Of a DNA stretch of 64,000 nt, positions 1-64,000 are shown piece by piece. Position 1 is the first letter of the stretch. Each line of letters opens with the position of its first letter. Source of the DNA: Sphingobacterium sp. JB170 (GTDB lineage: Bacteria > Bacteroidota > Bacteroidia > Sphingobacteriales > Sphingobacteriaceae); the NCBI RefSeq assembly GCF_900163865.1, contig NZ_FUKU01000013.1, positions 372,001-436,000 on the forward strand, given 5' to 3'. Under the pieces are notes generated by a model. That model was given only the letters and a program-made list of their open reading frames with translations. It searched no databases and was not told the DNA's origin. Made by a program: the position numbers and the translations under genes.

Positions 1-23
1 CATCGAATCCACTGCAAGAAATT

Positions 24-1568
24 TTAACGCCGGATGCCCCGGCCATTATCCTGTCCGTCATCATCGGGTTCCCACGGATTGCGTTGTGGAGCCTCTGGAA
101 TTCGGAGGATGTGTTCGTCGCCTTCCCTGAAAGCATTGCTGGCTTCGAGTACCCGTTGCATGGCATCCATGTCCTCGCCGGTGATGGTGGCGCTGAACCG
201 CTGTGCCCTTTGGAGCATGCGGATAAAGGTATCCGGCTCGTTCCTGCGCGTGAGCTGGCGGAGCGCGCCGAGGTAGTCCTCCCGGAAAACGGTTGGTATA
301 ATGATCTTCGTCTGGCCTGCGGCGGTCAGTTCGGCGTTCATCATGACCCTTGCGAGCCTGCCGTTTCCGTCCAGAAAAGGATGCACCTCGCTGACCATGA
401 ACATCATGTAGGCCGCCTTCGCAAAGGGGTGGTTAAGGGCGCGATAGAAATCAAAGCCCCTGATGAGTGTACCCCTGACGAGCGTATGGTCGACGAATTC
501 GGTATCGCCCGCACGGTTATTTCTGTCCTTGAATTCGCCGGGGTTCTTGGTCGGCCTGGCGACCATCAGCGTCCTGTGACGGTAGCGCAGTATTTCCAGC
601 AATTGCCCGGCATCTTCGGGTGTGATGGACATTTCCTGCCGGTTGGCCACGATCTGGTAGGTACCGAGCACGTCGTGGGAGTCCTCGTCCCTTGCGGGCA
701 GGGGCTTTCCGGTCTCGATGATCCGCAGGGCTTCCTGCACATCAAAGCGTGTCCCCTCAATGAAGTTGGAGAAATAGGCCTCGTAGAAGGCGAAGTTACG
801 GAACGCCCTTGCCGTGTCGTTCGCATCGGGCAGACCGGCAAATTCGCGCTGCTGGAGCTGGACGAAAAGTTGTTCGAAGACCTCCAGCCTTGCGGGATCG
901 TAGGGGTGGCCGAAAGCGCGGGCGATGGTGACCGGGGATTTGAGGATATTGGTGGGTTTGGTGGACAGGATTGCCCCGACCATGCGGTCGAGCTTTCCGA
1001 ATTCCTTTTCCATGCCGAGCGTCCCGGAGATAAGCCTTGCCCGGTCACGCAGTTCGTTGAGTCCTTCCTCGCCCTTGACGCGCACGATCTGGTCGAGCTT
1101 TTCCTCGATTTCGGGCAACGGCAGGGTCTTGGACTGGCCTCCGACCTTACGGGATTCCTGCAGGTTTTCCAGCAGGGCACGTTCCTGGCCGGAAACATAG
1201 AGGCCATCGGTAAACAAGTTGTCGCTCCCCGTCGCTCCCGGCCCGCGCATGATGTTGAGGGCAATGCCCGGCAGTTCCACTTTGCGGTTGTGTGTATGCG
1301 TAAGGAAAATATCCCCGGTCTGGCTGGGCCTGTATTCCAATGCCGAGCGGTGGCTGAGCAGGATGCCGGGATACAGCTGTCCGATGATCCTGAACAGGTT
1401 GCGCCGTACAATCTCCGCAGGGTCTTCCTCCAGATTGGGTGTATATACCCTGGGAGCTATCTTTTTCAGCTTGCGTGATTTTTCCAGCTTGCCTATCGTC
1501 CTGCTGACCTCGGGGTTGCTCGATGAGAATATGACCTCCTGCAGGTGAAGTGGGATGTCCTTGTCCAT
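24..1568 (-). CDS. Fic-domain protein with AbiEi-like N-terminal region
   Basis: A 514-residue protein. The canonical Fic active-site loop HPFLDGNGR followed by LAR lies near residues 396-407, so the family reaction (AMP or other nucleotide transfer to a target hydroxyl) should be possible. Upstream, near residues 267-271, SNFIEG matches the (S/T)xxxE(G/N) inhibitory helix, which places it among Fic proteins auto-inhibited from their own N-terminal side. The first ~110 residues (HTH-like start, then a segment with LLSHRSALE) resemble AbiEi-type antitoxin/regulator N-termini; this is pattern recognition, not a search result. It is the last gene of the leftward transfer operon visible here and has its own upstream repeats. 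It may be a defence, toxin-antitoxin or regulatory cargo gene. Confidence is high for Fic and moderate for the N-terminal assignment. Confidence 0.88.
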   Translation of the reverse strand: MDKDIPLHLQEVIFSSSNPEVSRTIGKLEKSRKLKKIAPRVYTPNLEEDPAEIVRRNLFRIIGQLYPGILLSHRSALEYRPSQTGDIFLTHTHNRKVELPGIALNIMRGPGATGSDNLFTDGLYVSGQERALLENLQESRKVGGQSKTLPLPEIEEKLDQIVRVKGEEGLNELRDRARLISGTLGMEKEFGKLDRMVGAILSTKPTNILKSPVTIARAFGHPYDPARLEVFEQLFVQLQQREFAGLPDANDTARAFRNFAFYEAYFSNFIEGTRFDVQEALRIIETGKPLPARDEDSHDVLGTYQIVANRQEMSITPEDAGQLLEILRYRHRTLMVARPTKNPGEFKDRNNRAGDTEFVDHTLVRGTLIRGFDFYRALNHPFAKAAYMMFMVSEVHPFLDGNGRLARVMMNAELTAAGQTKIIIPTVFREDYLGALRQLTRRNEPDTFIRMLQRAQRFSATITGEDMDAMQRVLEASNAFREGDEHILRIPEAPQRNPWEPDDDGQDNGRGIRR

Positions 1569-1581
1569 GGTGCGGGGTTTT

Positions 1582-1675
1582 ACAAATTTTTCGCCTTAAT
1601 TATCTGATCCGGTTGCTTTAACACAAATTTTTCGGATTAATTTAGTCAAATATACAAATTTTTCGGATTAGTAAG
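1582..1675 (-). promoter_or_regulatory. Three direct repeats upstream of the Fic gene
   Basis: Three copies of ACAAATTTTTCGGATTA (the first reads CGCCTTA at its end) start at 1582, 1623 and 1654, immediately upstream of the Fic start codon. The 41- and 31-bp spacings are close to four and three helical turns, so the copies would lie on one face of the DNA. This suggests an operator, possibly for autoregulation by the HTH-like N-terminus of the Fic protein. The function is inferred; the repeats are seen directly. Confidence 0.55.
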
Positions 1676-2107
1676 CTAAATACCCCTGCCGGGTTGCTGT
1701 TGCCGGTCGAGCCGGTCGATCTGGAATTCGATCCAATCCTCCACGCTGAATACGATCGCCCGTGAAATTTTGGCGTGCGTCATCGCCCAATCGAGTGCCT
1801 CCTGCTGGCGTTCCGGCTGCCCGGTTGCATGGAGCTGGTACATTTCCAGGATATCCACGACTTCCGAAGCGTCCATATCCATCTCGTATACATCCGTTCG
1901 CAATTTATCCACTACGATTTCCGGTGGCACGAGCATCAGCAGGGCATCGGTACTGTAGAGGCCGATCATCTGGTTCCTGAACCTGACATAGGCCGAACAG
2001 TCTTCATAAAGGACGTGGCTGATCGTTGCCAGATGCCCCTGCATATTCACGGGATCGGTGGTCAGGTCGGGATGCACCATGACTGTTGTTCCTACAAGTT
2101 CTTCCAT
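1676..2107 (-). CDS. Conjugative-element small protein, paralog A
   Basis: A 143-residue soluble protein with no signal peptide. It begins MEELVGTTVMVHPD and shares the frame GTTVMV-P, D-LLML-P-IVVD-LR, EMYQLHATG-PE, ALDWA--H-K-S-AIV with the next gene upstream, so the two are tandem paralogs. The N-terminal half (strand-rich, with a promoter-clearance-like 'TVMVHPDLTTDP' segment) could be a small beta-barrel; the C-terminal half is helical. I do not recognise a named function. It sits at the distal end of the tra operon between TraN and Fic, so an accessory or cargo role is likely. Confidence 0.75.
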   Translation of the reverse strand: MEELVGTTVMVHPDLTTDPVNMQGHLATISHVLYEDCSAYVRFRNQMIGLYSTDALLMLVPPEIVVDKLRTDVYEMDMDASEVVDILEMYQLHATGQPERQQEALDWAMTHAKISRAIVFSVEDWIEFQIDRLDRQQQPGRGI

Positions 2108-2217
2108 GTAAATCTGTTTTAATAATGGTAAGGCTACCTTCCATATTTGGTTTATTTAACTTGGGGTAGGGCGATTTTTCCCTCTTTTATATATGCGACT
2201 TAAATGCTGATAGTTTA

Positions 2218-2646
2218 TTAAAACCTTCTACCGGATCTCTGTTGTGCGCCGAACCTGTTTACCCGGCCTTCTGCCAAATCCCTGACGCTGCAAACAATTG
2301 CTTCGGAAAGCTTGTCGTGGCTAACTGCCCAATCAAGTGCCATCTTTTGGGCTTCCGGAAGCCCGGTAGCGTGAAGTTGGTACATCTCAAAAACATCGAT
2401 GGCATCCGGAATTTGCAAGTCCATTTTGTCCGGATTACGTAGCCTATCTACGACGATGTCTGCGGGAATCAACATGAGGAGGAGGTCTGTGGGGTAAAAG
2501 CCGATTTCGCTTTTTTCGAATTTGACACAGGCGGCACGATAGTCATCAAAAATCCGGGTAATTTTTCCCGTGTATCCCTGCATTTCCATGGGATCCTGTA
2601 GCATGTCAGGTTGCACCATGACTGTTGTCCCAATCAAGTCTTTCAT
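2218..2646 (-). CDS. Conjugative-element small protein, paralog B
   Basis: A paralog of the 143-residue protein downstream. The open frame extends to 2691, but the ATG at 2646 gives MKDLIGTTVMVQPD, which lines up exactly with the paralog's start and avoids overlap with traN, so I prefer it (142 residues). Conserved blocks are LLLMLIPADIVVDRLR, FEMYQLHATGLPE and ALDWAVSHDKLSEAIV. There is no signal peptide or membrane segment. Function unknown; its place directly after traN suggests co-transcription with the transfer genes. Confidence 0.75.
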   Translation of the reverse strand: MKDLIGTTVMVQPDMLQDPMEMQGYTGKITRIFDDYRAACVKFEKSEIGFYPTDLLLMLIPADIVVDRLRNPDKMDLQIPDAIDVFEMYQLHATGLPEAQKMALDWAVSHDKLSEAIVCSVRDLAEGRVNRFGAQQRSGRRF

Positions 2647-2674
2647 AATCATCTGATTAAAGGGGTAAAAAGCA

Positions 2675-3514
2675 TTAGAAGCTATCCGCATTGAGGATAT
2701 CGCCGTACCTGATCTTGAGAGTGATTGTCCTGCCCGATATCTGCTTTTCGGAGAGTTCTACGTTCAGCACCTTGCTGGAGGGGAACGTCGCTTTTTTCAG
2801 GACGTATATATTGCGGTAGCTTTTCCTGAACGATCCGTGCGGATAGAGCTGCCAGATCGGTTTGATCTCGATGGATTGCACGTTGGTGGCCTTGGTGATC
2901 TTTTTGTCCTCGATCTTGAAGCGCAGCTCGTCGATGTCGTAGGACAGGTTGGTGCTGTTTCGATAGGTGATATCCAGCAGCACGAGGTTGCCAACGGTGT
3001 AAACGCTGTTCAGTTCGGCGCGGATCCCGTAGGTGCTTGCCTTGCGGATGGGGACGGGTCTGCGCCTGGAGAGCAGGGATAGCGCATGGCTGCGGAGTTC
3101 GGGTGTGGTCAGCTCCACGGGTGTATGGATCGGCCTGGTATGGTGTGGCAGGATATCGAAACCTGTAGCGAGCCCAGCCTCCGGTGCACCGTCGATCAGG
3201 TGCAGGTTGTACTGTGCGATGAAGTCCTCGCCGATGACGGTGACGACCCCCAGATTGTGCGAATGCAGGCCCGTGGCCTGTGCGGTGTCAGGCACCCACT
3301 TTAGCCGCAGTACGTTCGGCTCGGCCAGGTCGCCCACGACCTCATGGGTGGATATGTCGACGTAACGGATGGGCTGGGGCGATATCAGGTGCAGCGAACT
3401 ACGGCTGTCAAGCATGATATCGGGGAGTTCTTCCCGGTAGGTTCCGGCGTTCTCCTGTGCGTTCAACTGTATTCCTGCGAGTAGCAGGGTTAGGATAATC
3501 AATAGATTCTTCAT
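2675..3514 (-). CDS. traN: Conjugative transposon protein TraN
   Basis: A 279-residue exported protein with an N-terminal signal peptide (hydrophobic stretch LLIILTLLLAGIQLNAQ). The composition and blocks such as PQPIRYVDIS, HNLGVVTVIG and the basic-aromatic C-terminus match the Bacteroidetes TraN family, a periplasmic/outer-membrane component of the mating apparatus thought to act like VirB9. It follows traM by 18 bp in the order traJ-K-(L)-M-N seen in CTnDOT-type elements. Length is near the family's usual ~300 residues. Confidence 0.88.
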   Translation of the reverse strand: MKNLLIILTLLLAGIQLNAQENAGTYREELPDIMLDSRSSLHLISPQPIRYVDISTHEVVGDLAEPNVLRLKWVPDTAQATGLHSHNLGVVTVIGEDFIAQYNLHLIDGAPEAGLATGFDILPHHTRPIHTPVELTTPELRSHALSLLSRRRPVPIRKASTYGIRAELNSVYTVGNLVLLDITYRNSTNLSYDIDELRFKIEDKKITKATNVQSIEIKPIWQLYPHGSFRKSYRNIYVLKKATFPSSKVLNVELSEKQISGRTITLKIRYGDILNADSF

Positions 3515-3532
3515 GATAATGCGAGGGATTTG

Positions 3533-4732
3533 TTAGTAACTCTTTTGGTTAGTCTGTAATTGTTCGGGATCGATCAGGTACACCAGTGTGTTGTACTTGA
3601 TCTTGGCCTTGTTCTGCCGGATCATTTTATTGACCGCGGTGGTGGTCGACTGAAACATCTTCTGCACCATGCTCATGACCAGCTGGCTGTTGTTTTCGGC
3701 AGCCTGCTGGAGGGTAACCCCCTGGCTGGCATTGCCGCCCAGCTCCTTGGTGAATTCACGGAAAGCGGATGCCGGAACGTACAGCCCCTGTAAGCCGTCG
3801 TGGTCGTAGACCTCCAGGCGGACGGGAAGGATGTGCTGGCCGTTCATGATGGAGGTCACGGTCAGGTTGACGCGCTGGCCGGTAAAGCCCGAAATCTGGG
3901 CATAGATATAGGTGCCCTTCCTGATGAGGAAGCTCCCTGCCATCATATCCTCGAGCAGGCGTATGCGCAGGCGCGATCCGGCGTATCCCTTGATGTCCTG
4001 GTCGACGATAGCGGTGATGAAGGTTTCCTCGCTTTCGGGTCTTATGGTATTGAATACGGCAGCACTGCCCGAGGTTTTTGTGACAGCGAGACGGGTCTGT
4101 TCGGCCTGTTGCCCGGCGAGCTGCTGAACCTGCTTGAGGCGCTGCTGCTCGGCACGGTATTCGGGGTCATTGGCCTTGCCCATGCTGTCGAGCAGTTCCA
4201 TCTGCTGGCGAAAGAGCGCCATGGGATCGGGTTGGGGTGGCTGGGACTGTGCAGCTGGCGGTGAGGTCGGCTGCCGGTTGATGCCTGCAAGTGCCTCCCG
4301 TAATGCCCTGTCGTGCGGGTCTGGCGTGCCATTGCCGCCCTGCCGGTCGGTTGCATCGGGGAAAACTCCCGGCTGCGTACCGCCATAGCGTCCTTTCATG
4401 GCGCGGTCGATGGAGTCGAGCTTGCGGCGTTCGTGTTCGTTATACAGGGTACCCGGCACCTCGACCGTTGCCTGTTCGTCCTGGAGGCTGCCGATGGCGG
4501 TATAGCCATCTGCCTGCCTGTACTGGTTACGGTAAGCGTCGAGCTTGTCGGACAGGGCGCGGTCGCGTACCTGGTCGGAGACCCCGGCCAGATCGGCCTG
4601 CAGGGAGTCCCTTCCTGCCTGTGGGGGTTGCTCCTTACCGAAGCTGCTCTTGTATACATAGAAGAATATGCACAGGAATGGCAGCAGGATGAGCGGTATG
4701 ACGTACCGCGGTTTTTTGAAATCTATGTTCAT
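3533..4732 (-). CDS. traM: Conjugative transposon protein TraM
   Basis: A 399-residue protein with one N-terminal membrane anchor (YVIPLILLPFLCIFFYVY), a long Gln/Pro-rich low-complexity middle and a C-terminal beta-rich domain containing FITAIVDQDIKGYAGSR, GTYIYAQISGF and GQHILPVRLEVYD. This layout is that of Bacteroidetes TraM, the functional counterpart of VirB10 that spans the envelope and links inner- and outer-membrane parts. Its start overlaps the preceding gene's stop by 4 bp, indicating translational coupling. Confidence 0.9.
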   Translation of the reverse strand: MNIDFKKPRYVIPLILLPFLCIFFYVYKSSFGKEQPPQAGRDSLQADLAGVSDQVRDRALSDKLDAYRNQYRQADGYTAIGSLQDEQATVEVPGTLYNEHERRKLDSIDRAMKGRYGGTQPGVFPDATDRQGGNGTPDPHDRALREALAGINRQPTSPPAAQSQPPQPDPMALFRQQMELLDSMGKANDPEYRAEQQRLKQVQQLAGQQAEQTRLAVTKTSGSAAVFNTIRPESEETFITAIVDQDIKGYAGSRLRIRLLEDMMAGSFLIRKGTYIYAQISGFTGQRVNLTVTSIMNGQHILPVRLEVYDHDGLQGLYVPASAFREFTKELGGNASQGVTLQQAAENNSQLVMSMVQKMFQSTTTAVNKMIRQNKAKIKYNTLVYLIDPEQLQTNQKSY

Positions 4733-5163
4733 GGCGCTGGATTTGTTTTCTTATTGTTCATAATGGACCGCTGGATCAGTTCGAAGCGCTGGAGGGCATC
4801 GGTGAGCAGGATGCTGTCGGCCGCGCTGAGCGTGTCCTTTTGGACGATCGCCGTAATGACCTGCTGGAGGTCTGCGACCTCGCGGATGGCCGAATAGGTA
4901 TCGATGATCCCCGTCACTCCGGCCCCTGCACCGCTGGAAGGCGGTGGTGAGAATGCCGGGAGCTTATGTGGCGTACCGACACGCATGACGGTGAAGGCGA
5001 GGATGCCCGAGCCGAGCATACAGGCGACCATCACGCCGAAGAAATGGATGGGATAGCGCTCCACCAGCCTGCGGAAGGATGTTCCGGTGCGCCTGATACG
5101 TTCGCGCAGTCCTTCCCATGCACGGGCATCGGAAGCGGGGTCAGAAGGTGTTTTTCTGTACAT
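4729..5163 (-). CDS. TraL-position inner-membrane protein
   Basis: A 144-residue protein with one transmembrane segment (FFGVMVACMLGSGILAFTVM, about residues 40-60), a basic cytoplasmic N-terminus and a helical C-terminal region. It lies exactly where TraL is found in CTnDOT-type elements (between TraK and TraM) and overlaps both neighbours (4 bp with traM, 23 bp with traK). I assign it by position and topology only; sequence resemblance to TraL could not be tested. Confidence 0.6.
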   Translation of the reverse strand: MYRKTPSDPASDARAWEGLRERIRRTGTSFRRLVERYPIHFFGVMVACMLGSGILAFTVMRVGTPHKLPAFSPPPSSGAGAGVTGIIDTYSAIREVADLQQVITAIVQKDTLSAADSILLTDALQRFELIQRSIMNNKKTNPAP

Positions 5164-5761
5164 GTTGGATGTCTTTGTTTTCTATTGTTTTCCACCGCGT
5201 GATGAGTACGGCGTGCGGGTTGTTGTCCGAGCGTATCTCCAGGTCATTGAGATAGCCCTCGGTGACGAGCGAACGGGTGATGGCGGAGCTGCGCCTGTCG
5301 ATCTTCTGGGTACCGTAATAGCGGAAATAGCGCTGTGCCATGTCGATTTGTATGCTGTCGGTACGCAGGGTCAGTACGGCACTGGAGGACAGGATGGAGT
5401 TGAAAAAACCCTTTTCCTTGAGGTTGTTGTACTGGAGTGCCCCGCTCTCGTCGATGAGGTACATGGCCTGCTTCATCTGGTATTCCATGAACCTGTCGTC
5501 CGGGGTGAGCGAGAAGAAGAGGCTGTGGAACCGCCCCACGTGGGATCGGTATTCGGCCTCGCGGTTCATCTGCACGTCGGTCTGCCTTGCGGACATGGGC
5601 ACGTTCGCGGCATCCATGATGTAAATGCTTTTTCTTGCATCGGCGACCTGCCGGTAGGCAAAGAAGGATACGCCGATGACCATGAGGACGGCCGCGATCA
5701 GGCATCCCGCCGAGAGAAAAGTGGCGAGCCGCACCTTGGTTTCTATGTTCTTGATGATCAT
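5141..5761 (-). CDS. traK: Conjugative transposon protein TraK
   Basis: A 206-residue protein. The open frame runs upstream to 5977 inside traJ, but the ATG at 5761 (MIIKNIETKVR) gives the normal TraK N-terminus. One N-terminal membrane segment (residues ~12-34, LIAAVLMVIGVSFFAYRQV) is followed by a periplasmic domain with GRFHSLFFSLTPDDRFMEYQ and RYFRYYGTQ. TraK is the VirB8-like bitopic protein of Bacteroidetes mating systems. It starts 12 bp after traJ. Confidence 0.9.
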   Translation of the reverse strand: MIIKNIETKVRLATFLSAGCLIAAVLMVIGVSFFAYRQVADARKSIYIMDAANVPMSARQTDVQMNREAEYRSHVGRFHSLFFSLTPDDRFMEYQMKQAMYLIDESGALQYNNLKEKGFFNSILSSSAVLTLRTDSIQIDMAQRYFRYYGTQKIDRRSSAITRSLVTEGYLNDLEIRSDNNPHAVLITRWKTIENKDIQHVQKNTF

Positions 5762-5772
5762 TGCTGTTTGTT

Positions 5773-6915
5773 TTACTTCATTCCCTTGGTTAATATCTTG
5801 CCCATCATGCGCGACATGCCGCCTGCGCCCCTTCCCATGGTGGATGCTGCCGATGAGATGCCGGAGGTGGAGATGATCCACGTGCTGATGCTCGGTACGG
5901 TCAGCATGGTAAGTGCCCCGATGACAAAGGTTCCGATGACCATCCCGAAGGACAGCACGCCGTTCCCGGCGAACCATGCCAGCTTCTCCATGTCCGGCCC
6001 TGCGGTACCGACCAGTTCCTGATAGCGCGATATCTCGGCTTCCATGGCATACTGCTGGAAGAGCGATGCGACGTACATCACTAGGTAGGCGATCCCGGAG
6101 TACAGGTTGACCGATATGAAACGTGCGGTCCAGGTGCTGAAACTATCCCGGAAGGCGGGCAGGATGCTTGCCGCCACGGAAAACGGGCCAAGGATGATCA
6201 GGACGGTCGAGTAGATGATCTGTATGATGAATACGATGTAGACGCAGATCCGGAGCAGCCAGACGGCGAGGGTCTCCAGCAGGGAGGTCATCATCAGCTG
6301 TAGCCCGACCTGTAGTCGGTTACGTACCTGCACGACCGAATTCCATACATCCGAAAAGCCTTCCTTGACGGTAGAGGTGACCGATTCCCATGCCCTGCCG
6401 TACCAGGTGTCTGCCTCGGTCTTGGCGGTCTCGGTCTCCGCCTGTACGGTGAGCAGCTGGTCAGCGATGTCGACCATGAGCTTGGCACGCTGGAGGCGCA
6501 GGTTGTTGACCTCGGTCTGGCTGCCGTCGAACATGGCCTCGGTCTTTGCCGCCACGATGTCCGTTGGGTAGGCGACCACCCGGGTGAAGGTCGGCCACCA
6601 GAGGATGACCATGACCAGCCCGAACGGTCGCAGCAGGGGCATGATCTCCAGCTGTTTGTCGCCCGCCATCATCTCGTAGGTCTTGATGGCGAAAAAAACG
6701 AGCATGAATATGGCACTGAGTGCCTGCGCATCGGCGATGAAGGCGTCATAGTGCGTCCAGATGGTGTTCTTCATCTGGCGCAGGAAGTGCATCATGCCTT
6801 CCTCGTATACGCCATTACCCTGCAAAAAATTGAAGGTATCCTTGAAGGAGTCCGGCACGGACACCGGAGCCCCCTGGGCCAGGATGCCTGTTGCTAAGAA
6901 TGTAGTCAGGTTCAT
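5773..6915 (-). CDS. traJ: Conjugative transposon protein TraJ
   Basis: A 380-residue polytopic membrane protein with several hydrophobic segments (for example AIFMLVFFAIKTYEMMAG, PFGLVMVILWWPTFTRVVAY, and a cluster in the C-terminal half). Family-typical blocks include FNFLQGNGVYEEGMMHFLR and PFSVAASILPAFRDSFSTW. TraJ is the VirB6-like inner-membrane channel component. It ends 12 bp before traK. Confidence 0.9.
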   Translation of the reverse strand: MNLTTFLATGILAQGAPVSVPDSFKDTFNFLQGNGVYEEGMMHFLRQMKNTIWTHYDAFIADAQALSAIFMLVFFAIKTYEMMAGDKQLEIMPLLRPFGLVMVILWWPTFTRVVAYPTDIVAAKTEAMFDGSQTEVNNLRLQRAKLMVDIADQLLTVQAETETAKTEADTWYGRAWESVTSTVKEGFSDVWNSVVQVRNRLQVGLQLMMTSLLETLAVWLLRICVYIVFIIQIIYSTVLIILGPFSVAASILPAFRDSFSTWTARFISVNLYSGIAYLVMYVASLFQQYAMEAEISRYQELVGTAGPDMEKLAWFAGNGVLSFGMVIGTFVIGALTMLTVPSISTWIISTSGISSAASTMGRGAGGMSRMMGKILTKGMK

Positions 6916-6925
6916 GGGTTAATTT

Positions 6926-7708
6926 TTAGAGTTTCGATTTGCCGAGTATATCGTCCGCGATCTGGATGTCCGACCTGCCGGGCGGTGCGGCGATGGGCTG
7001 CGCGGTTTCCCTGACATTCCTGTTTGTTTTGAACAGGCCCAGGTACAGCGTTGCCCGCTGTTTCTTGGTTTCCCAGGTCGATAGCAGGGAGCGGTACTCG
7101 CCGAGCATGCGGTGGTAGGCCATGATGCGGGATCCGCGTTCGATATTGGTCGTCCTAACCCCCTGGAGCCGCTCGGCAAGTGCGGAAGCCTCCCCAGTGT
7201 ACCAGTCCAGCATACCGGTACCGGCCAGGTATTCCCTGACCTCGGCAGTAGTTCCGTCCAAGGGATCGGTACCCTGGGTGAGCGGGCGGAACTCGTTACG
7301 GTAATAGAGCTGCCAGAGCGGGTCGGCGGCGGATACCGCTCCGGCATGTCCGGCCATTTCGGTCAGGGCGGTATTGCGGAGCGTATCGGCATGTTTCTTA
7401 TAGGCCTCTTCGGTGTTCTTCATGGCTGCCACCAGGAGCAGGCGCTGGCTCTGGGGGCCTGCTGCGCTGAGCGGCCTGAGGTCGGTCCTCGGGTAATTGG
7501 GATGCCATGCCCAGGTCAGCCAATAATTGGGATTGAGTCCGAGAAAGCCACTGGTGGGCGTGAATTTCTTTCTGTCCCACTGCTTGAACACCATGCGCTC
7601 CTGCTGGTTGACAATATGCTTGTCGGTTTGGTATTTGACGGTTTGCGCCATGCCCTGCATCAAAGAAAGCAGGGCGATGACGTGCCAAAGGATAAGTTTC
7701 AGTATCAT
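6926..7708 (-). CDS. Exported transfer-operon protein, unknown function
   Basis: A 260-residue protein with a signal-peptide-like N-terminus (ILWHVIALLSLMQGMAQ). It contains a Trp/Tyr/Pro-rich segment (GLNPNYWLTWAWHPNYPRTD) then long amphipathic helices. It lies between the three VirB5-like paralogs and traJ, tightly spaced (5 and 10 bp), so it is part of the mating-apparatus operon. I do not recognise a specific family; position suggests an envelope or pilus-assembly factor peculiar to Sphingobacteria-type elements. Confidence 0.72.
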   Translation of the reverse strand: MILKLILWHVIALLSLMQGMAQTVKYQTDKHIVNQQERMVFKQWDRKKFTPTSGFLGLNPNYWLTWAWHPNYPRTDLRPLSAAGPQSQRLLLVAAMKNTEEAYKKHADTLRNTALTEMAGHAGAVSAADPLWQLYYRNEFRPLTQGTDPLDGTTAEVREYLAGTGMLDWYTGEASALAERLQGVRTTNIERGSRIMAYHRMLGEYRSLLSTWETKKQRATLYLGLFKTNRNVRETAQPIAAPPGRSDIQIADDILGKSKL

Positions 7709-7712
7709 GTCT

Positions 7713-8390
7713 TTAGTCTTTTAGGATTTTTACCTTGTGGATGATGTCGTCCACCATGCGCCTGTCCTGATTGATGTACTGGCCATAGGGGTTGATGCTC
7801 CGGAGTATGCCGCGGAGCTTTGCGTAATACATGGAGCGGTGCATGCTGTAGGCCAGCGCCCGCATGACGCGGAGTTCAAGGACGATCTTGCGTAGCAGGG
7901 CATCGCGTTTTTCGTAGTCCATCAGTACGTTCTGCCCCTCCTTCAGCACGAATTCGGATACCTCGCTGGCGAGGTTCACGCCACGATTTTTCATGTGGCG
8001 GGCCACGTCCTCGGCGAAGAGCAACAGGTAGGGGGCGTCTTTTGCGGTCTGCACCATGAGGTTGCATTCATGGATAATTTCGGTGCCGATCTGTCCGATC
8101 TGGCGGACGGTAAGCCCGGTGCGCAGGGCCTGGTCGACCTCGGTGAGCCCCCGGTGGATCATGTCCTGCACCAGCACCACGGAGCTGACATTGAGGTTGA
8201 TGTCGTCCAGCCTGTCCTTAATGGTACTGAGATAGCTGCCGTGGGTAACCTCGGCAGCCGAGCGTACGGCGGCATTCTCGCCGACGATGGCCAGGTGCTT
8301 GCTGTCGTAGACGATGGTGACGTAGCTCTGTCCGTGGCACAGCGTAGCAAGCAGCAGTAGGTATGCCGTTAGAAAAATGGTTCTGTTCAT
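7713..8390 (-). CDS. VirB5/TraI-like exported helical protein, third paralog
   Basis: A 225-residue protein with a signal peptide (FLTAYLLLLATLCHGQ), then an almost entirely helical body. The C-terminal block SMYYAKLRGILRSINPY is shared with the two genes upstream. Together they look like tandem copies of the helical TraI/VirB5-type periplasmic proteins that follow TraG in Bacteroidetes elements. The start overlaps the preceding stop by 4 bp (ATGA). Family assignment rests on position, length and helicity. Confidence 0.65.
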   Translation of the reverse strand: MNRTIFLTAYLLLLATLCHGQSYVTIVYDSKHLAIVGENAAVRSAAEVTHGSYLSTIKDRLDDINLNVSSVVLVQDMIHRGLTEVDQALRTGLTVRQIGQIGTEIIHECNLMVQTAKDAPYLLLFAEDVARHMKNRGVNLASEVSEFVLKEGQNVLMDYEKRDALLRKIVLELRVMRALAYSMHRSMYYAKLRGILRSINPYGQYINQDRRMVDDIIHKVKILKD

Positions 8391-9046
8391 TGCCTGATCT
8401 GTTTGATTTTGGAAAGGATGTTTTCGACCAGCTGTCTGTCGCGGTTGATGTACTCGCCGAAAGGGTTCATGGATTCGAGCAGGCGTTTCCGGTTGCTGTA
8501 ATACATATTGGCAGCAAGCCCGCGGGAGGTTCCGGCGATGCGCCTGAGTTCGGTTAGTACGTGCCCAAACAGCAGTTTGCGGTCGGAAGCCTTCATCTGG
8601 TTGATGTCCCCGATACTGATGGCCAGTGCGTAGAGGTACTGGCTGAGCCGGTACGCCCTGTCGGCAAGGTCTGCTTCGGTCTGATAGGCCATCGCGATAA
8701 GCAGCGGATCCTGTCCTGCCAGCCTGACGATGGCGGCTTGGTGCTCCACGATCTCCCGGATGATGGGCACCGCCTGCAATCCGATCTGGGTGGCATCGAT
8801 GGCCAGGCCCAGGGTGTGGAAGCGGCTTTGCAGCGTGCGGTACTTCTGTTTGAGTTCGTCCATTTTGGAACGGTTCACTTCCTCATTGGCGGTGGTGACC
8901 GTCTGTCTGTTACGGGCGGTCTTCTGGCGGTCGTTCTCATCCTTGCTGTGCTGCACGAGCTGGTGGAGCAGCTCCACGTTCAGCTGTGCGTTCCCCCTTG
9001 GCATCCCTGCCAACAGGAAAAGGGTAGCTATCAGTATCGTCCTCAT
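8387..9046 (-). CDS. VirB5/TraI-like exported helical protein, second paralog
   Basis: A 219-residue protein with a signal peptide (ILIATLFLLAGMPRGNAQ) and a Lys/Gln/Arg-rich coiled-coil-like N-terminal third (about residues 30-75). Its C-terminus (MYYSNRKRLLESMNPFGEYI) matches the other two paralogs in pattern but it is the most diverged of the three. It overlaps both neighbours by 4 bp, so translation of the trio is coupled. Confidence 0.65.
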   Translation of the reverse strand: MRTILIATLFLLAGMPRGNAQLNVELLHQLVQHSKDENDRQKTARNRQTVTTANEEVNRSKMDELKQKYRTLQSRFHTLGLAIDATQIGLQAVPIIREIVEHQAAIVRLAGQDPLLIAMAYQTEADLADRAYRLSQYLYALAISIGDINQMKASDRKLLFGHVLTELRRIAGTSRGLAANMYYSNRKRLLESMNPFGEYINRDRQLVENILSKIKQIRQ

Positions 9047-9705
9047 TGCTTTAAATATTTCGCATTGCGCACAATGTCATCGGCGATGCGCTTGTCCATA
9101 TTGATGAAGCCCGCATAGGGATTCAGTGAGTTCAGGATGCCCCGTTGTTTTGCCCAATACATGGAGCGGTGCATGCCGTAGGCCACGCCGCGAAGTATGG
9201 TCAGTTCGGTAACGATCCGGTTCAGGAGCTTGGCGCGTTCGCCGGAGTCCATGAGGTTCTGCCTGCCACCGACCGTCACAAAGGAGGCGACCTCGGCGGC
9301 GAGGTTCGTCGCCCTGGTCTTGAATTCCCTTGCGCCCTGTTCGGCAAAGAGCAGCAGTATGGGGTTGCTCCCGGCGATGTCCATCGCCTTGTTCACGTCC
9401 CGGACAATATCGGTACTGATGTCTGCGATATCCTTTACGGCGAGCAGGTTGCGCACCACGGAGGACACTTCGCTGAGCCCTTTGTAGATCTTGTCCTGCA
9501 GGTCATTGACGATGACCAGCTGTCCGGTAACGGCCAGTTGCCCCCGCTGGATGAGTGTGAGCTTGTCGTTGGTGGTATTGAGCTGTCCGTTGATCACGGC
9601 AGCATGGGCACCCGTGGCCGCTGCGACCGCTGGGTCGATGTAAATCTGGGCATGGAGGTGTATGCCGAAGAGCAGCATGCCCATGAGGATGGCTATTTTT
9701 TTCAT
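9043..9705 (-). CDS. VirB5/TraI-like exported helical protein, first paralog
   Basis: A 220-residue protein with a signal peptide (IAILMGMLLFGIHLHAQ). The body is helical, with NGQLNTTNDKLTLIQRGQLA and KIYKGLSEVSSVVRN, a pattern reminiscent of VirB5/TrbJ-type pilus-tip proteins. The block SMYWAKQRGILNSLNPYAGF is closest to the third paralog. It follows traG after a 109-bp gap in which I see no gene, so it may open a sub-operon. Confidence 0.68.
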   Translation of the reverse strand: MKKIAILMGMLLFGIHLHAQIYIDPAVAAATGAHAAVINGQLNTTNDKLTLIQRGQLAVTGQLVIVNDLQDKIYKGLSEVSSVVRNLLAVKDIADISTDIVRDVNKAMDIAGSNPILLLFAEQGAREFKTRATNLAAEVASFVTVGGRQNLMDSGERAKLLNRIVTELTILRGVAYGMHRSMYWAKQRGILNSLNPYAGFINMDKRIADDIVRNAKYLKQ

Positions 9706-9814
9706 CGTTTATAATTTGTTTTTTATCTGTGATGAAGCTATCATGACCTTTGTCCTTGACCTGTGTGATTTGAAGGATCATGATGGTTTCATGGCTGGAG
9801 ATTGGGTAAATGGA

Positions 9815-12313
9815 TTAATCGATGGGTTGCCGACCGGGCGTTATCGGTTGCCCGGCTTTATTGACCCTGGCAACGAATGCACCGAGGGCCAAGCCGCTTG
9901 CCTGCATGTCAGAGACAAAGGCACTGAGACCATTCCGGTAATCGCCGTGTGCCCGTACGTAGGTTTCCACGGCACTTTTCTCTGGTTTCTCGGTGGTGTA
10001 GCACAGGTACTGGAAGATCGAGACCTCTACGCCATAGACCTCGCCGGTTGTTCCCCTACGGATGTAGACCTCCTTGAACCTGCCACGTCCGTCCCTGTTT
10101 TCTAGCTGGTTGATCGTGAAAATCTTGCGGCGTTCTGTCTCAGTGATGGAGAGCAATTTGGCGATGGCATCGTAATTCTCGCGGAATTTCGATTGGTCGA
10201 GCAGGCAGATGGTATCCGAGTTGGCAAGGATCGAGTCCTTGACAATGGGGTTTCCGAGGATATCGCCGAGTTCCTGGGTGACCACGATGACCTCCCCCCA
10301 GAACTTCCTGACGGTTTTGTAGAGGTACAACAGGTAGGACGCCATGAGCGGAGAGGCTATCGCCTTCCACGCTTCCTCTACGATCAGGGCTTTCCGGCGG
10401 TCTTTCCGGTGGCGCATCTTCTGCAGGAATACGTCCATGATGATGAGCGTCACGATGGGAAAAAGCACCTTATTCTCCTTCAGATTGTCTATTTCGAACA
10501 CAATGAAGCGTTCCGAGAACAGCGAGGCGTCGGCAGCCTCGTTGAGCACGGTGCCGAATTCCTGTCCCGAATGGAACTTGCGCAGGACGTAGCGGTATTC
10601 GTCCAGATCGAAGCTGATGGATTCCTGTTCGGTGATATCGCGTATCCTGTCCACCGAGTAGGTGTAGAAGGAGTCGAAGTCGAGCTTTGCCGGTCGCCTT
10701 GGGTTCTGCTCGCCCGGGTCGAGCCAGAAATGCTCGTAATAATAGGACGAGAGCACGTTGGATAGCACGGTATCCTCGATCTGGGTAAGCTGACCGTCCG
10801 CCCCTTTCCATAGCAGGGCGATCAGCGTTTTCAAAAAGTCCTTTTTTTCGAGGTTGAACTCCTTCTGCGAAATGGCGAAGGGATTCATCGAGATGGGCTT
10901 TTCCTCGGTATAGGTGATATACTTTCCGCCGTAATAACTGCACAGCCCGGAGTAGCTGTCGCCGGTATCGACGATGACCACGTCCATGTTGTAGCGGCAG
11001 TACTGCTCGACCAGCGCATTCATGAAAAAAGATTTTCCAGATCCCGACGGGCCTAATGTAAATTTTGAGCGGTTATTGATCCTTCCGGTGCGCATGGGCA
11101 GGTCTGCCGGGTCAATGCCCACGGGTATGCCCTGCCGGTCGGTGAAGCGGATCAGGAAGTCGGATTCCTCGTCGGTCTGCATGGACTCCTTGAAGAGCAG
11201 GCAGATGGCGGCATCCGAGGTGGTCAGGAACCAGTCGTATTTTTTGAGCTCGATGCCGTTGCCCGGGAGTGCCGTGCGGAACAGTTCCAGCTGGTTATAG
11301 GCGTTGCGTGAGGGGATGATCCCCTGCTGGAAGAGTGCAGCTTCGATGAAGTTGGCCGCCTTGCCGATCTTATCGCTATCGGCGCAGAGCAGGATATTGA
11401 AGTGGGCATTGACGAGCAGCTGGTTCTCCCGCGCTACGTTGACCAGCAATTGATCGATGTCCTCCACGCAGATCATATTGGCCGGATCGGGAACACCCGA
11501 ATGCCGTTTACGCTTGAGCTCGAGCTTGTTCAGGGTCATCTGCTGGCCGGGTATCTCGATGAGCTGGTTATAGATGATACACCTGTATTCGGGTACGTTG
11601 TGCAGGAAGAAGAGGTTATCTACGGGAAAATCCCGTAGGTTTCGGCTGTCCTGCCTTTGGGCGTAGGTGCCGACCGTCTCCGGCAGGTCGATGGTGTCGG
11701 TATTGATCAGGCTGATGCTACGCACCGCCCGCTCGCCCATGCCCAGCTCGCTGTCACCGGCGAGCAGGTTGTCCAGCACGATGTTGCTCGAAGCGAAGTC
11801 CATCGCCAGCACGCGCGGGACGTAGCCCTGTATCTCCTGCCCGGTAAGGCGGTGCGGGTGCATTCCTGCACCCTGCATCAGGTCATGGAGCTTGTCCATC
11901 TGCTGGGCAAAGTCGGCCAGTGCCTTGGGATCGTGGACGTAGAAGGCCCCTTTTTTAACCTGCCGGGTGATGGTCAGGTAGGTGGTGATCGACGTGTATT
12001 CCCTGCCGCTGAAATGTCCGTTGTATTTCTGCTGGAGGAATTCGGTAGCCGCTGCCGCCTGATAGGTTTTCCGGGAGAGGATATCCTGTTTCTGGATGAT
12101 GTGCCCCTCACCGAGGATCTTGATGATGTTGAGCAGTGTACTGTGGTAGGCGGCATAGGGCTCGGGGTCTGCACCGTATTGCGTTACGGGGTTGCGCAGG
12201 CGGAATATGGCCGAGAAGTCACCCCGCTCGCCATAGAGCAGGGCCTCCCCGCGGTAATGGTCGATGCCCGCGTAGGGCATCCGGAACGGCGTCTTAGGAT
12301 GAGTGGTCTGCAT
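9815..12313 (-). CDS. traG: TraG, VirB4-family conjugation ATPase
   Basis: An 832-residue cytoplasmic ATPase that powers the type IV mating channel. The Walker A motif GPSGSGKSFF lies near residue 425, followed by VVIVDTGDSYSGLCSYYGGK and the Walker B-type strand KALIVEEAWKAIA near residue 645. The N-terminal ~400 residues form the VirB4-type domain. It overlaps traF by 20 bp. Length agrees with Bacteroidetes TraG (~830 residues). Confidence 0.95.
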   Translation of the reverse strand: MQTTHPKTPFRMPYAGIDHYRGEALLYGERGDFSAIFRLRNPVTQYGADPEPYAAYHSTLLNIIKILGEGHIIQKQDILSRKTYQAAAATEFLQQKYNGHFSGREYTSITTYLTITRQVKKGAFYVHDPKALADFAQQMDKLHDLMQGAGMHPHRLTGQEIQGYVPRVLAMDFASSNIVLDNLLAGDSELGMGERAVRSISLINTDTIDLPETVGTYAQRQDSRNLRDFPVDNLFFLHNVPEYRCIIYNQLIEIPGQQMTLNKLELKRKRHSGVPDPANMICVEDIDQLLVNVARENQLLVNAHFNILLCADSDKIGKAANFIEAALFQQGIIPSRNAYNQLELFRTALPGNGIELKKYDWFLTTSDAAICLLFKESMQTDEESDFLIRFTDRQGIPVGIDPADLPMRTGRINNRSKFTLGPSGSGKSFFMNALVEQYCRYNMDVVIVDTGDSYSGLCSYYGGKYITYTEEKPISMNPFAISQKEFNLEKKDFLKTLIALLWKGADGQLTQIEDTVLSNVLSSYYYEHFWLDPGEQNPRRPAKLDFDSFYTYSVDRIRDITEQESISFDLDEYRYVLRKFHSGQEFGTVLNEAADASLFSERFIVFEIDNLKENKVLFPIVTLIIMDVFLQKMRHRKDRRKALIVEEAWKAIASPLMASYLLYLYKTVRKFWGEVIVVTQELGDILGNPIVKDSILANSDTICLLDQSKFRENYDAIAKLLSITETERRKIFTINQLENRDGRGRFKEVYIRRGTTGEVYGVEVSIFQYLCYTTEKPEKSAVETYVRAHGDYRNGLSAFVSDMQASGLALGAFVARVNKAGQPITPGRQPID

Positions 12314-12593
12314 AGCTGTCTCTGAGGTTTACGGGATGGATGAATACGCCCTTATGGCGGGTCTTGTCGTGCAGGCCATTCTTCTGGCGGTGGAAGGTAT
12401 AGGTCAGCCCTCCGGCGATGGCAAGGATGGTGACCAGTCCGCCGAGGTACATGCTGGTCAGTGCACCCGTCAGGCCGCCACCCACAAGGCCCAGGGCAAG
12501 GGAGCCGATGCCCCAGCCGATGAACTTGCCCTTGAAACCCCTATATACAAGAGGCTTCTGAAGCCCCTTGTATATGGAGAACCTGCGGATCAT
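12294..12593 (-). CDS. traF: Conjugative transposon protein TraF
   Basis: A 99-residue membrane protein. The open frame extends to 12701, but the ATG at 12593 (MIRRFSIYKGLQKPLVYRGF) overlaps the traE stop by one base (TGATG) and gives the family N-terminus. Two hydrophobic segments (GWGIGSLALGLVGGGLTG and GGLVTILAIAGGLTYTF) fit the VirB3-like TraF role beside the TraG ATPase. Confidence 0.9.
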   Translation of the reverse strand: MIRRFSIYKGLQKPLVYRGFKGKFIGWGIGSLALGLVGGGLTGALTSMYLGGLVTILAIAGGLTYTFHRQKNGLHDKTRHKGVFIHPVNLRDSYADHSS

Positions 12594-12907
12594 CAGACGC
12601 CGAAGAAAGCCTTGATGACCACCGATACCAGCACGAGGAATAGGCAGGATCCGCCCCAGCCCATCAGTTCCTTGTTGATGTCCTGGTCGCCCGAGTTCCA
12701 CTTGATGTAGACCCGGACACCGCCGATGATACCGACCACGGCACCGATGGCGAGCGTCAGCGTGGATACCGGGTCGACGTAGCTGGTCAGCGAAGAGGTC
12801 GCTGCGTTGATACCTGTGGTTCCCCCTCCGGTCTGTGCCATCAGGGAGTTTGCCACGGCAACGATGGCCATGGCGGAAGCAAACAGTTTTTTGGTTCTTA
12901 CTGTCAT
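12593..12907 (-). CDS. traE: TraE, VirB2-like pilin/channel protein
   Basis: A 104-residue protein starting at the ATG at 12907 (MTVRTKKLFASAMAIVAVAN). It has a signal-like N-terminus ending near LMAQTGGG, then two membrane segments separated by a short RVYIKWNSGDQDI loop that is typical of the DUF4134/TraE family. It is the likely pilus or channel subunit. It is coupled to traF and preceded by a second, related gene. Confidence 0.88.
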   Translation of the reverse strand: MTVRTKKLFASAMAIVAVANSLMAQTGGGTTGINAATSSLTSYVDPVSTLTLAIGAVVGIIGGVRVYIKWNSGDQDINKELMGWGGSCLFLVLVSVVIKAFFGV

Positions 12908-12944
12908 TGGATTGAAAATTAAAGGGTGTATGGGAAAATGGGAG

Positions 12945-13268
12945 TTAATTGATCCCGTAGAGGGCTTTGAGGAATGCACCGATAAGGGTCAGGAAGAGGC
13001 AGGAAAAGAACCAGCCCATGACCTGTGCATCGATGTGGTGCTGCTTGCCGGACTGCCAGTTGGCATAGATGCGCAGCCCGCCGAGTATGCCCGCGATGGC
13101 ACCGATGACAAGGACGAGGTCGGAAAGGGAAAAATACCAGCGGTGCATCTCGCCGGAGGCGCGGTAGAATTCGTTGATCCCGGGCTGGGCGATTCCGGGA
13201 ATGGGCAGGATGGACACCAACAGGGCAATCGCGACCCATGATGGTGGACGCTGCATGGTGTTATGCAT
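12945..13268 (-). CDS. Second TraE-family (DUF4134-like) protein
   Basis: A 107-residue protein starting at 13268 (MHNTMQRPPSW) or four codons later. A signal-like segment ending GIAQPG is followed by two membrane segments around a RIYANWQSGKQHH loop, parallel to RVYIKWNSGDQDI in the neighbouring traE. The two are tandem paralogs 37 bp apart. One could be the pilin and the other a minor subunit; which is which cannot be told here. Confidence 0.82.
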   Translation of the reverse strand: MHNTMQRPPSWVAIALLVSILPIPGIAQPGINEFYRASGEMHRWYFSLSDLVLVIGAIAGILGGLRIYANWQSGKQHHIDAQVMGWFFSCLFLTLIGAFLKALYGIN

Positions 13269-13632
13269 AGGATATGTCCCCGGTGTACTCGATGAGGTTG
13301 TCCTTGGCCAGATTGAACAACTCTCTGAGCCCGACAGCTCCAGTGGATCGTATCGGGCCGGACAGTCCTTCCGGCTGTGCAGTTGGCGTGGCTGGGGTCC
13401 GTGGTGCTGGCTGGGGTTCGGCTTGTGTCGGGAGAGCGGGCGCGGATTCCGGGATCGGATCGTCCGCAGGCACGATGATCTCGGGCCGGACGTCCTCATC
13501 GAAGAAGAGCACATCGCCGGAGCTGTCGGCCTTGGGCGGCTTTCGGGAAATGAGCAGGTCGATCAATAGGTTGATGCCATAATAGGCCATGTAGCCCAGG
13601 GCGAGGGTAATCAGGAAACTTGTCCAGTTCAT
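13261..13632 (-). CDS. Small membrane-anchored transfer protein, TraD-position
   Basis: A 123-residue protein with an N-terminal membrane segment (FLITLALGYMAYYGINLLIDLL), then an acidic and Pro/Ala-rich linker (about residues 40-90) and a short helical C-terminus. It overlaps its neighbours by 4 and 8 bp, so it is co-translated between the DUF3408-like gene and the TraE pair. No family is recognised with confidence; it occupies the TraC/TraD position of CTnDOT-type operons. Confidence 0.65.
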   Translation of the reverse strand: MNWTSFLITLALGYMAYYGINLLIDLLISRKPPKADSSGDVLFFDEDVRPEIIVPADDPIPESAPALPTQAEPQPAPRTPATPTAQPEGLSGPIRSTGAVGLRELFNLAKDNLIEYTGDISYA

Positions 13633-14009
13633 GGTGCTGAGTTTTTAAGGGTTTCTTGGATGTGTTCAGCCAGCCAGGGGTGCTGGCCGAGGTATTGGTG
13701 CAGGGCGTAGACGATGAAGCGGTTCATGTCGACACCTTTAGCGAGCTTCATGCGCTTGAGCAGGTGCAATGTCCGGGCATCGACCCGGATCATGCTCTTT
13801 TCGGAGAGCTCCGGTCGGAAGGCCTCGATAGCTGCAAAGAATGCATCAGCCTTCTGATGCCTGTCGGATACTTTCGGCGGCTTTTTCGGCACTCCCGCCG
13901 CCGGGGGATCGGTAATCTTTTTTTCTTTTGCAGGCGGAGGGGACTTGTCCATTTCGCCGGTACGCAGCTTTTCACGCAACTGGTCTGCGAGGGATTTTAT
14001 TTCGTTCAT
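13629..14009 (-). CDS. DUF3408-like (TraB-position) protein
   Basis: A 126-residue protein with a Lys/Pro-rich N-terminal half and a C-terminal helical region (MIRVDARTLHLLKRMKLAKG, then MNRFIVYALHQYL) resembling the DUF3408 proteins that follow ParA in Bacteroidetes conjugative elements; the strand-helix-helix look suggests ribbon-helix-helix DNA binding. Overlaps parA by 4 bp. It may act with ParA as a partition or relaxosome-positioning partner. Confidence 0.7.
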   Translation of the reverse strand: MNEIKSLADQLREKLRTGEMDKSPPPAKEKKITDPPAAGVPKKPPKVSDRHQKADAFFAAIEAFRPELSEKSMIRVDARTLHLLKRMKLAKGVDMNRFIVYALHQYLGQHPWLAEHIQETLKNSAP

Positions 14010-14641
14010 GTTATTTCCTCCTTTTTGAAATGGGTGGCATAGATCAGGTCGAGCAGCGGAAGGATCGCAGGCAGGACGATGGCGGGTGTGTGCAGGGTAT
14101 CCACGCGCTGGAAATCGATACGGTCGGTGATGCCCGGGGTTACCCTGCCGAATTTTGCCAGCACCTTGTCGACCTCCTTGCGGGTATCGTAGCGCACGGT
14201 TGCCTTGATCCGGTTGGGGACGAAAACGATGGGCGCGCGGTTGTTGATCTTACCGGCGACCATGGCGAAGAGCAGGGTCGAGTCGACCGAGAACTCGTCG
14301 TAGTTGAACGGGCAGAGGATCACATCGCCCGAGAGGATGACCGGGATCAGCCCGTCGTCGTCCATCTTGCCGGGCAGATCGATCAGGACGGTCTCACCCG
14401 GGTTTCTGGTCAGTACTTCCAGCATCATGGGAAAGTGGGTCAGGTCTACCGCGATGACCTCGTAGGGAGGATCGTTGTCCAGTATTTTCGCCTTTTCGTA
14501 TTTGGCGGCGACGGACTGCTGGTAGTCCATGTCGAGTACGGTGACCTTGCGCTTGTGCGCAGCGGTGAGGTAATTGGCCAGCAGCAGGGTGAGCGTGCTC
14601 TTGCCTGCGCCGCCCTTTTGGTTTCCAATCAATATGACCAT
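14006..14641 (-). CDS. ParA/MinD-type ATPase (TraA-position)
   Basis: A 211-residue ATPase. The frame extends to 14689, but the ATG at 14641 (MVILIGNQKGGAGKST) is the normal start. The deviant Walker A motif KGGAGKST is at residues 8-15, LDMDYQQS forms the next conserved block and VLIDLPGKMDDDG the Walker B-like strand. Family members position or partition DNA; in this operon it heads the tra cluster, as TraA does in CTnDOT. Confidence 0.9.
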   Translation of the reverse strand: MVILIGNQKGGAGKSTLTLLLANYLTAAHKRKVTVLDMDYQQSVAAKYEKAKILDNDPPYEVIAVDLTHFPMMLEVLTRNPGETVLIDLPGKMDDDGLIPVILSGDVILCPFNYDEFSVDSTLLFAMVAGKINNRAPIVFVPNRIKATVRYDTRKEVDKVLAKFGRVTPGITDRIDFQRVDTLHTPAIVLPAILPLLDLIYATHFKKEEIT

Positions 14642-14717
14642 AGTGGTGAAGTTTAAGGTGTGGTATTTTCGGGAATTGTTAATTGCCAAAGGCCCTCAAG
14701 AGATCGCTCCGCTAAGT

Positions 14718-15941
14718 TCATCTGGTATTGGTTCGAGCCTTCTGCTTGCGGCGGCGGTTTCGGCCGAGGATGGCCTCGTCGTCGATGTCGTCCGAGATGT
14801 TGATGTCAATCGTGGGCAGGACGAAGCCGGGATCGGTGTCGGGATGTATTTGTGGCTGTGGTTCCTGCCTTTGCCCATCATCCGAAATGGCGGTGTCGCC
14901 AGATGGCTTATCATCCGGGATGGTATCGTTTTCCCAAAACCTGCCGGATGTTGTTTCCGCGTTTTCGGGGGCGTCCATCTGCTTGGTATTTACATTTTCG
15001 GTAGCTGTAAAGCCTGGTTGCTGACCCTCCCTTGTCTGCATGGGTGCGATGAATTCGGCCAGCGGCATAATCTCACCACCCTTGTAGACGGCTTTTCCGG
15101 AATGGTCGATCAGCGTGTACCCATAGGGCGGCTTGTCGTCCCTGACATGGAAGAGTACCTGCAATCCTAATTTTTCGTGCAGAAATTTTGCCAGTACCGA
15201 GGTATATCCCGCTTCTGAGGCATTCGGTGACGGATCGTGTACTGTACGGTATCTTTCGATGATCGTCCTGATCTGACCGACCCTGCCCTTGTCCTTTTCC
15301 CTTGTCTTTATCCGCTCGTCCACTTTGGACGCCTCCAGGCTAGCAAGCTCCCGGCCGTCTTTGCTGATGGCGTATGCCCCGTCCTTCAGCGTCAGTACAT
15401 AACCCTTTGCTTCCAGTATCATCATGAATTGTGCACGGGTGGAGAAGCTGTAGGCGAGCGCTTTTTGCAGGTGGCCCGTTACGGCCTGTTTTTCGCCCTC
15501 GCCCATGACCTGGTTCAGCACCCGGTATGCCCGGAGTTTCTCGTACCTGTCGGATATCTTTTTACCGTCCCTGCCTACGCGTGTGGAGACCACATGAAGA
15601 TGATTGTTGGCGGTATCCTTATGGTAGATGAGCAGGTAGGGCTGGTCGCCGTAGCCCATGCCGTCCATCCATTGCTGGGCGATGTCCGACAATTCCTCTT
15701 TGCTGTGCGCCCGGCCCTTGGTGGAGATAGCGACATGGAACTGCGGATATTTCGTGCGGGTGCTGCGTGCCGATACGGCCTCAAGGTAGTTGATGTAGTC
15801 CTGCGGGCGAAGGTCTTCCAGTCCCTGCAGCACTCCGAAGTTCTTGACGAGCAGCAGCTCGCCCCGGTCTTTCTCGACCTTTCCGGTGTTGTACCGGACA
15901 GCCTTGAAGGTGGCGGATTTTTTAAGGATCTTGACAATCAT
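14718..15941 (-). CDS. Relaxase / mobilization nuclease
   Basis: A 407-residue protein. It opens with MIVKILKKSATFKAVRYN, has QFHVAISTKGRAHSKEEL, and carries the metal-binding motif in HKDTANNHLHVVSTRVGRDG (near residues 105-125), the HxH-type motif III of relaxases that nick at oriT. The C-terminal quarter is low-complexity and polar. It lies 15 bp downstream of the MobC-like gene, with the candidate oriT just upstream of both. The closest comparison is the MobB relaxase of Bacteroides elements. Confidence 0.9.
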   Translation of the reverse strand: MIVKILKKSATFKAVRYNTGKVEKDRGELLLVKNFGVLQGLEDLRPQDYINYLEAVSARSTRTKYPQFHVAISTKGRAHSKEELSDIAQQWMDGMGYGDQPYLLIYHKDTANNHLHVVSTRVGRDGKKISDRYEKLRAYRVLNQVMGEGEKQAVTGHLQKALAYSFSTRAQFMMILEAKGYVLTLKDGAYAISKDGRELASLEASKVDERIKTREKDKGRVGQIRTIIERYRTVHDPSPNASEAGYTSVLAKFLHEKLGLQVLFHVRDDKPPYGYTLIDHSGKAVYKGGEIMPLAEFIAPMQTREGQQPGFTATENVNTKQMDAPENAETTSGRFWENDTIPDDKPSGDTAISDDGQRQEPQPQIHPDTDPGFVLPTIDINISDDIDDEAILGRNRRRKQKARTNTR

Positions 15942-15956
15942 CGTATGGTGTTAGGT

Positions 15957-16388
15957 TTATTTCATTGCCCGGAGCAGCTGGCGGAGTGTCTTTTCGAGTT
16001 CGCGCTGGATGCGGATGTAGTCCGTGAACAGTGTATTGAAGTCCGTTGTGACGTCCGAACTTAGCTTACCCTGTCTATTGAGCACATTGGCATGCCTTGC
16101 CAGCTGGTTGATGTTGTTGCCTGCCCTGCCCAGCTCGGCACCGACGGCATCGAGTGCGCCGAGCAGTTCTTTTACGTTGACCGTTACGGTGCTGCCAGCA
16201 CCAAGTACCCGTTTGCGGATGAGTTCCATGCGGTTCATGCCGGAGGTTTTCTGGATGTCGAGCAGAGCCTTGAATTCGTCATCTGTGAGTTTTGCCTTGA
16301 TGATGCGCGTCCGCTTGCCGGTGAGCATGGGTGGCCTTCCGGCCTTTTTCCTGGGCTTGTCCATGGGCTTAAAAGGGTCTTTGGCCAT
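15957..16388 (-). CDS. MobC-like relaxosome accessory protein
   Basis: A 143-residue protein from the ATG at 16388 (MAKDPFKPMDK). The frame extends upstream but through the inverted repeats. A basic N-terminus (RKKAGRPPMLTGKRTRIIKAK) leads into a ribbon-helix-helix-like segment and a helical region with GAELGRAGNNINQLARHAN, the hallmark of MobC/MobA-type relaxosome proteins that bind oriT and help the relaxase nick. Confidence 0.88.
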   Translation of the reverse strand: MAKDPFKPMDKPRKKAGRPPMLTGKRTRIIKAKLTDDEFKALLDIQKTSGMNRMELIRKRVLGAGSTVTVNVKELLGALDAVGAELGRAGNNINQLARHANVLNRQGKLSSDVTTDFNTLFTDYIRIQRELEKTLRQLLRAMK

Positions 16389-16425
16389 CGTTTGGGAGAA
16401 AAACCAAGTTGCGCAGGTTTTTCCT

Positions 16426-16495
16426 CCTTTGCCCGAGGCTCCCCATCGGGGTGCCACAGGGCAAAGGCAAGGTGGTTTTCGGGGTACCCGAAAAC
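16426..16495. other. Candidate oriT: two hairpins upstream of mob genes
   Basis: Two perfect inverted repeats lie just upstream of the mobC-like start. The outer arms CCTTTGCCC (16426-16434) and GGGCAAAGG (16459-16467) enclose further C-run/G-run pairing. GTTTTCGGG (16475-16483) pairs with CCCGAAAAC (16487-16495) across three bases. Matching CAAGTTGC / CAACTTG words flank them. oriT sites of Bacteroides mobilizable elements usually lie here. The nick site is not identified. Confidence 0.45.
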
Positions 16496-16645
16496 ACAAC
16501 TTGCAGCTGACAAAACAAAAAGGGGTTTGGGTGGGGTTTTGGCTGCTGACCGGTCGTTTCCACTTGCGGGCGCGGTAGCGGCTGCGGGTGAAAACACCGG
16601 GGGCTGTGCGTCGGGCGGCCAAATTTCGTCTTTTTCCCCGAGCTG

Positions 16646-16936
16646 CCCATTGTTTGGTTTGCCATTCAGCCTATTGCTCGGCTATTTGGCTTGCCCATTG
16701 CTTGGCTTGGCAATCCGCCTATCGCTTGGCTATTTAGCTACTTTGTTTGCTTGTTGCTTGACTTGCTAATCCGCCTATCGCTTGGCTATTTGGTTGCTTG
16801 GCTTGCTCATTGCTTGGTTTGCCGTTCAGCCTATCACTTGGCTATTTGGTTGCTTGGCTTGCCCATTGTTTGGTTTGCCAATCAGCCTATCGCTTTGCTA
16901 TTTGGTTACTTGGCTTGTCCATTGCTTGGTTTTGCA
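16646..16936. repeat. 56-bp tandem repeat array
   Basis: Copies start at 16646 (48 bp, shortened), 16694, 16750, 16806, 16862 and 16918 (partial). The recurring words are CCATTGCTTGG, CAGCCTATCGCTTGGCTA and TTTGGTTGCTTGGCTTG. All plus-strand frames stay open because the repeat lacks stops, but products would be pure repeats with no start context, so I treat it as non-coding. It lies between the mob genes and a small gene. Confidence 0.85.
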
Positions 16937-16942
16937 GGTTGC

Positions 16943-17230
16943 CTACCTCCCTCTCGGGTGGGGCGTCTGGGACATATCCCGGCGGTCTTGCAAGTGTTCA
17001 AATACGGCATATTCCAACGTATCGACATCGGGGGATAGGTCAGCATTTGCGCCAAACAGTCCGTCCAGGATCTCCATGCACTCGGAGTCATTTAAGGTGT
17101 GATCCGCCCGGTAGTTCTGGTTGATGCTATCAACGGCAGGTCTGACGTCATCTATATGCCAGAGGGCGGTAGTACAATATCCCCGCCGCCCAAGTTCCTC
17201 TTTAAGTTCATTGTCGGTGTAATTCTCCAT
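16943..17230 (-). CDS. Small acidic protein of unknown function
   Basis: A 95-residue soluble acidic protein (MENYTDNELKEELGRRGYCT) with SINQNYRADHTLNDSECMEI and FGANADLSPDVDTLEYAVFE segments. It has no signal peptide or membrane segment. The C-terminus runs to the edge of the 56-bp repeat array. Composition and coding pattern look real. Its place in the mobilization region suggests an accessory role; no family recognised. Confidence 0.65.
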   Translation of the reverse strand: MENYTDNELKEELGRRGYCTTALWHIDDVRPAVDSINQNYRADHTLNDSECMEILDGLFGANADLSPDVDTLEYAVFEHLQDRRDMSQTPHPRGR

Positions 17231-17352
17231 TGCTAAAACAAATTTTGATTCTGTAAGATAAATGCACTGTCAGCCTATTGATGGGTTAGTCTATCCGGTA
17301 ACTGTTTGGCTTGCCGACCGGCAAAATGTCTTATTAATTGGCTACTTTTCTT

Positions 17353-17407
17353 GCCTATTGCTTGGTTTGCTAATCAGCCTATTGCTTGGCAAATCGGCTA
17401 CTTGGCT
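17353..17407. repeat. Outlying copy of the 56-bp repeat
   Basis: GCCTATTGCTTGGTTTGC followed by AATCAGCCTATTGCTTGGC and CGGCTACTTGGCTGG matches the array at 16646-16936. More degenerate traces extend back to about 17265 (CAGCCTATTGATGG, GTTTGGCTTGCC). The array therefore flanks the 95-residue gene on both sides, and this copy runs into the stop codon of the next gene. Confidence 0.7.
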
Positions 17408-17712
17408 GGTTCTGTCTCCGGCTCATCTTGGGCTGCGTGCATTCCGGTGTCGTGGGGAATGTTATACTTTTTCATTATCCGGACTTGTTCTGCTGTGACC
17501 TCGGCAATTATTTTTTTCACCGCTTTCAGCATTTCGCTTCTACCCCGGTTGTAGCCCTTGGCCCAGGTGGGGTAATCGCGGTAACAGTACATTGGATTGA
17601 AGGGATTGTGACAACCCGCCGCTATTTTCAGCAGTGTGTCGTACAGGTATCTTGTGGCGAAATAGATGGCGAGGATGAACAGGGCCATCTGCCAGGTGAT
17701 GATGATTTCCAT
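17398..17712 (-). CDS. Small membrane-anchored protein, unknown
   Basis: A 104-residue protein with an N-terminal membrane segment (IIITWQMALFILAIYFATRYLY within residues 3-25), a Cys/Tyr/Trp-rich middle (GCHNPFNPMYCYRDYPTWAKG) and a helical, acidic C-terminus. It ends at the outlying 56-bp repeat. No family recognised; it lies between the primase-like gene and the mob region and reads in the same direction. Confidence 0.65.
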   Translation of the reverse strand: MEIIITWQMALFILAIYFATRYLYDTLLKIAAGCHNPFNPMYCYRDYPTWAKGYNRGRSEMLKAVKKIIAEVTAEQVRIMKKYNIPHDTGMHAAQDEPETEPAK

Positions 17713-17767
17713 GGTGTTTGAATTTGATTGTATCGGTGGTTAAAAAATTGCACTTAATTATGTTGGC

Positions 17768-18748
17768 TCACCTGCGGTAGGTGGCCATGACCTTCTCATA
17801 GATGTGGTCTTCCTCCCAGGGGAGACGTTGGGGCGTGCGTGCCATGAGCATCTCGTTGTAGTCCTTGTACCCCTTATAGATATCGGAGCGGTCGAGGGTT
17901 TGTGGCAAAGCCTGCATCAATCTGTCGAGGGCCGCCTCGCCTGCTTTGTCGCGGTCGAAGTAGACATTGACTGTGGCAAAGGAGCTGGCCTTGTCTACTG
18001 CGGTATCCAGCAGGTTGACCGAGTTGAGGACGATGACCGTATCGGTGGCTTGGGGGTTGTCGCGGAGCCAGCTGAGGTAGTCCATGTAGCCCTCGAACAG
18101 GGAGAGGTTGTCGGGACTGCCGGGGATGAGGCTGATGGCCTTGCGGCCAAGGCAGGACTTGAAATCGCGGTCGCCGATCCTGTTGCGGAGTTCCCAGCCA
18201 CCGGCCTCATTCTGCCAGCCTGCGGAGAAGAATTGCCGTCCCTGTTTGGGGCCTCCGGTTATGCAATAGTACACTTCGCTGAGCCTGCCCTGGGCGGCTT
18301 CCCATATTCCGCGGCTTTGTAGGTAGCGGGTGATGGCCGGGTGGGTATCGAGTTCCTTTACGGTCTCGATCCGGTAATTGGCTATCCGGGTTGCCTGCTG
18401 GCGTGGGCGTTTCTGCCGACCGGGCTCCTGAGTTGAGGTTTGTACAGGCATCGCCATGATGGAGGTGATCTTCTCGAGAACCTCGGGAAAGGTAGCGGGA
18501 TGCCAGTAGGCCAACCCAAAGTCGATTACGTTGCCGCCCTTGATGCCGGATCGGTTCGGGCCACCATGGTCATACCATACGTCCATGTGTTCATTGACGC
18601 ACAGGGAGGGCGTCCTTTCCTCGCGTAGCATGCTGGTGTAAAAAAGTTCTTTGCCGGTTCTGTATGCCGGCTCATGGCCGAGCCGGGCGAGCAGGTCGAC
18701 CATCGGTACCTGATCCTTGATCTGTTCCGCATTTATTCGTATTGCCAT
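17768..18748 (-). CDS. Toprim-domain primase-like protein
   Basis: A 326-residue protein resembling the CHC2/Toprim primases of Bacteroidetes conjugative elements (TraP-like role). The N-terminal ~95 residues have the fold signature of a CHC2 domain (DQVPMVDLLARLGHEPAYR, ERTPSLCVNEHMDVWYDHG, GNVIDFGLAY), but the zinc-binding cysteines are mostly missing. A Toprim region follows, with LSLFEGYMDYLSW near residue 215 and VNVYFDRDKAGEAALDRL near residue 262. It probably primes complementary strand synthesis after transfer. Confidence 0.82.
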   Translation of the reverse strand: MAIRINAEQIKDQVPMVDLLARLGHEPAYRTGKELFYTSMLREERTPSLCVNEHMDVWYDHGGPNRSGIKGGNVIDFGLAYWHPATFPEVLEKITSIMAMPVQTSTQEPGRQKRPRQQATRIANYRIETVKELDTHPAITRYLQSRGIWEAAQGRLSEVYYCITGGPKQGRQFFSAGWQNEAGGWELRNRIGDRDFKSCLGRKAISLIPGSPDNLSLFEGYMDYLSWLRDNPQATDTVIVLNSVNLLDTAVDKASSFATVNVYFDRDKAGEAALDRLMQALPQTLDRSDIYKGYKDYNEMLMARTPQRLPWEEDHIYEKVMATYRR

Positions 18749-18838
18749 AAGCTGAGTGCTAAAGTGATTTGTTCAAGGCATCCTGAATCAAGTTCGGGAC
18801 GTCAGGGGCAGGTGTGACACCTCCCTATAAATAGCAAA

Positions 18839-18855
18839 GGGGGCTTTTGGCCCCC
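18839..18855. terminator. GC-rich hairpin
   Basis: GGGGGC, loop TTTTG, GCCCCC. The stem is perfect and sits between the radC-like gene and the primase-like gene, both minus strand. On the minus strand it is followed by a short T-containing stretch, so it could end the radC transcript. No long U tract on either side. Confidence 0.45.
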
Positions 18856-19076
18856 TCTGGTTATATGTTGTTGGTAATTGTATATCGTCTGTATGATATG
18901 TGATGACGTATCGCTACGCGAGCGGACGCTCTGTATATATACTGTGATCGGGAATACTCACGTGGGTAACTACATACCCGCCGAAACCGGCTGCCTATGG
19001 TTCATCGAAACCGGATTGATTTATCCGTTCGACTGCACTGTAATTCCCGGCGGACCGGGAACGCTTCTTCCCCCAA

Positions 19077-19168
19077 TGTCAAAGAACGTGTCCTTTATTG
19101 GGGTCAAAATTGGCAAGGTTGCGGATGGGGCTTTCCCAAGTTGGAAATGTTGGTATCGATTTTTTTAT
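19077..19168 (+). repeat. About 90-bp imperfect direct repeat, copy A
   Basis: Begins TGTCAAAGAACGTGTCCTTT and ends GGTATCGATTTTTTTAT. It matches 20417-20506 over about 90 bp with scattered substitutions and short indels. The copies flank the radC-like gene. The indels break any shared reading frame, which argues against coding. Confidence 0.75.
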
Positions 19169-19392
19169 ACAGGAAAAGAGGTGTTCAACGATGGGATTTC
19201 AACGGTTTGTTAGCGGTAAATTGGTAGGTTTTGGTGCTTACGGGACAGCATGGAGCAAAACCATCCCATTATTTCGCTTTATTTTGGATTTCCAGAATAA
19301 TGGGGACGGGATTATATACCAATATGGAAAAGTTGGTAAGGATTTATTTTCGTAAAAAAAGTTGTACTATGATCGTATAGCAAAGAAAGGGG

Positions 19393-19863
19393 TTAAAGCA
19401 ACCCCTCATCCTGAAACGAAAAATATCCATCGGTCGTGACAATAATGTGATCAAGTATCCGGATCTCCAAAATCTGCCCAGCCATCACGATCTTCTTGGT
19501 GATTTCCTTGTCCGCATTGCTGGGCTGCAAGTTGCCGGACGGATGGTTGTGTGCAAGTATCACGCCCGTTGCATTCGCTTTGAGTGCTGCTGTCATGATG
19601 AGCTTGATGTCTACGTATGTAGCGGCTACTCCACCTGTGCAGATTTCGCAGACACCGAGTATCCTATTGGCGGTGGTGACCAGCAAGACCTTGAACTGCT
19701 CGACAAATTCGATTCGATCCTCATCCCAGCTTTCCAACAATGCCTGATAGGCTAATCTTGACGAGTTGACCTTCGGCCTCATAGATGGCTTTACATTGGT
19801 TTTGTAAACATGCTGTACCTCGGCTACGGTGTGCATTGCTTGTGCTGTGCTGTTCGCTTCCAT
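19393..19863 (-). CDS. RadC/JAMM-domain protein
   Basis: A 156-residue protein with the JAMM metalloprotease-like motif ILAHNHPSGNLQPSNAD near residues 100-116, then ITKKIVMAGQILEIRILDHI. It lacks the N-terminal HhH part of full-length RadC, as is usual for the short RadC-like proteins on conjugative elements. Exact function is not established; anti-restriction or DNA-processing roles during transfer are proposed for this group. It is isolated by non-coding DNA on both sides. Confidence 0.9.
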   Translation of the reverse strand: MEANSTAQAMHTVAEVQHVYKTNVKPSMRPKVNSSRLAYQALLESWDEDRIEFVEQFKVLLVTTANRILGVCEICTGGVAATYVDIKLIMTAALKANATGVILAHNHPSGNLQPSNADKEITKKIVMAGQILEIRILDHIIVTTDGYFSFQDEGLL

Positions 19864-20416
19864 AATCTAATTTTTTGAAGTTTTTGAAAAGAATTAATTA
19901 TGGTGCTTCGCGCGGGCATTGGTGAGCAAGTCCAAAAAGCAACGGAATAAATGAAAGGTTACGGGGTGGCTCGTGTTTATGCCGGAATTTTTTGGAACGT
20001 CTCGAAGCCAATGCCCGAAATTGGTGCCGGAATTAAGGTTTTCGGGCAAAAAGAGAAGATCCTGATCGGTTCAAACTGCCATCCGCCCGGTGCACCACGG
20101 TACCGGGTCAGATACGCCGCCGGTTCTTCGATGAATAGCTTTGTGTCGGTATCCTTCCGGTATGCACGGTGTATCGACCCGACAATGGAAACCAGCAGTA
20201 CAGGGGAGTAAATGGACGGGAAGGCCAACCCGTAACGACGGGTGAAGTCAATATTTCCCCTGGATGGAATTTGCGATGACGAAAAACGATAAATAGGGCG
20301 TCAGTAGGAAAAGGCGAACGCCATAGGTGGCATGGAAACGGAGTTTTTCAAGACCGAAAGCTTTAAAGAATTGAAACGGATAGTATCAGGCCACGCAATT
20401 AGCGGTTTTCCCTTCA

Positions 20417-20506
20417 TGTCAAAGAACGCGTCGTTTATGGGATCAAAGTTGGTAAGGGTATGGACAGGCTTTCCTAAGATGCAAATGTTGGTGTCGATTT
20501 ATTTAG
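20417..20506 (+). repeat. About 90-bp imperfect direct repeat, copy B
   Basis: Begins TGTCAAAGAACGCGTCGTTT and ends GGTGTCGATTTATTTAG. Partner of 19077-19168 on the far side of the radC-like gene. Confidence 0.75.
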
Positions 20507-20626
20507 TAGTGATTATATCGTCGGACGCACTGAGAAAATGGATGGTGAGCCGTACAATTTTAGGGGTGCAGGGTTAGGGTGTCAGGTTCTGGCTTTTAGG
20601 GCCAAAAGGGATGTTCCGCCCCCGTA

Positions 20627-20653
20627 ATGCCGGATTTTTGGGATTTCCGGCAT
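20627..20653. terminator. Inverted repeat downstream of rteC
   Basis: ATGCCGGA and TCCGGCAT pair perfectly over an 11-base loop, about 70 bp beyond the rteC stop in its direction of transcription. It may terminate the rteC transcript, though no U tract follows. Confidence 0.4.
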
Positions 20654-20721
20654 GTTGGGTATTAGATTTATACCGTTCAGGGCATGTTGGTGTGTTTTTT
20701 TCGGTTGGTAGTGGTCTATTG

Positions 20722-21603
20722 TTATTCGGTTTTTGGTCGCTTTTTCTTTGGTTTATACTTCAGTGATTCTTCGATGTGCCTGCGGATGGCCTCTCGCATC
20801 TCGTCCAGGAACTTTGTGTAGCTGACGGTCTTTCGCCTGCGGATATCAATGAACATCCGGTATGCCTGCGCCAGGTCGACGTGAAGGCTTTCCTCCAGCC
20901 ATTCGATGATGTCGGCAATCTCTGCCTTTCCCCCATTGATCCGGTGGGTGTAATAGATGCCGTAGGCGATCTCGATCAGCTCGACCTTGTCCCCCGACCA
21001 CCAGCGCTTCTTGGCTCCCATCATTTCGGACATAAATGCGCTGTCCGCTTGCTGGTATAAGAAGCGCACACGCCGTATGATCGCATCGCGCAACATTTCG
21101 TATGCCCGAAATTTGGCAAACAGGTAACCGAGGTTGGTGGAAAAGCCGCCCTGATCGTGCCGATCTTCCTGTCCCGGAGGGAAATCGGTCTTGTTCCGAG
21201 TTAAGAAAAAATCTTCATCCATTGCGTCTTCGTCGGCGAGGTAATACTGGTATTGGAAAGCATACCTGCGGAAGAACCGGTTGATGACTCCCAATTCGTC
21301 CGTGTAATAATCGCGGATTTCCTGATCGGTTCCGACCGGAACGCCGACCAGGATGTGGTGCATCTCAATTACGTAGATGTGCCAGCAATGGATATGCGGC
21401 TTCTGGTACTTGAAGAAGTTAATCTCCGCCTCGTCGTTGGAAAATTGGTGCTCACGTACCAGTTCCCTTAACTGGCCAAGAGCCGAAACTGTACAATGGA
21501 GCGATTCATTCAGGTTCTGTACATGGTCTTTGACCGATCCGTTGATAGCATCCAGCTGCTCCAGCATGCCGGAATACAGCTCTTCCACATGGCTTGTTAA
21601 CAT
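20722..21603 (-). CDS. rteC: RteC, conjugative transposon regulator
   Basis: A 293-residue soluble protein matching RteC of CTnDOT-type elements: helical N-terminus (EELYSGMLEQLDAI), EINFFKYQKPHIHCWHIYVI, YYTDELGVINRFFRRYAFQYQYY, WSGDKVELIEIAYGIYYTH, and a C-terminal winged-helix-like part ending in a Lys-rich tail. In CTnDOT, RteC activates the excision operon. Here it marks the transfer module as CTnDOT-related, although int, xis and exc genes are not in the window. Confidence 0.92.
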   Translation of the reverse strand: MLTSHVEELYSGMLEQLDAINGSVKDHVQNLNESLHCTVSALGQLRELVREHQFSNDEAEINFFKYQKPHIHCWHIYVIEMHHILVGVPVGTDQEIRDYYTDELGVINRFFRRYAFQYQYYLADEDAMDEDFFLTRNKTDFPPGQEDRHDQGGFSTNLGYLFAKFRAYEMLRDAIIRRVRFLYQQADSAFMSEMMGAKKRWWSGDKVELIEIAYGIYYTHRINGGKAEIADIIEWLEESLHVDLAQAYRMFIDIRRRKTVSYTKFLDEMREAIRRHIEESLKYKPKKKRPKTE

Positions 21604-21964
21604 AGTCCGATGATTTGATGTATTCCCCGAGCCGTTGTATGCCGGGGGAATATCAAAGGTCGGATGCTTAGGGAAAGGTACGTATAGCAGGTTTCACGTA
21701 TCCTTATACGCCTCAATTGCGTATTTTAACATTAATTCAACATTAAATTTAAGTCAATAGTGTGTATTTGCCGCTCAGGTCTTTGTATGAAAACAATCAG
21801 GAGCAGCAGGATGATGTATCCCGATTGTAATGCATACTCACGCGAGCCGGATGTACCTGTACAAAGACAGGAACCCAGCGGTCGGTCCGCCGTATCCTTC
21901 CTGATTTTAGCTGCTCAGGTATTTTATAACATTATTGTCATAATTCAGTATAAGTCGTTACATT

Positions 21965-21983
21965 ATTTATAATCATTCTAAAT
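21965..21983 (+). promoter_or_regulatory. Fur-box-like palindrome upstream of operon 22135-25724
   Basis: ATTTATAATCATTCTAAAT is a 9-1-9 inverted repeat with eight of nine positions matching. TATCTTCG a few bases downstream resembles the Bacteroidetes -7 element TAnnTTTG, so transcription may start near 22003. Similar palindromes occur at 44024 and 52722 in this window. Iron control by Fur is inferred. Confidence 0.55.
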
Positions 21984-22033
21984 AAAATATATCTTCGTTG
22001 CAAATAAGGACGACACTTATTGTTTAGATAAGC

Positions 22034-22074
22034 CCTGTTTACCTGCATACCATCGCGTATGCAGGTAAGACAGG
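22034..22074 (+). promoter_or_regulatory. Strong leader hairpin before the methyltransferase operon
   Basis: CCTGTTTACCTGCATAC pairs with GTATGCAGGTAAGACAGG over a six-base loop, giving a 17-bp stem with one bulge. It ends 60 bp before the start codon at 22135 and would lie in the 5' leader if transcription starts near 22003. No U tract follows, so a plain terminator is unlikely. Confidence 0.55.
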
Positions 22075-22134
22075 CACAAGTCTGAATCTGTAGGATGGAC
22101 AATTTAAACTGTATAATTTTCAAAAAACCCGCTT

Positions 22135-22761
22135 ATGGACAATTCATGGATGGACAGATGGAACGCACGTTATAGCGAAGCGGGATACGCTTATGGAACC
22201 GGGCCCAATGATTTCCTGAGGCAATCGCTTTCCGCTATCAGGGATAAAGGAAAAATCCTGTTCCCGGCGGATGGCGAGGGCAGGAATTCCGTGTATGCGG
22301 CAACTTCAGGTTGGGATGCATATGCTTTTGATATCAGTGAAGCCGGCAAAAAGAAAGCGCTGAAACTTGCCGGTGAGCATAATGTTTCCCTGGATTACCG
22401 GCTTGGTGATCTGCCGACATTGGGTTTCAGACCCGGCCAGTTTGACGCGATTGCTTTGGTCTTTGCACATTTTCCGGCCTCCATCAAGAACGAATACCAT
22501 AAGAGGCTGGTCGATTTGCTCAAGCCGGGGGGGCATGTCATTTTCGAGGCGTTCAGCAAAAACCATCTTGTATACCGCAGGCGGAATCCTGCTGTCGGTG
22601 GTCCCACTGATCTGGAAAGTCTGTTCTCCATTGAAGAATTGGAATCGGATTTCCAGGGGTTTGAGTTTTTAAGCATCCAGGAAATGGAAATAGAACTGAA
22701 AGAAGGGCGCTACCATATCGGTAAAGGGAGCGTGATACGCTTTTTGGCGTGTAAAATATAA
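22135..22761 (+). CDS. Class I SAM-dependent methyltransferase
   Basis: A 208-residue cytoplasmic protein. The SAM-binding region reads KILFPADGEGRNSVYAA (near residues 41-57), a variant of the usual ExGxG loop, followed by FDISEAGKKKALKLA, and FDAIALVFAHFPAS at the motif IV position. Resembles the tellurite/thiopurine-type small methyltransferases. First gene of a plus-strand operon with a MATE exporter and a siderophore-interacting protein; the substrate is unknown. Confidence 0.85.
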   Translation: MDNSWMDRWNARYSEAGYAYGTGPNDFLRQSLSAIRDKGKILFPADGEGRNSVYAATSGWDAYAFDISEAGKKKALKLAGEHNVSLDYRLGDLPTLGFRPGQFDAIALVFAHFPASIKNEYHKRLVDLLKPGGHVIFEAFSKNHLVYRRRNPAVGGPTDLESLFSIEELESDFQGFEFLSIQEMEIELKEGRYHIGKGSVIRFLACKI

Positions 22762-22827
22762 AATAGCTACAATGGATAATCGAAGACGGGCAGAAGAGGT
22801 TTTAAACCACAAAATATCGGAAGATAG

Positions 22828-24201
22828 ATGGACAACCAAAAACAGATCATACTGAACGAACGGCTGCCAAAGGTGATGTGGCAACTGGCCTGGCCCGCCG
22901 TGGTGGCCATGGTGCTGTATGGAATGAACAATTTCCTGGACGGGATTTTTGTAGGCCATCTTATCAACAACACGGCACTGGCCGCGGTGGGCGTTGCCTA
23001 TCCGCTGGCCCAATTTGCCCAAGGATTCGGGTCGCTGATCGGTACCGGTATCGGCTCGGCTATCAGCATCTGGATCGGTGCCAATGAAAAGGAGAAGCTG
23101 GAAAAGGCTTTCGGTACGGTCAATTACCTGACACTTTTGTTTTCCATCCTGATCACCGTGCCCTGCTACATCTTTGCCGAAAAACTGGTGTATATGATGG
23201 GCGGGCGCGGAGAGATCCTGGCCTTGGGCACCGAATATTTCCGGGCAACGATCCTGGGCAGTTTCTTCTGGATACACGGGTTGGCGTTGAACATGATCAT
23301 ACGGGCCGAAGGGAGGATGAAAACCGCTGCCTGGATGATTGCTGCCGGACTGGCGGTGGACCTCGCGCTTAAGCCGGTGTTCATCCACACATTTGGATGG
23401 GGTGTTGCGGGAGCTGCCTGGGCGACCAATATCTCCATGGTCATTTACACGCTGTTGGGGATATGGTATTATGCGGGCGGTAGGTCCTCTTTCAAGACCC
23501 GATTCTGGTCACTCAAAAGAGACGCCTCTATCCTGAAGGAGACGATATCATTGGGGATGCCCGGCTTCATCATGATGGTGATGATCGTTATCCAGAACAT
23601 CGTTGTATTCAATGCACTGGCCAGATACGGCAATGAAATGGACATCACTTTTTTCACGGCGGTCAATCGTTTCTACATTTTGCTGAATACCCCGTTATGG
23701 GGGTTGATGCGGGCATTGCAGCCCGTTTCCGGCATGAACTACGGGGCGGGCAACTACGGCCGGAGTATAGGTGCTTACCGTATGTTTTCCTTCACCGGAC
23801 TTGCGATCCTATTGCCTTTCTGGCTGTTTGTGATGTGCTATCCTTCGGGTGTGATGTCGGTCATGATTCCCGGCATGGTATTCTCCGCAGAGCAGCTGAT
23901 GGATTTCCGTATCTATATGAGTGTCCTGTTGGCGCTGCCTTTCGTTTTTATGGCCATGGTCTGGTTCCCGTCCATAGAAGATGCCAAACCGGCAACCGTA
24001 ATCAGTATACTCAGGCAAATGGTATTTTATATACCGGTACTTATCGTAATTCCCCAATTTTTTGGCGTCCGCAGCATTTATACGGCAAGCGCCATTATCG
24101 ATTGGATCGTTTTCGGAATGGTCATCTATGCTGTCCGGAAAAGTGGCAATAGGTTAACGATGATGAAGAAAGAGCGGCCGTTGGCGGTACAAACCGATTG
24201 A
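22828..24201 (+). CDS. MATE-family efflux transporter
   Basis: A 457-residue integral membrane protein with about 12 hydrophobic segments and the two-halved MATE layout (LPKVMWQLAWPAVVAMVLYG in the first half, ISLGMPGFIMMVMIVIQNIV in the second; PVSGMNYGAGNYGR between helices in the second half). It exports organic compounds with Na+ or H+ exchange. Beside a siderophore-interacting flavoreductase and a Fur-like box, siderophore export is a plausible but unproven role. Confidence 0.92.
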   Translation: MDNQKQIILNERLPKVMWQLAWPAVVAMVLYGMNNFLDGIFVGHLINNTALAAVGVAYPLAQFAQGFGSLIGTGIGSAISIWIGANEKEKLEKAFGTVNYLTLLFSILITVPCYIFAEKLVYMMGGRGEILALGTEYFRATILGSFFWIHGLALNMIIRAEGRMKTAAWMIAAGLAVDLALKPVFIHTFGWGVAGAAWATNISMVIYTLLGIWYYAGGRSSFKTRFWSLKRDASILKETISLGMPGFIMMVMIVIQNIVVFNALARYGNEMDITFFTAVNRFYILLNTPLWGLMRALQPVSGMNYGAGNYGRSIGAYRMFSFTGLAILLPFWLFVMCYPSGVMSVMIPGMVFSAEQLMDFRIYMSVLLALPFVFMAMVWFPSIEDAKPATVISILRQMVFYIPVLIVIPQFFGVRSIYTASAIIDWIVFGMVIYAVRKSGNRLTMMKKERPLAVQTD

Positions 24202-24250
24202 ATGGCGACAATGAAATAAAAAATGAAAAGTGATTTAAAAGATCGGGAAT

Positions 24251-25003
24251 ATGAAACAGGCGACAAAAATAAAATGGGCATTTGCGGCTGCGATAGCGGT
24301 TTCTGTCTGCTGGCTGGTAGGCGATATAGCCGTCGTCGGCTTTGAACCCCGTCCCGGCGATTATCCGTTGTTCTCGAAAGACTATGCAGATAAAGTGGAT
24401 GTGGACATGGCCGTGCATATGCTTAAGGGTTCAACCGGCAGGTTGATGTTCGGTGCATTGATCGGGGCCTTGACAGGGCCCCTGCTGTTAGCTGCAATGT
24501 GGCTGGTGCGCCAATTCTTTGCCGAAACAAAGAAATGGTATGCCGTACTGACGTATTATATCCTTTTGGCAGGAGCGGTACTCTCGCCTGCGGCACACGC
24601 GGCTTTCTTTTATGTGGGCGAAATCCATAAAGCTATTTACCATACCGACAAAATGGTCCATCCTTACTTGATCGGTACGGCAAACGGTTTTGTGCAAATG
24701 CTTACGATATTGTGGGGAACCGCCATCTTCGTCCTGGCTGTTGGCTGGTTGGCTTTCGCTGTCTGCATAGCGCTAAGGAAAACACTGTTGCCGCGATGGT
24801 TCGCCATCTTCACGCCTGTTGCCCTGACATTGATCATCATTCCCATAAAGAACGTACTGCCTGCGCCTTATTCCGGCTGGGTGGGCGGTGCTGTGTTCAA
24901 TATTGCCTACCTGGTTTTCTTTCTGTTATTACTTATGCTGTTCAGGAAGAAACCCCTGGCTTTAAATCAAAAACAATCTGAAAAAATAATTAACAATGCC
25001 TAA
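24251..25003 (+). CDS. Polytopic membrane protein, DUF6796-like
   Basis: A 250-residue protein with six or so hydrophobic segments, starting WAFAAAIAVSVCWLVGDIAV and ending ...FLLLLMLFRKK. Segments such as FEPRPGDYPLFSKDY and GEIHKAIYHTDKMVHPYL face out of the membrane. I recall the DUF6796 family for this kind of protein but cannot verify it. It overlaps the next gene by 8 bp, so the two are coupled. Confidence 0.7.
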   Translation: MKQATKIKWAFAAAIAVSVCWLVGDIAVVGFEPRPGDYPLFSKDYADKVDVDMAVHMLKGSTGRLMFGALIGALTGPLLLAAMWLVRQFFAETKKWYAVLTYYILLAGAVLSPAAHAAFFYVGEIHKAIYHTDKMVHPYLIGTANGFVQMLTILWGTAIFVLAVGWLAFAVCIALRKTLLPRWFAIFTPVALTLIIIPIKNVLPAPYSGWVGGAVFNIAYLVFFLLLLMLFRKKPLALNQKQSEKIINNA

Positions 25004-25724
25004 AGTACCAAAATGGATGGCAGATGCCATGGAATCGCTTTTTAGCGGCAGTTACCATCCTGTAACCGTTACCGAAGTAAACTATCTGGAAGCTGAACTG
25101 AAACACGTTCGTTTCGAAGGTGACTTTTCGGCATCAAAAAGAAAGTTCAGGCCCGGAAACGTGATCGAATTCCGCATCAACGAAACGGAATTCCGTCATT
25201 ACACGCCCTCCCTTTTCGACCACGGACGGGGCGTATGCGATGTTCTGTTTTACCTGCATGGCATGGGGCCGGGAAGCGATTGGGCAGCAACTCTGAAAAA
25301 AGGCGATGGGCTGAAGTTATTGGGGCCGGGCGGAAAACTGAAATTTGACATCAATGCCAACGACCATTTTGTTTTCGGCGATGAAACCAGTCTGGGCTTA
25401 ATGCAAAGTATGTACAGGGCCGCAGAAGCGCAGGATACAACATGTGAATGTCTGGTAGAATTGGATTCCAACCATATTGCATGGACAGATCTTGTAGATA
25501 TCCCTATCCATCCTGTCGCTAAAAGTCCAAAAGGAAAGGCTGTAACAGCCCTGCCCGAAGTGGATTGTTTTCTCCAGCGTTCGGATAGACATAAAACGGC
25601 CTTTTACCTGACCGGGAACGCAAAATCCATACAGGTTATCAGGAAGCACTTGGTAAATAGCGGCATCACAGCATCTCAGATCCAATCAGACCCGTATTGG
25701 GTCGAAGGGAAAACGGGGCTCTGA
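24996..25724 (+). CDS. Siderophore-interacting protein (FAD-dependent ferric reductase)
   Basis: A 242-residue flavoprotein of the ViuB/SIP type. The flavin-binding pattern is FRHYTPSLFD (near residues 67-76, equivalent to the RxYT motif), then FYLHGMGPGSDWA and KLLGPGGK. The C-terminal half is the nucleotide-binding part (HFVFGDETSLGLMQSMYRAA). Proteins of this family reduce ferric siderophores in the cytoplasm and release iron. It ends the operon and explains the Fur-like box upstream. Confidence 0.88.
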   Translation: MPKVPKWMADAMESLFSGSYHPVTVTEVNYLEAELKHVRFEGDFSASKRKFRPGNVIEFRINETEFRHYTPSLFDHGRGVCDVLFYLHGMGPGSDWAATLKKGDGLKLLGPGGKLKFDINANDHFVFGDETSLGLMQSMYRAAEAQDTTCECLVELDSNHIAWTDLVDIPIHPVAKSPKGKAVTALPEVDCFLQRSDRHKTAFYLTGNAKSIQVIRKHLVNSGITASQIQSDPYWVEGKTGL

Positions 25725-25912
25725 TGTCAGACTGACGGAGACCGGCAGCCCCCATCGGTTTCGGGACATTCCAGGTAGCTGAGCCGTTGGCACGTGCAGG
25801 ACGCAATTCCCGGGCCGGTTCCGCATGCCGTATTCGGAATAATCGGATTGCCTTTTCAGTCGATGTATGCCATAATGGGACGTTTTATATATTAAGCTTT
25901 TTTATCCTTGGA

Positions 25913-26851
25913 TCAGATGTTGCCGTGCTGTTCAAGGTTGTTCAGTTTTGCCAACAGTTCCTCACGAGAGGAGACGCCGGTCTTGAGGAAGATGTGTTCG
26001 GTGTGCTTGTCGACGGTTCGGTCGGAAATGAAGAGCTTGTCGGCGATCTCGCGCCGGGTGAGGCGGTGGCACAGCAGGATGGCGATCTCGGTCTCCCTGG
26101 GGGAGAGCATGTTGCGCTGACAGTTGGCCGTGATCACATCCGTGTCCATGGCGAGCAGGCGAAGGTTGGCCAGCTGGCGCTGATTGGCACGGCCCAGGGT
26201 TACGGAGCGGTAGAGCAGCAGGGCACTGAGGGCGAGGAAGCCCAGGTTGGTGAACAGGGTCTCGGTCAGCTGCCCCAATTGGAAGTAGACCACCGGAGCC
26301 AGGAATGCCCATGGCATGATGGCCAAGTAGGCCAAAAGCTCTTCAAGGAAAAGGCTCCGGTTACGCTGCTTCCGGTAGCCGACGCGGATCGATCGCCCTA
26401 TGGCGACGAGCAGTGTCAGCGAATAGGCTGTCGATGCGAGGTAGCCATACCGGTGGGTGAAAGCTATGTCCTGGTGCCATGTCAGCCCCACCAAGAAAAA
26501 GGAAACATAGGGCAATATGAGAAAGAGCGGCACACCGTATATGGCCAGGAAGCGAAGTTTCTCCAGCCCGAAAACCCTGTAGAAATAAAAGGGGAAATAG
26601 GATACGATGATAAATCCGGCGGTATTGACGATGATGTGCTGGAGGTAGAGGGGCATAGTATAAGCGGGATCGGGAAGCAATCCGTTTGCGACATTAAACC
26701 CAATGAGGAGTACCAGCAGGATGATGTAACCCAACCTTGTCCTGTCATGGGTTCGCTGGAGGTAGAGGGCGCTCTGCGCACCAAAAGTGATCAGTCCAAT
26801 GATGATGGCCAGCAGGGTGACCGGGTGCATTTGTGTACAGCCTATGTTCAT
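25913..26851 (-). CDS. Membrane-anchored LuxR-type transcription regulator
   Basis: A 312-residue protein with about seven hydrophobic segments in the first ~235 residues and a C-terminal LuxR helix-turn-helix (LSPRETEIAILLCHRLTRRE, then IADKLFISDRTVDKHTEHIF). This 7TM-HTH architecture is common in Bacteroidetes and implies a membrane-sensed signal acting straight on DNA. It converges with the SIP operon; its targets are unknown. Confidence 0.85.
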   Translation of the reverse strand: MNIGCTQMHPVTLLAIIIGLITFGAQSALYLQRTHDRTRLGYIILLVLLIGFNVANGLLPDPAYTMPLYLQHIIVNTAGFIIVSYFPFYFYRVFGLEKLRFLAIYGVPLFLILPYVSFFLVGLTWHQDIAFTHRYGYLASTAYSLTLLVAIGRSIRVGYRKQRNRSLFLEELLAYLAIMPWAFLAPVVYFQLGQLTETLFTNLGFLALSALLLYRSVTLGRANQRQLANLRLLAMDTDVITANCQRNMLSPRETEIAILLCHRLTRREIADKLFISDRTVDKHTEHIFLKTGVSSREELLAKLNNLEQHGNI

Positions 26852-26883
26852 GTCAATTCGTTTTTCCGGTTTGAAGTATCTGA

Positions 26884-27052
26884 AATGACCTGCTTAGGTA
26901 CGGGATGTACTGTTGCTTAAAGAGGCACTGGTATGCCCGATATACAATACAGACAAGCCCGCACTTAGGCAGGCCTGCACTTGTTTCCGTGTATATCATC
27001 AAAAATTACCAGTTTTCTTTAAGCGGAAGCGTGTGCACGCTAAATTTTTTTC
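26884..27052. repeat. Dispersed repeat, copy 1 (about 168 bp)
   Basis: Nearly identical to 44109-44276, sharing TTAGGTACGGG, TGTACTGTTGCTTAAAGAG, ACAAGCCCGCACTTAGGCAG and AGCGGAAGCGTGTGCACGC. It marks the outer edge of a duplicated block whose second copy carries an intact heme oxygenase. Confidence 0.9.
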
Positions 27053-27115
27053 GTTATTTAAATTACATTCCTGTTATTTACCCATTTTGTTTATTAAGTG
27101 TATCCCTAGTTTTCT

Positions 27116-27376
27116 TTATCTTTTCCTCTCGAATAGCAAGCGCATAATTTTGTTCTTATTAAGTCCGACTTTCCGGTTTCTTACGGGGGTCCAGTAGAAC
27201 CAATCGGAAAGCGGAGCCGTATTCGTATTTACACTGTTCATTGTTTGATATATCCTTTCCATTTTAATGTCTTTACATGACGCAGGTTTTCCTCCTGCGG
27301 ATAGAGCCACATGGTCTTTTTTTCCTGTCTCCTGGTGGTCGGTTTTGGTGGCCTTTTTGATTTTTGTACTTGACAT
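27116..27376 (-). pseudogene. Remnant of heme oxygenase
   Basis: The frame starts MSSTKIKKATKTDHQETGKK, closely matching the intact heme oxygenase start MLSTKIKEATRRGHQETEKK at 45201. After about 20 codons the similarity is lost and the rest (to residue 86) is unrelated. Catalytic parts of heme oxygenase are absent. It is the truncated counterpart within the decayed duplicate of the 44.1-45.7 kb block. Confidence 0.8.
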
Positions 27377-27430
27377 GCTTTCCTTACTTTGGTTTAGTTA
27401 TCAATAAATAATCCTATACACCTGATACAT

Positions 27431-27718
27431 TCACAGTGCATCATGAACAGCCGTTTTGAAATCAGCAAACTCCCATTCATCAAAGGCAAAGCTGATTTCG
27501 GGATTGGGCGTATGGATGATGACTTTCCATTCGCCATCCGGGAATTCCACACATGCTGTCTCGAAGAGCACCTCATCGAGGAAACGGGAAAAATCCGATA
27601 ATGCCTGCGCATCCAACCGCAAGATAAGGTTGCTGTGCCATATATGGATTATCTGGCAACAAGTGGTCTGTGTGATCGTTGTCTTGCCCTCCCGGCTCAA
27701 TGTTTTCAGCTTGCACAT
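27431..27718 (-). CDS. Conserved 95-aa protein, duplicate of 45221-45541
   Basis: A 95-residue protein almost identical over its whole length to the 106-residue protein at 45221-45541 (e.g. DAQALSD versus DAEALSD), ending at VHDAL by a premature-looking stop. It has a Cys/His-rich segment TTCCQIIHIWHSN, then a helix and the strand-rich EWKVIIHTPNPEISFAFDEW. There is no signal peptide. It is intact while the genes on both sides in this block are broken, which suggests selection or recent duplication. Function unknown; its constant neighbours are heme oxygenase and a TonB receptor. Confidence 0.75.
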   Translation of the reverse strand: MCKLKTLSREGKTTITQTTCCQIIHIWHSNLILRLDAQALSDFSRFLDEVLFETACVEFPDGEWKVIIHTPNPEISFAFDEWEFADFKTAVHDAL

Positions 27719-27737
27719 GCTATTTTGTTTCTTAATT

Positions 27738-27868
27738 CCTGTAAAACCGGGGCGTGTCCCACTAGCAGGACACGCCCCGGTTGTCCGGACATGAGCCTGT
27801 CGGTGTGTCCATGATGTTATCGGCGGTGAGCTGCACGCTCAGGTGCTGCTTCATCCGTTTTTCCTATC
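27738..27868 (-). pseudogene. Remnant of TonB-dependent receptor 3' end
   Basis: The minus strand encodes KQHLSVQLTADNI, then after a frameshift DRLMSGQPGRVLLVG, matching KQHLSLQLTADNI and DRLMPGQPGRVLLMG at the C-terminus of the receptor gene at 45555-47942. The last residues differ and the normal stop is lost. Upstream coding sequence is absent. It confirms that this block is a broken copy of heme locus 2. Confidence 0.85.
27747..27780 (-). terminator. Perfect 13-bp hairpin inside the receptor remnant
   Basis: CCGGGGCGTGTCC (27747-27759) and GGACACGCCCCGG (27768-27780) pair perfectly over eight bases. On the minus strand the stem is followed by TTTTAC, an intrinsic-terminator arrangement. 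It lies 170 bp past the hmuS stop, so it could end the heme-uptake operon of locus 1. The matching positions in the intact receptor do not form this stem. Confidence 0.65.
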
Positions 27869-27948
27869 CCAAAATTGACCCAAAAGTGTTCTGCTACAAA
27901 TGTACCTTTCCCGGACCACGGTCAAGAAAAAGGTATATTTTGTTTTTT

Positions 27949-28962
27949 TTATACACCGAGCAATATACTACGCCAGTCCTGTGATTCGGGGATCCCGGGT
28001 TTTCTTTTTCCGAAAAACTGGACGATCAGTTCGCCTTCCCGGTCAAAGACCTCGACACTGCTCACAATGCCATCTACCGTAGGTTTACGGACAATCCACA
28101 CCGATGCGATCTTATCTTCCCGCAAATGCATGTTAAATTCGTTGTCCAGCACATTGAACCAAACCCCTGTCTGGACCAGCTTTTCTATTTTACCGGTATG
28201 GATCTGGATACAGCCTTTGTTGCCAATAAATACCATGATCTCCAGGCTGATTTCCGAGGCTTTGTGTAGGATGGATTTCAGGCCTTCCACGGTGATGGCT
28301 TTGGTGTGCCCTTCAGGCGCAATTTCCAAGGCCTTTGTCCGTCCCACCCCATGCTTTTTCAGCATGGAAAAGAAATTGTGTGTATCCTCCAATGCCAGCC
28401 AGTCGCGCTGGAAAGCACCGACGTCTATATCTGCGGTGATATCGTTGTCGGTACCGGCCGAAGGCCGAATGTCCTGCTCTACAACCAGTGCTTCATCCGG
28501 GGTCTGCATCTTATATTTTGCGATCAAATCCTGATAGGCTTCCGGGACACTTTTCGCGGTCAGGTAGATTTTATGTACTGCTGTCCCGTTCTTTGCAAAG
28601 AACTGGATGCTTTTCCGGTCGCCTTCCTGTACGGCAAATACGGCATGCCAGCTGAAAAGGAATAGCCTAAGGTCAATATCTGCATTGGCGATAAAGCCGA
28701 CTTTACCTGAAAAGCTGGCCCGGGTGTAAATACCCTTACGTTCATGGACGGCGTGGTCATTGCGGGTCAGCGCCATCACATAGCCCAGGTGCGGGATTTC
28801 ACTAAGGATAGCTTCGAATTCTGGTCGCAGGCGGGTGTTTTCCTGTCCTATGGCGACCAGTTCAGCTTCGGTCACTCCCACCTGTTCGGCAGCGTCGCGA
28901 ATACGTACTTTAGGATTCTCTTCTTTGAACTGTCTGTACCTGGTTGATAATGTTTCGTTCAT
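27949..28962 (-). CDS. hmuS: HmuS/HemS-family heme-handling protein
   Basis: A 337-residue cytoplasmic protein of the HmuS/ChuS family, which binds heme from the ABC importer and traffics or degrades it. The family is two repeated domains; here the first has VSEAELVAIGQENTR-like VTEAELVAIG and GVGFIANADIDLRLFLFSW, the second TVDGIVSSVEVFDREGELIV and FFGKRKPGI near the C-terminus. Length fits the family (~340). It is the last gene of the locus-1 operon, 12 bp after hmuV. Confidence 0.93.
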   Translation of the reverse strand: MNETLSTRYRQFKEENPKVRIRDAAEQVGVTEAELVAIGQENTRLRPEFEAILSEIPHLGYVMALTRNDHAVHERKGIYTRASFSGKVGFIANADIDLRLFLFSWHAVFAVQEGDRKSIQFFAKNGTAVHKIYLTAKSVPEAYQDLIAKYKMQTPDEALVVEQDIRPSAGTDNDITADIDVGAFQRDWLALEDTHNFFSMLKKHGVGRTKALEIAPEGHTKAITVEGLKSILHKASEISLEIMVFIGNKGCIQIHTGKIEKLVQTGVWFNVLDNEFNMHLREDKIASVWIVRKPTVDGIVSSVEVFDREGELIVQFFGKRKPGIPESQDWRSILLGV

Positions 28963-28974
28963 TTTAGTTATATT

Positions 28975-29778
28975 TTAATCGTTATTTTTTGGAAAAGGTG
29001 CCAGGGCGGGGAAGATAAGCGGATACCGGTAATCTTTATGTTCGACCTGATTGATACTGACCTGGAATGCGGTCAGCACATTCTCTGCGGTTACCACCTG
29101 GTTGGGTGTACCGAAAGCGATGGTTTTTCCTTGCTTCAACAAGAGGATGTAATCTGCGTATTGGCAGGCAAAATTGATGTCGTGCAGGATACTGACGACC
29201 GTACATCCCTGGCCAGTCATCATACGGGCCAGCTGCAGAATGTTTTGCTGGTATAACAAATCCAGGCCGTTTGTCGGTTCATCAAGAAACAACAGCGCGT
29301 TTTGCTGGCCATATATCTGGGCCATTACACGGGCCAGCTGTACCCTTTGCTGTTCGCCTCCGGAAAGGGTGTTGTAGTCCCTGGTACTGTAGCTGTCCAT
29401 ACCTGTTTCCGCCAAAGCCTTATGTACAATTTCATAATCCATCATCGAGGGCTGCTGGCTAAAATGGGGATACCGCCCCATCATGACCAGTTCATCAACC
29501 CGGAAGGAGATCGACAGGGTATTGTGCTGGCTCAGTACCGAGCGGAAGCGGGCCAGTTCGGCAACCGTATACGACGACAGGGACCTGCCACAGAGGTCTA
29601 TACTACCCGAAGAGGGTTCGAGTTCTTTGCAGAGTATTCTCATCAGGGTACTTTTCCCCGCACCGTTGGCACCGATGATGGCAAGCATCTTGTTCCTGGG
29701 AAGTACAAAAGAGACATCGTCCAGCAATGTCCTGCCTGCAACCCGGTATGTGATATTCTTTACGGTAAGTGCTTCCAT
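28975..29778 (-). CDS. hmuV: Heme ABC transporter ATPase HmuV
   Basis: A 267-residue ABC ATPase. Walker A GANGAGKST (near residues 36-44), signature LSGGEQQRVQLARV (near 139) and Walker B ALLFLDEPTNGLD are intact. The FecE/HmuV type is shown by context: 11 bp after a FecCD permease and 12 bp before hmuS. It powers heme import across the inner membrane. Confidence 0.95.
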   Translation of the reverse strand: MEALTVKNITYRVAGRTLLDDVSFVLPRNKMLAIIGANGAGKSTLMRILCKELEPSSGSIDLCGRSLSSYTVAELARFRSVLSQHNTLSISFRVDELVMMGRYPHFSQQPSMMDYEIVHKALAETGMDSYSTRDYNTLSGGEQQRVQLARVMAQIYGQQNALLFLDEPTNGLDLLYQQNILQLARMMTGQGCTVVSILHDINFACQYADYILLLKQGKTIAFGTPNQVVTAENVLTAFQVSINQVEHKDYRYPLIFPALAPFPKNND

Positions 29779-29789
29779 TTTTTAAGTGT

Positions 29790-30830
29790 TTAAAAAAATC
29801 TCTTTTTGCGCTCGCGCATGATGATATAGATAAAGATAGGTGTTCCGATCATGGCTGTCAATATCCCGATGGGTAATTCGGCGGGGGATACGATGGTCCT
29901 GGCCACCAGATCGGCGAAAACCAGCACCACGGCACCCAGCAGTGCTGAAGCCGGGATGACCAAACGGTGATCGGAGGAGAATGCCATACGGATAATATGG
30001 GGAACGACCAGGCCTACAAAGCCGATCAGGCCCGATACAGCAACAGATGCGCCTACACCCAATGTGGCCAGTATGATGACAATCCGCTTCAGCATATGCA
30101 CATTGATCCCCATGTGCATGGCCTGCGCTTCGCCAAGGGCAAGCGCATTGATTGACTTGGCGAAAAAGGGCAGGATGGCTATGGGTATGATGGCAAAAGG
30201 GACAATGGTGGATACCGTCTTCCAATTGGCACCCCCTAAACTTCCCATACTCCAGAAGGTAATATTGCGGAGCTGTTCGTCATTGGCCAGGTAGATCAAC
30301 AGTCCTGTAAACGCACCGGACAGCGCGTTGATGGCAATACCTGCCAGCAGCAATGTGGTAATGTCTGCTTTTCCACTGCGCATGGACAAACGGTACACGA
30401 TCCACGTGGTCAGGCAGGCTCCCAAAAAAGCGGCAAAAGCAAGGGCATAATAACCCAGGAATGCCTTCATCGCGAGAATAACGGGAACTTCCAGTACGAT
30501 CAGCAGTGCCGCGGACAACATCGCCCCGGAGGATATGCCGATCAGTCCGGGTTCTGCGAGTGGGTTGCGAAACAGGCCCTGTATCACTGCCCCGGATACC
30601 GCCAGGGCGCTACCGACCAACATGCCCAATAATACCCTGGGCAGTCGAATATTGATAAATACAGCCTCCTGTTGCGGGCGGAACAGCACTTCGCTCCCAA
30701 AACCGACCTTATGCCCGATAATGGACAGCAGTTCTGGGATGCTGATCCTGACCGCGCCCAAGCAAAGCGACAGCAGACTGACAGCCAGCAGCAATAGCAA
30801 TAATGCCGTGAATATAATACTGTTCTTCAA
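29790..30830 (-). CDS. hmuU: Heme ABC transporter permease HmuU (FecCD family)
   Basis: A 346-residue permease with about ten membrane segments. Family blocks seen are IRLPRVLLGMLVGSALAVSG, GLFRNPLAEPGLIGISSGAM and GFVGLVVPHIIRM. It forms the homodimeric channel for heme (or ferric siderophore) import. Genes hmuT, U, V and S run in one minus-strand operon. Confidence 0.95.
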   Translation of the reverse strand: MKNSIIFTALLLLLLAVSLLSLCLGAVRISIPELLSIIGHKVGFGSEVLFRPQQEAVFINIRLPRVLLGMLVGSALAVSGAVIQGLFRNPLAEPGLIGISSGAMLSAALLIVLEVPVILAMKAFLGYYALAFAAFLGACLTTWIVYRLSMRSGKADITTLLLAGIAINALSGAFTGLLIYLANDEQLRNITFWSMGSLGGANWKTVSTIVPFAIIPIAILPFFAKSINALALGEAQAMHMGINVHMLKRIVIILATLGVGASVAVSGLIGFVGLVVPHIIRMAFSSDHRLVIPASALLGAVVLVFADLVARTIVSPAELPIGILTAMIGTPIFIYIIMRERKKRFF

Positions 30831-30845
30831 TTCGTCGGGCTTTTA

Positions 30846-31721
30846 CTATTCATAAATCTTTGTTGAAAGCTCCTGCAGTGCTTTGCCCAGCCTGGGGCTG
30901 AAACCCGTCAGGAATTGTCCGTCCATTTCGATGACTTTTCTGTTTTTGCCAGCTTTCGTCTCCTTGACTCCCTGCACTTCGAGCAGCCCCTCGATCCCGC
31001 CCAGGCTTTTCAGTCCGGAATCAAACAATAGGATCACGTCGGGGTCGGCAGCCACCAGTGCCTCCGCTGTGAGCGGTTTGTAATCCTTAAAGCCCTTGAC
31101 AGCATTTTCTGCCCCTGCAAGTTCTATGACCTTTTGTACCGGTGTGCCATCCCCGGCAACCATCATCGTTCCTGTCCCCCGGGCATAGATAAAGAGTACT
31201 TTTCGTTTTGTTTCTCTAGGCCTGGAAACGGCAACCTTTTCAAGGTCGGCCTCCAATGCATGGATGATGGAATCTCCACCTGTGCTGAGGCCGAGGCTGT
31301 CTGCCATGGAGCGGATAAGCTGTTTACTCCCTTCCACGCTGAAATTCTGTTCGAACAAAAGCGTTTTCACACCCGCAGAGGTAAGTAAGCCGGAGAGTTC
31401 GGGATTGATGTCCTGCCTGGTCCCTATGACCAATGTGGGGTTAAGCGCGAGGATACCTTCTGGGGAGAGCTTGCGGCTATGTCCGATGCGTGGTATGCCG
31501 GCCAGGCTCCCGGGATAGGTGCTGGCTACATCTACACCAACAATTTTGTTTTCCAGCCCTAGTCCGGCAAGGATTTCGGAAGCCGTACCGTTGACGGATA
31601 CGATCCGTGCCGAATCAAGTAGGGAGGGTTCTTTTTGGTCGCCTATGGAACCACAGCTTCCTAATACCAGGACGCTAGCGAAAAAGAGGATCGCATAGCA
31701 TGTATTTTTTGTTTTCTTCAT
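30846..31721 (-). CDS. hmuT: Hemin-binding periplasmic lipoprotein HmuT
   Basis: A 291-residue lipoprotein: signal peptide with lipobox VLGSC (Cys near residue 23), then a two-lobed binding-protein fold (RIVSVNGTASEILAGLGLEN, PEGILALNPTLVIGT, VLFIYARGTGTMMVAGDGTP). The KVLFIYARGTGTMMVAG block is shared with the HmuT of locus 2 at 53077. It delivers heme to HmuUV. It follows the ChaN-like gene on the same strand. Confidence 0.93.
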   Translation of the reverse strand: MKKTKNTCYAILFFASVLVLGSCGSIGDQKEPSLLDSARIVSVNGTASEILAGLGLENKIVGVDVASTYPGSLAGIPRIGHSRKLSPEGILALNPTLVIGTRQDINPELSGLLTSAGVKTLLFEQNFSVEGSKQLIRSMADSLGLSTGGDSIIHALEADLEKVAVSRPRETKRKVLFIYARGTGTMMVAGDGTPVQKVIELAGAENAVKGFKDYKPLTAEALVAADPDVILLFDSGLKSLGGIEGLLEVQGVKETKAGKNRKVIEMDGQFLTGFSPRLGKALQELSTKIYE

Positions 31722-31775
31722 TTCTTTATTGTTCTTAATTGTTGATTTGATACATAGCTTAACAGTACCTTCCTG

Positions 31776-32654
31776 TTAAAAGCTCTTCCCGACCGAAGGG
31801 TCGGTAATAATGATAAAGTCAGCCAGGTGTTGCCATGCTGCCCAGTCCGGCTTACTGAAACTTTCGTGACTGAATGCTGAAATGTTAAGCAGTTTCAACC
31901 GTTTTGCATAGCGTTGTAATTGGGCATAGGTCCCGAGTTTTTCATCACTGTGAAAGCGTCCGTTCAGGTGCAGTACCTGTTTAACGGAACTCTTCTTTGC
32001 CAATCGGGCTATGTTCCAGGCCATGGTGGCATCCCAAAGGTTCTGCGACTGATAAATTTTCATATTGCCCATGCCCTCATGCCCGCCCAACAGGGCGTTA
32101 AACTTCTCGTAATATCTTCCTGTCAGCGTATCGATGGGCAGGGGCGCGATTAGTTTTTTCGCTTCTTTCGGAAGTTCTTCCAGACTTTCGATGCCATTCC
32201 GGGTCACACGGTTGGTATAGCGTGAAGGGGCATTGGCCGCCAGCACATGGAGGACGTTCTCTTTGGCGTATTCGACCAATGGCCGGTAGTCTTTGTAATT
32301 CTTCCATGGACGGGCGTCAGCGTTCAGGTTTTTTTCGGTGACCTGTCCTGTCAGGTATTCGTCCAGAACAAGCTGCACATCCGTCTGGAACATCTCCATG
32401 GACAGGGAAAGTCCGTTCCCGTGGAGACCGTGCAATGCTTTGAACACCTCCAGTTGGAGGACATGGGCAACCGAATCGCTATGCTCCTCGCCGAAGAAGA
32501 CCACCTCGGCATGGACGAGGTCCGCAGTAAGTTCAGCCAGGGTAATTTCTTTGCCGAGCTTCACGCTGTAGATTTTATAACGGTCTTCCTGCGCCATCAT
32601 GGCCATGGGCATAAGGAATAGCAATAAAATCCAGCATTTCATCATTTTTCGCAT
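31776..32654 (-). CDS. ChaN-like heme-binding uptake protein
   Basis: A 292-residue exported protein (signal ILLLFLMPMAMMAQ). The ChaN/Tiki-superfamily motifs are VVFFGEEHSDSVAH near residue 50, LSLSMEMFQTDVQLVLDEYL near residue 82 and VLHLNGRFHSDEKLG near residue 235. ChaN of Campylobacter binds heme as a dimer and is iron-regulated. Starts at 32654, 32645 or 32642 are possible; all overlap the end of the Fur-like gene upstream. It lies ahead of hmuT in the operon. Confidence 0.88.
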   Translation of the reverse strand: MRKMMKCWILLLFLMPMAMMAQEDRYKIYSVKLGKEITLAELTADLVHAEVVFFGEEHSDSVAHVLQLEVFKALHGLHGNGLSLSMEMFQTDVQLVLDEYLTGQVTEKNLNADARPWKNYKDYRPLVEYAKENVLHVLAANAPSRYTNRVTRNGIESLEELPKEAKKLIAPLPIDTLTGRYYEKFNALLGGHEGMGNMKIYQSQNLWDATMAWNIARLAKKSSVKQVLHLNGRFHSDEKLGTYAQLQRYAKRLKLLNISAFSHESFSKPDWAAWQHLADFIIITDPSVGKSF

Positions 32655-32952
32655 ATTGTTTATCTTTATGTAGTACTAATTTTTTCTTCATCCTGAATTC
32701 CCGTTTCCTGCCTTCGCTATCTGTACGGGCTGTAACCAGTTTCATGTAAGTAAGCTGCTTCAGCGTATTGTATACACTGCTGTAACTTATAGGGTATTTT
32801 TCGCGGAGCAGCAAAAACAACGTCTCGCCATCGATGTATCCATCTGTCTTCATCATCCCGTACAGGATGACGAGTTTCTTTTTGGTAAGCTGTGTGTTAT
32901 ATCGCTCAAAAAAAGGTCTGTATAGGTGTTCTACATTCATTAAATTTTCCAT
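32575..32952 (-). CDS. Short Fur-like winged-helix regulator (locus 1)
   Basis: A 125-residue protein from the ATG at 32952 (MENLMNVEHLYR), four bases after the receptor stop; the frame is open to 33078. KLVILYGMMKTDGYIDGETL followed by ISYSSVYNTLKQLTYMKLV aligns with the DNA-binding half of Fur proteins. The C-terminal metal-binding dimerization domain with its HHH and CxxC motifs is missing; the protein ends in a basic tail that overlaps the ChaN-like gene by about 70-80 bp. A similar short protein lies in locus 2. It may regulate the heme operon without binding metal itself. Confidence 0.75.
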   Translation of the reverse strand: MENLMNVEHLYRPFFERYNTQLTKKKLVILYGMMKTDGYIDGETLFLLLREKYPISYSSVYNTLKQLTYMKLVTARTDSEGRKREFRMKKKLVLHKDKQYAKNDEMLDFIAIPYAHGHDGAGRPL

Positions 32953-32956
32953 TTTA

Positions 32957-35068
32957 CTAACGCTGATAGGTGACACGGAACGTAAAACTTCTACCATAGC
33001 CTGTATAGATGGTACGTAGATCTCCGCGATAATGTTCCTGTCTGTCGGTTGCTTCAAACCTGGCGGATGTTGAATCAAACAGGTTCCTGCCTCCCACTAT
33101 AATCCCAAGCCGCCCGTTCAGCAGCGATCCGCCTATATTCAGATCGGCAAGGCGGTAGGCCGGAGCATGGTTGTGCACGCGGTCTATCTCCAGGCTTCCG
33201 TATTCACGCTCGAAGGAGTATATGGGTTGACTGCCGACGTAGCGGTAGTTGAGCTGCACCCAATAGTTTTTCAGGAGCGTGTAACGTCCCAGTATCCCTG
33301 CCTCCGAATGGAAGAGATAGCGATCGTACTGCCCACTGTCGGAAAAGTCGTTGCCACGCAGCCCCAACAACGTATATGCTGCCTGAATATGCCATCGCTC
33401 TTTGCTTACTTCCACTTCGGCCCTGTTCGACCAGGATTGGTGCGTTTGGCGGTTGGCGTACAGGTAGCGTTCCTGCTGGGCGTCGGTCTGCGGTACGGCA
33501 ACGATGATGATGCGGTCTTTCAACCTGCGGTAGCCGGAGCTGAGGGTTGTCTGTACGTTAAGGCCGTTGTTGGTTGGGATCCGATAGCGCCAGTCTGCCA
33601 GTAGCGCAAGGCCACGTTCCGGATGCAGGTCGGTGCTTCCTTTCAGCAGGCTCAGCTCGCTGTCCAGGTATGTGAACATTTCGCGTTGGTTCGGAAATCG
33701 GTTTACCTTCTCACTGACCAGGCCGAAACGGTGCCGACCGGCGTTATAGGCCAGTGAAAGGGATGGAAGCGGGTCGACATGTGAGAGCGTGTGGTGATAG
33801 GATATCCGCAGAGCAGGCTGTACAACAAAGGCTGCAAAAGGTTTCCAGCGCAGGTAGCTGAACCCGCTTATCTGAGCGATGTCTTCGTCAATCTCCCGTG
33901 AGGTATACGTACCGGGCTGTGCCCCGGTGGATGCCTTTGTCCATCCCGCTTCATAACCTAGTGTCCAGTCCAGCCGGTCGCTTAAAACGGGTTTATCCAG
34001 TGTTCCTTTGCTGTACCAGGTGCGAACACCGTACAGTTTGGCCAGGGGTGTATCATCCAATGTCACATTATCGGCCGTACGTACCCAGCTCGTACGTCTC
34101 CGAGTACCGGCATCCTGATAGGAAACATCGATGGCCAGCGTAGCATCCTGCCAGACCTGTCCTTTCAATTGGGCATGGTGGAGCTGGCGACGGTACCTGT
34201 AACGTTGGTCTGTAGCGGTATAGAAGTCCAGGTAACCGCCATCCCGGTATTCCTGATTATTGATGCGGCCATAAGCGGAGATATCCATATCGGAGATACC
34301 GTAGCTGTAGAACAGCGACAGCTTATCGTTACGATAGCCAATAAAAGTATCGCCGTTTAGTGCAATTGCAGGGGACCAGGCGTAGCCGCGGCTATTGGTA
34401 TAATCCGGTTGATGCAGGTTTCCTGAGTAATCATCCCATACACCTTTGAACGCATCGCGCTGCAGATCGATACCGAAGAATAGACCGCTCGGGCCTAAAT
34501 GTTGCACGCCAAGCTGCTGTACGTGCCTTCCCTTAGCGCCATAGCTGGCTTTTAGGTTGTATTCACCGGCAATTGCCTGTTCATATACGCTGGCATAAGC
34601 CGAAGTACCGATTGGTGCAGTGGCGGTATCGGGCAATGTGACGATATTGATGACCTTGGCGAGCGTTCCGCTGCCATACGCTACGCCCAGCGGGGCATCC
34701 GAAATTTCGATGCGCTCCACGCGGTTCAGCGGTATGGAAGAAATATCCACATGCCCACCGAACATATCGCTGCCCGAGACGGGAACACCATTGACCAGTA
34801 TTTTGATATGACGGCTGTTGAGGTCGAAGGCCCGCATACGCGCACCACCGATTTCCGGCGCCTGCTCAATTTCAACGTTCAGTTCAAAACGCAGCGCTTC
34901 GGCCAGGTTATTGGCAGACATGCCGCGCAGGGTTTCCTTGTCCAGTATCTTCAAGGGAATGACAGCGCTGCGCAGACCAACGTCGTTTGGTTCCTGCCCC
35001 AGCACTTCTGTTCCAAGCGTAACCAGGAATGTCAAAACGGCAAGATATTTTATACAATCTGTCTTCAT
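32957..35068 (-). CDS. TonB-dependent outer-membrane receptor
   Basis: A 703-residue receptor: signal peptide (YLAVLTFLVTLGTEVLGQ), plug domain (NNLAEALRFELNVEIEQ, IKILVNGVPVSGSDM, LNRVERIEISDAPLGVAYGS), then a beta-barrel ending in an aromatic-rich strand (RSFTFRVTYQR). It has no CarboxypepD-like or STN extension. RFPNQREMF and STDLHPE occupy the positions of the FRAP and NPDL boxes of heme receptors. First of the tight run receptor-Fur-like-ChaN-HmuTUVS, so heme or a heme-protein is the likely substrate. Confidence 0.9.
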   Translation of the reverse strand: MKTDCIKYLAVLTFLVTLGTEVLGQEPNDVGLRSAVIPLKILDKETLRGMSANNLAEALRFELNVEIEQAPEIGGARMRAFDLNSRHIKILVNGVPVSGSDMFGGHVDISSIPLNRVERIEISDAPLGVAYGSGTLAKVINIVTLPDTATAPIGTSAYASVYEQAIAGEYNLKASYGAKGRHVQQLGVQHLGPSGLFFGIDLQRDAFKGVWDDYSGNLHQPDYTNSRGYAWSPAIALNGDTFIGYRNDKLSLFYSYGISDMDISAYGRINNQEYRDGGYLDFYTATDQRYRYRRQLHHAQLKGQVWQDATLAIDVSYQDAGTRRRTSWVRTADNVTLDDTPLAKLYGVRTWYSKGTLDKPVLSDRLDWTLGYEAGWTKASTGAQPGTYTSREIDEDIAQISGFSYLRWKPFAAFVVQPALRISYHHTLSHVDPLPSLSLAYNAGRHRFGLVSEKVNRFPNQREMFTYLDSELSLLKGSTDLHPERGLALLADWRYRIPTNNGLNVQTTLSSGYRRLKDRIIIVAVPQTDAQQERYLYANRQTHQSWSNRAEVEVSKERWHIQAAYTLLGLRGNDFSDSGQYDRYLFHSEAGILGRYTLLKNYWVQLNYRYVGSQPIYSFEREYGSLEIDRVHNHAPAYRLADLNIGGSLLNGRLGIIVGGRNLFDSTSARFEATDRQEHYRGDLRTIYTGYGRSFTFRVTYQR

Positions 35069-35256
35069 TAATATGTGTTATTTTTCCTTCCCTGTCTGTC
35101 ACTCCCTTCCAACCACAGTACCGAAAGATTCAGCTTTGGTGAGTTTCAAGAGGGAGGCCTATCATCGCAAATCCAGGTCATGAAGAAACTGCTCCATAAC
35201 CTGGATTTTTAGAACGCCCGGTGTTCCCTGGTAATTATTACCAACCTCTCACGTCC

Positions 35257-36537
35257 TTATGGAGTGGTCGCTATTTTGGCGTATTTGATCTGTATACCGT
35301 TGTTTACCGGTGAACTGCTTCCGGCGACACCTAAAGGTAAGAAGCGTAGCTTGTAAACATCGCCGTTCTGGAGTTTGATGATGTAGAAGCGGTCTACGAA
35401 CACATTGTAGTTGCCCATATCGAGGTAGCGGTAGTACTGACCGATTTCCTCTTGGCTGTTGCCGCTGAACTTGGTGTCGTCGATATTCGCTGCCACGAAG
35501 TTATCAAACTGGGTCGTGATGTCGTTGGCAGTAGCAAGTGCCGGATCGTTCTGCCAAGTATAGTTCGGGTCGAAGGGGCCCGGTGCGCCGGCTGTGCTTC
35601 CTGTGGTCTGTACGCGGTAAACTTTCACAGCGGGGTTGTTATTCAAAACGACACCTTTTAGTGCAAACGGATAAGCACCGCCGCCGGCAGTAGGATTAAT
35701 ATAGCGTTTCAATACTACCGCGCTTAGCCCCAGGTTCCAATCGCTAAGCTCCGGCTGGATGGCGTCTGTAATACCTGTTGTGAAGTTTAAAAAGCGGGAT
35801 TGGTAATCGGAGCTTTTAGCAATCGTACGGTTGGCAGCAGCAGCAGGCAACCAAGCCGTTCCTGCAGTATTCAATGCCCTGTGGGAAATTTGATAAGCCG
35901 AACCAGTCCAGCGCACCGAAACCACAAACAAGTTTGTCGTGGTGGCGCTATCCGGATGTACCTGGACGGAATTTGCCGTACGGATCAGGTAGAAACGATC
36001 ACTTGAACCCGGTGTACCGATCACAAACTGCCCTTCCCGGTGGAAGTCAAAGGTGCTGAGGTCCCCCATACCAAAGGTACCACCGTTGAAGAAATTAGTG
36101 ATCGCATTGCTGATCTCAGTCTGCGCCGTGGAAGATACAGGAACAATAAGGTTTGAAATACTGGTCAGCTGCTTGCCTTGCGTATTGACCGTATAGTTCA
36201 AGTACGCAAGCAGGTTGCTGGCCGTACCATTGACGGGGAATGTACCATTCTGCGAATAAAAGCCAAGATGCCACGCGGTACGATTCGAGACTTTACCCTT
36301 TTCTCCGACACCTGTACCAACTGTTGTAAAGTCAAACCAGGCCTGTTGTTCATCAAAGGAAGTGAATCCATCTAATACCGAAGCATTAATTGCTTTAGTG
36401 GTAGGCGTCTCGGTTACGGCTGTATACGCCAAGCCATTGACGTGTAGACCGTCCGGTCCTTGGGCCTGGTCTTTTTGGCAGGATGCAGCTGTCATTGCGA
36501 TTGCTACTACCATTCCTAAAATTTGTTTTTTGTTCAT
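35257..36537 (-). CDS. hmuY: Tandem two-domain HmuY-family lipoprotein
   Basis: A 426-residue lipoprotein (lipobox TAASC, Cys near residue 20) whose body appears to be two HmuY-like domains. Domain 1 (about residues 60-220) runs from AWFDFTTVG and RTAWHLGFYSQNG to RFYLIRTANSVQ and LFVVSVRW. Domain 2 (about 235-426) runs from SRFLNFTTGI and DWNLGLSAV to RFYIIKLQNGDVYKLRFLPL. Ordinary HmuY proteins have one such domain of ~200 residues and bind heme at the cell surface. It lies upstream of the TonB receptor that would take up the heme. Confidence 0.85.
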   Translation of the reverse strand: MNKKQILGMVVAIAMTAASCQKDQAQGPDGLHVNGLAYTAVTETPTTKAINASVLDGFTSFDEQQAWFDFTTVGTGVGEKGKVSNRTAWHLGFYSQNGTFPVNGTASNLLAYLNYTVNTQGKQLTSISNLIVPVSSTAQTEISNAITNFFNGGTFGMGDLSTFDFHREGQFVIGTPGSSDRFYLIRTANSVQVHPDSATTTNLFVVSVRWTGSAYQISHRALNTAGTAWLPAAAANRTIAKSSDYQSRFLNFTTGITDAIQPELSDWNLGLSAVVLKRYINPTAGGGAYPFALKGVVLNNNPAVKVYRVQTTGSTAGAPGPFDPNYTWQNDPALATANDITTQFDNFVAANIDDTKFSGNSQEEIGQYYRYLDMGNYNVFVDRFYIIKLQNGDVYKLRFLPLGVAGSSSPVNNGIQIKYAKIATTP

Positions 36538-36606
36538 TTTTTTAAAATTTAATTGTTTGATATACCATAAAACCGGGTTTCTTTTTATTTTTCATGTTTT
36601 CGTAAT

Positions 36607-38136
36607 CTATTCAAAGTAGTAGTCTTCGAGATTAGGGAACAGGCCTTTCATGTATTCCTTCGTCGGTGGGTTTGTCAAACCACTAAAGTAAATCCATTTC
36701 AATGCAGCGCCAGAATTATTCTCCAGAAAAGTACGGATATCCGCAAAGGCCAGTGCGGTACCGCCATAGGTGACATTTACTATTTCAAAATAGCCGACTT
36801 TAGAGAGATCGATAAATCCAAAATCGGGCTTTTGCGGAAAATCAACCTTGTTAATTGTAACGTTCACATCGAACTCGTCAAAGCGTTCTCTTTTCCCTAC
36901 GACCACGTTTTCTAGAGACAGTTCGGCTATATCCAAATTACCAAGATTAAACCCGGAAACATCGACATTGGCGATGGACAGCTTTTTGACCTTCACTTTA
37001 CCCACTTCACTTCCTCCAACGATATCAAGAGTGCAACTACCACCGTCACCCTCACCTCTACCTGTACCTTCGCCAAATCCGGATAACCGAATCTCATCGA
37101 TTTCGGTATTGCTGTCAGAACCAACGGTAAAAGTGCTTCTAGGTCCTATTTCCTTGCCTTCCACTACGAGGCGCTTGATTTTTGGTAATATACGGTAATT
37201 GACATTTTGGAAAGCTAACCGCGTCAAATGTTGTTTGTCCGGCAATAGCAGGGTGGTCAAGTTCGTCGCCACAACCGCGGGCAGATCCAGGCTTTCCAGC
37301 AGCGGGTACTTATCGGTAAAGTCGATCACCTCACCAAAGGGCGAGTAACGGACATTTGAGTTCTCCTTCACGATCAGGTGTTTTAGATTTTGTAGCTGAT
37401 CGATCTTAAGTTGCCAGCCCGCAGGTTGTTGCGATTGGAGTGTATACTCTAAGGTCTCGAGATTAGTCAGGTGGTTCAGATCGATAACGTCGTCAAACCG
37501 GGAATAGGTAGCCAGGTATTTCAATCCACGGAAAGGACGTAATACATTCGCAATTCTTCCCACTTCGCCTCCGTTGCCTTCATTATAAACCAAACTATCC
37601 ACACGTTCTAAATCGGCGCGCAGGTATTTGGTGGGCTTTCCTTCCACAGGCTGGATATTGAAATTGTTCGCCAGGAATCTTCTTAATCCACGACCTGTAT
37701 CATCCAACACGACCTCCAGAAACTCCACTTCTTCCGTATTGTAGTTGGCCAGGGTACTTTCCAGTTCTTCCAGCAGTTTGGTCTTGCGGGGCAACTTATC
37801 CGTAACCTGCTTGATCTGTTCTTCAAGGTCTGCGTACAGGTCCTGGAAAAGCACGTCAGGGTTGGTTTTTAGCTCGTTAAAGCCGGGGATGAAGTCCTTC
37901 AATATCTTCACGCCGGCAATCATTTCGGTATACTTACCCTTGAGACTATTGTCCGTAACGTTTTCCAGCAGGCGGTCCAGCGTTGCAACATCTTCATCAC
38001 TGATCGTGGCCTGCTCGGAAATCTCCAGGATACGCTGCTCGGTCAGCACGTTGTAGTCTATGCCGGGTTCCACGTCCTTTTTGCAGGAGAATGAAAGCGC
38101 GATAAATAATAAGGGTAAAAGAATTTTTGTTTTCAT
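36607..38136 (-). CDS. Lipoprotein with leucine-rich-repeat-like region
   Basis: A 509-residue lipoprotein (ALSFSCKKD, Cys near residue 18). A helical N-terminal third (about residues 30-150) is followed by irregular leucine-rich strands (LRPFRGLKYLATYS, LNHLTNLETLEYTL, LQNLKHLIVKEN, YPLLESLDLPAV, HLTRLAFQNVNYR) and a Gly-rich insert near residue 350. It is surface- or periplasm-anchored. Placed between an STN-type TonB receptor and HmuY, it may bind a host or heme-carrier protein. This is inference from context. Confidence 0.8.
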   Translation of the reverse strand: MKTKILLPLLFIALSFSCKKDVEPGIDYNVLTEQRILEISEQATISDEDVATLDRLLENVTDNSLKGKYTEMIAGVKILKDFIPGFNELKTNPDVLFQDLYADLEEQIKQVTDKLPRKTKLLEELESTLANYNTEEVEFLEVVLDDTGRGLRRFLANNFNIQPVEGKPTKYLRADLERVDSLVYNEGNGGEVGRIANVLRPFRGLKYLATYSRFDDVIDLNHLTNLETLEYTLQSQQPAGWQLKIDQLQNLKHLIVKENSNVRYSPFGEVIDFTDKYPLLESLDLPAVVATNLTTLLLPDKQHLTRLAFQNVNYRILPKIKRLVVEGKEIGPRSTFTVGSDSNTEIDEIRLSGFGEGTGRGEGDGGSCTLDIVGGSEVGKVKVKKLSIANVDVSGFNLGNLDIAELSLENVVVGKRERFDEFDVNVTINKVDFPQKPDFGFIDLSKVGYFEIVNVTYGGTALAFADIRTFLENNSGAALKWIYFSGLTNPPTKEYMKGLFPNLEDYYFE

Positions 38137-38224
38137 TTCTTTATTGATTACACTGTAGTTTATTGTTTTTTATTATTGTCCGTTTATTTGCCTGTCGGTA
38201 TCTCTCCATACGCGATACCGTTAC

Positions 38225-40831
38225 TCACATCCGATATGTCAGTTTCAAAAAATACGTATGCCCATAGTATAGCCGGATCGGGTTGACCTCGCGGTCCACG
38301 ATATGTGCTGGCGGATTCACCATCACATAACTGATATCGTTGACGCCGAGCATATTCCGTATACCGGCCCTGACATCGAGCTTTCGGCCAAAAAAGCTTT
38401 TGGAGACGTTGAAATCCAGATTGTGGTACGGATCGGTTTGGGCAAGGATTTTGTAAAATTCCGTCACCTCTTCGCCTGGAGCTCCCGGTTCGTTCACCGG
38501 TAGAAATATATACTGGGGCTGTTTGCCGACGTAACGGTAAAAAAGTGCTGCCCGGATTTCTTTCGGGAAAATATAGGTTGCCTGTGCAGTGGCCTGCGAA
38601 TTGATCAGGAACTTCGCATATTCGTTCTCCGATGCGTCGTCGCTGCCTCTGTAGCCCACGATCGATCCGGTAATGGAGAAGTGGAACTTCTCGGACACCA
38701 GCTTGGCATCGAACTGGTTGGACAGGCCGTGATACCTGTTTTCGTTGGTAAAGGTATTGAGGCCTGTCATGACACCCTGGCGTTCGCTGGGGTAAACAAT
38801 GTTCACGATACGATCCTGTATGTACTGGAACATCGTACCCAGGCTGGTCTGCAGATAGACGCCAGGGCTTACCTCCCGCCGGTGCCCCCATTGCAGCTCA
38901 GCGGTCTGTCCGTATTCGGGGCGGAGGTCTGGATTTCCCCGGTATTCGTGGATGGCATCGACATAAGACATATACATCTCCTGAAAATTCGGGAAACGCG
39001 TGGATGTCCCCAGGATTAGCCGGAGGTCATTCTGTTCGTCGAGTTTAAATCGTGTTGTAAGCGATTCGTTGGTGCGTACGTTTTGCCCGCTGCTGAAATT
39101 GGCACGGAAACCGGGGCGCAGCATGATGCGTGGCGTTACCTGCCACTCGGCGGAGAGCCAGGTGCCGCCATTGGTTAACGTATGTTGCTGTGGATCCATC
39201 AAAGTAGAACCACCAAACGTAAGGGTATAGCCTTGGTTGGCAGTAGTCTCGTCCACTTCGTAACCCAGGTTAACGTCCAGCTTGCCCGGCAGAATGGGCT
39301 TAAGAAAGGTTCCACGGGAGTAAAACCCCTTGGACTGGAAGTGTTCCATCCAGTCGTTGGGTTCCAAGCGGGTGTGTTCGGGCAAACCGTTCGCCGGATG
39401 TATAGCACTGTTATCGAAGAGGTTGATGCCCCGGCGCTTATGGTGCAGGCCGTTGCGCTGGAACGAACCATCCACGGAAAAGTAGGCGTTTTTCCAGAAC
39501 TCTCCGCGGGCACTGAAATGGTGGTTGTGGCGAAGATTGCGGTAATAGTTGTTGATGCCTAGGTTAACCTCCATATTTTCATCTTTCAGATGAAATCCTT
39601 CTATTATGCGTTCGTGACGGGTGAGGTCGGACCGGAAATAGTTTGCCTTGTACATCAGCGACAGCTTGGGCGTTGCGTAGGAAATGTAGGCATTTCCGTT
39701 ATAGGATACCTTGGGCGACCAGTCATACCCGCGGCTTGCGTACCGGCCTTGCTCGTCACGCTGCCAGTCTTCCGAAAAGGTGCCCCCGCCGTCCAAGCCG
39801 TTCCAGAAGCCTTTGAAATCGTCCCGGGATCCGGCGATACCGATAGATAGTCGGTCTGTCAGGTTGTGGCTGGCGTTCAAACGTTGTATGTGCCGTCCTT
39901 TGGCAGCATCGTTAAACCGCAGGTTATATTCGCTGGCAACTGTCTCTTCCTGTATATCGATGGACAGATCGGTCTTCTTGTTGGCGCGGCGTTTGGTGAT
40001 GATGTTGATGACACCGGCAATGCTGTTGGCGCCATATTCCACACCCATGGCGCCCCTGATGATCTCGACACGTTCCACATCATCCATGCTGATGGTAGAG
40101 AGATCCACATCGCTGCCCATATTTTCGTCTCCGGCAATGGGGATATTGTCCATCAGGATTTTGGTATATTGGCTGTTGAGGCCGAGTACGCGGATCTTTG
40201 ACCGCCCGGTGCCGGATTGGTTCTCGATATCGATATTGATCTGCTGCTTGAGCAGTTCGCCCACGTTGGTGACGGACATGCTTTCGATAGTATGTTTGTC
40301 GATGACTTCCACGTGGTAGACGGACTTATTGAGTGACTGCGGGCGGAACTGCCCGGTCACGATCACAGGGTTGAGATCGAAACTCCAGGATATTTTGTTG
40401 GTGTCCGACGGTTGGGAATATGCGCGCTGTTTGGTGGCGTTCCCTGTTTTCCGGCCTGCCGGGGGGCTTGACCCTATGTGTATGTCGTTGCCTAGGACCA
40501 TTAACTGTCCTCTTTCCACACCCAGTATGTCGTTGAGGATGGTAAGGAGTGGCGTATTGCTGTATTTTAGGCGTAAAGGGCGTTTACCTTTTATGATCGC
40601 ATTGCTGTAGGCAAAAGAACAGCCTGCCTTTTTTTCAAGGGCTTTTAATGCTTCCTGGACGGTCACTCTACCTGTGGCGATGGTTACCGGTTTGTTGAGG
40701 AGGGTTGATTGTGCCTGTATATTTAAGGAGCACAGGATCAACATCAGCAGGAGAAAGATTGATGGTGTCTTTTTAGAAGGCACATATAACGCATGCCATG
40801 TAGATTTACTACATTTGTAAAAATGATTCAT
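38225..40831 (-). CDS. STN-containing TonB-dependent transducer receptor (FecA-like)
   Basis: An 868-residue receptor. After the signal region there is an STN domain (VTVQEALKALEKKAGCSFAY, then LTILNDILGVERGQ, about residues 50-115), the mark of receptors that signal to an anti-sigma factor. The plug follows (HTIESMSVTNVGELLKQQIN, VERVEIIRGAMGVEYGAN), then the barrel. FPNFQEMYMSY with a histidine before GNPDLRPE resembles the FRAP/NPDL region of heme receptors. It is downstream of sigma and FecR genes, so it should sense its ligand and induce the locus. Confidence 0.92.
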   Translation of the reverse strand: MNHFYKCSKSTWHALYVPSKKTPSIFLLLMLILCSLNIQAQSTLLNKPVTIATGRVTVQEALKALEKKAGCSFAYSNAIIKGKRPLRLKYSNTPLLTILNDILGVERGQLMVLGNDIHIGSSPPAGRKTGNATKQRAYSQPSDTNKISWSFDLNPVIVTGQFRPQSLNKSVYHVEVIDKHTIESMSVTNVGELLKQQINIDIENQSGTGRSKIRVLGLNSQYTKILMDNIPIAGDENMGSDVDLSTISMDDVERVEIIRGAMGVEYGANSIAGVINIITKRRANKKTDLSIDIQEETVASEYNLRFNDAAKGRHIQRLNASHNLTDRLSIGIAGSRDDFKGFWNGLDGGGTFSEDWQRDEQGRYASRGYDWSPKVSYNGNAYISYATPKLSLMYKANYFRSDLTRHERIIEGFHLKDENMEVNLGINNYYRNLRHNHHFSARGEFWKNAYFSVDGSFQRNGLHHKRRGINLFDNSAIHPANGLPEHTRLEPNDWMEHFQSKGFYSRGTFLKPILPGKLDVNLGYEVDETTANQGYTLTFGGSTLMDPQQHTLTNGGTWLSAEWQVTPRIMLRPGFRANFSSGQNVRTNESLTTRFKLDEQNDLRLILGTSTRFPNFQEMYMSYVDAIHEYRGNPDLRPEYGQTAELQWGHRREVSPGVYLQTSLGTMFQYIQDRIVNIVYPSERQGVMTGLNTFTNENRYHGLSNQFDAKLVSEKFHFSITGSIVGYRGSDDASENEYAKFLINSQATAQATYIFPKEIRAALFYRYVGKQPQYIFLPVNEPGAPGEEVTEFYKILAQTDPYHNLDFNVSKSFFGRKLDVRAGIRNMLGVNDISYVMVNPPAHIVDREVNPIRLYYGHTYFLKLTYRM

Positions 40832-40906
40832 ATATAGTGTTGTCTGTATTTATTTCATTTTACCACGGTACTTTGTTTGGCGACGGGCGCCGTGGTCTTT
40901 TATTAT

Positions 40907-41887
40907 TTAGTATATTTTAATTGTTTTATGCTCATAATCAATGTTGTATCGAAAACCCAGGACGAAGGCCATGCTTCGTAGCAGCTCCTCCAATTTCGGG
41001 GCGTCGAATCTTGCATTGTACAGCTGATTGAGTAATTGTTTTCGGGATATAACAATTTTGTACCCGTACCATTTCTCAATCTTTCTGAACGCATCTTCGA
41101 GCGGTTCCTGTTCAAATACCAGTTTATTTTCTTTCCAGTGACCGATAAATGGGATGGATGCATATCCTTGCGCAAGTGAATGCGTAGCTTCATCATAAAT
41201 GGCAAACTGCCCTGCGTTCAGTTCCACGAAATCCTTCTGGTCGCTACCGGTCATAAAGTGTACCGTGCCTTCCGATACGGACACTTCCACCTGCGTTCTG
41301 TGCGGCTCCGCCCGGACATTGAATGCCGTTCCCACCACTTTTATCTGCGTATCGTATGCCGTATGGATGATAAATGGATGCTGTTTGTTTGCCGTAACTT
41401 CAAAATAGGCTTCTCCGGCCAGTTTGACCTCCCGATCATGACCTAAAAATACTTTGGGATAGCTTAAGGAGGCACCGGCATTGAGATAAACTTTCGTTCC
41501 GTCACTTAAAGTGACTATCTTTTTTTTACCGTACGGCACCTGGGTGTGGACGGTTATCTCATTTTGTTTAGGTGGCTTTACACCGTATCTGACTACGCCT
41601 ATTGTCGTCAGGGCGACCAATAATACAGATGCCGCCACATAGGGTGTCCAACGCCACAATGTTCTTCTGTTGTGCTTAGGGGTAGTAATTTCTTCCTGGG
41701 GAATACGTTCCATCAGGAATTCCCACATGACCGACCGGGATCTGGCAATATCCGAAGGGGGTACTTCCGGAGCTTCATGTGTTACGGAGATCGTATCCTC
41801 CTCCAGCCAAGCGCTTACTGCTTCACGTTCTTCTTCTGTGCATTGGCCCAGGTGATATCGCTTCAGGAGTTCCGGTGTAACGTTCAT
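40907..41887 (-). CDS. FecR-family anti-sigma regulator
   Basis: A 326-residue inner-membrane protein starting MNVTPELLKRYHLGQCTEEE (an in-frame ATG at 41914 is also possible). A cytoplasmic N-terminal ~75 residues binds the sigma factor. One membrane segment follows (YVAASVLLVALTTIGVVRYG), then the periplasmic FecR domain (TLSDGTKVYLNAGASLSYPK, REVKLAGEAYFEV, VVGTAFNVRA) and a DUF4974-type C-terminus. It should pass the signal from the STN receptor just downstream to the sigma factor upstream. Confidence 0.93.
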   Translation of the reverse strand: MNVTPELLKRYHLGQCTEEEREAVSAWLEEDTISVTHEAPEVPPSDIARSRSVMWEFLMERIPQEEITTPKHNRRTLWRWTPYVAASVLLVALTTIGVVRYGVKPPKQNEITVHTQVPYGKKKIVTLSDGTKVYLNAGASLSYPKVFLGHDREVKLAGEAYFEVTANKQHPFIIHTAYDTQIKVVGTAFNVRAEPHRTQVEVSVSEGTVHFMTGSDQKDFVELNAGQFAIYDEATHSLAQGYASIPFIGHWKENKLVFEQEPLEDAFRKIEKWYGYKIVISRKQLLNQLYNARFDAPKLEELLRSMAFVLGFRYNIDYEHKTIKIY

Positions 41888-42043
41888 ATATACTATTTCG
41901 TGCTGTTGTACCATATACTCGTAAAACCGGACCTTATCCCTTAGTGTAATTTTTAATTAAATTATAACGTTCTTGTTTTCAGTGAAATAAAATTTTTAAA
42001 AAAGGTTTGTATAAGAACGATTCTGTTTAGGCAAGGGAGATGA

Positions 42044-43294
42044 TCATTCCTTCTTTAGGGTTAATCCCGACGGCTCCATTGGGATCGGGTCTGTTATTCT
42101 CACGATCAGCTCTTTTTGGGATATTTTGGAAGGTACCCGATTTTGGCTTTTGTTCTGTATGCCTTCTCCTTCAAGAATTTCTTTGATTGCGCTGTCCGAG
42201 GGATTCCCCCAGGCGCTTGGATACATATCGACGGGTGTCGTGACCGTAGGCGGTATTCCGTCGAAATATCCGTTCCAGCCCTCCGCGTTCAGCAGATGGA
42301 AACTCGGCAGGAACAGGCTGTACTTATCGATATTTATACCAAACGATCCGACGGGTTTACCGTAGGTCGGCTGACCTACTATGCTGATATCCAGATATGG
42401 CTTTACGATACTTATCAGCAGTTCAGCTGCAGAGGAAGTCCGCACAGAAGTAATAAAAGATATTTTTCGTATATCGTTCATGTTCCCGAGTGGGTCAAAA
42501 TATTTGGTATTTGCCGTGGTACTATAATCCACATCAGCCATCGTAGCCGGCCGGCCTTTATAATATACCACCTTTCCGTTTTGGTCAAGATAGGGTTGGT
42601 AGCCCAGGATAGTTGCATTTCCTTCCTGCATCTGTTTGTTGAAGACCTGGGAAAACATCAGCTTGCCCTTCAGATGAGAAGGGGCAAGGAAATTTGCTAT
42701 ATACTCGGCTGTTTCAACATACCCTCCATTGTTGGTCCTCAGATCAATGATCAGTTCATCGATAGATTGGCCGGAAAGAAAACTGAAGGCCTCGTCATAT
42801 TCGGCCTTTGAATCCTTCAAGGTTGGGAAGGCGTCTAAGACGATATAACCTATTTTCCTGTTATGATGTGGCAGGATGGCCCGGTGCAAAACGGCTTTGC
42901 CGATGGTCGTTCCCGATGCCCGCATAAGGCCGCCCGCGGTTCCTGTTTCTGTAATGAAGGAATACTTGGGTGTATTGGACTGGATAGGATATTCAAACGG
43001 TCTGCCCGTCTGTGGATTGGTTTTAAGTTGGGTAATGTCGAAAAGCTCTTGTTTGAAAGCCGATATTTCAGATGCTTCGCCAGGATAGCGAGACCTCGGG
43101 GCAAAATCTGTATAGCTTGGCAAGGTTTCGTTCCACAGATAAAGCTGCTTGGCATATAGAAAAATGGAATCTTTGGTCATATCGAACCTTGACCCGGTAG
43201 TAGGGGACACGATAGGGTCGGATGGCAATGGGAGCGGTTCATTTTTTTTGCACCCGGCCAACAGCAACAGTATTAAAAATCCCATTTTTTTCAT
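42044..43294 (-). CDS. S41-family peptidase lipoprotein
   Basis: A 416-residue lipoprotein starting at 43294 (MKKMGFLILLLLAGCKK; an upstream ATG at 43342 is less likely). S41/CtpA motifs are ELIIDLRTNNGGYVETA, FITSVRTSSAAELLIS (catalytic Ser) and VGQPTYGKPVGSFG (catalytic Lys). No clear PDZ domain is seen. It sits between the sigma and FecR genes. In pseudomonads the S41 protease Prc helps process FecR-type anti-sigma factors, so a dedicated signalling protease is a plausible reading. Otherwise it may digest heme proteins. Confidence 0.9.
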   Translation of the reverse strand: MKKMGFLILLLLAGCKKNEPLPLPSDPIVSPTTGSRFDMTKDSIFLYAKQLYLWNETLPSYTDFAPRSRYPGEASEISAFKQELFDITQLKTNPQTGRPFEYPIQSNTPKYSFITETGTAGGLMRASGTTIGKAVLHRAILPHHNRKIGYIVLDAFPTLKDSKAEYDEAFSFLSGQSIDELIIDLRTNNGGYVETAEYIANFLAPSHLKGKLMFSQVFNKQMQEGNATILGYQPYLDQNGKVVYYKGRPATMADVDYSTTANTKYFDPLGNMNDIRKISFITSVRTSSAAELLISIVKPYLDISIVGQPTYGKPVGSFGINIDKYSLFLPSFHLLNAEGWNGYFDGIPPTVTTPVDMYPSAWGNPSDSAIKEILEGEGIQNKSQNRVPSKISQKELIVRITDPIPMEPSGLTLKKE

Positions 43295-43421
43295 CTGTGT
43301 ATAATTTTTTTTTATGGTGATGAAGCTACTAGATTTATTCATTCCCCTATGTGGTTGAATAAATCATGATGGTTTCATAAGGGCGGATATTGATGAAGAG
43401 TAAGGTTTCAAGGTTCTGGTC

Positions 43422-43922
43422 TTAGCGTGCCAGACCCAGCTTTTGGCGGATATATTTCAATGCCTTTGTCAGGTGTTGTTCCACGGTTTTTTCGGAAATG
43501 GATAATTTACCGGCGATATCCCTGTTGTTCAGTCCCTGATCCCTGCTCATAACATAGATCTCCCTGCATCTGCAGGGCAATTTTTCCACGGCGTGGCCGA
43601 TCAGTTTTTGTATCTCATTAAAACTGACCTCCTGCTCGGTAAAGCATTGGAAGTCGCAAGCCTGTAACCGCAGTTCGTCTATCAGCAGTTGTTTCCTGCT
43701 TTCCTTCCTAAAAAAATCGAATACTTTGTATTTAACCGCTTTGTATAAATATTGTCTGATATCACCCTCAACGGTTAAATCGTTGCGCCTTTCCCATAAC
43801 GAAAGGAACACATCCTGCACAATCTCCTCCGATTCGCGTTGGCCACAACGGTAACTCAGTGCGTATCTCAGCAATTCATCTGCGTATTGTTTATATATAT
43901 GTTCGAATAATCTCAGATCCAT
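43422..43922 (-). CDS. ECF sigma factor (FecI-like)
   Basis: A 166-residue sigma-70 family protein. Region 2 is LFEHIYKQYADELLRYALSY with ESEEIVQDVFLSLWE. Region 4 carries YVMSRDQGLNNRDIAGKLSI and SEKTVEQHLTKALKYIRQKL. It has the Bacteroidetes sigma/FecR/TonB layout with the genes downstream. A Fur-box-like palindrome lies about 100 bp upstream (44024-44042). Confidence 0.94.
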   Translation of the reverse strand: MDLRLFEHIYKQYADELLRYALSYRCGQRESEEIVQDVFLSLWERRNDLTVEGDIRQYLYKAVKYKVFDFFRKESRKQLLIDELRLQACDFQCFTEQEVSFNEIQKLIGHAVEKLPCRCREIYVMSRDQGLNNRDIAGKLSISEKTVEQHLTKALKYIRQKLGLAR

Positions 43923-44023
43923 GATATTACACCAAAAATTGATCTGGCAGGGAAGCTGTTTTTGTGGCTTTCCGTTACCACAAGAAATTTTCCACCCTTT
44001 AAATCTGCCAAATATAATATTTT

Positions 44024-44042
44024 ATTTGGAAAGATTCTAAAT
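44024..44042 (-). promoter_or_regulatory. Fur-box-like palindrome upstream of the ECF sigma gene
   Basis: ATTTGGAAAGATTCTAAAT: a 9-1-9 imperfect inverted repeat (seven of nine positions), sharing the right arm ATTCTAAAT with the sites at 21965 and 52722. It is placed to repress the sigma gene when iron is sufficient. Confidence 0.5.
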
Positions 44043-44108
44043 AATAAAGTTCGATAGTCACTTAAATGTCAATATACGAGTACTTAAAGGCGTCTCCAAA
44101 ATAGACGG

Positions 44109-44276
44109 AATGAACCTACTTAGGTACGGGCTGTACTGTTGCTTAAAGAGGTACTGGTATACCCGGATATACAAAACAGACAAGCCCGCACTTAGGCAGG
44201 CCTGCACTTGTTTCCGGTATATCATCAAAAATTACCAGTTTTCTTTAAGCGGAAGCGTGTGCACGCTAATTTTTTC
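44109..44276. repeat. Dispersed repeat, copy 2 (about 168 bp)
   Basis: Near-identical partner of 26884-27052, in the same orientation, about 17.2 kb away. It lies between the sigma-factor promoter region and the zinc-ribbon gene and bounds the intact copy of the duplicated heme block. Confidence 0.9.
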
Positions 44277-44404
44277 TTATCTTCTATAGTTAAAAATCCG
44301 TGTTATTTATCCTGTCAGTAAGTTCATCTATTCCTCTAATTTCCATTGGAAAGTTTTTACACCTGGTAAAACTTCCATTCATCTTTTTGCAATTATTATG
44401 GTTA

Positions 44405-44599
44405 TTAACGACTTCCTATGATATAGGATTTCTTTCTGCATTTATAGCACACATAGCGCTTTATGGGCAGGAAGAAAAGGAAAGTCTTTACCCACCATGC
44501 CCTCGGAACACGATCATAGAGCGTGTTGCCTTTACAGCGTGGACAGTTCCTCAACGGTGTAATGTAACCCGGATTCTGTTCTGTTTTGTAATTTTGCAT
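44405..44599 (-). CDS. Small zinc-ribbon protein
   Basis: A 64-residue protein with two Cys pairs, NCPRCKGN and YVCYKCRKK, separated by an aromatic hydrophobic stretch (WWVKTFLFFLPIKR). This is the pattern of a small zinc ribbon, possibly membrane-associated. It directly follows heme oxygenase on the same strand (41 bp gap). No specific function recognised. Confidence 0.65.
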   Translation of the reverse strand: MQNYKTEQNPGYITPLRNCPRCKGNTLYDRVPRAWWVKTFLFFLPIKRYVCYKCRKKSYIIGSR

Positions 44600-44640
44600 T
44601 CCTGTTTAACCATCTATTTTTATCCCGAAGCACGCCGGTC

Positions 44641-45201
44641 CTATTGCATGGCCACGGCATCGTCAAAAACATCGCCGAACCGACCGAACGTCTCTATAGC
44701 TGTATCTATTGCCCTTTCTCTGTCCATCTCGTTGCCGGGCAGGGCATTCAGCGCAGCGGTAAACGATCCCCACATTTGGCCGGATTCCGCACCGTAACCG
44801 CTAAAGAAAGAAAATCCGTTGGCTATACCTTTCTTTTGCAGCATCTGCACGATGTACGGCCCACCCATGATGGAGCCCTCCAATACATACAATGCGCCCA
44901 TTGCTTGTATGGAATCATCTACTTCTGGTGCAATGGCCACGGGCAGGTCGCAAAGATTCCCACCAAGCGTTTCGATGTCGGCCTTGATGTACGACGAATT
45001 GCGCCGTTCCTTATAGTCTGGCAATACCGCCTCAGTATAAGGTGCTATAGCTTTTTCAACAGCGTTGAAATAAGCATAGAAGCATTTCAGCAATCCTACA
45101 TAATCGGCATCGTTAGCGATGTCCTTGATACGGAGCACTACTTTTTTCTCCGTTTCCTGATGGCCCCTTCTGGTGGCCTCTTTGATTTTTGTACTTAACA
45201 T
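44641..45201 (-). CDS. Heme oxygenase (biliverdin-producing family)
   Basis: A 186-residue cytoplasmic protein from the ATG at 45201 (MLSTKIKEATRRGHQETEKK; the frame extends upstream through the neighbouring gene). The helix with the proximal histidine (HQETEKK, His near residue 14) and GALYVLEGSIMGGPYIVQML (the distal-helix glycines) are typical. It would open heme and release iron and biliverdin. It is co-directional with the 106-residue gene and TonB receptor upstream. Confidence 0.88.
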   Translation of the reverse strand: MLSTKIKEATRRGHQETEKKVVLRIKDIANDADYVGLLKCFYAYFNAVEKAIAPYTEAVLPDYKERRNSSYIKADIETLGGNLCDLPVAIAPEVDDSIQAMGALYVLEGSIMGGPYIVQMLQKKGIANGFSFFSGYGAESGQMWGSFTAALNALPGNEMDRERAIDTAIETFGRFGDVFDDAVAMQ

Positions 45202-45220
45202 TTTCTTTCCTTTTTTTCGT

Positions 45221-45541
45221 TTAGCTATTAATAATGTTATACACCTGATACAGACACAATGCATCATGAACAGCCGTTTTGAAATCAGCAAACTCCCATT
45301 CATCAAAGGCAAAGCTGATTTCGGGATTGGGTGTATGGATGATGACTTTCCATTCGCCATCCGGGAATTCCACACAAGCTGTCTCAAAGAGCACTTCGTC
45401 GAGGAAACGGGAAAAATCCGACAATGCCTCCGCATCCAACCGCAAGATAAGGTTGCTGTGCCAGATATGGATTATCTGGCAACAAGTGGTCTGTGTGATC
45501 GTTGTTTTGCCCTCCCGGCTCAGTGTTTTCAGCTTGCACAT
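45221..45541 (-). CDS. Conserved 106-aa heme-locus protein
   Basis: A 106-residue soluble protein nearly identical to that at 27431-27718, with an 11-residue longer C-terminus. Features are TTCCQIIHIWHSN (adjacent Cys pair and two His), an acidic helix (LSDFSRFLDEVLFET) and a beta-rich tail. It lies between the TonB receptor (14 bp) and heme oxygenase (20 bp). I do not know the family function. The Cys/His content and constant position suggest a heme or iron partner role. Confidence 0.75.
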   Translation of the reverse strand: MCKLKTLSREGKTTITQTTCCQIIHIWHSNLILRLDAEALSDFSRFLDEVLFETACVEFPDGEWKVIIHTPNPEISFAFDEWEFADFKTAVHDALCLYQVYNIINS

Positions 45542-45554
45542 ACTATTTCCTTTA

Positions 45555-47942
45555 TCAATTCTTATAAAACCGATACGTCAGCCCCATGAGCAGGACACGA
45601 CCGGGTTGTCCCGGCATGAGCCTGTCTGTGTAGTCCGTAATATTGTCTGCGGTAAGCTGCAAGCTCAGGTGCTGCTTTATAAGTTTCTTTTCTATCGCCG
45701 CATTCACCAGAAAATGCCCGTTCACAAAGGTGTCGTATTGGTCAAGAAAGCGGTTATTGTTCCGGTCTACAAAACCGTACTTACCCCGGTAATTGACCCG
45801 TATATTGGCGGTAATATCCCACGGGGCAAAGCGGTAGGCCACCCGCAGGTTGGCCATGTGACGGGAGCGGTTTTCCAGCCCGAAGTAGTCGGATAGCCTG
45901 GAATCCCTGAATACCCCGGTAGCATTGTCCCGCACCGACCCGTAAGCTCCAGTGCTGTTGCGGATGCTGTCCATCACACCTTTGTCCTTGGAAACCAGAT
46001 ACTGATAACCTGCTGTAATATCCACATCCCGAAAAGGGCTGTAGCCTATACTTGCCTCCAGTCCTGTGTTGAATGATTCGGGCAGGTTCTGGTAGGTGTA
46101 TATATCCCTGATACTTGTGCCAGTAGCCACGCGGATGCTGTTGATCTGGTTGGAGAGTTTATGATAGAATACGTTAATATTAATCTTGAGGTTTTGCCTT
46201 GGCGTGAAGTCAAAACCACCGTTGAAAGATAGCGACTTCTCGGCCTGAAGGTTCTGATCCAGTTGGTTGACCAGATATTCCCTGATTTCACTGATTTGCC
46301 CGGCATCTTTCATGTCCTGGAGTGTCTGGCCGAGCAGTTCTGCACCGATGACTAAGTAGTTGGCTATTGGATTCATAAATACCTGATAACGCTGACGATA
46401 ATCGGGTGTCTTGAATCCACTGCCGAGCGCCATCTTGAACGTCAGTGTCGGTAGGATATGGTACTGCAAGCCGAGGCTCGGGTTCAGGCGTCCACCGAAA
46501 CTGTTGTGGTGGTCGTAGCGCAAACCTCCTACTGCTTCTAGTCGGTCACTGATTTTCCAATCGCCTTGCAGGTACGCAAAGCCGCTCCACAGGCCCCCTG
46601 GCACGTTGAAGTCCCGGTTGTCCATGTTCTCTACGCTACCGCCCAATCCCCCGGTGAATTTCAGATTGTGTACCGGTGCGTAGGCAAACTGTTGTTCGAA
46701 GCGGTGCAGGGTCTGCTCGAATTTTTCGGCGCTGGCCTGGGCGCCGGTCTGCTGCCAAAGGATGCTCATATCCGACACGTATCGGGTGAGGTAATAGCGA
46801 CTCATGCTGCGTAGGCCGCCATTAAAAGTCTTGTCGTAGGTCAGCGAGGCATTGATATCGGTGATGTCCTGGCTGTCGCCCGCAGTATTTTGGTTACCCC
46901 CCGTGCCGAAAATCTGTTGCATATAGGATTTGCGCAAAGCGTACCTTGCTGAAGTGCCTATGGTACTGGTTTCGGTCAATCGGTACCTTGCCCGTCCCTG
47001 TACCGTATAGTCATCATAAGGTGGTGCAGTAGTACCTCCTGACATAAATTGGGGGTCAGTATTGAAGCCATCGGTGCGGTAATAGTTGGCAGAGAGGTTG
47101 ACCGAACCCCGCTGATGATGGAACGGTGTCTCGCCTTCTAAGGTGGCGTCCACAATGTTGAGCGAGCCATACCGCAGGGCAGCCAACGCCTGTGGCTGTA
47201 TGGCACCGTGACGAGTGACGATGTTGATGGCACCGCCCAATGCCTCGCTACCAAAGAGGCAGGACGAAGCACCCTTAATGATCTCGATACGCTCGATATT
47301 GCTCACGCTGATCCGTGACAGGTCGAAGTTGCCGCTATTGCGGCCGACCATCGGCTGCCCGTCGATCAGGATCATCACATAATCACTGCCAAAGCCCTGC
47401 ATCTGTACGCCCACGGCCCTTGCTCCTCCTCCTATGTCATTGACCACGGCAATGCCCGTCTGCTCTTTCAATACTTCATCCAGTCGGCGGCTGCCCATCT
47501 GGGCAATGGTTTCCTTGCTGATGACCGTTACGGGCATGGCGCTACGCTCTATATCGAGCAGATGATCGACGGCAGTCATCTTGCCCAGCACTTCCACCTC
47601 GTCCAGTGTATTTTCGCCCTCATCAAGCCGTATCTCGATGGTATTGGTTTTCCCGACCTCGATTTTTGCGTTGACCGTATATGACCGATAGCCCAGCCTA
47701 CTTATATATACCGTGTATTTTCCGGCAATGACGCCCATGAAGAGGAAGTTGCCGTTTTCATCGGTCTGGGTGTGGTGCATGTCGGGTTCGAGGCGGACAC
47801 TTGCACCTATTATGGGAGAGTTCTGGTCGTTCAGTACCTGACCGCTAAGGGAACCTCTTATGGTAGATTGGGGATATAAATATGGTAGATTAATAAGCAG
47901 AAGAGCAAAGAGAATATACAGCTTATTATTTAGTTTTTTCAA
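45555..47942 (-). CDS. TonB-dependent heme/iron receptor with CarboxypepD-like domain
   Basis: A 795-residue receptor. Signal peptide (LYILFALLLINLPYLYPQ), then a carboxypeptidase-regulatory-like domain (SGQVLNDQNSPIIGASVRLE, GKYTVYISRLGYRSYTV; residues ~30-110), plug (LDEVLKEQTGIAVVNDIGGG, YVMILIDGQPMVGRNSG, IERIEIIKGASSCLFGSEAL) and barrel ending GLTYRFYKN. It heads a run with the 106-residue protein and heme oxygenase, so heme is the likely substrate. The broken tail at 27738-27868 derives from a gene like this one. Confidence 0.93.
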   Translation of the reverse strand: MKKLNNKLYILFALLLINLPYLYPQSTIRGSLSGQVLNDQNSPIIGASVRLEPDMHHTQTDENGNFLFMGVIAGKYTVYISRLGYRSYTVNAKIEVGKTNTIEIRLDEGENTLDEVEVLGKMTAVDHLLDIERSAMPVTVISKETIAQMGSRRLDEVLKEQTGIAVVNDIGGGARAVGVQMQGFGSDYVMILIDGQPMVGRNSGNFDLSRISVSNIERIEIIKGASSCLFGSEALGGAINIVTRHGAIQPQALAALRYGSLNIVDATLEGETPFHHQRGSVNLSANYYRTDGFNTDPQFMSGGTTAPPYDDYTVQGRARYRLTETSTIGTSARYALRKSYMQQIFGTGGNQNTAGDSQDITDINASLTYDKTFNGGLRSMSRYYLTRYVSDMSILWQQTGAQASAEKFEQTLHRFEQQFAYAPVHNLKFTGGLGGSVENMDNRDFNVPGGLWSGFAYLQGDWKISDRLEAVGGLRYDHHNSFGGRLNPSLGLQYHILPTLTFKMALGSGFKTPDYRQRYQVFMNPIANYLVIGAELLGQTLQDMKDAGQISEIREYLVNQLDQNLQAEKSLSFNGGFDFTPRQNLKININVFYHKLSNQINSIRVATGTSIRDIYTYQNLPESFNTGLEASIGYSPFRDVDITAGYQYLVSKDKGVMDSIRNSTGAYGSVRDNATGVFRDSRLSDYFGLENRSRHMANLRVAYRFAPWDITANIRVNYRGKYGFVDRNNNRFLDQYDTFVNGHFLVNAAIEKKLIKQHLSLQLTADNITDYTDRLMPGQPGRVLLMGLTYRFYKN

Positions 47943-48159
47943 TTTTCAGTTTTTTGCTTTTTTTAATATCAATCGACGGAATTACTTAGATACGTGTTAC
48001 ATCACAAAAAATAATCTGCTCCGTACTACCTATATTTTCACGAACTTAGGCCCTGCAACTTTAACAGGATAAGTCCTGTGTGACGATTAATGTATGTTGT
48101 TCCGTTACTTTTCTTCTAACCATTACGCTTTCTTATGCAATGGATTTAAATAGAAATGA

Positions 48160-48175
48160 GGAGCCTATTGGCTCC
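48160..48175 (-). terminator. Hairpin downstream of the 48227-48724 gene
   Basis: GGAGCC, loop TATT, GGCTCC; on the minus strand it is followed by the T-rich TCATTTCTATTT. Placed about 50 bp past the gene's stop, it is a fair intrinsic terminator and separates that gene from the TonB receptor. Confidence 0.5.
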
Positions 48176-48226
48176 CCCTTTCCTATAAGCTAATTGGAAA
48201 GCATGGTTAATCTTCCCGAAAGCCTG

Positions 48227-48724
48227 TTACAACTGTTTTACCTCAAAGGTATATATACCCTGGTTATTGGTAGCTGTACCATTGGCCTGGTACCCCGTAG
48301 CCGCAAAGGCATAAGTGTTGGTTCCATCGCTGACATACATGACAAAATCCTCAACGAGGCTTACGATGCCACCTTCGGTATATTCATACCAACCTATCGG
48401 GTTAGCCCCGGTTCCGGTACCTTTTCTACCTAATGCGTACGGGGCTGCAGTACTTGGAGTACTACTTGTAACATCATCAAAAGCTGTATCGTCACTGTAC
48501 TGTAGCGTAAAACTGCCTGAAGCTGGGCTAATGAACGAATTGTTATAACTGTCGAACTTTAGTTGTCTGCCCGCACCTGATGTTTCCCCTTGGGTGCCAT
48601 TAACTATGTTGAAATAAATGGTGCCATAATCACCGCCACCTAAGGCAGGATTTCCCCAGTTTCCCTCCAATGTCACGGACCATGCGGTTAAGGATATTTT
48701 TACGTGTTTTAAAAGATGTATCAT
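48227..48724 (-). CDS. Possible HmuY-like protein lacking a signal peptide
   Basis: A 165-residue protein starting MIHLLKHVKISLTAWSV; the frame is open to 48850. The parts IYFNIVNGTQGETSG, NPIGWYEYTEGG, DFVMYVSDGTNTYAFAATGY and GIYTFEVKQL follow the order of HmuY proteins (sheet start, GWYxY, DGxxYA, final YTFEY). No signal peptide or lipobox is present, which is odd for a surface hemophore; the gene may be truncated at its 5' end or be mis-started. It is last in a run of surface-protein genes beginning at 52705. Confidence 0.6.
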   Translation of the reverse strand: MIHLLKHVKISLTAWSVTLEGNWGNPALGGGDYGTIYFNIVNGTQGETSGAGRQLKFDSYNNSFISPASGSFTLQYSDDTAFDDVTSSTPSTAAPYALGRKGTGTGANPIGWYEYTEGGIVSLVEDFVMYVSDGTNTYAFAATGYQANGTATNNQGIYTFEVKQL

Positions 48725-48976
48725 GATATGATAAAATTTATGGGACTTTTTTTCATAAAAGCCCGGATGAACTAATATTGTGTCCCGTACCGATAAAGTG
48801 CAACACATCCATTGCAGCCCCGATTCCCCCAGCGGCCGGTACAGGCACATTAATTTATAACGTAAGCCGTGGGTTGTTTGCTGTGGCGGAGCGATCCATT
48901 ATTGATTTTTCTTGCTTCTTATTACCATATAGTTTGTTTTTAGATTAAAGTGATTGAAAACTTTTACCATTGTGTT

Positions 48977-50026
48977 TTACTCCAACACATTTATTTCCGG
49001 CCATGGCCATAGTGTACTCAAACTATTTGGAGTTGAGAGATCTGGATTTAAGCCACTTTGTATAATGAATCTGGAATTGTTTATGTTGACACCCGCAATT
49101 TTATAATCCGCCGTTACTGTAGTGGGCAATTGATAAGTAAGCCGAGTACCACTATCGCTGATAAGCTTGGCTTTGGCAGAGCTCTCTATATAGTTTCCGT
49201 TAGGATCCAAAACAGTAATACCTGCATCCATGAAATTCCCTTCAAAATAGGGGGCGGATTCCCCGCTCAGACTGTAGGAAATAGTTAGTTGGCCACCTGC
49301 GGTCACTTCCGTCTGGTCAATGGTTGCACTAAAGCTAAATGCCGTAGACCTTGTCGATGGGTTGATATAATAGGCAGGGAAAGTTACGTTGTAAAAATCG
49401 GAGGCAAACTCCAACCTGTACCAGCGCCCCGCTACGATGCCGGCCTCATTGTCGTAAGGTAACCCGCTAACATGCAGTCTGGTAATACCAAAACTGGTAA
49501 AATATTTTCTATCTACCGGAAACCTTTGCCCGGTTATGCTGTCTATCAGGGTTATTTTTGCGCTAAGGGTATCTATAAATTCTCCTCGCAGTTCAAAAAG
49601 TTGATTCCCCGCATCACCTCCCATTGAGTAGGTAGTACCTATATGGAATTCTAACGTTGTCGCCGGGCGTTTTGTGATGGGTTTCAGGGTATAGGTACGG
49701 GTACTGCCATCCTGTGCCGTTACGGTATAAACGGTTTCTTCGCTGAAAGCTACTTCCGTACCCGATGCAGGGCTTACCTTTGCATTTTCCGATACACTTA
49801 TACTGGGAACAATGCTTTCTGGAACGGGTTGGAACGGAGGCCAGTATACCAGAATGCTATCAGAGGTTACCGTCGCCTTTAATGTATTACCCTCAGCGTC
49901 GCTAAGGTCAAACTTTTCAATATCGTTAAATGGGTAGTCCAGATACTCATCGGAGCAGCTATAAGTTATGAACAATATCATGGAAAACAGCCATAGCATC
50001 TGTTTTATTCTTATTCTTGTATTCAT
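48977..50026 (-). CDS. Lipoprotein with DUF5018-like domain
   Basis: A 349-residue lipoprotein (ITYSCSDEY, Cys near residue 24). Residues ~75-120 (PSISVSENAKVSPASGTEVA, then TVYTVTAQDGSTRTYTL) match the DUF5018-like small beta domain found in Bacteroidetes surface lipoproteins. Two more beta-sandwich regions follow. It is the second of two related lipoproteins between the HmuY pair and the TonB receptor, and may be a surface-binding partner of that receptor. Confidence 0.78.
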   Translation of the reverse strand: MNTRIRIKQMLWLFSMILFITYSCSDEYLDYPFNDIEKFDLSDAEGNTLKATVTSDSILVYWPPFQPVPESIVPSISVSENAKVSPASGTEVAFSEETVYTVTAQDGSTRTYTLKPITKRPATTLEFHIGTTYSMGGDAGNQLFELRGEFIDTLSAKITLIDSITGQRFPVDRKYFTSFGITRLHVSGLPYDNEAGIVAGRWYRLEFASDFYNVTFPAYYINPSTRSTAFSFSATIDQTEVTAGGQLTISYSLSGESAPYFEGNFMDAGITVLDPNGNYIESSAKAKLISDSGTRLTYQLPTTVTADYKIAGVNINNSRFIIQSGLNPDLSTPNSLSTLWPWPEINVLE

Positions 50027-50107
50027 TTGTTTCTTTGTTATGATTTTTATGTTACGGTGATGGTTTATGCTGCAACTTCTAAGGGTTTAAAAGTGCTGTT
50101 TGAACCC

Positions 50108-51082
50108 TTATTCCTCAACTGTAAAAGATGATACACGGTGTGTTACCACATCGGGCCAGTCGGAATAGGTGCCGTATAAGATCCCCGGACGGTTTTCGCC
50201 CAAAGGCAGATCTTCGGGTATTTTTACGGTTGCCGTTGTGCGATCACTGCTTTGTATGGGCAGGTCATACGCTACACCACCTATCTCTACCGTAAGCTTT
50301 GTCAGGCCTAAAAACACATAATTGTTCTGGCTATTGAAAACATAGTCTTCACCCCGTTTTACCCGGATCAAACCCGTCGTTAGCTGAGGTGCCCGGTATC
50401 TGACGGTCAGGGGTTTTTCTGTTTTGGCTGTATTGCCCAAAAAACCTATTTCCACATCGTAATTACCCGCCGTGGCCTCTGCCGGTATGGGCAAGCGGAA
50501 CGAATACCCCAGATAGTTATAGGCATTTTTTATCTCCACATTGGTTACATCGGGCTCAAACACCTCTCCGGTTTCCTGATTGGTAAGCTTTGCCGTCAGG
50601 GTCTCTGCACTGTAGCTATAGAAATCGCCATACACGGTGATCGTAGCGTTGGGATATCCATTCGCTATATCCGTTGTTCGGAGAAATTCCACGCTAAGGC
50701 TTGGCGGCCCTTGGACTACAATTTCCAGCGTATAGGTACGTTTGGTTCCATCGCTACCGGTAACGGTATAGGTCTGTCCGGTTTCCTTAACGCTGACCGG
50801 CAGAATCTCGCCCTCCACTTCGGCCCCATCGGCAACGGTTATTTCCGGGTCTATGACGTCTATAGAAAGGTAATAGGGAATATATACCGTAATGGTATTG
50901 GCATCATTATCTATACTGCCGTAAATAAAAGCTTCATCGGCTATGTTCGTCACCTTGTATTCCACTATCTTATTTTGTGGCAATAAGGGTGGGTCTATCG
51001 TATCCTTGCAGGACGAAAGAAATACTAGAAAAGAAAATACAATCAGTATTTGGGTTATAATATGTTTAGAACTGTAATCCAT
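50108..51082 (-). CDS. Lipoprotein with DUF5018-like and IPT-like beta domains
   Basis: A 324-residue lipoprotein (VFLSSCKDT, Cys near residue 25). PEITVADGAEVEGE with YTVTGSDGTKRTYTLEI parallels the neighbour's DUF5018-like domain. The later part (LTAKLTNQETGEVFEPDVTN, and a FRLPIPAEATAGNYDVEIGF region) looks like IPT/TIG-type immunoglobulin-like folds. It starts 25 bp after the upstream HmuY gene's stop. Likely surface-exposed. Confidence 0.78.
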   Translation of the reverse strand: MDYSSKHIITQILIVFSFLVFLSSCKDTIDPPLLPQNKIVEYKVTNIADEAFIYGSIDNDANTITVYIPYYLSIDVIDPEITVADGAEVEGEILPVSVKETGQTYTVTGSDGTKRTYTLEIVVQGPPSLSVEFLRTTDIANGYPNATITVYGDFYSYSAETLTAKLTNQETGEVFEPDVTNVEIKNAYNYLGYSFRLPIPAEATAGNYDVEIGFLGNTAKTEKPLTVRYRAPQLTTGLIRVKRGEDYVFNSQNNYVFLGLTKLTVEIGGVAYDLPIQSSDRTTATVKIPEDLPLGENRPGILYGTYSDWPDVVTHRVSSFTVEE

Positions 51083-51107
51083 TTTGTAATTAATTATGAA
51101 AAGGGTG

Positions 51108-51920
51108 TTATCTTGTTATTTCAAATTTTGTGCTTCCTGCCTTGGCCAATACATACTCGAAAGTATAATATACATGAGGAGAGTCCCGTCTCCATTCCGA
51201 TGGATCGGTTTGGTCCTTGTACAGGCTAATCATCTTTATCTTTGCGTAATTGCCCCGTGCCGTCCGTACCACGAGTGTACGCGGCGGAAGTTTACGCTCG
51301 TTTGCGGCACCTTTGTACAGTGTAGCTGTATCTGCGAGACAATAAGCAATGTGTTGGTATTCAAAGGAGCCATCATTAAAAATAGTTCCGGCAAAGTCAT
51401 AGCAGTAGTAACCTACACCGCTGCCGAATGCTCCTGCGTCGTCCGTCCCGAAAATGCCCGATCCGGTGCGGAACTGCGCATCGCCAGGTATGTCCACCAC
51501 ATCATCAAATGCCTTTTCGAGAATAAGTATGCCACCTTTACCCGGTCCTCGGTAGCCAAGATTGGAAACATCTGTACCATTATTCCCCCCGGCGAAGCTC
51601 CTATAAACACCGTTGAAACTGATATCCCATCTGGCGGTCTGTGTGTAGGCGGTGTTCACCGTAGTTTGATTTTCCAAACTGTAGTATATGGGATCTTGGT
51701 TTGCCATAGGTTCGTGCCCTGCGGGGAGCTCTCCTCCAAGATTGGTAACGGTAATCAGTTTATTGAAAATAGATTCGTCCACAGGGGGAGCCGGTTCCGG
51801 CTCGGGCACACCACTTTCCTTGTCGCAGGATGATAGTGTAGCTATTGAAAGTAGGATAATAAAGCACTTCAATAATGCCTTGTAGAATTTGTCGTTTGTT
51901 TTGCAACCTGTTGATGCCAT
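51108..51920 (-). CDS. hmuY: HmuY-family lipoprotein (locus 2, second)
   Basis: A 270-residue lipoprotein (ATLSSCDKE, Cys near residue 32). HmuY landmarks are YYSLENQT early, ARWDISFNGVYRS (the WDIAF motif), YYCYDFAGT, TLVVRTARGNYAKIKMISLY and YYTFEYVLA near the end. HmuY lipoproteins capture heme and pass it to a TonB receptor. Paralogous to the next gene upstream. Confidence 0.87.
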   Translation of the reverse strand: MASTGCKTNDKFYKALLKCFIILLSIATLSSCDKESGVPEPEPAPPVDESIFNKLITVTNLGGELPAGHEPMANQDPIYYSLENQTTVNTAYTQTARWDISFNGVYRSFAGGNNGTDVSNLGYRGPGKGGILILEKAFDDVVDIPGDAQFRTGSGIFGTDDAGAFGSGVGYYCYDFAGTIFNDGSFEYQHIAYCLADTATLYKGAANERKLPPRTLVVRTARGNYAKIKMISLYKDQTDPSEWRRDSPHVYYTFEYVLAKAGSTKFEITR

Positions 51921-51952
51921 CGGTTCCGTTGTGTAATTGTTTTAATCCTATA

Positions 51953-52705
51953 TTATTTTGTTCTTAAATTTTTGCTGCCGTCCGGTTGTACGTAATACCG
52001 AAAGGTAAAGTAAGGTGCAGGCCAGTTCATATTCGTCACATCTGGGGGGTTGCCCTGATAGACATTGAGCAATTCGAGCTTGGCATACTTTCCATCCGGT
52101 AGCCTGATGACCCATGTTCGGTTTTTGATCGGGATGGCAATATGGGTGTCCATACTATAAAAGAACCAACCTACAGCGTAGGCATTAGTCGCCCAGCCAA
52201 CTTTGGTGATCTGGGAGTTGTCAAATTCTTCGTCTGATGGTGCTTCGTTAACATCTGCATAGGGTTGCTCCAACATCAGCACTGCTGTCTCTGTCGCTGG
52301 TCCCTCATATCCCGGATTGTAGAAGTAGTTGGCATTATTGATAAAGACCTCGCTATTATAAGGACCGGTAAATGCAATATCCCAATCATCAGTTTTCATC
52401 CATTTTGAAGAATCGGCCGCATTGCGGAGCCAGATCTGTTGCTTGTCCGCTAACCGGAACAGAAATGTATCGAATCCTTTCTTGGTCTTTCCTTCTGCCT
52501 CGTCACCCATGGATCCGTTGGTGTCACCCGCCAGATCGTAAATGACCGTGCTTTTTCCGTCCTCGATATTTGTGCTCGGAAGAATTTCTTCTTTTTTGCA
52601 TGACGTAAAGGCGAGGGATAGCGAAGTACATGCCATAAGGAAGTAATTCAACGCTCGTTGGCTCACTTGAAACTTTATGAAAAAACTATTTATGTTACTT
52701 ACCAT
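51953..52705 (-). CDS. hmuY: HmuY-family lipoprotein (locus 2, first)
   Basis: A 250-residue lipoprotein (LAFTSCKKE, Cys near residue 36; the ATG at 52705 gives a rather long pre-sequence). It has DDWDIAFTGPYNSEVF, VGWFFYSMDTHIAI, RTWVIRLPDGKYAKLELLNV and PAPYFTFRYYVQPDG. First gene of the minus-strand arm of locus 2. A Fur-box-like palindrome ends 17 bp before the start codon, within the expected promoter. Confidence 0.87.
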   Translation of the reverse strand: MVSNINSFFIKFQVSQRALNYFLMACTSLSLAFTSCKKEEILPSTNIEDGKSTVIYDLAGDTNGSMGDEAEGKTKKGFDTFLFRLADKQQIWLRNAADSSKWMKTDDWDIAFTGPYNSEVFINNANYFYNPGYEGPATETAVLMLEQPYADVNEAPSDEEFDNSQITKVGWATNAYAVGWFFYSMDTHIAIPIKNRTWVIRLPDGKYAKLELLNVYQGNPPDVTNMNWPAPYFTFRYYVQPDGSKNLRTK

Positions 52706-52721
52706 TATATTATGTCACTCT

Positions 52722-52740
52722 ATTTTTAATCATTCTAAAT
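52722..52740 (-). promoter_or_regulatory. Fur-box-like palindrome between divergent arms of locus 2
   Basis: ATTTTTAATCATTCTAAAT: a 9-1-9 inverted repeat (seven of nine positions) with right half identical to the sites at 21965 and 44024. It lies 17 bp before the hmuY start and 337 bp before hmuT. Confidence 0.55.
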
Positions 52741-52782
52741 AAAAACAACGATGCAATATTAGCCATAACCGCTCACAGGTGA

Positions 52783-52978
52783 TTTGTTCAATCCGTTTTT
52801 TCTTTTGTTCAAAACGTTTTATCTTTTGTTCAATCCGTTTTTTCTTGCCCCAAATTGGGCTGTTTTTTTAAAGAAACAGACGAAATATTTTCTATATAAA
52901 GCACTAATATTCTGTAAATTATACATGATAATGACTCTCTGTTATTCCAAAATTTCATTTGTTTAATCCGTTTTTTGT
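52783..52978. promoter_or_regulatory. Array of 21-bp-spaced direct repeats
   Basis: TTTGTTCAATCCGTTTTTTC starts at 52783 and 52825; TTTGTTCAAAACGTTTTATC lies between at 52804, so three copies repeat every 21 bp (two helical turns). A fourth, TTTGTTTAATCCGTTTTTTG, starts at 52958. All face the same way, in the 371-bp divergent promoter region between hmuY and hmuT. This looks like a cooperative operator for one regulator, perhaps the short Fur-like protein at 56940. Confidence 0.65.
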
Positions 52979-53076
52979 CGGATTGTCATGTATTTGTATT
53001 TAGATTGATTAAACCATTCTTTTGTGTCAATAATTTATCAGCAAGGCAATTGCTTCCTTGCGATCTGGACTAAACG

Positions 53077-53925
53077 ATGTATTACAAAAAGACAAGAACA
53101 ATATTGCTGCTAAGCAGCTTTTGCATGCTGTGTGTTCTATCGGCAACAGCCCAACCCAAACGCATCATTACGCTGGGGGGAGCAATCACCGAGACGGTGG
53201 CGGCATTGGGATTTGAAAGACAGATTATCGCCGTGGACGTAACAAGCGAATATCCGGTGGCAATAAAGAAATTACCAAAGGTCAGCAGGAACCGTTCGGT
53301 CTCGGCCGAGGGGTTGATGGCCTACCGACCTGACCTGGTTATTGCACTACAGGGCGATGTTCCTTACGGGGTTATCCAGTCACTAAAAGGGGCGGGAATC
53401 CGGTTCGTGGCCATCAAACAGGAGTATTCGGTCAAAGGTGCATTGGTCTTTATCCGTGACATAGGCAGTGCGCTGGGCGTAAAGGATAAGGCAGAAAAGC
53501 TGGCGCAGGAAACCGAGCAGGGTATAACCAAAGCCCTGCAAACCGTAAAGGCAAGTAGTAAGAAACCAAAGGTATTGTTTCTCTACGCCCGTGGTACGGG
53601 CACGATGACCGTCGCCGGAAAGGGAAGTAATATGGATGCGATAATCGGTCTTGCCGGGGGACGCAACGCTATACAGGAGTTCAACCGCTACAAGACCTAT
53701 AGCACCGAAGCACTCGTTAACGCCAATCCGGATGTACTGGTGATGTTCGATTTCGGCATGGAAAGTCTGGGGGGCAAGAACGGCGTGCTGGGCATGCCGG
53801 GGGTAGCGTTTACCAAGGCTGGTAAGAACAAAAAGATTGTATCGGTCGATGGCCCGTTGATGATAAATTTTGCTACACGGCTGGATCAGGCTATACTGGC
53901 ACTGCACCGGGAATTAACCCGATAG
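53077..53925 (+). CDS. hmuT: Hemin-binding periplasmic protein HmuT (locus 2)
   Basis: A 282-residue exported binding protein with a signal peptide ending LSATAQPK (no lipobox, unlike its locus-1 counterpart). It shares KVLFLYARGTGTMTVAGKGS, LVNANPDVLVMFDFGMESLGG and the final LDQAILALHREL pattern with HmuT proteins. It opens the plus-strand arm: hmuT-hmuU-hmuVS-fur-like. Confidence 0.93.
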   Translation: MYYKKTRTILLLSSFCMLCVLSATAQPKRIITLGGAITETVAALGFERQIIAVDVTSEYPVAIKKLPKVSRNRSVSAEGLMAYRPDLVIALQGDVPYGVIQSLKGAGIRFVAIKQEYSVKGALVFIRDIGSALGVKDKAEKLAQETEQGITKALQTVKASSKKPKVLFLYARGTGTMTVAGKGSNMDAIIGLAGGRNAIQEFNRYKTYSTEALVNANPDVLVMFDFGMESLGGKNGVLGMPGVAFTKAGKNKKIVSVDGPLMINFATRLDQAILALHRELTR

Positions 53926-53953
53926 CATATTGGATATACTGAAAATATAATAA

Positions 53954-54997
53954 ATGACAAAAAGAAGCATTATATACCTAAGCCTCACCATCGGGCTATT
54001 GGTGGTCGTTGTCTTTTCGCTTGGGATGGGCGCAATGAAAATCCCTGTGCAGGAGACCTTGAAGATATTGGCAAAAGCATCGGGTCTGGCTAAGGATGCC
54101 GTGGTCGATGATCTGGCAGAAAACGTATTATTGCACGTGCGGCTGCCCCGTGTACTTTTGGGCCTGCTGGTCGGCGCGGCATTGGGCATATCGGGCGGTG
54201 CGGTGCAGGGTATCTTCCGTAACCCGCTGGCCGAACCGGGATTAATCGGTATTTCGGCAGGGGCTTCGCTCTTTGCCGTATTGATTATCGGGTTGGAAGC
54301 CATCCTGTTCGTTACGTTGGGTCAGTTATTTGGTTTTTATCTGTTGGCTTTCGGTGCGTTCGCCGGAGCAGGATTGGCCGCGATGTTGGTGTACCAGTTT
54401 TCCAAGACGGACGGCAAGCCGAACGTGGCAACAATGCTGCTGGCCGGTATCGCCATCAATGCGCTTGCCGGTGCGCTTACCGGACTGGTCACGTACCTCG
54501 CCGACGAACAGCAGTTGCGTACCATCACCTTTTGGATGCTCGGTAGCCTGGGTGGAGCCAATTGGAACATGGTGCTGGGCATCACGCCCTTTGTCCTGAT
54601 CCCCGTATTTGTATTGCCCGTTTACGGCAGGGGGCTCAACCTATTCGCCATTGGCGAGCATCAGGCCGAGCAGATCGGCATGAACCCGAATCGCATCAAA
54701 AGCGGTGTGGTCATCCTATCGACACTTGCTGTGGGGGCATGTGTTTCCGTATCGGGTATCATCGGCTTTGTCGGTCTGCTGGTGCCGCACATCGTCCGAT
54801 TGGTTGGCGGCGTGGACCATCGGCTTGTACTTCCGGCATCGGCCCTGCTGGGGGCGTTGGTGCTTACCCTCGCCGATATGCTGGCACGTGTGCTTGCCGC
54901 GCCTGTTGAGCTCCCCATCGGGGTTATCACGGCATTGCTGGGTACGCCGGTATTCCTGTATATCCTGTACAAAGACAAAAAGAAAATATTACAATAG
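53954..54997 (+). CDS. hmuU: Heme ABC permease HmuU (locus 2)
   Basis: A 347-residue FecCD-family permease with about ten membrane segments: RLPRVLLGLLVGAALGISGG, GIFRNPLAEPGLIGISAGAS, GFVGLLVPHIVRLVGG. Clearly paralogous to the locus-1 permease. It starts 28 bp after hmuT, and a 77-bp gap with a hairpin separates it from the fused ATPase gene. Confidence 0.94.
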   Translation: MTKRSIIYLSLTIGLLVVVVFSLGMGAMKIPVQETLKILAKASGLAKDAVVDDLAENVLLHVRLPRVLLGLLVGAALGISGGAVQGIFRNPLAEPGLIGISAGASLFAVLIIGLEAILFVTLGQLFGFYLLAFGAFAGAGLAAMLVYQFSKTDGKPNVATMLLAGIAINALAGALTGLVTYLADEQQLRTITFWMLGSLGGANWNMVLGITPFVLIPVFVLPVYGRGLNLFAIGEHQAEQIGMNPNRIKSGVVILSTLAVGACVSVSGIIGFVGLLVPHIVRLVGGVDHRLVLPASALLGALVLTLADMLARVLAAPVELPIGVITALLGTPVFLYILYKDKKKILQ

Positions 54998-55008
54998 ATA
55001 TGAGATAT

Positions 55009-55048
55009 GCGTATTGAGATGTGAGATAAAAAGTACATCTCAATACGC
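55009..55048. promoter_or_regulatory. 14-bp perfect inverted repeat between hmuU and hmuVS
   Basis: GCGTATTGAGATGT (55009-55022) and ACATCTCAATACGC (55035-55048) pair perfectly over a 12-base loop. It occupies the 77-bp gap between the two genes. It could cut read-through, stabilise the upstream mRNA or be a dispersed repeat; no U tract follows. Confidence 0.6.
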
Positions 55049-55074
55049 AATACGCCAATCGCAATACTAAAAAT

Positions 55075-56913
55075 ATGTTAAGAGTAGAATCCGTTAGCTA
55101 CGAAATCAACAAAAGGCACTTACTGAAAGATATTACGTTCAGTATCCGAAAGGGAGAAATGGTGGCCATACTCGGTGCCAATGGGGCCGGGAAATCCACC
55201 CTGATGAAAATCCTCTGCCGGGAGAAACAACCCACCGACGGTAAGGTGGTGTACGGGGGCCGGAACCTCAACGACTACACGGCAAAGGAACTGTCCGAAA
55301 CGCGGGCCACCCTGTACCAGCAGAACGCCATTACATTAGCGTTTACCGTAGAGGAAGTGGTATTGATGGGTCGGTATGGCAAAGAAGCCACATCTGCCGG
55401 GGAAGCGGACAGGGTTGCCCTAAAGGAAACGATGGATATCTGCGGTATCAGCCATTTGGCTGACCGCTCCATGCTGACACTTTCCGGCGGTGAGCAACAA
55501 CGGGTACACCTTGCCCGTGTGCTGGCCCAGGTGTGGGATAACCGGGAAGCGCTCCTGCTGCTGGACGAACCCATCGCAAATATGGATATGCTGTACCAGC
55601 ACCAGACCTTGGCCATTGCAAACGCATTGGCCAAAAAGGGCTATATGGTAGTCTGTGTGTTGCATGAGATCAATCTCGCGGCGCAGTATGCCGACCGAAT
55701 CATCATGCTGAAAGGCGGTCGGAAATGGTGGGACGGAGCCCCCGAAGAGGTGTTTACCTCACGCAATATATTCACGGCTTTCGGTGTCCATTCGACCGTG
55801 CAGACCAACCCCCGTACCTTGATCACGCAGGTCACGCCGAACGGACTCAAGTTTGACGCTGCGGCATTCAATTCCAACCTTGCCGATATTTATAACAAGC
55901 GGTCGCTTCTGGAACGCTTCATTTCCTATCGGGATGAATATCCGGCCAAACCGCTCTGGCAGGTTGCCGAAACACTTGGCGTGAGCGAGGCAGAACTTTT
56001 ACTTTTGGGTCTGGGCGAGAACGTGACCCTGCTACGACCCGAAGTGGGTGCCATCCTCGGACGGATTGCCGATCTGGGGCTGGTGAAAGGCGTGACCTAC
56101 AATGCCTATTGCGAAACGGAGCGTACGGGCGTGTACCGGAATTTTTCCAAAGAAGACCACACCCTGTTGTTTTTGGACGAGGATATAGACCTGCGGATAT
56201 TTCCGGGCCGTTGGAAGCTCGCTTTGGCGGTGGAAGACAAGGGAAAGGAAAGCCTGCGGTTTTTTGACGCCGAGGGGCGATCTGTGCACCAGATCCACCT
56301 GACAGACGGCAGCTACCGTGATGTGTACAGGGATATCGTCCTTACATTCCGGCAGGACCGGCAGGTTGCCCCCAAAATAGAACGCACGGGCCGCAAACGC
56401 ATGGAAGAACGGCGGGACGCGGAGATCGACATCAGTGATTTTCATGTGGCATGGAACGATATGCAGGATACCCACGAGTTTTTCGGACTGCTCAGGCGCT
56501 TCGGGCTGACCCGCATGCAGGCGCTACGGCTGGCACCGCCAAGACGGGCGATGCAGGTCAGCCTGGAGTCTTTCCGCAGGACGATCCACCAATGCGCGGA
56601 GACCGATGTTCCCGTGATGAAGTTTACGGCCAACGAGGGCTGTGTACAGATCAATACGGGAAAGTTGGATGACATTGACCACACCGATCAATGGATCAGC
56701 CTGTCGGAAACTTCCGGCGGTAGATTGCGGCTGAACGAGGATGCCGTCCACAGCGTGTGGCATGTGGTCAAACCGACGGTGGACGGCGATGTCAACTCGT
56801 TGGAGCTCTACGATGCCGAGGGCGAACTGATCGTGCAGTTTTTCGGGGAGCGCAAGCCGGGCATCGCTGAATTGGAAAGCTGGCGCGAGGCATTGGCAAA
56901 CAGTCTTGTTTAA
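55075..56913 (+). CDS. Fusion of HmuV ATPase and HmuS heme-handling protein
   Basis: A 612-residue protein. Residues 1-~255 are a complete HmuV-type ABC ATPase: Walker A GANGAGKST, signature LSGGEQQRVHLARV, Walker B LLLLDEPIANMD. Residues ~275-612 are a complete HmuS-like protein with both repeats: VSEAELLLLGLGENVTLL and LFLDEDIDLRIFPGRWKLAL, later VWHVVKPTVDGDVN and FFGERKPGI. No stop, frameshift or low-complexity linker lies at the join (VTPNGLKFDAAAFNSNLADI). The equivalent functions are two separate genes in locus 1. The fusion would tether heme trafficking or degradation to the inner-membrane importer. Confidence 0.93.
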   Translation: MLRVESVSYEINKRHLLKDITFSIRKGEMVAILGANGAGKSTLMKILCREKQPTDGKVVYGGRNLNDYTAKELSETRATLYQQNAITLAFTVEEVVLMGRYGKEATSAGEADRVALKETMDICGISHLADRSMLTLSGGEQQRVHLARVLAQVWDNREALLLLDEPIANMDMLYQHQTLAIANALAKKGYMVVCVLHEINLAAQYADRIIMLKGGRKWWDGAPEEVFTSRNIFTAFGVHSTVQTNPRTLITQVTPNGLKFDAAAFNSNLADIYNKRSLLERFISYRDEYPAKPLWQVAETLGVSEAELLLLGLGENVTLLRPEVGAILGRIADLGLVKGVTYNAYCETERTGVYRNFSKEDHTLLFLDEDIDLRIFPGRWKLALAVEDKGKESLRFFDAEGRSVHQIHLTDGSYRDVYRDIVLTFRQDRQVAPKIERTGRKRMEERRDAEIDISDFHVAWNDMQDTHEFFGLLRRFGLTRMQALRLAPPRRAMQVSLESFRRTIHQCAETDVPVMKFTANEGCVQINTGKLDDIDHTDQWISLSETSGGRLRLNEDAVHSVWHVVKPTVDGDVNSLELYDAEGELIVQFFGERKPGIAELESWREALANSLV

Positions 56914-56939
56914 GGGTTATCAATCACAGATTACCAATC

Positions 56940-57257
56940 ATGAGCGCATCAGTTGATCCATCTGCTCCCCACGACGCTTTATTGGAACGGCTGAACGACT
57001 ACTGCCGTTCAAGGGATATGATGCATTCGGACAGGCGCTGGCGGGTGGCCCTGAAGCTGCGGGAAATGGACAGGGAAGCCGAGGCCGAGGATATATGGAT
57101 TTCTATAAGGTCTGACGGGTACGAGATCAGTATCAGTTGCGTGTACCAAAGCCTCGGTATACTTACACAGGCCGGGATATGTGTCTCGGCAAAGGTCGGA
57201 AACCGCCGGTCGGTCTACCGCATGCATCCAGATTTTAGCATACCTGCCGTCCAGTAG
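56940..57257 (+). CDS. Short Fur-like winged-helix regulator (locus 2)
   Basis: A 105-residue protein. RRWRVALKLREMDREAEAED, then ISISCVYQSLGILTQAGICV and RRSVYRMHPD, correspond to the helix-turn-helix and wing of Fur proteins. There is no C-terminal domain with histidine cluster or CxxC motifs. It lies 26 bp after hmuVS and is the last gene of that arm. It matches the locus-1 short Fur-like protein in architecture but only weakly in sequence. Confidence 0.72.
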   Translation: MSASVDPSAPHDALLERLNDYCRSRDMMHSDRRWRVALKLREMDREAEAEDIWISIRSDGYEISISCVYQSLGILTQAGICVSAKVGNRRSVYRMHPDFSIPAVQ

Positions 57258-57305
57258 TCCATATAATAACATGGCAATCAACTCATTTATTATTTGTTAA
57301 CTAAA

Positions 57306-57347
57306 AAACTGCACAGCCTGAAAATTAATATGGAGCCTGTGCAGTTT
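57306..57347. terminator. Bidirectional terminator between convergent genes
   Basis: AAACTGCACAG (57306-57316) and CTGTGCAGTTT (57337-57347) form a perfect 11-bp stem. An A-run precedes it and TTTAGTATT follows, so it can work on both strands between the Fur-like gene and the cupin gene. Confidence 0.7.
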
Positions 57348-57368
57348 AGTATTGATACGAATGTTCGG

Positions 57369-57692
57369 TCACCCTCTGACCATCGTCAGCAACATCTTGA
57401 ATGCCGTGGTTGCATATACGGCATGGGGAATATTGGCAGGTAGGATAATCATTTCTCCCGCATTTACCTCATAGGGCTCGCCCGCAATGTGTATCAGTGC
57501 TTCGCCCTCAACGACTTGCAGGGCAGCATCAAAGGGAGCGGAATGCTCGCTGAGCTGCTGATCTTTGTCAAAGGCAAAAAGAGTAATGTTACCTGCCTTG
57601 CTTTTGGCGATTTGCTGGCTAATCACTCCGTTTAGTGAATATTGGATTCTTTCCTTTAGGGAAAAGACAGTAGGTGTTTCCGTTGTTGTCAT
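57369..57692 (-). CDS. Cupin-domain protein
   Basis: A 107-residue single-domain cupin. The first box is SEHSAPFDAALQVVEGEALI, the second GEMIILPANIPHAVYA, with conserved His residues that would bind a metal. No enzymatic function can be assigned. It is convergent with locus 2 and transcribed in the same direction as region 5 but separated from it by 116 bp. Confidence 0.88.
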   Translation of the reverse strand: MTTTETPTVFSLKERIQYSLNGVISQQIAKSKAGNITLFAFDKDQQLSEHSAPFDAALQVVEGEALIHIAGEPYEVNAGEMIILPANIPHAVYATTAFKMLLTMVRG

Positions 57693-57808
57693 TTAATTTA
57701 AGATTTTCTTGTTTTAACCTGCGCAGCAACAGTGTTCCTATTGCTGCGAGGCTGTTACGTTTATATATATATTCACTTATACTTTTAATTTACAAATAGT
57801 ATGACGAT

Positions 57809-58453
57809 TTATAAGTCTATGTAATCATTTGGGTCTAGTCCTACAGGTGACTTTGTAGGATTGGCAATGTTCTTATCTTGGATCCATACATGAGCTATCA
57901 TCATCATGATGCTTTCATTTACAATAGCTTCCAATATTTGCGAGGTTTTACCTGTTTTAAGATTGTAATTAGCTGTTAATGAATAACCCATGCCAGTTGG
58001 CTGAGTTGGTGTTCCAGCCTGTGAAATCTGAAACATATCGTTTTGTTCACACTTGATCGAAATAACATCATTTTCCTTTTTTATTATGTATTTTTCGAAG
58101 TAGTAAAAAGTTCCAGATACAGAGAACCACAATACACCTTTTTTATCGATTACCAAGTTTGGAGCCATATATTTGCTACCCGTATTATCCAACTGTGTGG
58201 ATTTTAATGTTTCACTGAAGTCCGCTGCACTTTTAAAATCAGGATTATCCATAGAACTATATAATAGATATTTATAGTTACTATTATATTTCATTGTTGT
58301 TCTTAATTCTTCTTTCAATTCTGCTTGTATTTCCTCTTCGGTTTTTGGTACTTCGGGTTCGGGATCCTTGTCTTTACTGCAAGCTCCAAATCCTAATGTC
58401 ATCAGTGCAAATGCCCCGATAAATAAGCTGTTATTAAATTGCTTTCTGTTCAT
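57809..58453 (-). CDS. Lipoprotein of unknown function
   Basis: A 214-residue lipoprotein (GFGACSKDK, Cys near residue 25) with an acidic Pro-rich linker (DKDPEPEVPKTEEEIQAEL) and a C-terminal domain containing SGTFYYFEKYIIKKENDVIS. It is the last gene of region 5's minus-strand run. No family recognised. Visibly A+T-richer than the tra region. Confidence 0.7.
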   Translation of the reverse strand: MNRKQFNNSLFIGAFALMTLGFGACSKDKDPEPEVPKTEEEIQAELKEELRTTMKYNSNYKYLLYSSMDNPDFKSAADFSETLKSTQLDNTGSKYMAPNLVIDKKGVLWFSVSGTFYYFEKYIIKKENDVISIKCEQNDMFQISQAGTPTQPTGMGYSLTANYNLKTGKTSQILEAIVNESIMMMIAHVWIQDKNIANPTKSPVGLDPNDYIDL

Positions 58454-58493
58454 GGTTCTAAAGATTAAATATTAAAAAGTTAAAAATTCTTGT

Positions 58494-59177
58494 TTAAAAG
58501 CGGTATCCTATACCCAATGTTACTTGTGCAGGGTCGGGCTTTAGCTGTCCATTCAGCTTCCAGCCTACCGATTTGGTAAAATCGGGATTGACATTGGCAC
58601 GGCTTGCAAGAAAGTGCCTGATATCTAACTGTACAAACCAACAGTCTGTTATATAATAATCCGTTCCGATACCTATGTGTAGAGCAGAACGGCTGTGGTA
58701 CTCTACGGCATCGGCTGCCCAACCGGGATCTGGTTTGTCAAACAGCATAAAGGTTCTACCTGCACCTATAAAAGGTTTAATTGGTTTCCATTGATTGATG
58801 TGATATTTTACGGACAGGCTTACTGGTGCTATCCACACCCTGCCTAATGGGATTTCATCTCTCAATACCTGCATACTATTGTAGTCGCCATCGGTCATTT
58901 TTATATGGTACCTACCGGCAGATGCCGATACTTCTGCCGACCAGTCGGGGGTAAGGAACCATGTGAGTCCAAAACCTGCAACAGCTGAATTGCCCAATTC
59001 GTATTTGCCACCTACTTTTTTCAGATAGCTGGTTTCATTGGTTTTTGAATATCCGCCATAAAGCTTTACAGAAAAGGACTTAAAATCGTCTTCCTGTGCA
59101 TACAGATTATTTGCGGTAATCAGATACTTTATAAGAACGAGACAAAAGGATATTATTTTTAGTTTACTTGTATCCAT
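58494..59177 (-). CDS. Outer-membrane beta-barrel protein
   Basis: A 227-residue exported protein (signal IISFCLVLIKYLITANNLYAQ) with alternating strands: KLYGGYSKT, AGFGLTWFL, SLSVKYHIN, KPFIGAGRTFMLF, HIGIGTDYYIT, and the terminal VTLGIGYRF ending in aromatic F. Its size and C-terminal strand are those of OmpW/OprG-like small barrels. It starts 3 bp before the LRR lipoprotein stop, so the two are coupled. Confidence 0.8.
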   Translation of the reverse strand: MDTSKLKIISFCLVLIKYLITANNLYAQEDDFKSFSVKLYGGYSKTNETSYLKKVGGKYELGNSAVAGFGLTWFLTPDWSAEVSASAGRYHIKMTDGDYNSMQVLRDEIPLGRVWIAPVSLSVKYHINQWKPIKPFIGAGRTFMLFDKPDPGWAADAVEYHSRSALHIGIGTDYYITDCWFVQLDIRHFLASRANVNPDFTKSVGWKLNGQLKPDPAQVTLGIGYRF

Positions 59178-59180
59178 GCC

Positions 59181-60476
59181 TTATTCCTCTATGATCTGTT
59201 TAAAATTCTTCCAACCGGGTGCATTTTTATATAAATTAGCTGTTCCTGCTGGCACATATAATTTTACCTTTTCAAAATCCGGACTTTTGTTATATTCAGG
59301 TGTCCCCAAGGGATTGATTAATATATTGTCGAATAAGGTGTTTGCTGGCGGGGGCGCTACCCAGGCTACATGGACTTCTTCCAGATTGTCCATGCCATTA
59401 ATAAAGCCTCGTCCCAGTTCTGTGATATCTTTATGAAACCAGATGCGCTTAGTGGTACTTTGGTAAAAACAGCTTTCACCAATATGAACAATCTGTCCAG
59501 GAATACGAAGCTCTGCAAAATTGTTGCCTCGCATAGCCCTATTACCCAATTCAACTAAGCTTTGAGACCATTTGATTTTTTTAAGGTGTATTCCGCTAAG
59601 AAAACCTTCTCCTACTTCTTTTATACCGTCCGGCATTAATAATTCTTCTATTTTAGTTCCTGCAAAAGGTGCAGACCCTATTGATTTTAATCCTTCCGGG
59701 AGCGTAATAGTTTCCAAATCCGCACTTGAAAGAAAGCACTCATCGGGCAATGCGGTTACTTTTGGAGGAAAAGTAAAACTGGTTAGCTTAGTATTCGCAA
59801 AGCACCCTCTTTTTATTACTTCTACCGACTCCGGTAGTTCAAGGTCTTCATATGGGTAATATCTATAGGCAAATTGCCCGATTTCTCTTACGGTGTTAGG
59901 TAATTGATATTTTTCAATGGGCATATAAGGAATGTCAATCGGATATACATGGCCTGTCTGTTGCACATCTAAACGTAGACTGACTACTTGGAAAGTCAAA
60001 TCTCCAATAATTTCTACATCCTCCGGAACAATTACCTCCCGAATCCAGTAGGATTCGGACATCACATTGTCCCCTGTACTTTTTATCTTTCTCGGGAAAA
60101 CGAAATAATCTAAGTTTTTAAGCTTATGAAAAGGAGAATTGATGAATTGCCCTTCAAAAACCTCTGCGTCCCGAAAATCAACCTCCCGTAGTTCACCATT
60201 GAACGCTTCGGCTATATACCGTTTTATAATGCCAATATCTTTATTATTGATATGGCCTTTTACAATAAGCTTCTTTATACCAGACCAATTCATTTCATCC
60301 GAAGCCACTTCAAAATCTCCGGCTTTTTTGCCTTCATAGATCAGTGTATTGTTGTCATTCTGGGGTAGGATAAAAGTGGAGGAGTTCGCGGGGAACTCCT
60401 CCGTCTTATCACATGAAGCCAATATTACCACTCCTATTAACAATAATATACAACCTATTCTGTACGTAGCAGTCAT
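59181..60476 (-). CDS. BspA-type leucine-rich-repeat lipoprotein
   Basis: A 431-residue lipoprotein (VILASCDKT, Cys near residue 22). From about residue 120 on it holds BspA-like LRR_5 units (VIVPEDVEIIGDLTFQ, YQLPNTVREIGQFAY, LELPESVEVIKRGCF, FTFPPKVTALPDECF, ITLPEGLKSIGSAPF, LRIPGQIVHIGESCF). Such proteins are surface adhesins or binders of host proteins. In the same operon as a TonB receptor it might capture the receptor's carrier substrate. That is inference. Confidence 0.87.
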   Translation of the reverse strand: MTATYRIGCILLLIGVVILASCDKTEEFPANSSTFILPQNDNNTLIYEGKKAGDFEVASDEMNWSGIKKLIVKGHINNKDIGIIKRYIAEAFNGELREVDFRDAEVFEGQFINSPFHKLKNLDYFVFPRKIKSTGDNVMSESYWIREVIVPEDVEIIGDLTFQVVSLRLDVQQTGHVYPIDIPYMPIEKYQLPNTVREIGQFAYRYYPYEDLELPESVEVIKRGCFANTKLTSFTFPPKVTALPDECFLSSADLETITLPEGLKSIGSAPFAGTKIEELLMPDGIKEVGEGFLSGIHLKKIKWSQSLVELGNRAMRGNNFAELRIPGQIVHIGESCFYQSTTKRIWFHKDITELGRGFINGMDNLEEVHVAWVAPPPANTLFDNILINPLGTPEYNKSPDFEKVKLYVPAGTANLYKNAPGWKNFKQIIEE

Positions 60477-60497
60477 TTTTTGAATTTAGGAACCATT

Positions 60498-61040
60498 CTA
60501 AATTTTGGTTAATACGATTTGAAAAGGTATTTGAAATCCTAATTTGATACGTATGGCAAAAGCCGAAGCCGAATTACCTGTCGTAGTAATAATAGCTGCT
60601 GAACTGTCCGAATCCTGGTTTGGGTTAATAAAAGAAGGAATGGAACTTCCCGGGTTGCCATTTCTTCTTGCTAATGCAACTACACCATTACCGTTGGTTA
60701 TATTTCCCGTAACATCATCGAAAGTAAAACTCACATCCTGCAATGCTAGCGCCATTGGCATTTGATTTTTCCAATAATGCTTCGTTGTAGCATAATCGAA
60801 ATCTCCATAAGATGAAGGTGGAGTTCCAGGGTTAAATCCACTGGTATTGCCACTCGCATCACAAAATTCCACTTTTGTTATCCCGCCTGTTACGGCAGTA
60901 AATTTGATATAATGGTTGCCATCAGGATTTAGTAGTCCTTTTGCAACACCCGCAAAAAAGTCACCCATCGGGTCAAAGAATACACTCACTTGGTGTATCC
61001 CTGTTAGGGAAATTGCTCCCTTTGTTTGATTTGTACTCAT
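60498..61040 (-). CDS. Unknown protein without signal peptide
   Basis: A 180-residue protein (MSTNQTKGAISLTGIHQVSV) with beta-rich, Gly/Asn-rich composition and repeated VTG/VTGN motifs. It lacks a visible signal peptide although all its neighbours are envelope proteins. It shares a general look with the 165-residue protein at 48227 (no signal, similar size). Its stop lies 21 bp before the LRR lipoprotein. No family recognised. Confidence 0.65.
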   Translation of the reverse strand: MSTNQTKGAISLTGIHQVSVFFDPMGDFFAGVAKGLLNPDGNHYIKFTAVTGGITKVEFCDASGNTSGFNPGTPPSSYGDFDYATTKHYWKNQMPMALALQDVSFTFDDVTGNITNGNGVVALARRNGNPGSSIPSFINPNQDSDSSAAIITTTGNSASAFAIRIKLGFQIPFQIVLTKI

Positions 61041-61117
61041 AATATTGATTTTAAAAAATTATTAATAAATATATTTGACTGCCGCACACGAATGGGTATA
61101 CGATAGGTTTCATGTGC

Positions 61118-61714
61118 TTAATTAAGTTTTTGGGCAGATTTAATTACTACTACCACGGGCAATGCTACTCCGGGATCCAGTTTAAGATCGTATTGCATGG
61201 TTCCAGATCCATTTGGGTTCTTTTCAAATACACCGCTTATTTTGGAGTTTCCATTGCTATGCAATCCCTGTTCTAACGCTTCATCAGGTATTTCAAATCC
61301 TGGGTCATCGTCTGGCTCAAAGCCATCAGCGGGTGGGTTGGCATCAAAATAGCCTTTGCCATCCACGTTATGTACCATCAACCCTTTAGATGTTTCGGTA
61401 ACGCTAAACCGCGAGTCCACACTCATTTCAAATGGCATTGGGCTGGCACGGAAGCCGGTAAAACGTAAGCGCAATATGCCATTGCCTTCATCAGTAACTG
61501 TTCCGTCCACTGTTCCTGTTGCTATAGGGATTGTTCCCATCATCGCAGGTATCACCTGAAAGCGATATTTTCCTGTCATTCCATATTGCTTTATCAGGGT
61601 ACTACCTCCAATATCCTCGCCCTCCTTACTGCACGAGCTAAGCACAAGTCCGCAGGCCAACAGCATCAGCACGGACAATAAAGCAGATTGTCTGTATATA
61701 GGTTTTGCATTCAT
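61118..61714 (-). CDS. Small lipoprotein, paralog of next gene
   Basis: A 198-residue lipoprotein (LVLSSCSKE, Cys near residue 28). ILRLRFTGFRASPMPFEMSV and the final LPVVVVIKSAQKL match the pattern GALEFGYRNFQTEMMPLEMT and the LPIAMKAHITGT ending of the gene upstream, so the pair are likely beta-barrel (calycin-like) paralogs. The ligand is unknown. Confidence 0.72.
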   Translation of the reverse strand: MNAKPIYRQSALLSVLMLLACGLVLSSCSKEGEDIGGSTLIKQYGMTGKYRFQVIPAMMGTIPIATGTVDGTVTDEGNGILRLRFTGFRASPMPFEMSVDSRFSVTETSKGLMVHNVDGKGYFDANPPADGFEPDDDPGFEIPDEALEQGLHSNGNSKISGVFEKNPNGSGTMQYDLKLDPGVALPVVVVIKSAQKLN

Positions 61715-61727
61715 TGTTTTATAATTT

Positions 61728-62318
61728 TTATTTTGTTCCGGTTATATGTGCTTTCATTGCAATGGGTAACATCAGGTCGAACAGGACATATAGCTTTTTA
61801 CTGCTGCGCACATAGTAACCCTCCAACTCGGCATCATCACTCTGCGGTAGCGGGGTGCCGATGGGCTGTCCAGATACCGCAGCTGTACGCACACTTCCGT
61901 CCGTTCCTCGAAGCCATATAGTATCCTGAACGGCATTCAGTTCCAGCAATACATTAATATTCGTAGTCATTTCCAAAGGCATCATTTCTGTCTGGAAATT
62001 CCTGTACCCAAATTCCAAAGCACCGTTGGCAAGCCATTGCATCCGTACCGGCCATCTGCTTTCTGTAAAAGTCAATAATGGTTGGGTGCGGGTTTCATTG
62101 TCATACATAACTATTTTTATATCTACGCTGTCCTTCCCATAACCCAGATAGGCCTCGTATATTTCCTTTGCCAGTGCCTGCGTGCCATAGTCTTCATTCA
62201 GGTAATCCTCACGGTCGGGCAATAAAGACGGATCATCAAGGTCCGGCGAGTAATAGTTATCCTTACTACATGAAATAAACATGAAAGAGAATAACACTAT
62301 GTAACCAAGTCCTTTCAT
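61728..62318 (-). CDS. Small lipoprotein, paralog of previous gene
   Basis: A 196-residue lipoprotein (MFISCSKDN, Cys near residue 17) with VDIKIVMYDNETRTQPLLTF, the MPLEM block and the LFDLMLPIAMKAHITGT ending. It is 5 bp after the methyltransferase and 13 bp before its paralog. Exported; substrate unknown. Confidence 0.72.
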   Translation of the reverse strand: MKGLGYIVLFSFMFISCSKDNYYSPDLDDPSLLPDREDYLNEDYGTQALAKEIYEAYLGYGKDSVDIKIVMYDNETRTQPLLTFTESRWPVRMQWLANGALEFGYRNFQTEMMPLEMTTNINVLLELNAVQDTIWLRGTDGSVRTAAVSGQPIGTPLPQSDDAELEGYYVRSSKKLYVLFDLMLPIAMKAHITGTK

Positions 62319-62323
62319 CCGGA

Positions 62324-63103
62324 TTATCTTTTACGGGCAACAATAGCTACTGCATTAATATCTTTTTTATGCTTTTTGAAAGTATGGCGCATTTGCAGGA
62401 TACGCTTACGCAGTTCACCTTGCGTAAGTACATTGAACATGATTTTCAATGTGCGGAAGATACCCTCATCCGCCAATACACGCTTTGGCTCCAGCAGAGC
62501 CATAGCATTAGTATCCACCTTTACAATCTCAAAGCCTTCGTCCTCCAAAAGTTCGCACCATTCTCTCGCGGTTAGCGGGCGAGCATGCACCCGTATATTG
62601 GCACTCAGGTCTTTGTAAACGCTTTGCTTAATCTCTTCACTGATGTGATCGGGCTGTAATCCCAGCTCGTGGATGCCATAAAAGCCTCCCGATTTCAGTA
62701 TCCTTGCGGCTTCTTTTATAATAGCCTTTTTATGCTCCAATGGCTGCATGGTCAGCATTGCTTCGCCATATACTTTAGAAGCGTAATTGCCTGGCAGGGT
62801 GGTGTTGGAAGCATCGGCCACGATCATGCTCATGTTAGCATAGTTGACATTTTTCTTTGCCAGTTCGGAAGCCTGCTTATTGTTATCTACCCCGGTATAG
62901 CTGTTCGGTTTTCTGGCACAGGCAATGGCAGCTGTAAAACCCAGCCCGGGTGCAAATTCCACCACATCGTCCGATGGATTGATGTCCATATTCTTCATCA
63001 ACACCTTGGTCAGCTCCCGTCCACCGGGACGAAGTACCTTTTTCCCTACCTTCGCAAGTATCCAGTGCCCTTGTTTTTCGTTTAGTTTTTCTTCTATTGC
63101 CAT
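62324..63103 (-). CDS. Class I SAM-dependent methyltransferase
   Basis: A 259-residue protein. The SAM motif VVEFAPGLGFTAAIA (near residue 43) is followed by YTGVDNNKQASELAKKNV, and AARILKSGGFYGIHELGL is the typical post-motif. It lies between the TonB receptor upstream and lipoproteins downstream. A cytoplasmic methyltransferase among envelope genes might modify an imported tetrapyrrole or metallophore; the substrate is not known. Confidence 0.86.
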   Translation of the reverse strand: MAIEEKLNEKQGHWILAKVGKKVLRPGGRELTKVLMKNMDINPSDDVVEFAPGLGFTAAIACARKPNSYTGVDNNKQASELAKKNVNYANMSMIVADASNTTLPGNYASKVYGEAMLTMQPLEHKKAIIKEAARILKSGGFYGIHELGLQPDHISEEIKQSVYKDLSANIRVHARPLTAREWCELLEDEGFEIVKVDTNAMALLEPKRVLADEGIFRTLKIMFNVLTQGELRKRILQMRHTFKKHKKDINAVAIVARKR

Positions 63104-63196
63104 TTCTTTTGGTGTATTATCGCATCATTGTATAATGCATATTGTCCTTGTTTCTTTGTCTTTAATCCTTATTCCTTTATCATTACTCTTTGTTCC

Positions 63197-64000
63197 TTAA
63201 AGCTTATAGGTCAGCCCCACATAAAAAGTCCTTGTCTGTCCGGGCATAAAAAATGCTACATTGTCCACCGTAAATTCGGGGAACGGAATCGGCGGCAGCA
63301 ATATCTGGTCGCTGATGATGTAGCTTGATGCATAATATTTATTCAATATGTTCTTTCCTTCTACGTAGAAGGAGAAATTCTTCCACTGCTCTATTCCTGC
63401 CCTGAATCCAAAAATGGTAAAAGCAGGTTGATATACGGTATTGGTGTGGTCTATCGGGCTACGCTGTGGCTGGCTCTCGGCATTGAGCGAAAAGAACAGC
63501 TTGTCCGGACTTTTGTATTCAACCGCTGCCGTCAGGTAATGGGGCGGTACGCCCGCCAGCTTGTTGCCCTGATAATCGTCAGACGAGAAATAAAAATCGC
63601 TATAGGTGTACATCGCCCTAACGGAGATTTTGTCCTTTGTCCTGAAAATATTCTCAAACGGAACAGCTATTGCACCGAATTCTATCCCTTGATGGATCGT
63701 GTTCGGATAGCTCTTGGTCTCTTTTACCCCCAGAACAAAATCTTTTATTTCTAAGAGCTCATCTTTTACCCAAGACCGGTATAGGGACACATTCCAGCCA
63801 TAGCGTGTACCCTCATGGCGTGTACCAATTTCAGCCGTAACGGATGACTGTTTGTCCAGCTTGATTGCAAAGAACTCTTTCGGGCTGGTATTGATGTTTT
63901 CCGTGACCTTTGTGCCTACGAGTTCGTCAAAGGTAGGTGGTTCATAGCTTGTGCTAACATTACCGAAAAATTGAAAATCTCTGTTTTTACCGGCATTATA
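63197..64000 (-). CDS. TonB-dependent receptor, C-terminal part (cut by window end)
   Basis: The frame is open from the window edge (64000) to the stop at 63197, 267 residues. It is the C-terminal part of a TonB receptor barrel: FFGNVSTSYEPPTFDELVG, VTAEIGTRHEGTRYGWNVSL, then a final strand TRTFYVGLTYKL. The N-terminus lies outside the window. A GTG at 63790 is not a real start. Heads the region-5 gene run; substrate unknown. Confidence 0.9.
   Translation of the reverse strand, partial: YNAGKNRDFQFFGNVSTSYEPPTFDELVGTKVTENINTSPKEFFAIKLDKQSSVTAEIGTRHEGTRYGWNVSLYRSWVKDELLEIKDFVLGVKETKSYPNTIHQGIEFGAIAVPFENIFRTKDKISVRAMYTYSDFYFSSDDYQGNKLAGVPPHYLTAAVEYKSPDKLFFSLNAESQPQRSPIDHTNTVYQPAFTIFGFRAGIEQWKNFSFYVEGKNILNKYYASSYIISDQILLPPIPFPEFTVDNVAFFMPGQTRTFYVGLTYKL

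Follow-up and report, generated by a model that had tools for sequence, protein, structure and literature searches.

The window, a stretch of 64,000 nucleotides from Sphingobacterium sp. JB170, includes two heme loci, one of which contains a single uninterrupted frame of 612 open codons (Table 1). The predicted product is an ABC ATPase of the HmuV type that continues into a two-repeat protein of the HemS type. A complete ATPase running into a complete two-repeat protein had been proposed from the sequence only, and this architecture was confirmed by the frame and by Pfam, NCBIfam and structure matches. In Pfam, ABC_tran matched residues 17-167 (106 bits), HemS (PF05171) matched two stretches with 192 bits against a cut-off of 24 (best at residues 478-608), and ChuX_HutX, at residues 298-413, spanned HemS repeat 1. 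Residues 1-255 matched the NCBIfam model NF010068, 'heme ABC transporter ATP-binding protein', with 290.4 bits (cut-off 261). The Walker A (from residue 34), signature (136) and Walker B (160) motifs are all present, and an H-loop-like VLHEIN sequence is found at residue 195. As expected for an hmuV gene, the fused gene directly follows genes for a substrate-binding protein and a FecCD permease, with 28 bases between the first two genes and 77 bases between the permease gene and the fusion. The C-terminal half shares its frame with the ATPase and hence is not a free-standing HemS protein, but its membership of the HemS domain family stands.

Table 1. Features of the heme loci in the 64,000-nucleotide window (positions are those of the window)
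Feature	Position	Strand	Basis or remark
Separate hemS-type gene, locus 1	27949..28962	-	Pfam; in frame with hmuV, from which one TAA and four codons separate it
Separate hmuV, locus 1	28975..29778	-	Pfam, NCBIfam
Heme oxygenase (PF01126), divergent operon, likely heme acceptor	44641..45435	-	48.3 bits, cut-off 23
TonB-dependent receptor, divergent operon	45555..47942	-	
HmuY-like lipoprotein	51108..51920	-	29.7 bits, over cut-off
HmuY-like lipoprotein, divergent operon	51953..52705	-	25.2 bits, just under Pfam cut-off of 27
Operator-like direct repeats: GTTCAAnnCGTTTT at 52786, 52807 and 52828 (21-bp steps), fourth copy GTTTAATCCGTTTT at 52961	52786..52974	+	
Substrate-binding protein, Peripla_BP_2, HmuT position	53077..53925	+	Pfam; no family model over cut-off settles the substrate
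Permease, FecCD, HmuU position	53954..54997	+	Pfam; no family model over cut-off settles the substrate
Fused gene, HmuV ATPase and two-repeat HemS, 612 aa	55075..56913	+	ORF list, Pfam, NCBIfam, structure-sequence matches
HmuV-type ABC ATPase domain, residues 1-255	55075..55839	+	NCBIfam, motif positions
Junction, residues 256-275	55840..55899	+	Model pLDDT, alignment
HemS repeat 1, about residues 276-427	55900..56355	+	Arg374 at 56194-56196
HemS repeat 2, about residues 453-611	56431..56907	+	His467 at 56473-56475, aligned to HemS His196
Short Fur-like protein, 105 aa	56940..57257	+	Pfam

Sequence matches to solved proteins extended over residues 3-253 for HmuV (4g1u_C), 276-608 for HemS (2j0p) and 283-606 for PhuS (4mf9). 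In the HMMER alignment to HemS, with positions counted along the printed rows, His467 falls on HemS His196 and Arg374 on HemS Arg102, which we take to be the pocket arginine. The iron ligands are HemS His196, ChuS His193 and PhuS His209 (passages of PMC6018153).

The C-terminal half had earlier been labelled HmuS. Its assignment to the HemS type (PF05171) held, but the name proved ambiguous, as the HmuS of the Bacteroidota hmu operon is a membrane-bound CobN-like de-chelatase unrelated to HemS (excerpts of PMC12583661). HemS/PhuS/ChuS is therefore the clearer name for this half. No CobN/ChlH-type chelatase domain was found in the fused protein, for which only ABC_tran, HemS and ChuX_HutX were over the Pfam cut-off, and a CobN-like identity for the C-terminal half was ruled out on domain content. 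Production of a separate HemS protein from an internal start was also rejected for this gene, since no start is apparent: codons 250-309 include neither ATG nor TTG in frame, and the one GTG (residue 303) lies inside the HemS part. In several relatives, an ATG in the same frame lies close to where HemS formerly started, and judging from this codon internal initiation of HemS may be possible in them.

The stretch at residues 250-275 is 25-28 residues long in all 22 intact fusions described below. In an AlphaFold2 model of the fused protein built from nine rows (mean pLDDT 72.9, pTM 0.52), the junction at residues 256-274 has pLDDT values below 50 and is possibly flexible. Ten-residue blocks of the HemS part mostly have pLDDT values of at least 80, with dips to 48-78, and residues 71-190 of the ATPase have values of 30-67. 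Given the low values in the ATPase part and the junction, how the two halves are placed relative to each other is not confidently predicted. In Foldseek searches with the model, TMt was 0.91 for PhuS (4mgf) and 0.92 for HemS (2j0p), with a range of 0.89-0.92 for PhuS, HemS and ChuS, and 0.83-0.84 for HmuV (4g1u).

A receptor or HmuY gene diverging from the substrate-binding protein, permease and ATPase genes recurs across the island loci that were read with wide flanks. Neither the permease nor the substrate-binding protein scored over any NCBIfam cut-off, and B12 transporters were among their best models; homology and context point to heme as the substrate. Against heme, the HmuTUV homologues of Stenotrophomonas were found to play no part in hemin acquisition (PMC9241770, in excerpt). 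The Fur-like protein starts 26 bases past the fused gene, and a protein of this kind, of 95-110 residues, follows the ATPase gene at many, though not all, related loci. Three that were scanned gave a partial Fur match (27-29 bits), and the protein is far shorter than the Fur family profile.

The direct repeats between the divergent operons, with the fourth copy sitting 133 bp beyond the third, look like an AraC-type operator. Among 24 related loci scanned with one mismatch allowed, the four-copy spacing was shared by L049, L098 and L099, the repeats were partly present in L048 and L050, and one or two copies were found in L052 and L054; they were absent from L047, L051 and most other loci. In scanned relatives, the ATPase gene has as its neighbour a gene for an AraC-type regulator of 320-339 residues (5 of 5 proteins by Pfam), for example at 8133-9113 of L047 and 5277-6239 of L107. 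At the matching place in the window (57258-57700), the ORF list includes no AraC-type regulator and a small cupin protein is encoded instead.

Two further groups of genes were observed in the window. An ECF sigma factor, FecR, a TonB receptor, an S41 peptidase and a HmuY-domain protein are encoded at 35257-43922, forming another surface-signalling set between the two heme loci. At 24-21603, a few kilobases ahead of the heme loci, lie the TraM, TraG, relaxase and RteC genes of a conjugative transposon, together with a gene for a Fic protein. The view that this 1-21 kb element carries the heme loci as cargo was unsupported; the closest integrase match on that contig is about 120 kb off (251782).

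To look for other proteins in which an ABC ATPase is followed by HemS had been suggested with the sequence-only reading, and this search revealed 21 further intact loci. The fusion is thus a conserved family and not unique to the window. After removal of duplicates, the 22 distinct intact loci comprise 12 from Sphingobacterium, six from relatives in the family including Pedobacter, three from Flavobacterium and one from Sinomicrobium, spanning four named genera and at least two families. Named carriers are S. corticibacterium, Flavobacterium limi, F. pectinovorum, F. ajazii, Pedobacter metabolipauper and Sinomicrobium oceani; in Sinomicrobium sp. N-1-3-6, an ATPase without HemS was found. Intact fusions were present in 12 of 93 Sphingobacterium genomes (E <= 1e-90), the other 81 being without one, in 18 of 351 genomes of the family sample (E <= 1e-110; 12 of them Sphingobacterium), in 2 of 299 Flavobacterium genomes (E <= 1e-95) and in 2 of 395 genomes of the phylum sample, the JB170 genome included; these samples overlap, and the counts depend on the E-value limits (1e-90 to 1e-110) set for each search. 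In 17 further Flavobacterium matches, stops separate the halves into two genes. The search covered Bacteroidota, together with plasmids and whatever lay within reach of a collection scan for short exact peptide patterns, which reaches close relatives only and makes the count beyond Sphingobacterium a lower bound. Of the 47 plasmid records matched at 1e-40, two had a query coverage of 80% or more; these are from Leptospira biflexa, and each is annotated as two genes.

HemS (PF05171, E <= 1e-5) was found in 36 of the 93 Sphingobacterium genomes. When the 12 of these with an intact fusion were searched with PF05171 for a separate HemS, one was found only in JB170, at locus 1. For the remaining 11, no candidate for the HemS role was thus found other than the fused protein.

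Fifteen Sphingobacterium loci (L015-L018, L041-L043 and L089-L096), designated type B, encode proteins of 570-585 residues in which the ATPase is followed by a decayed HemS-like tail. The heme-ligand segment has been lost from these proteins, and the tail is still open over about 300 codons and constrained; HemS was over the Pfam cut-off in all eight of the 15 that were run. Four of the 12 Sphingobacterium genomes with an intact fusion (G006, G028, G033 and G094) also carry a type B protein. Lone ATPases without any tail occur in the same island of other relatives. Because relatives with a decayed or missing tail exist, the tether is dispensable in some lineages. S. micropteri (G031; L011, L053 and L055) has a broken fusion: the contig breaks off inside the ATPase part, and a TAG stop lies in frame.

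Residue conservation was assessed in an alignment of 61 rows, comprising the 22 intact fusions, 14 type B proteins (L095, from genome G091, was omitted here and from the trees) and 25 separate HemS proteins. A His was found at position 467 in 21 of the 22 intact fusions, in none of the type B proteins and in all 25 separate HemS proteins. Position 374 is Arg in 21/22, 1/14 (where the alignment is uncertain) and 25/25, respectively. The sole intact fusion without both ligand residues is that of Sinomicrobium oceani. At aligned position 470, equivalent to PhuS His212, which serves in the transfer to HemO, none of the 22 fusions has the His that would provide a PhuS-type second ligand, and hence a PhuS-type ligand switch cannot be assumed.

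The intact fusion is under purifying selection. By the Nei-Gojobori method, with some dS values near saturation, dN/dS was 0.035-0.123 for the HemS part (7 of 12 pairs computable) and 0.013-0.077 for the ATPase part (10 of 12). Type B tails gave values of 0.10-0.30 (5 of 9 pairs informative), and their ATPase parts 0.01-0.05 in the four of the same five pairs that were computable. Saturation affected five of 12 type A pairs and three of nine type B tail pairs, and the type B pair L016-L093 was too close. Constraint on the type B tails is thus weaker but present.

The ATPase tree was built from 73 of 82 rows, L095 and eight similar lone ATPases being omitted; loci read twice, the distant JB170 ATPases (L003-L008), L055, L056 and the G031 entries L011, L046 and L053 had been omitted from the set earlier. 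Island ATPases, whether fused or lone, split from those of split loci (99/99), and within the tree the ATPases of intact fusions, type B proteins and lone genes are intermixed, with eight changes between fused and unfused. In the HemS tree of 47 rows, from which type B tails were omitted as too diverged, all 22 fused rows lie on one side of one branch (77/70; 72% of 200 bootstrap trees); L014 and L052 have long branches, the program warned of the placement of L052, and support for a single origin is moderate. One fusion followed by several losses or decays is the simplest reading, and change counts alone cannot separate gain from loss. In L014 (genome G019), both ligand residues are retained and the HemS branch is very long (3.78). 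This row is sister to the type B protein L018 in the ATPase tree (89/83), and L014 is plausibly an intermediate between the intact and type B forms.

Transfer of the fusion between genera is likely. The window protein shares 75-79% identity with the Flavobacterium copies and 47-49% with seven other Sphingobacterium copies. Furthermore, the Flavobacterium rows join the window row in the HemS tree (96/85) and are sister to four Sphingobacterium rows in the ATPase tree (94/78). Probably, a single run-on event joined neighbouring hmuV and hemS genes, after which the fusion moved in part by horizontal transfer and was eroded or severed in several lineages. Origin by run-on fits the layout of locus 1, where the two separate genes lie as the sequence-only reading had described them and share one frame, and it fits the methionine that four of the family fusions (L081-L084) have where separate HemS proteins start.

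The continuous frame with both domains complete, the conserved ligands, the island context, purifying selection and recurrence at 22 loci are established for the fusion. The best-supported reading of its function is direct hand-off of heme at the membrane, and it is on balance probable that the island encodes a heme importer whose ATPase subunit bears its own cytoplasmic heme receiver. Expressed as one protein, the fused ATPase would act with the substrate-binding protein and permease, which would carry heme across the inner membrane. The HmuUV importer consists of two permease and two ATPase subunits (PMC5136619, in excerpt). If the ATPases dimerise here as in HmuUV (4g1u), each importer would have two HemS copies, each held by a short tether at the C-terminus of an ATPase, and these would form two receivers beneath the exit. 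The receiver would take the emerging heme via His467 and Arg374 and then pass it on. PhuS takes up cytoplasmic heme and transfers it to HemO (passages of PMC7948967). The likeliest next acceptor in the island would be the heme oxygenase of the divergent operon, since a heme oxygenase is encoded within 20 kb at 9 of 12 intact fusion loci. The same holds for 12 of 15 type B loci and for 19 of 21 lone-ATPase loci (those listed at E <= 1e-90), and this equal linkage indicates that the heme oxygenase does not need the tether. The idea that the fused HemS tracks heme oxygenase, with both being lost together, is likewise not supported by it. The equal linkage and the missing equivalent of PhuS His212 weigh against delivery to the heme oxygenase.

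The sequence-only reading had spoken of a heme-trafficking or heme-degrading domain. As the island has its own heme oxygenase, the role of chaperone is favoured over that of degradation. The HemS half could instead be mainly an enzyme that degrades heme while tethered at the importer, like ChuS or Yersinia HmuS, which belong to the same fold family. ChuS and the HmuS of Y. pseudotuberculosis degrade heme in vitro (passages of PMC6018153 and PMC12670364), and at three of the 12 intact fusion loci (G062, G063 and G092) no linked heme oxygenase was found, with none found anywhere in the G092 genome. Against this, the other nine have the enzyme close by, and the nearest solved matches are PhuS and then HemS, though similarity does not settle activity. 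Tethered degradation is unlikely, though it is the alternative that survives best.

A role in control of the importer is suggested by the choice of partner, as HemS is fused to the ATPase and not to the heme oxygenase. Some ABC importers have C-terminal regulatory domains. The HemS half could be a built-in heme gauge, in which occupancy of His467 alters the ATPase rate so that import slows once the acceptor is saturated. This is quite unlikely, but if true the type B tail would be a heme-blind regulatory or assembly domain, and the island would show the stages by which a heme receiver became a regulatory appendage and then disappeared. Type B tails, without His467 in all 14 aligned proteins and without Arg374 in 13, nonetheless persist as open and constrained sequences, and from this a non-heme role, and hence a new role for the type B tail, is possible. 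However, all but one of the intact fusions retain the heme ligands, and no second, unfused HemS was found in 11 of the 12 Sphingobacterium genomes; both argue against a C-terminal half that acts as a regulatory domain, sensing cytoplasmic heme and setting the ATPase rate, and the lone ATPases of the same island indicate that regulation by a tail is dispensable there. A regulatory domain of this kind is quite unlikely.

An incidental fusion, in which loss of a stop between co-transcribed genes brought no gain from the tether and the HemS half behaves just like a free HemS protein, is no more probable. Locus 1 and other split loci have hmuV and hemS side by side in this same order, a single TAA stands between the locus 1 pair, and the tail has apparently decayed or been lost several times. 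However, the fusion has been kept across 22 loci in several genera, has apparently been transferred between genera and has a junction of near-constant length in every intact copy. Finally, a sequencing or assembly artefact joining two genes, which had been raised as a stop or frameshift near the junction, found no support apart from the existence of a broken copy elsewhere (G031) and was ruled out, with negligible remaining probability, by the same intact frame in 21 other loci.

To our knowledge, the path of heme from an ABC importer to its cytoplasmic acceptor is poorly defined. A conserved natural covalent link between ATPase and HemS is genetic evidence that both act together, and the fusion offers a tractable single-chain system for reconstitution, with island relatives whose tail is decayed or missing as ready natural controls. 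The earlier reading had known of no such fusion, and in searches of the open-licence PMC literature no description of one was found. As far as this literature goes, the parts are known, and the covalent architecture, its conservation and its erosion are new.

With the HmuS of Bacteroidota, the window protein has only the name and the heme-operon setting in common. On the Leptospira biflexa plasmid p74, genes for a heme ATPase and a hemin-degrading factor are adjacent but annotated as two and unfused. The HemS/PhuS/ChuS proteins (PF05171; 2j0p, 4mf9 and 4cdp) share the two-repeat fold, the proximal His and the pocket Arg with the window protein, but the solved examples are free proteins of 345-360 residues, and the fusion is without an equivalent of PhuS His212. 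The likeness to HmuV of Yersinia pestis HmuUV (4g1u) lies in residues 1-255, in the match to the heme ATPase model and in the substrate-binding protein and FecCD permease genes upstream. However, the solved HmuV chain (266 residues) stops after the ATPase, whereas the window protein runs on into HemS.
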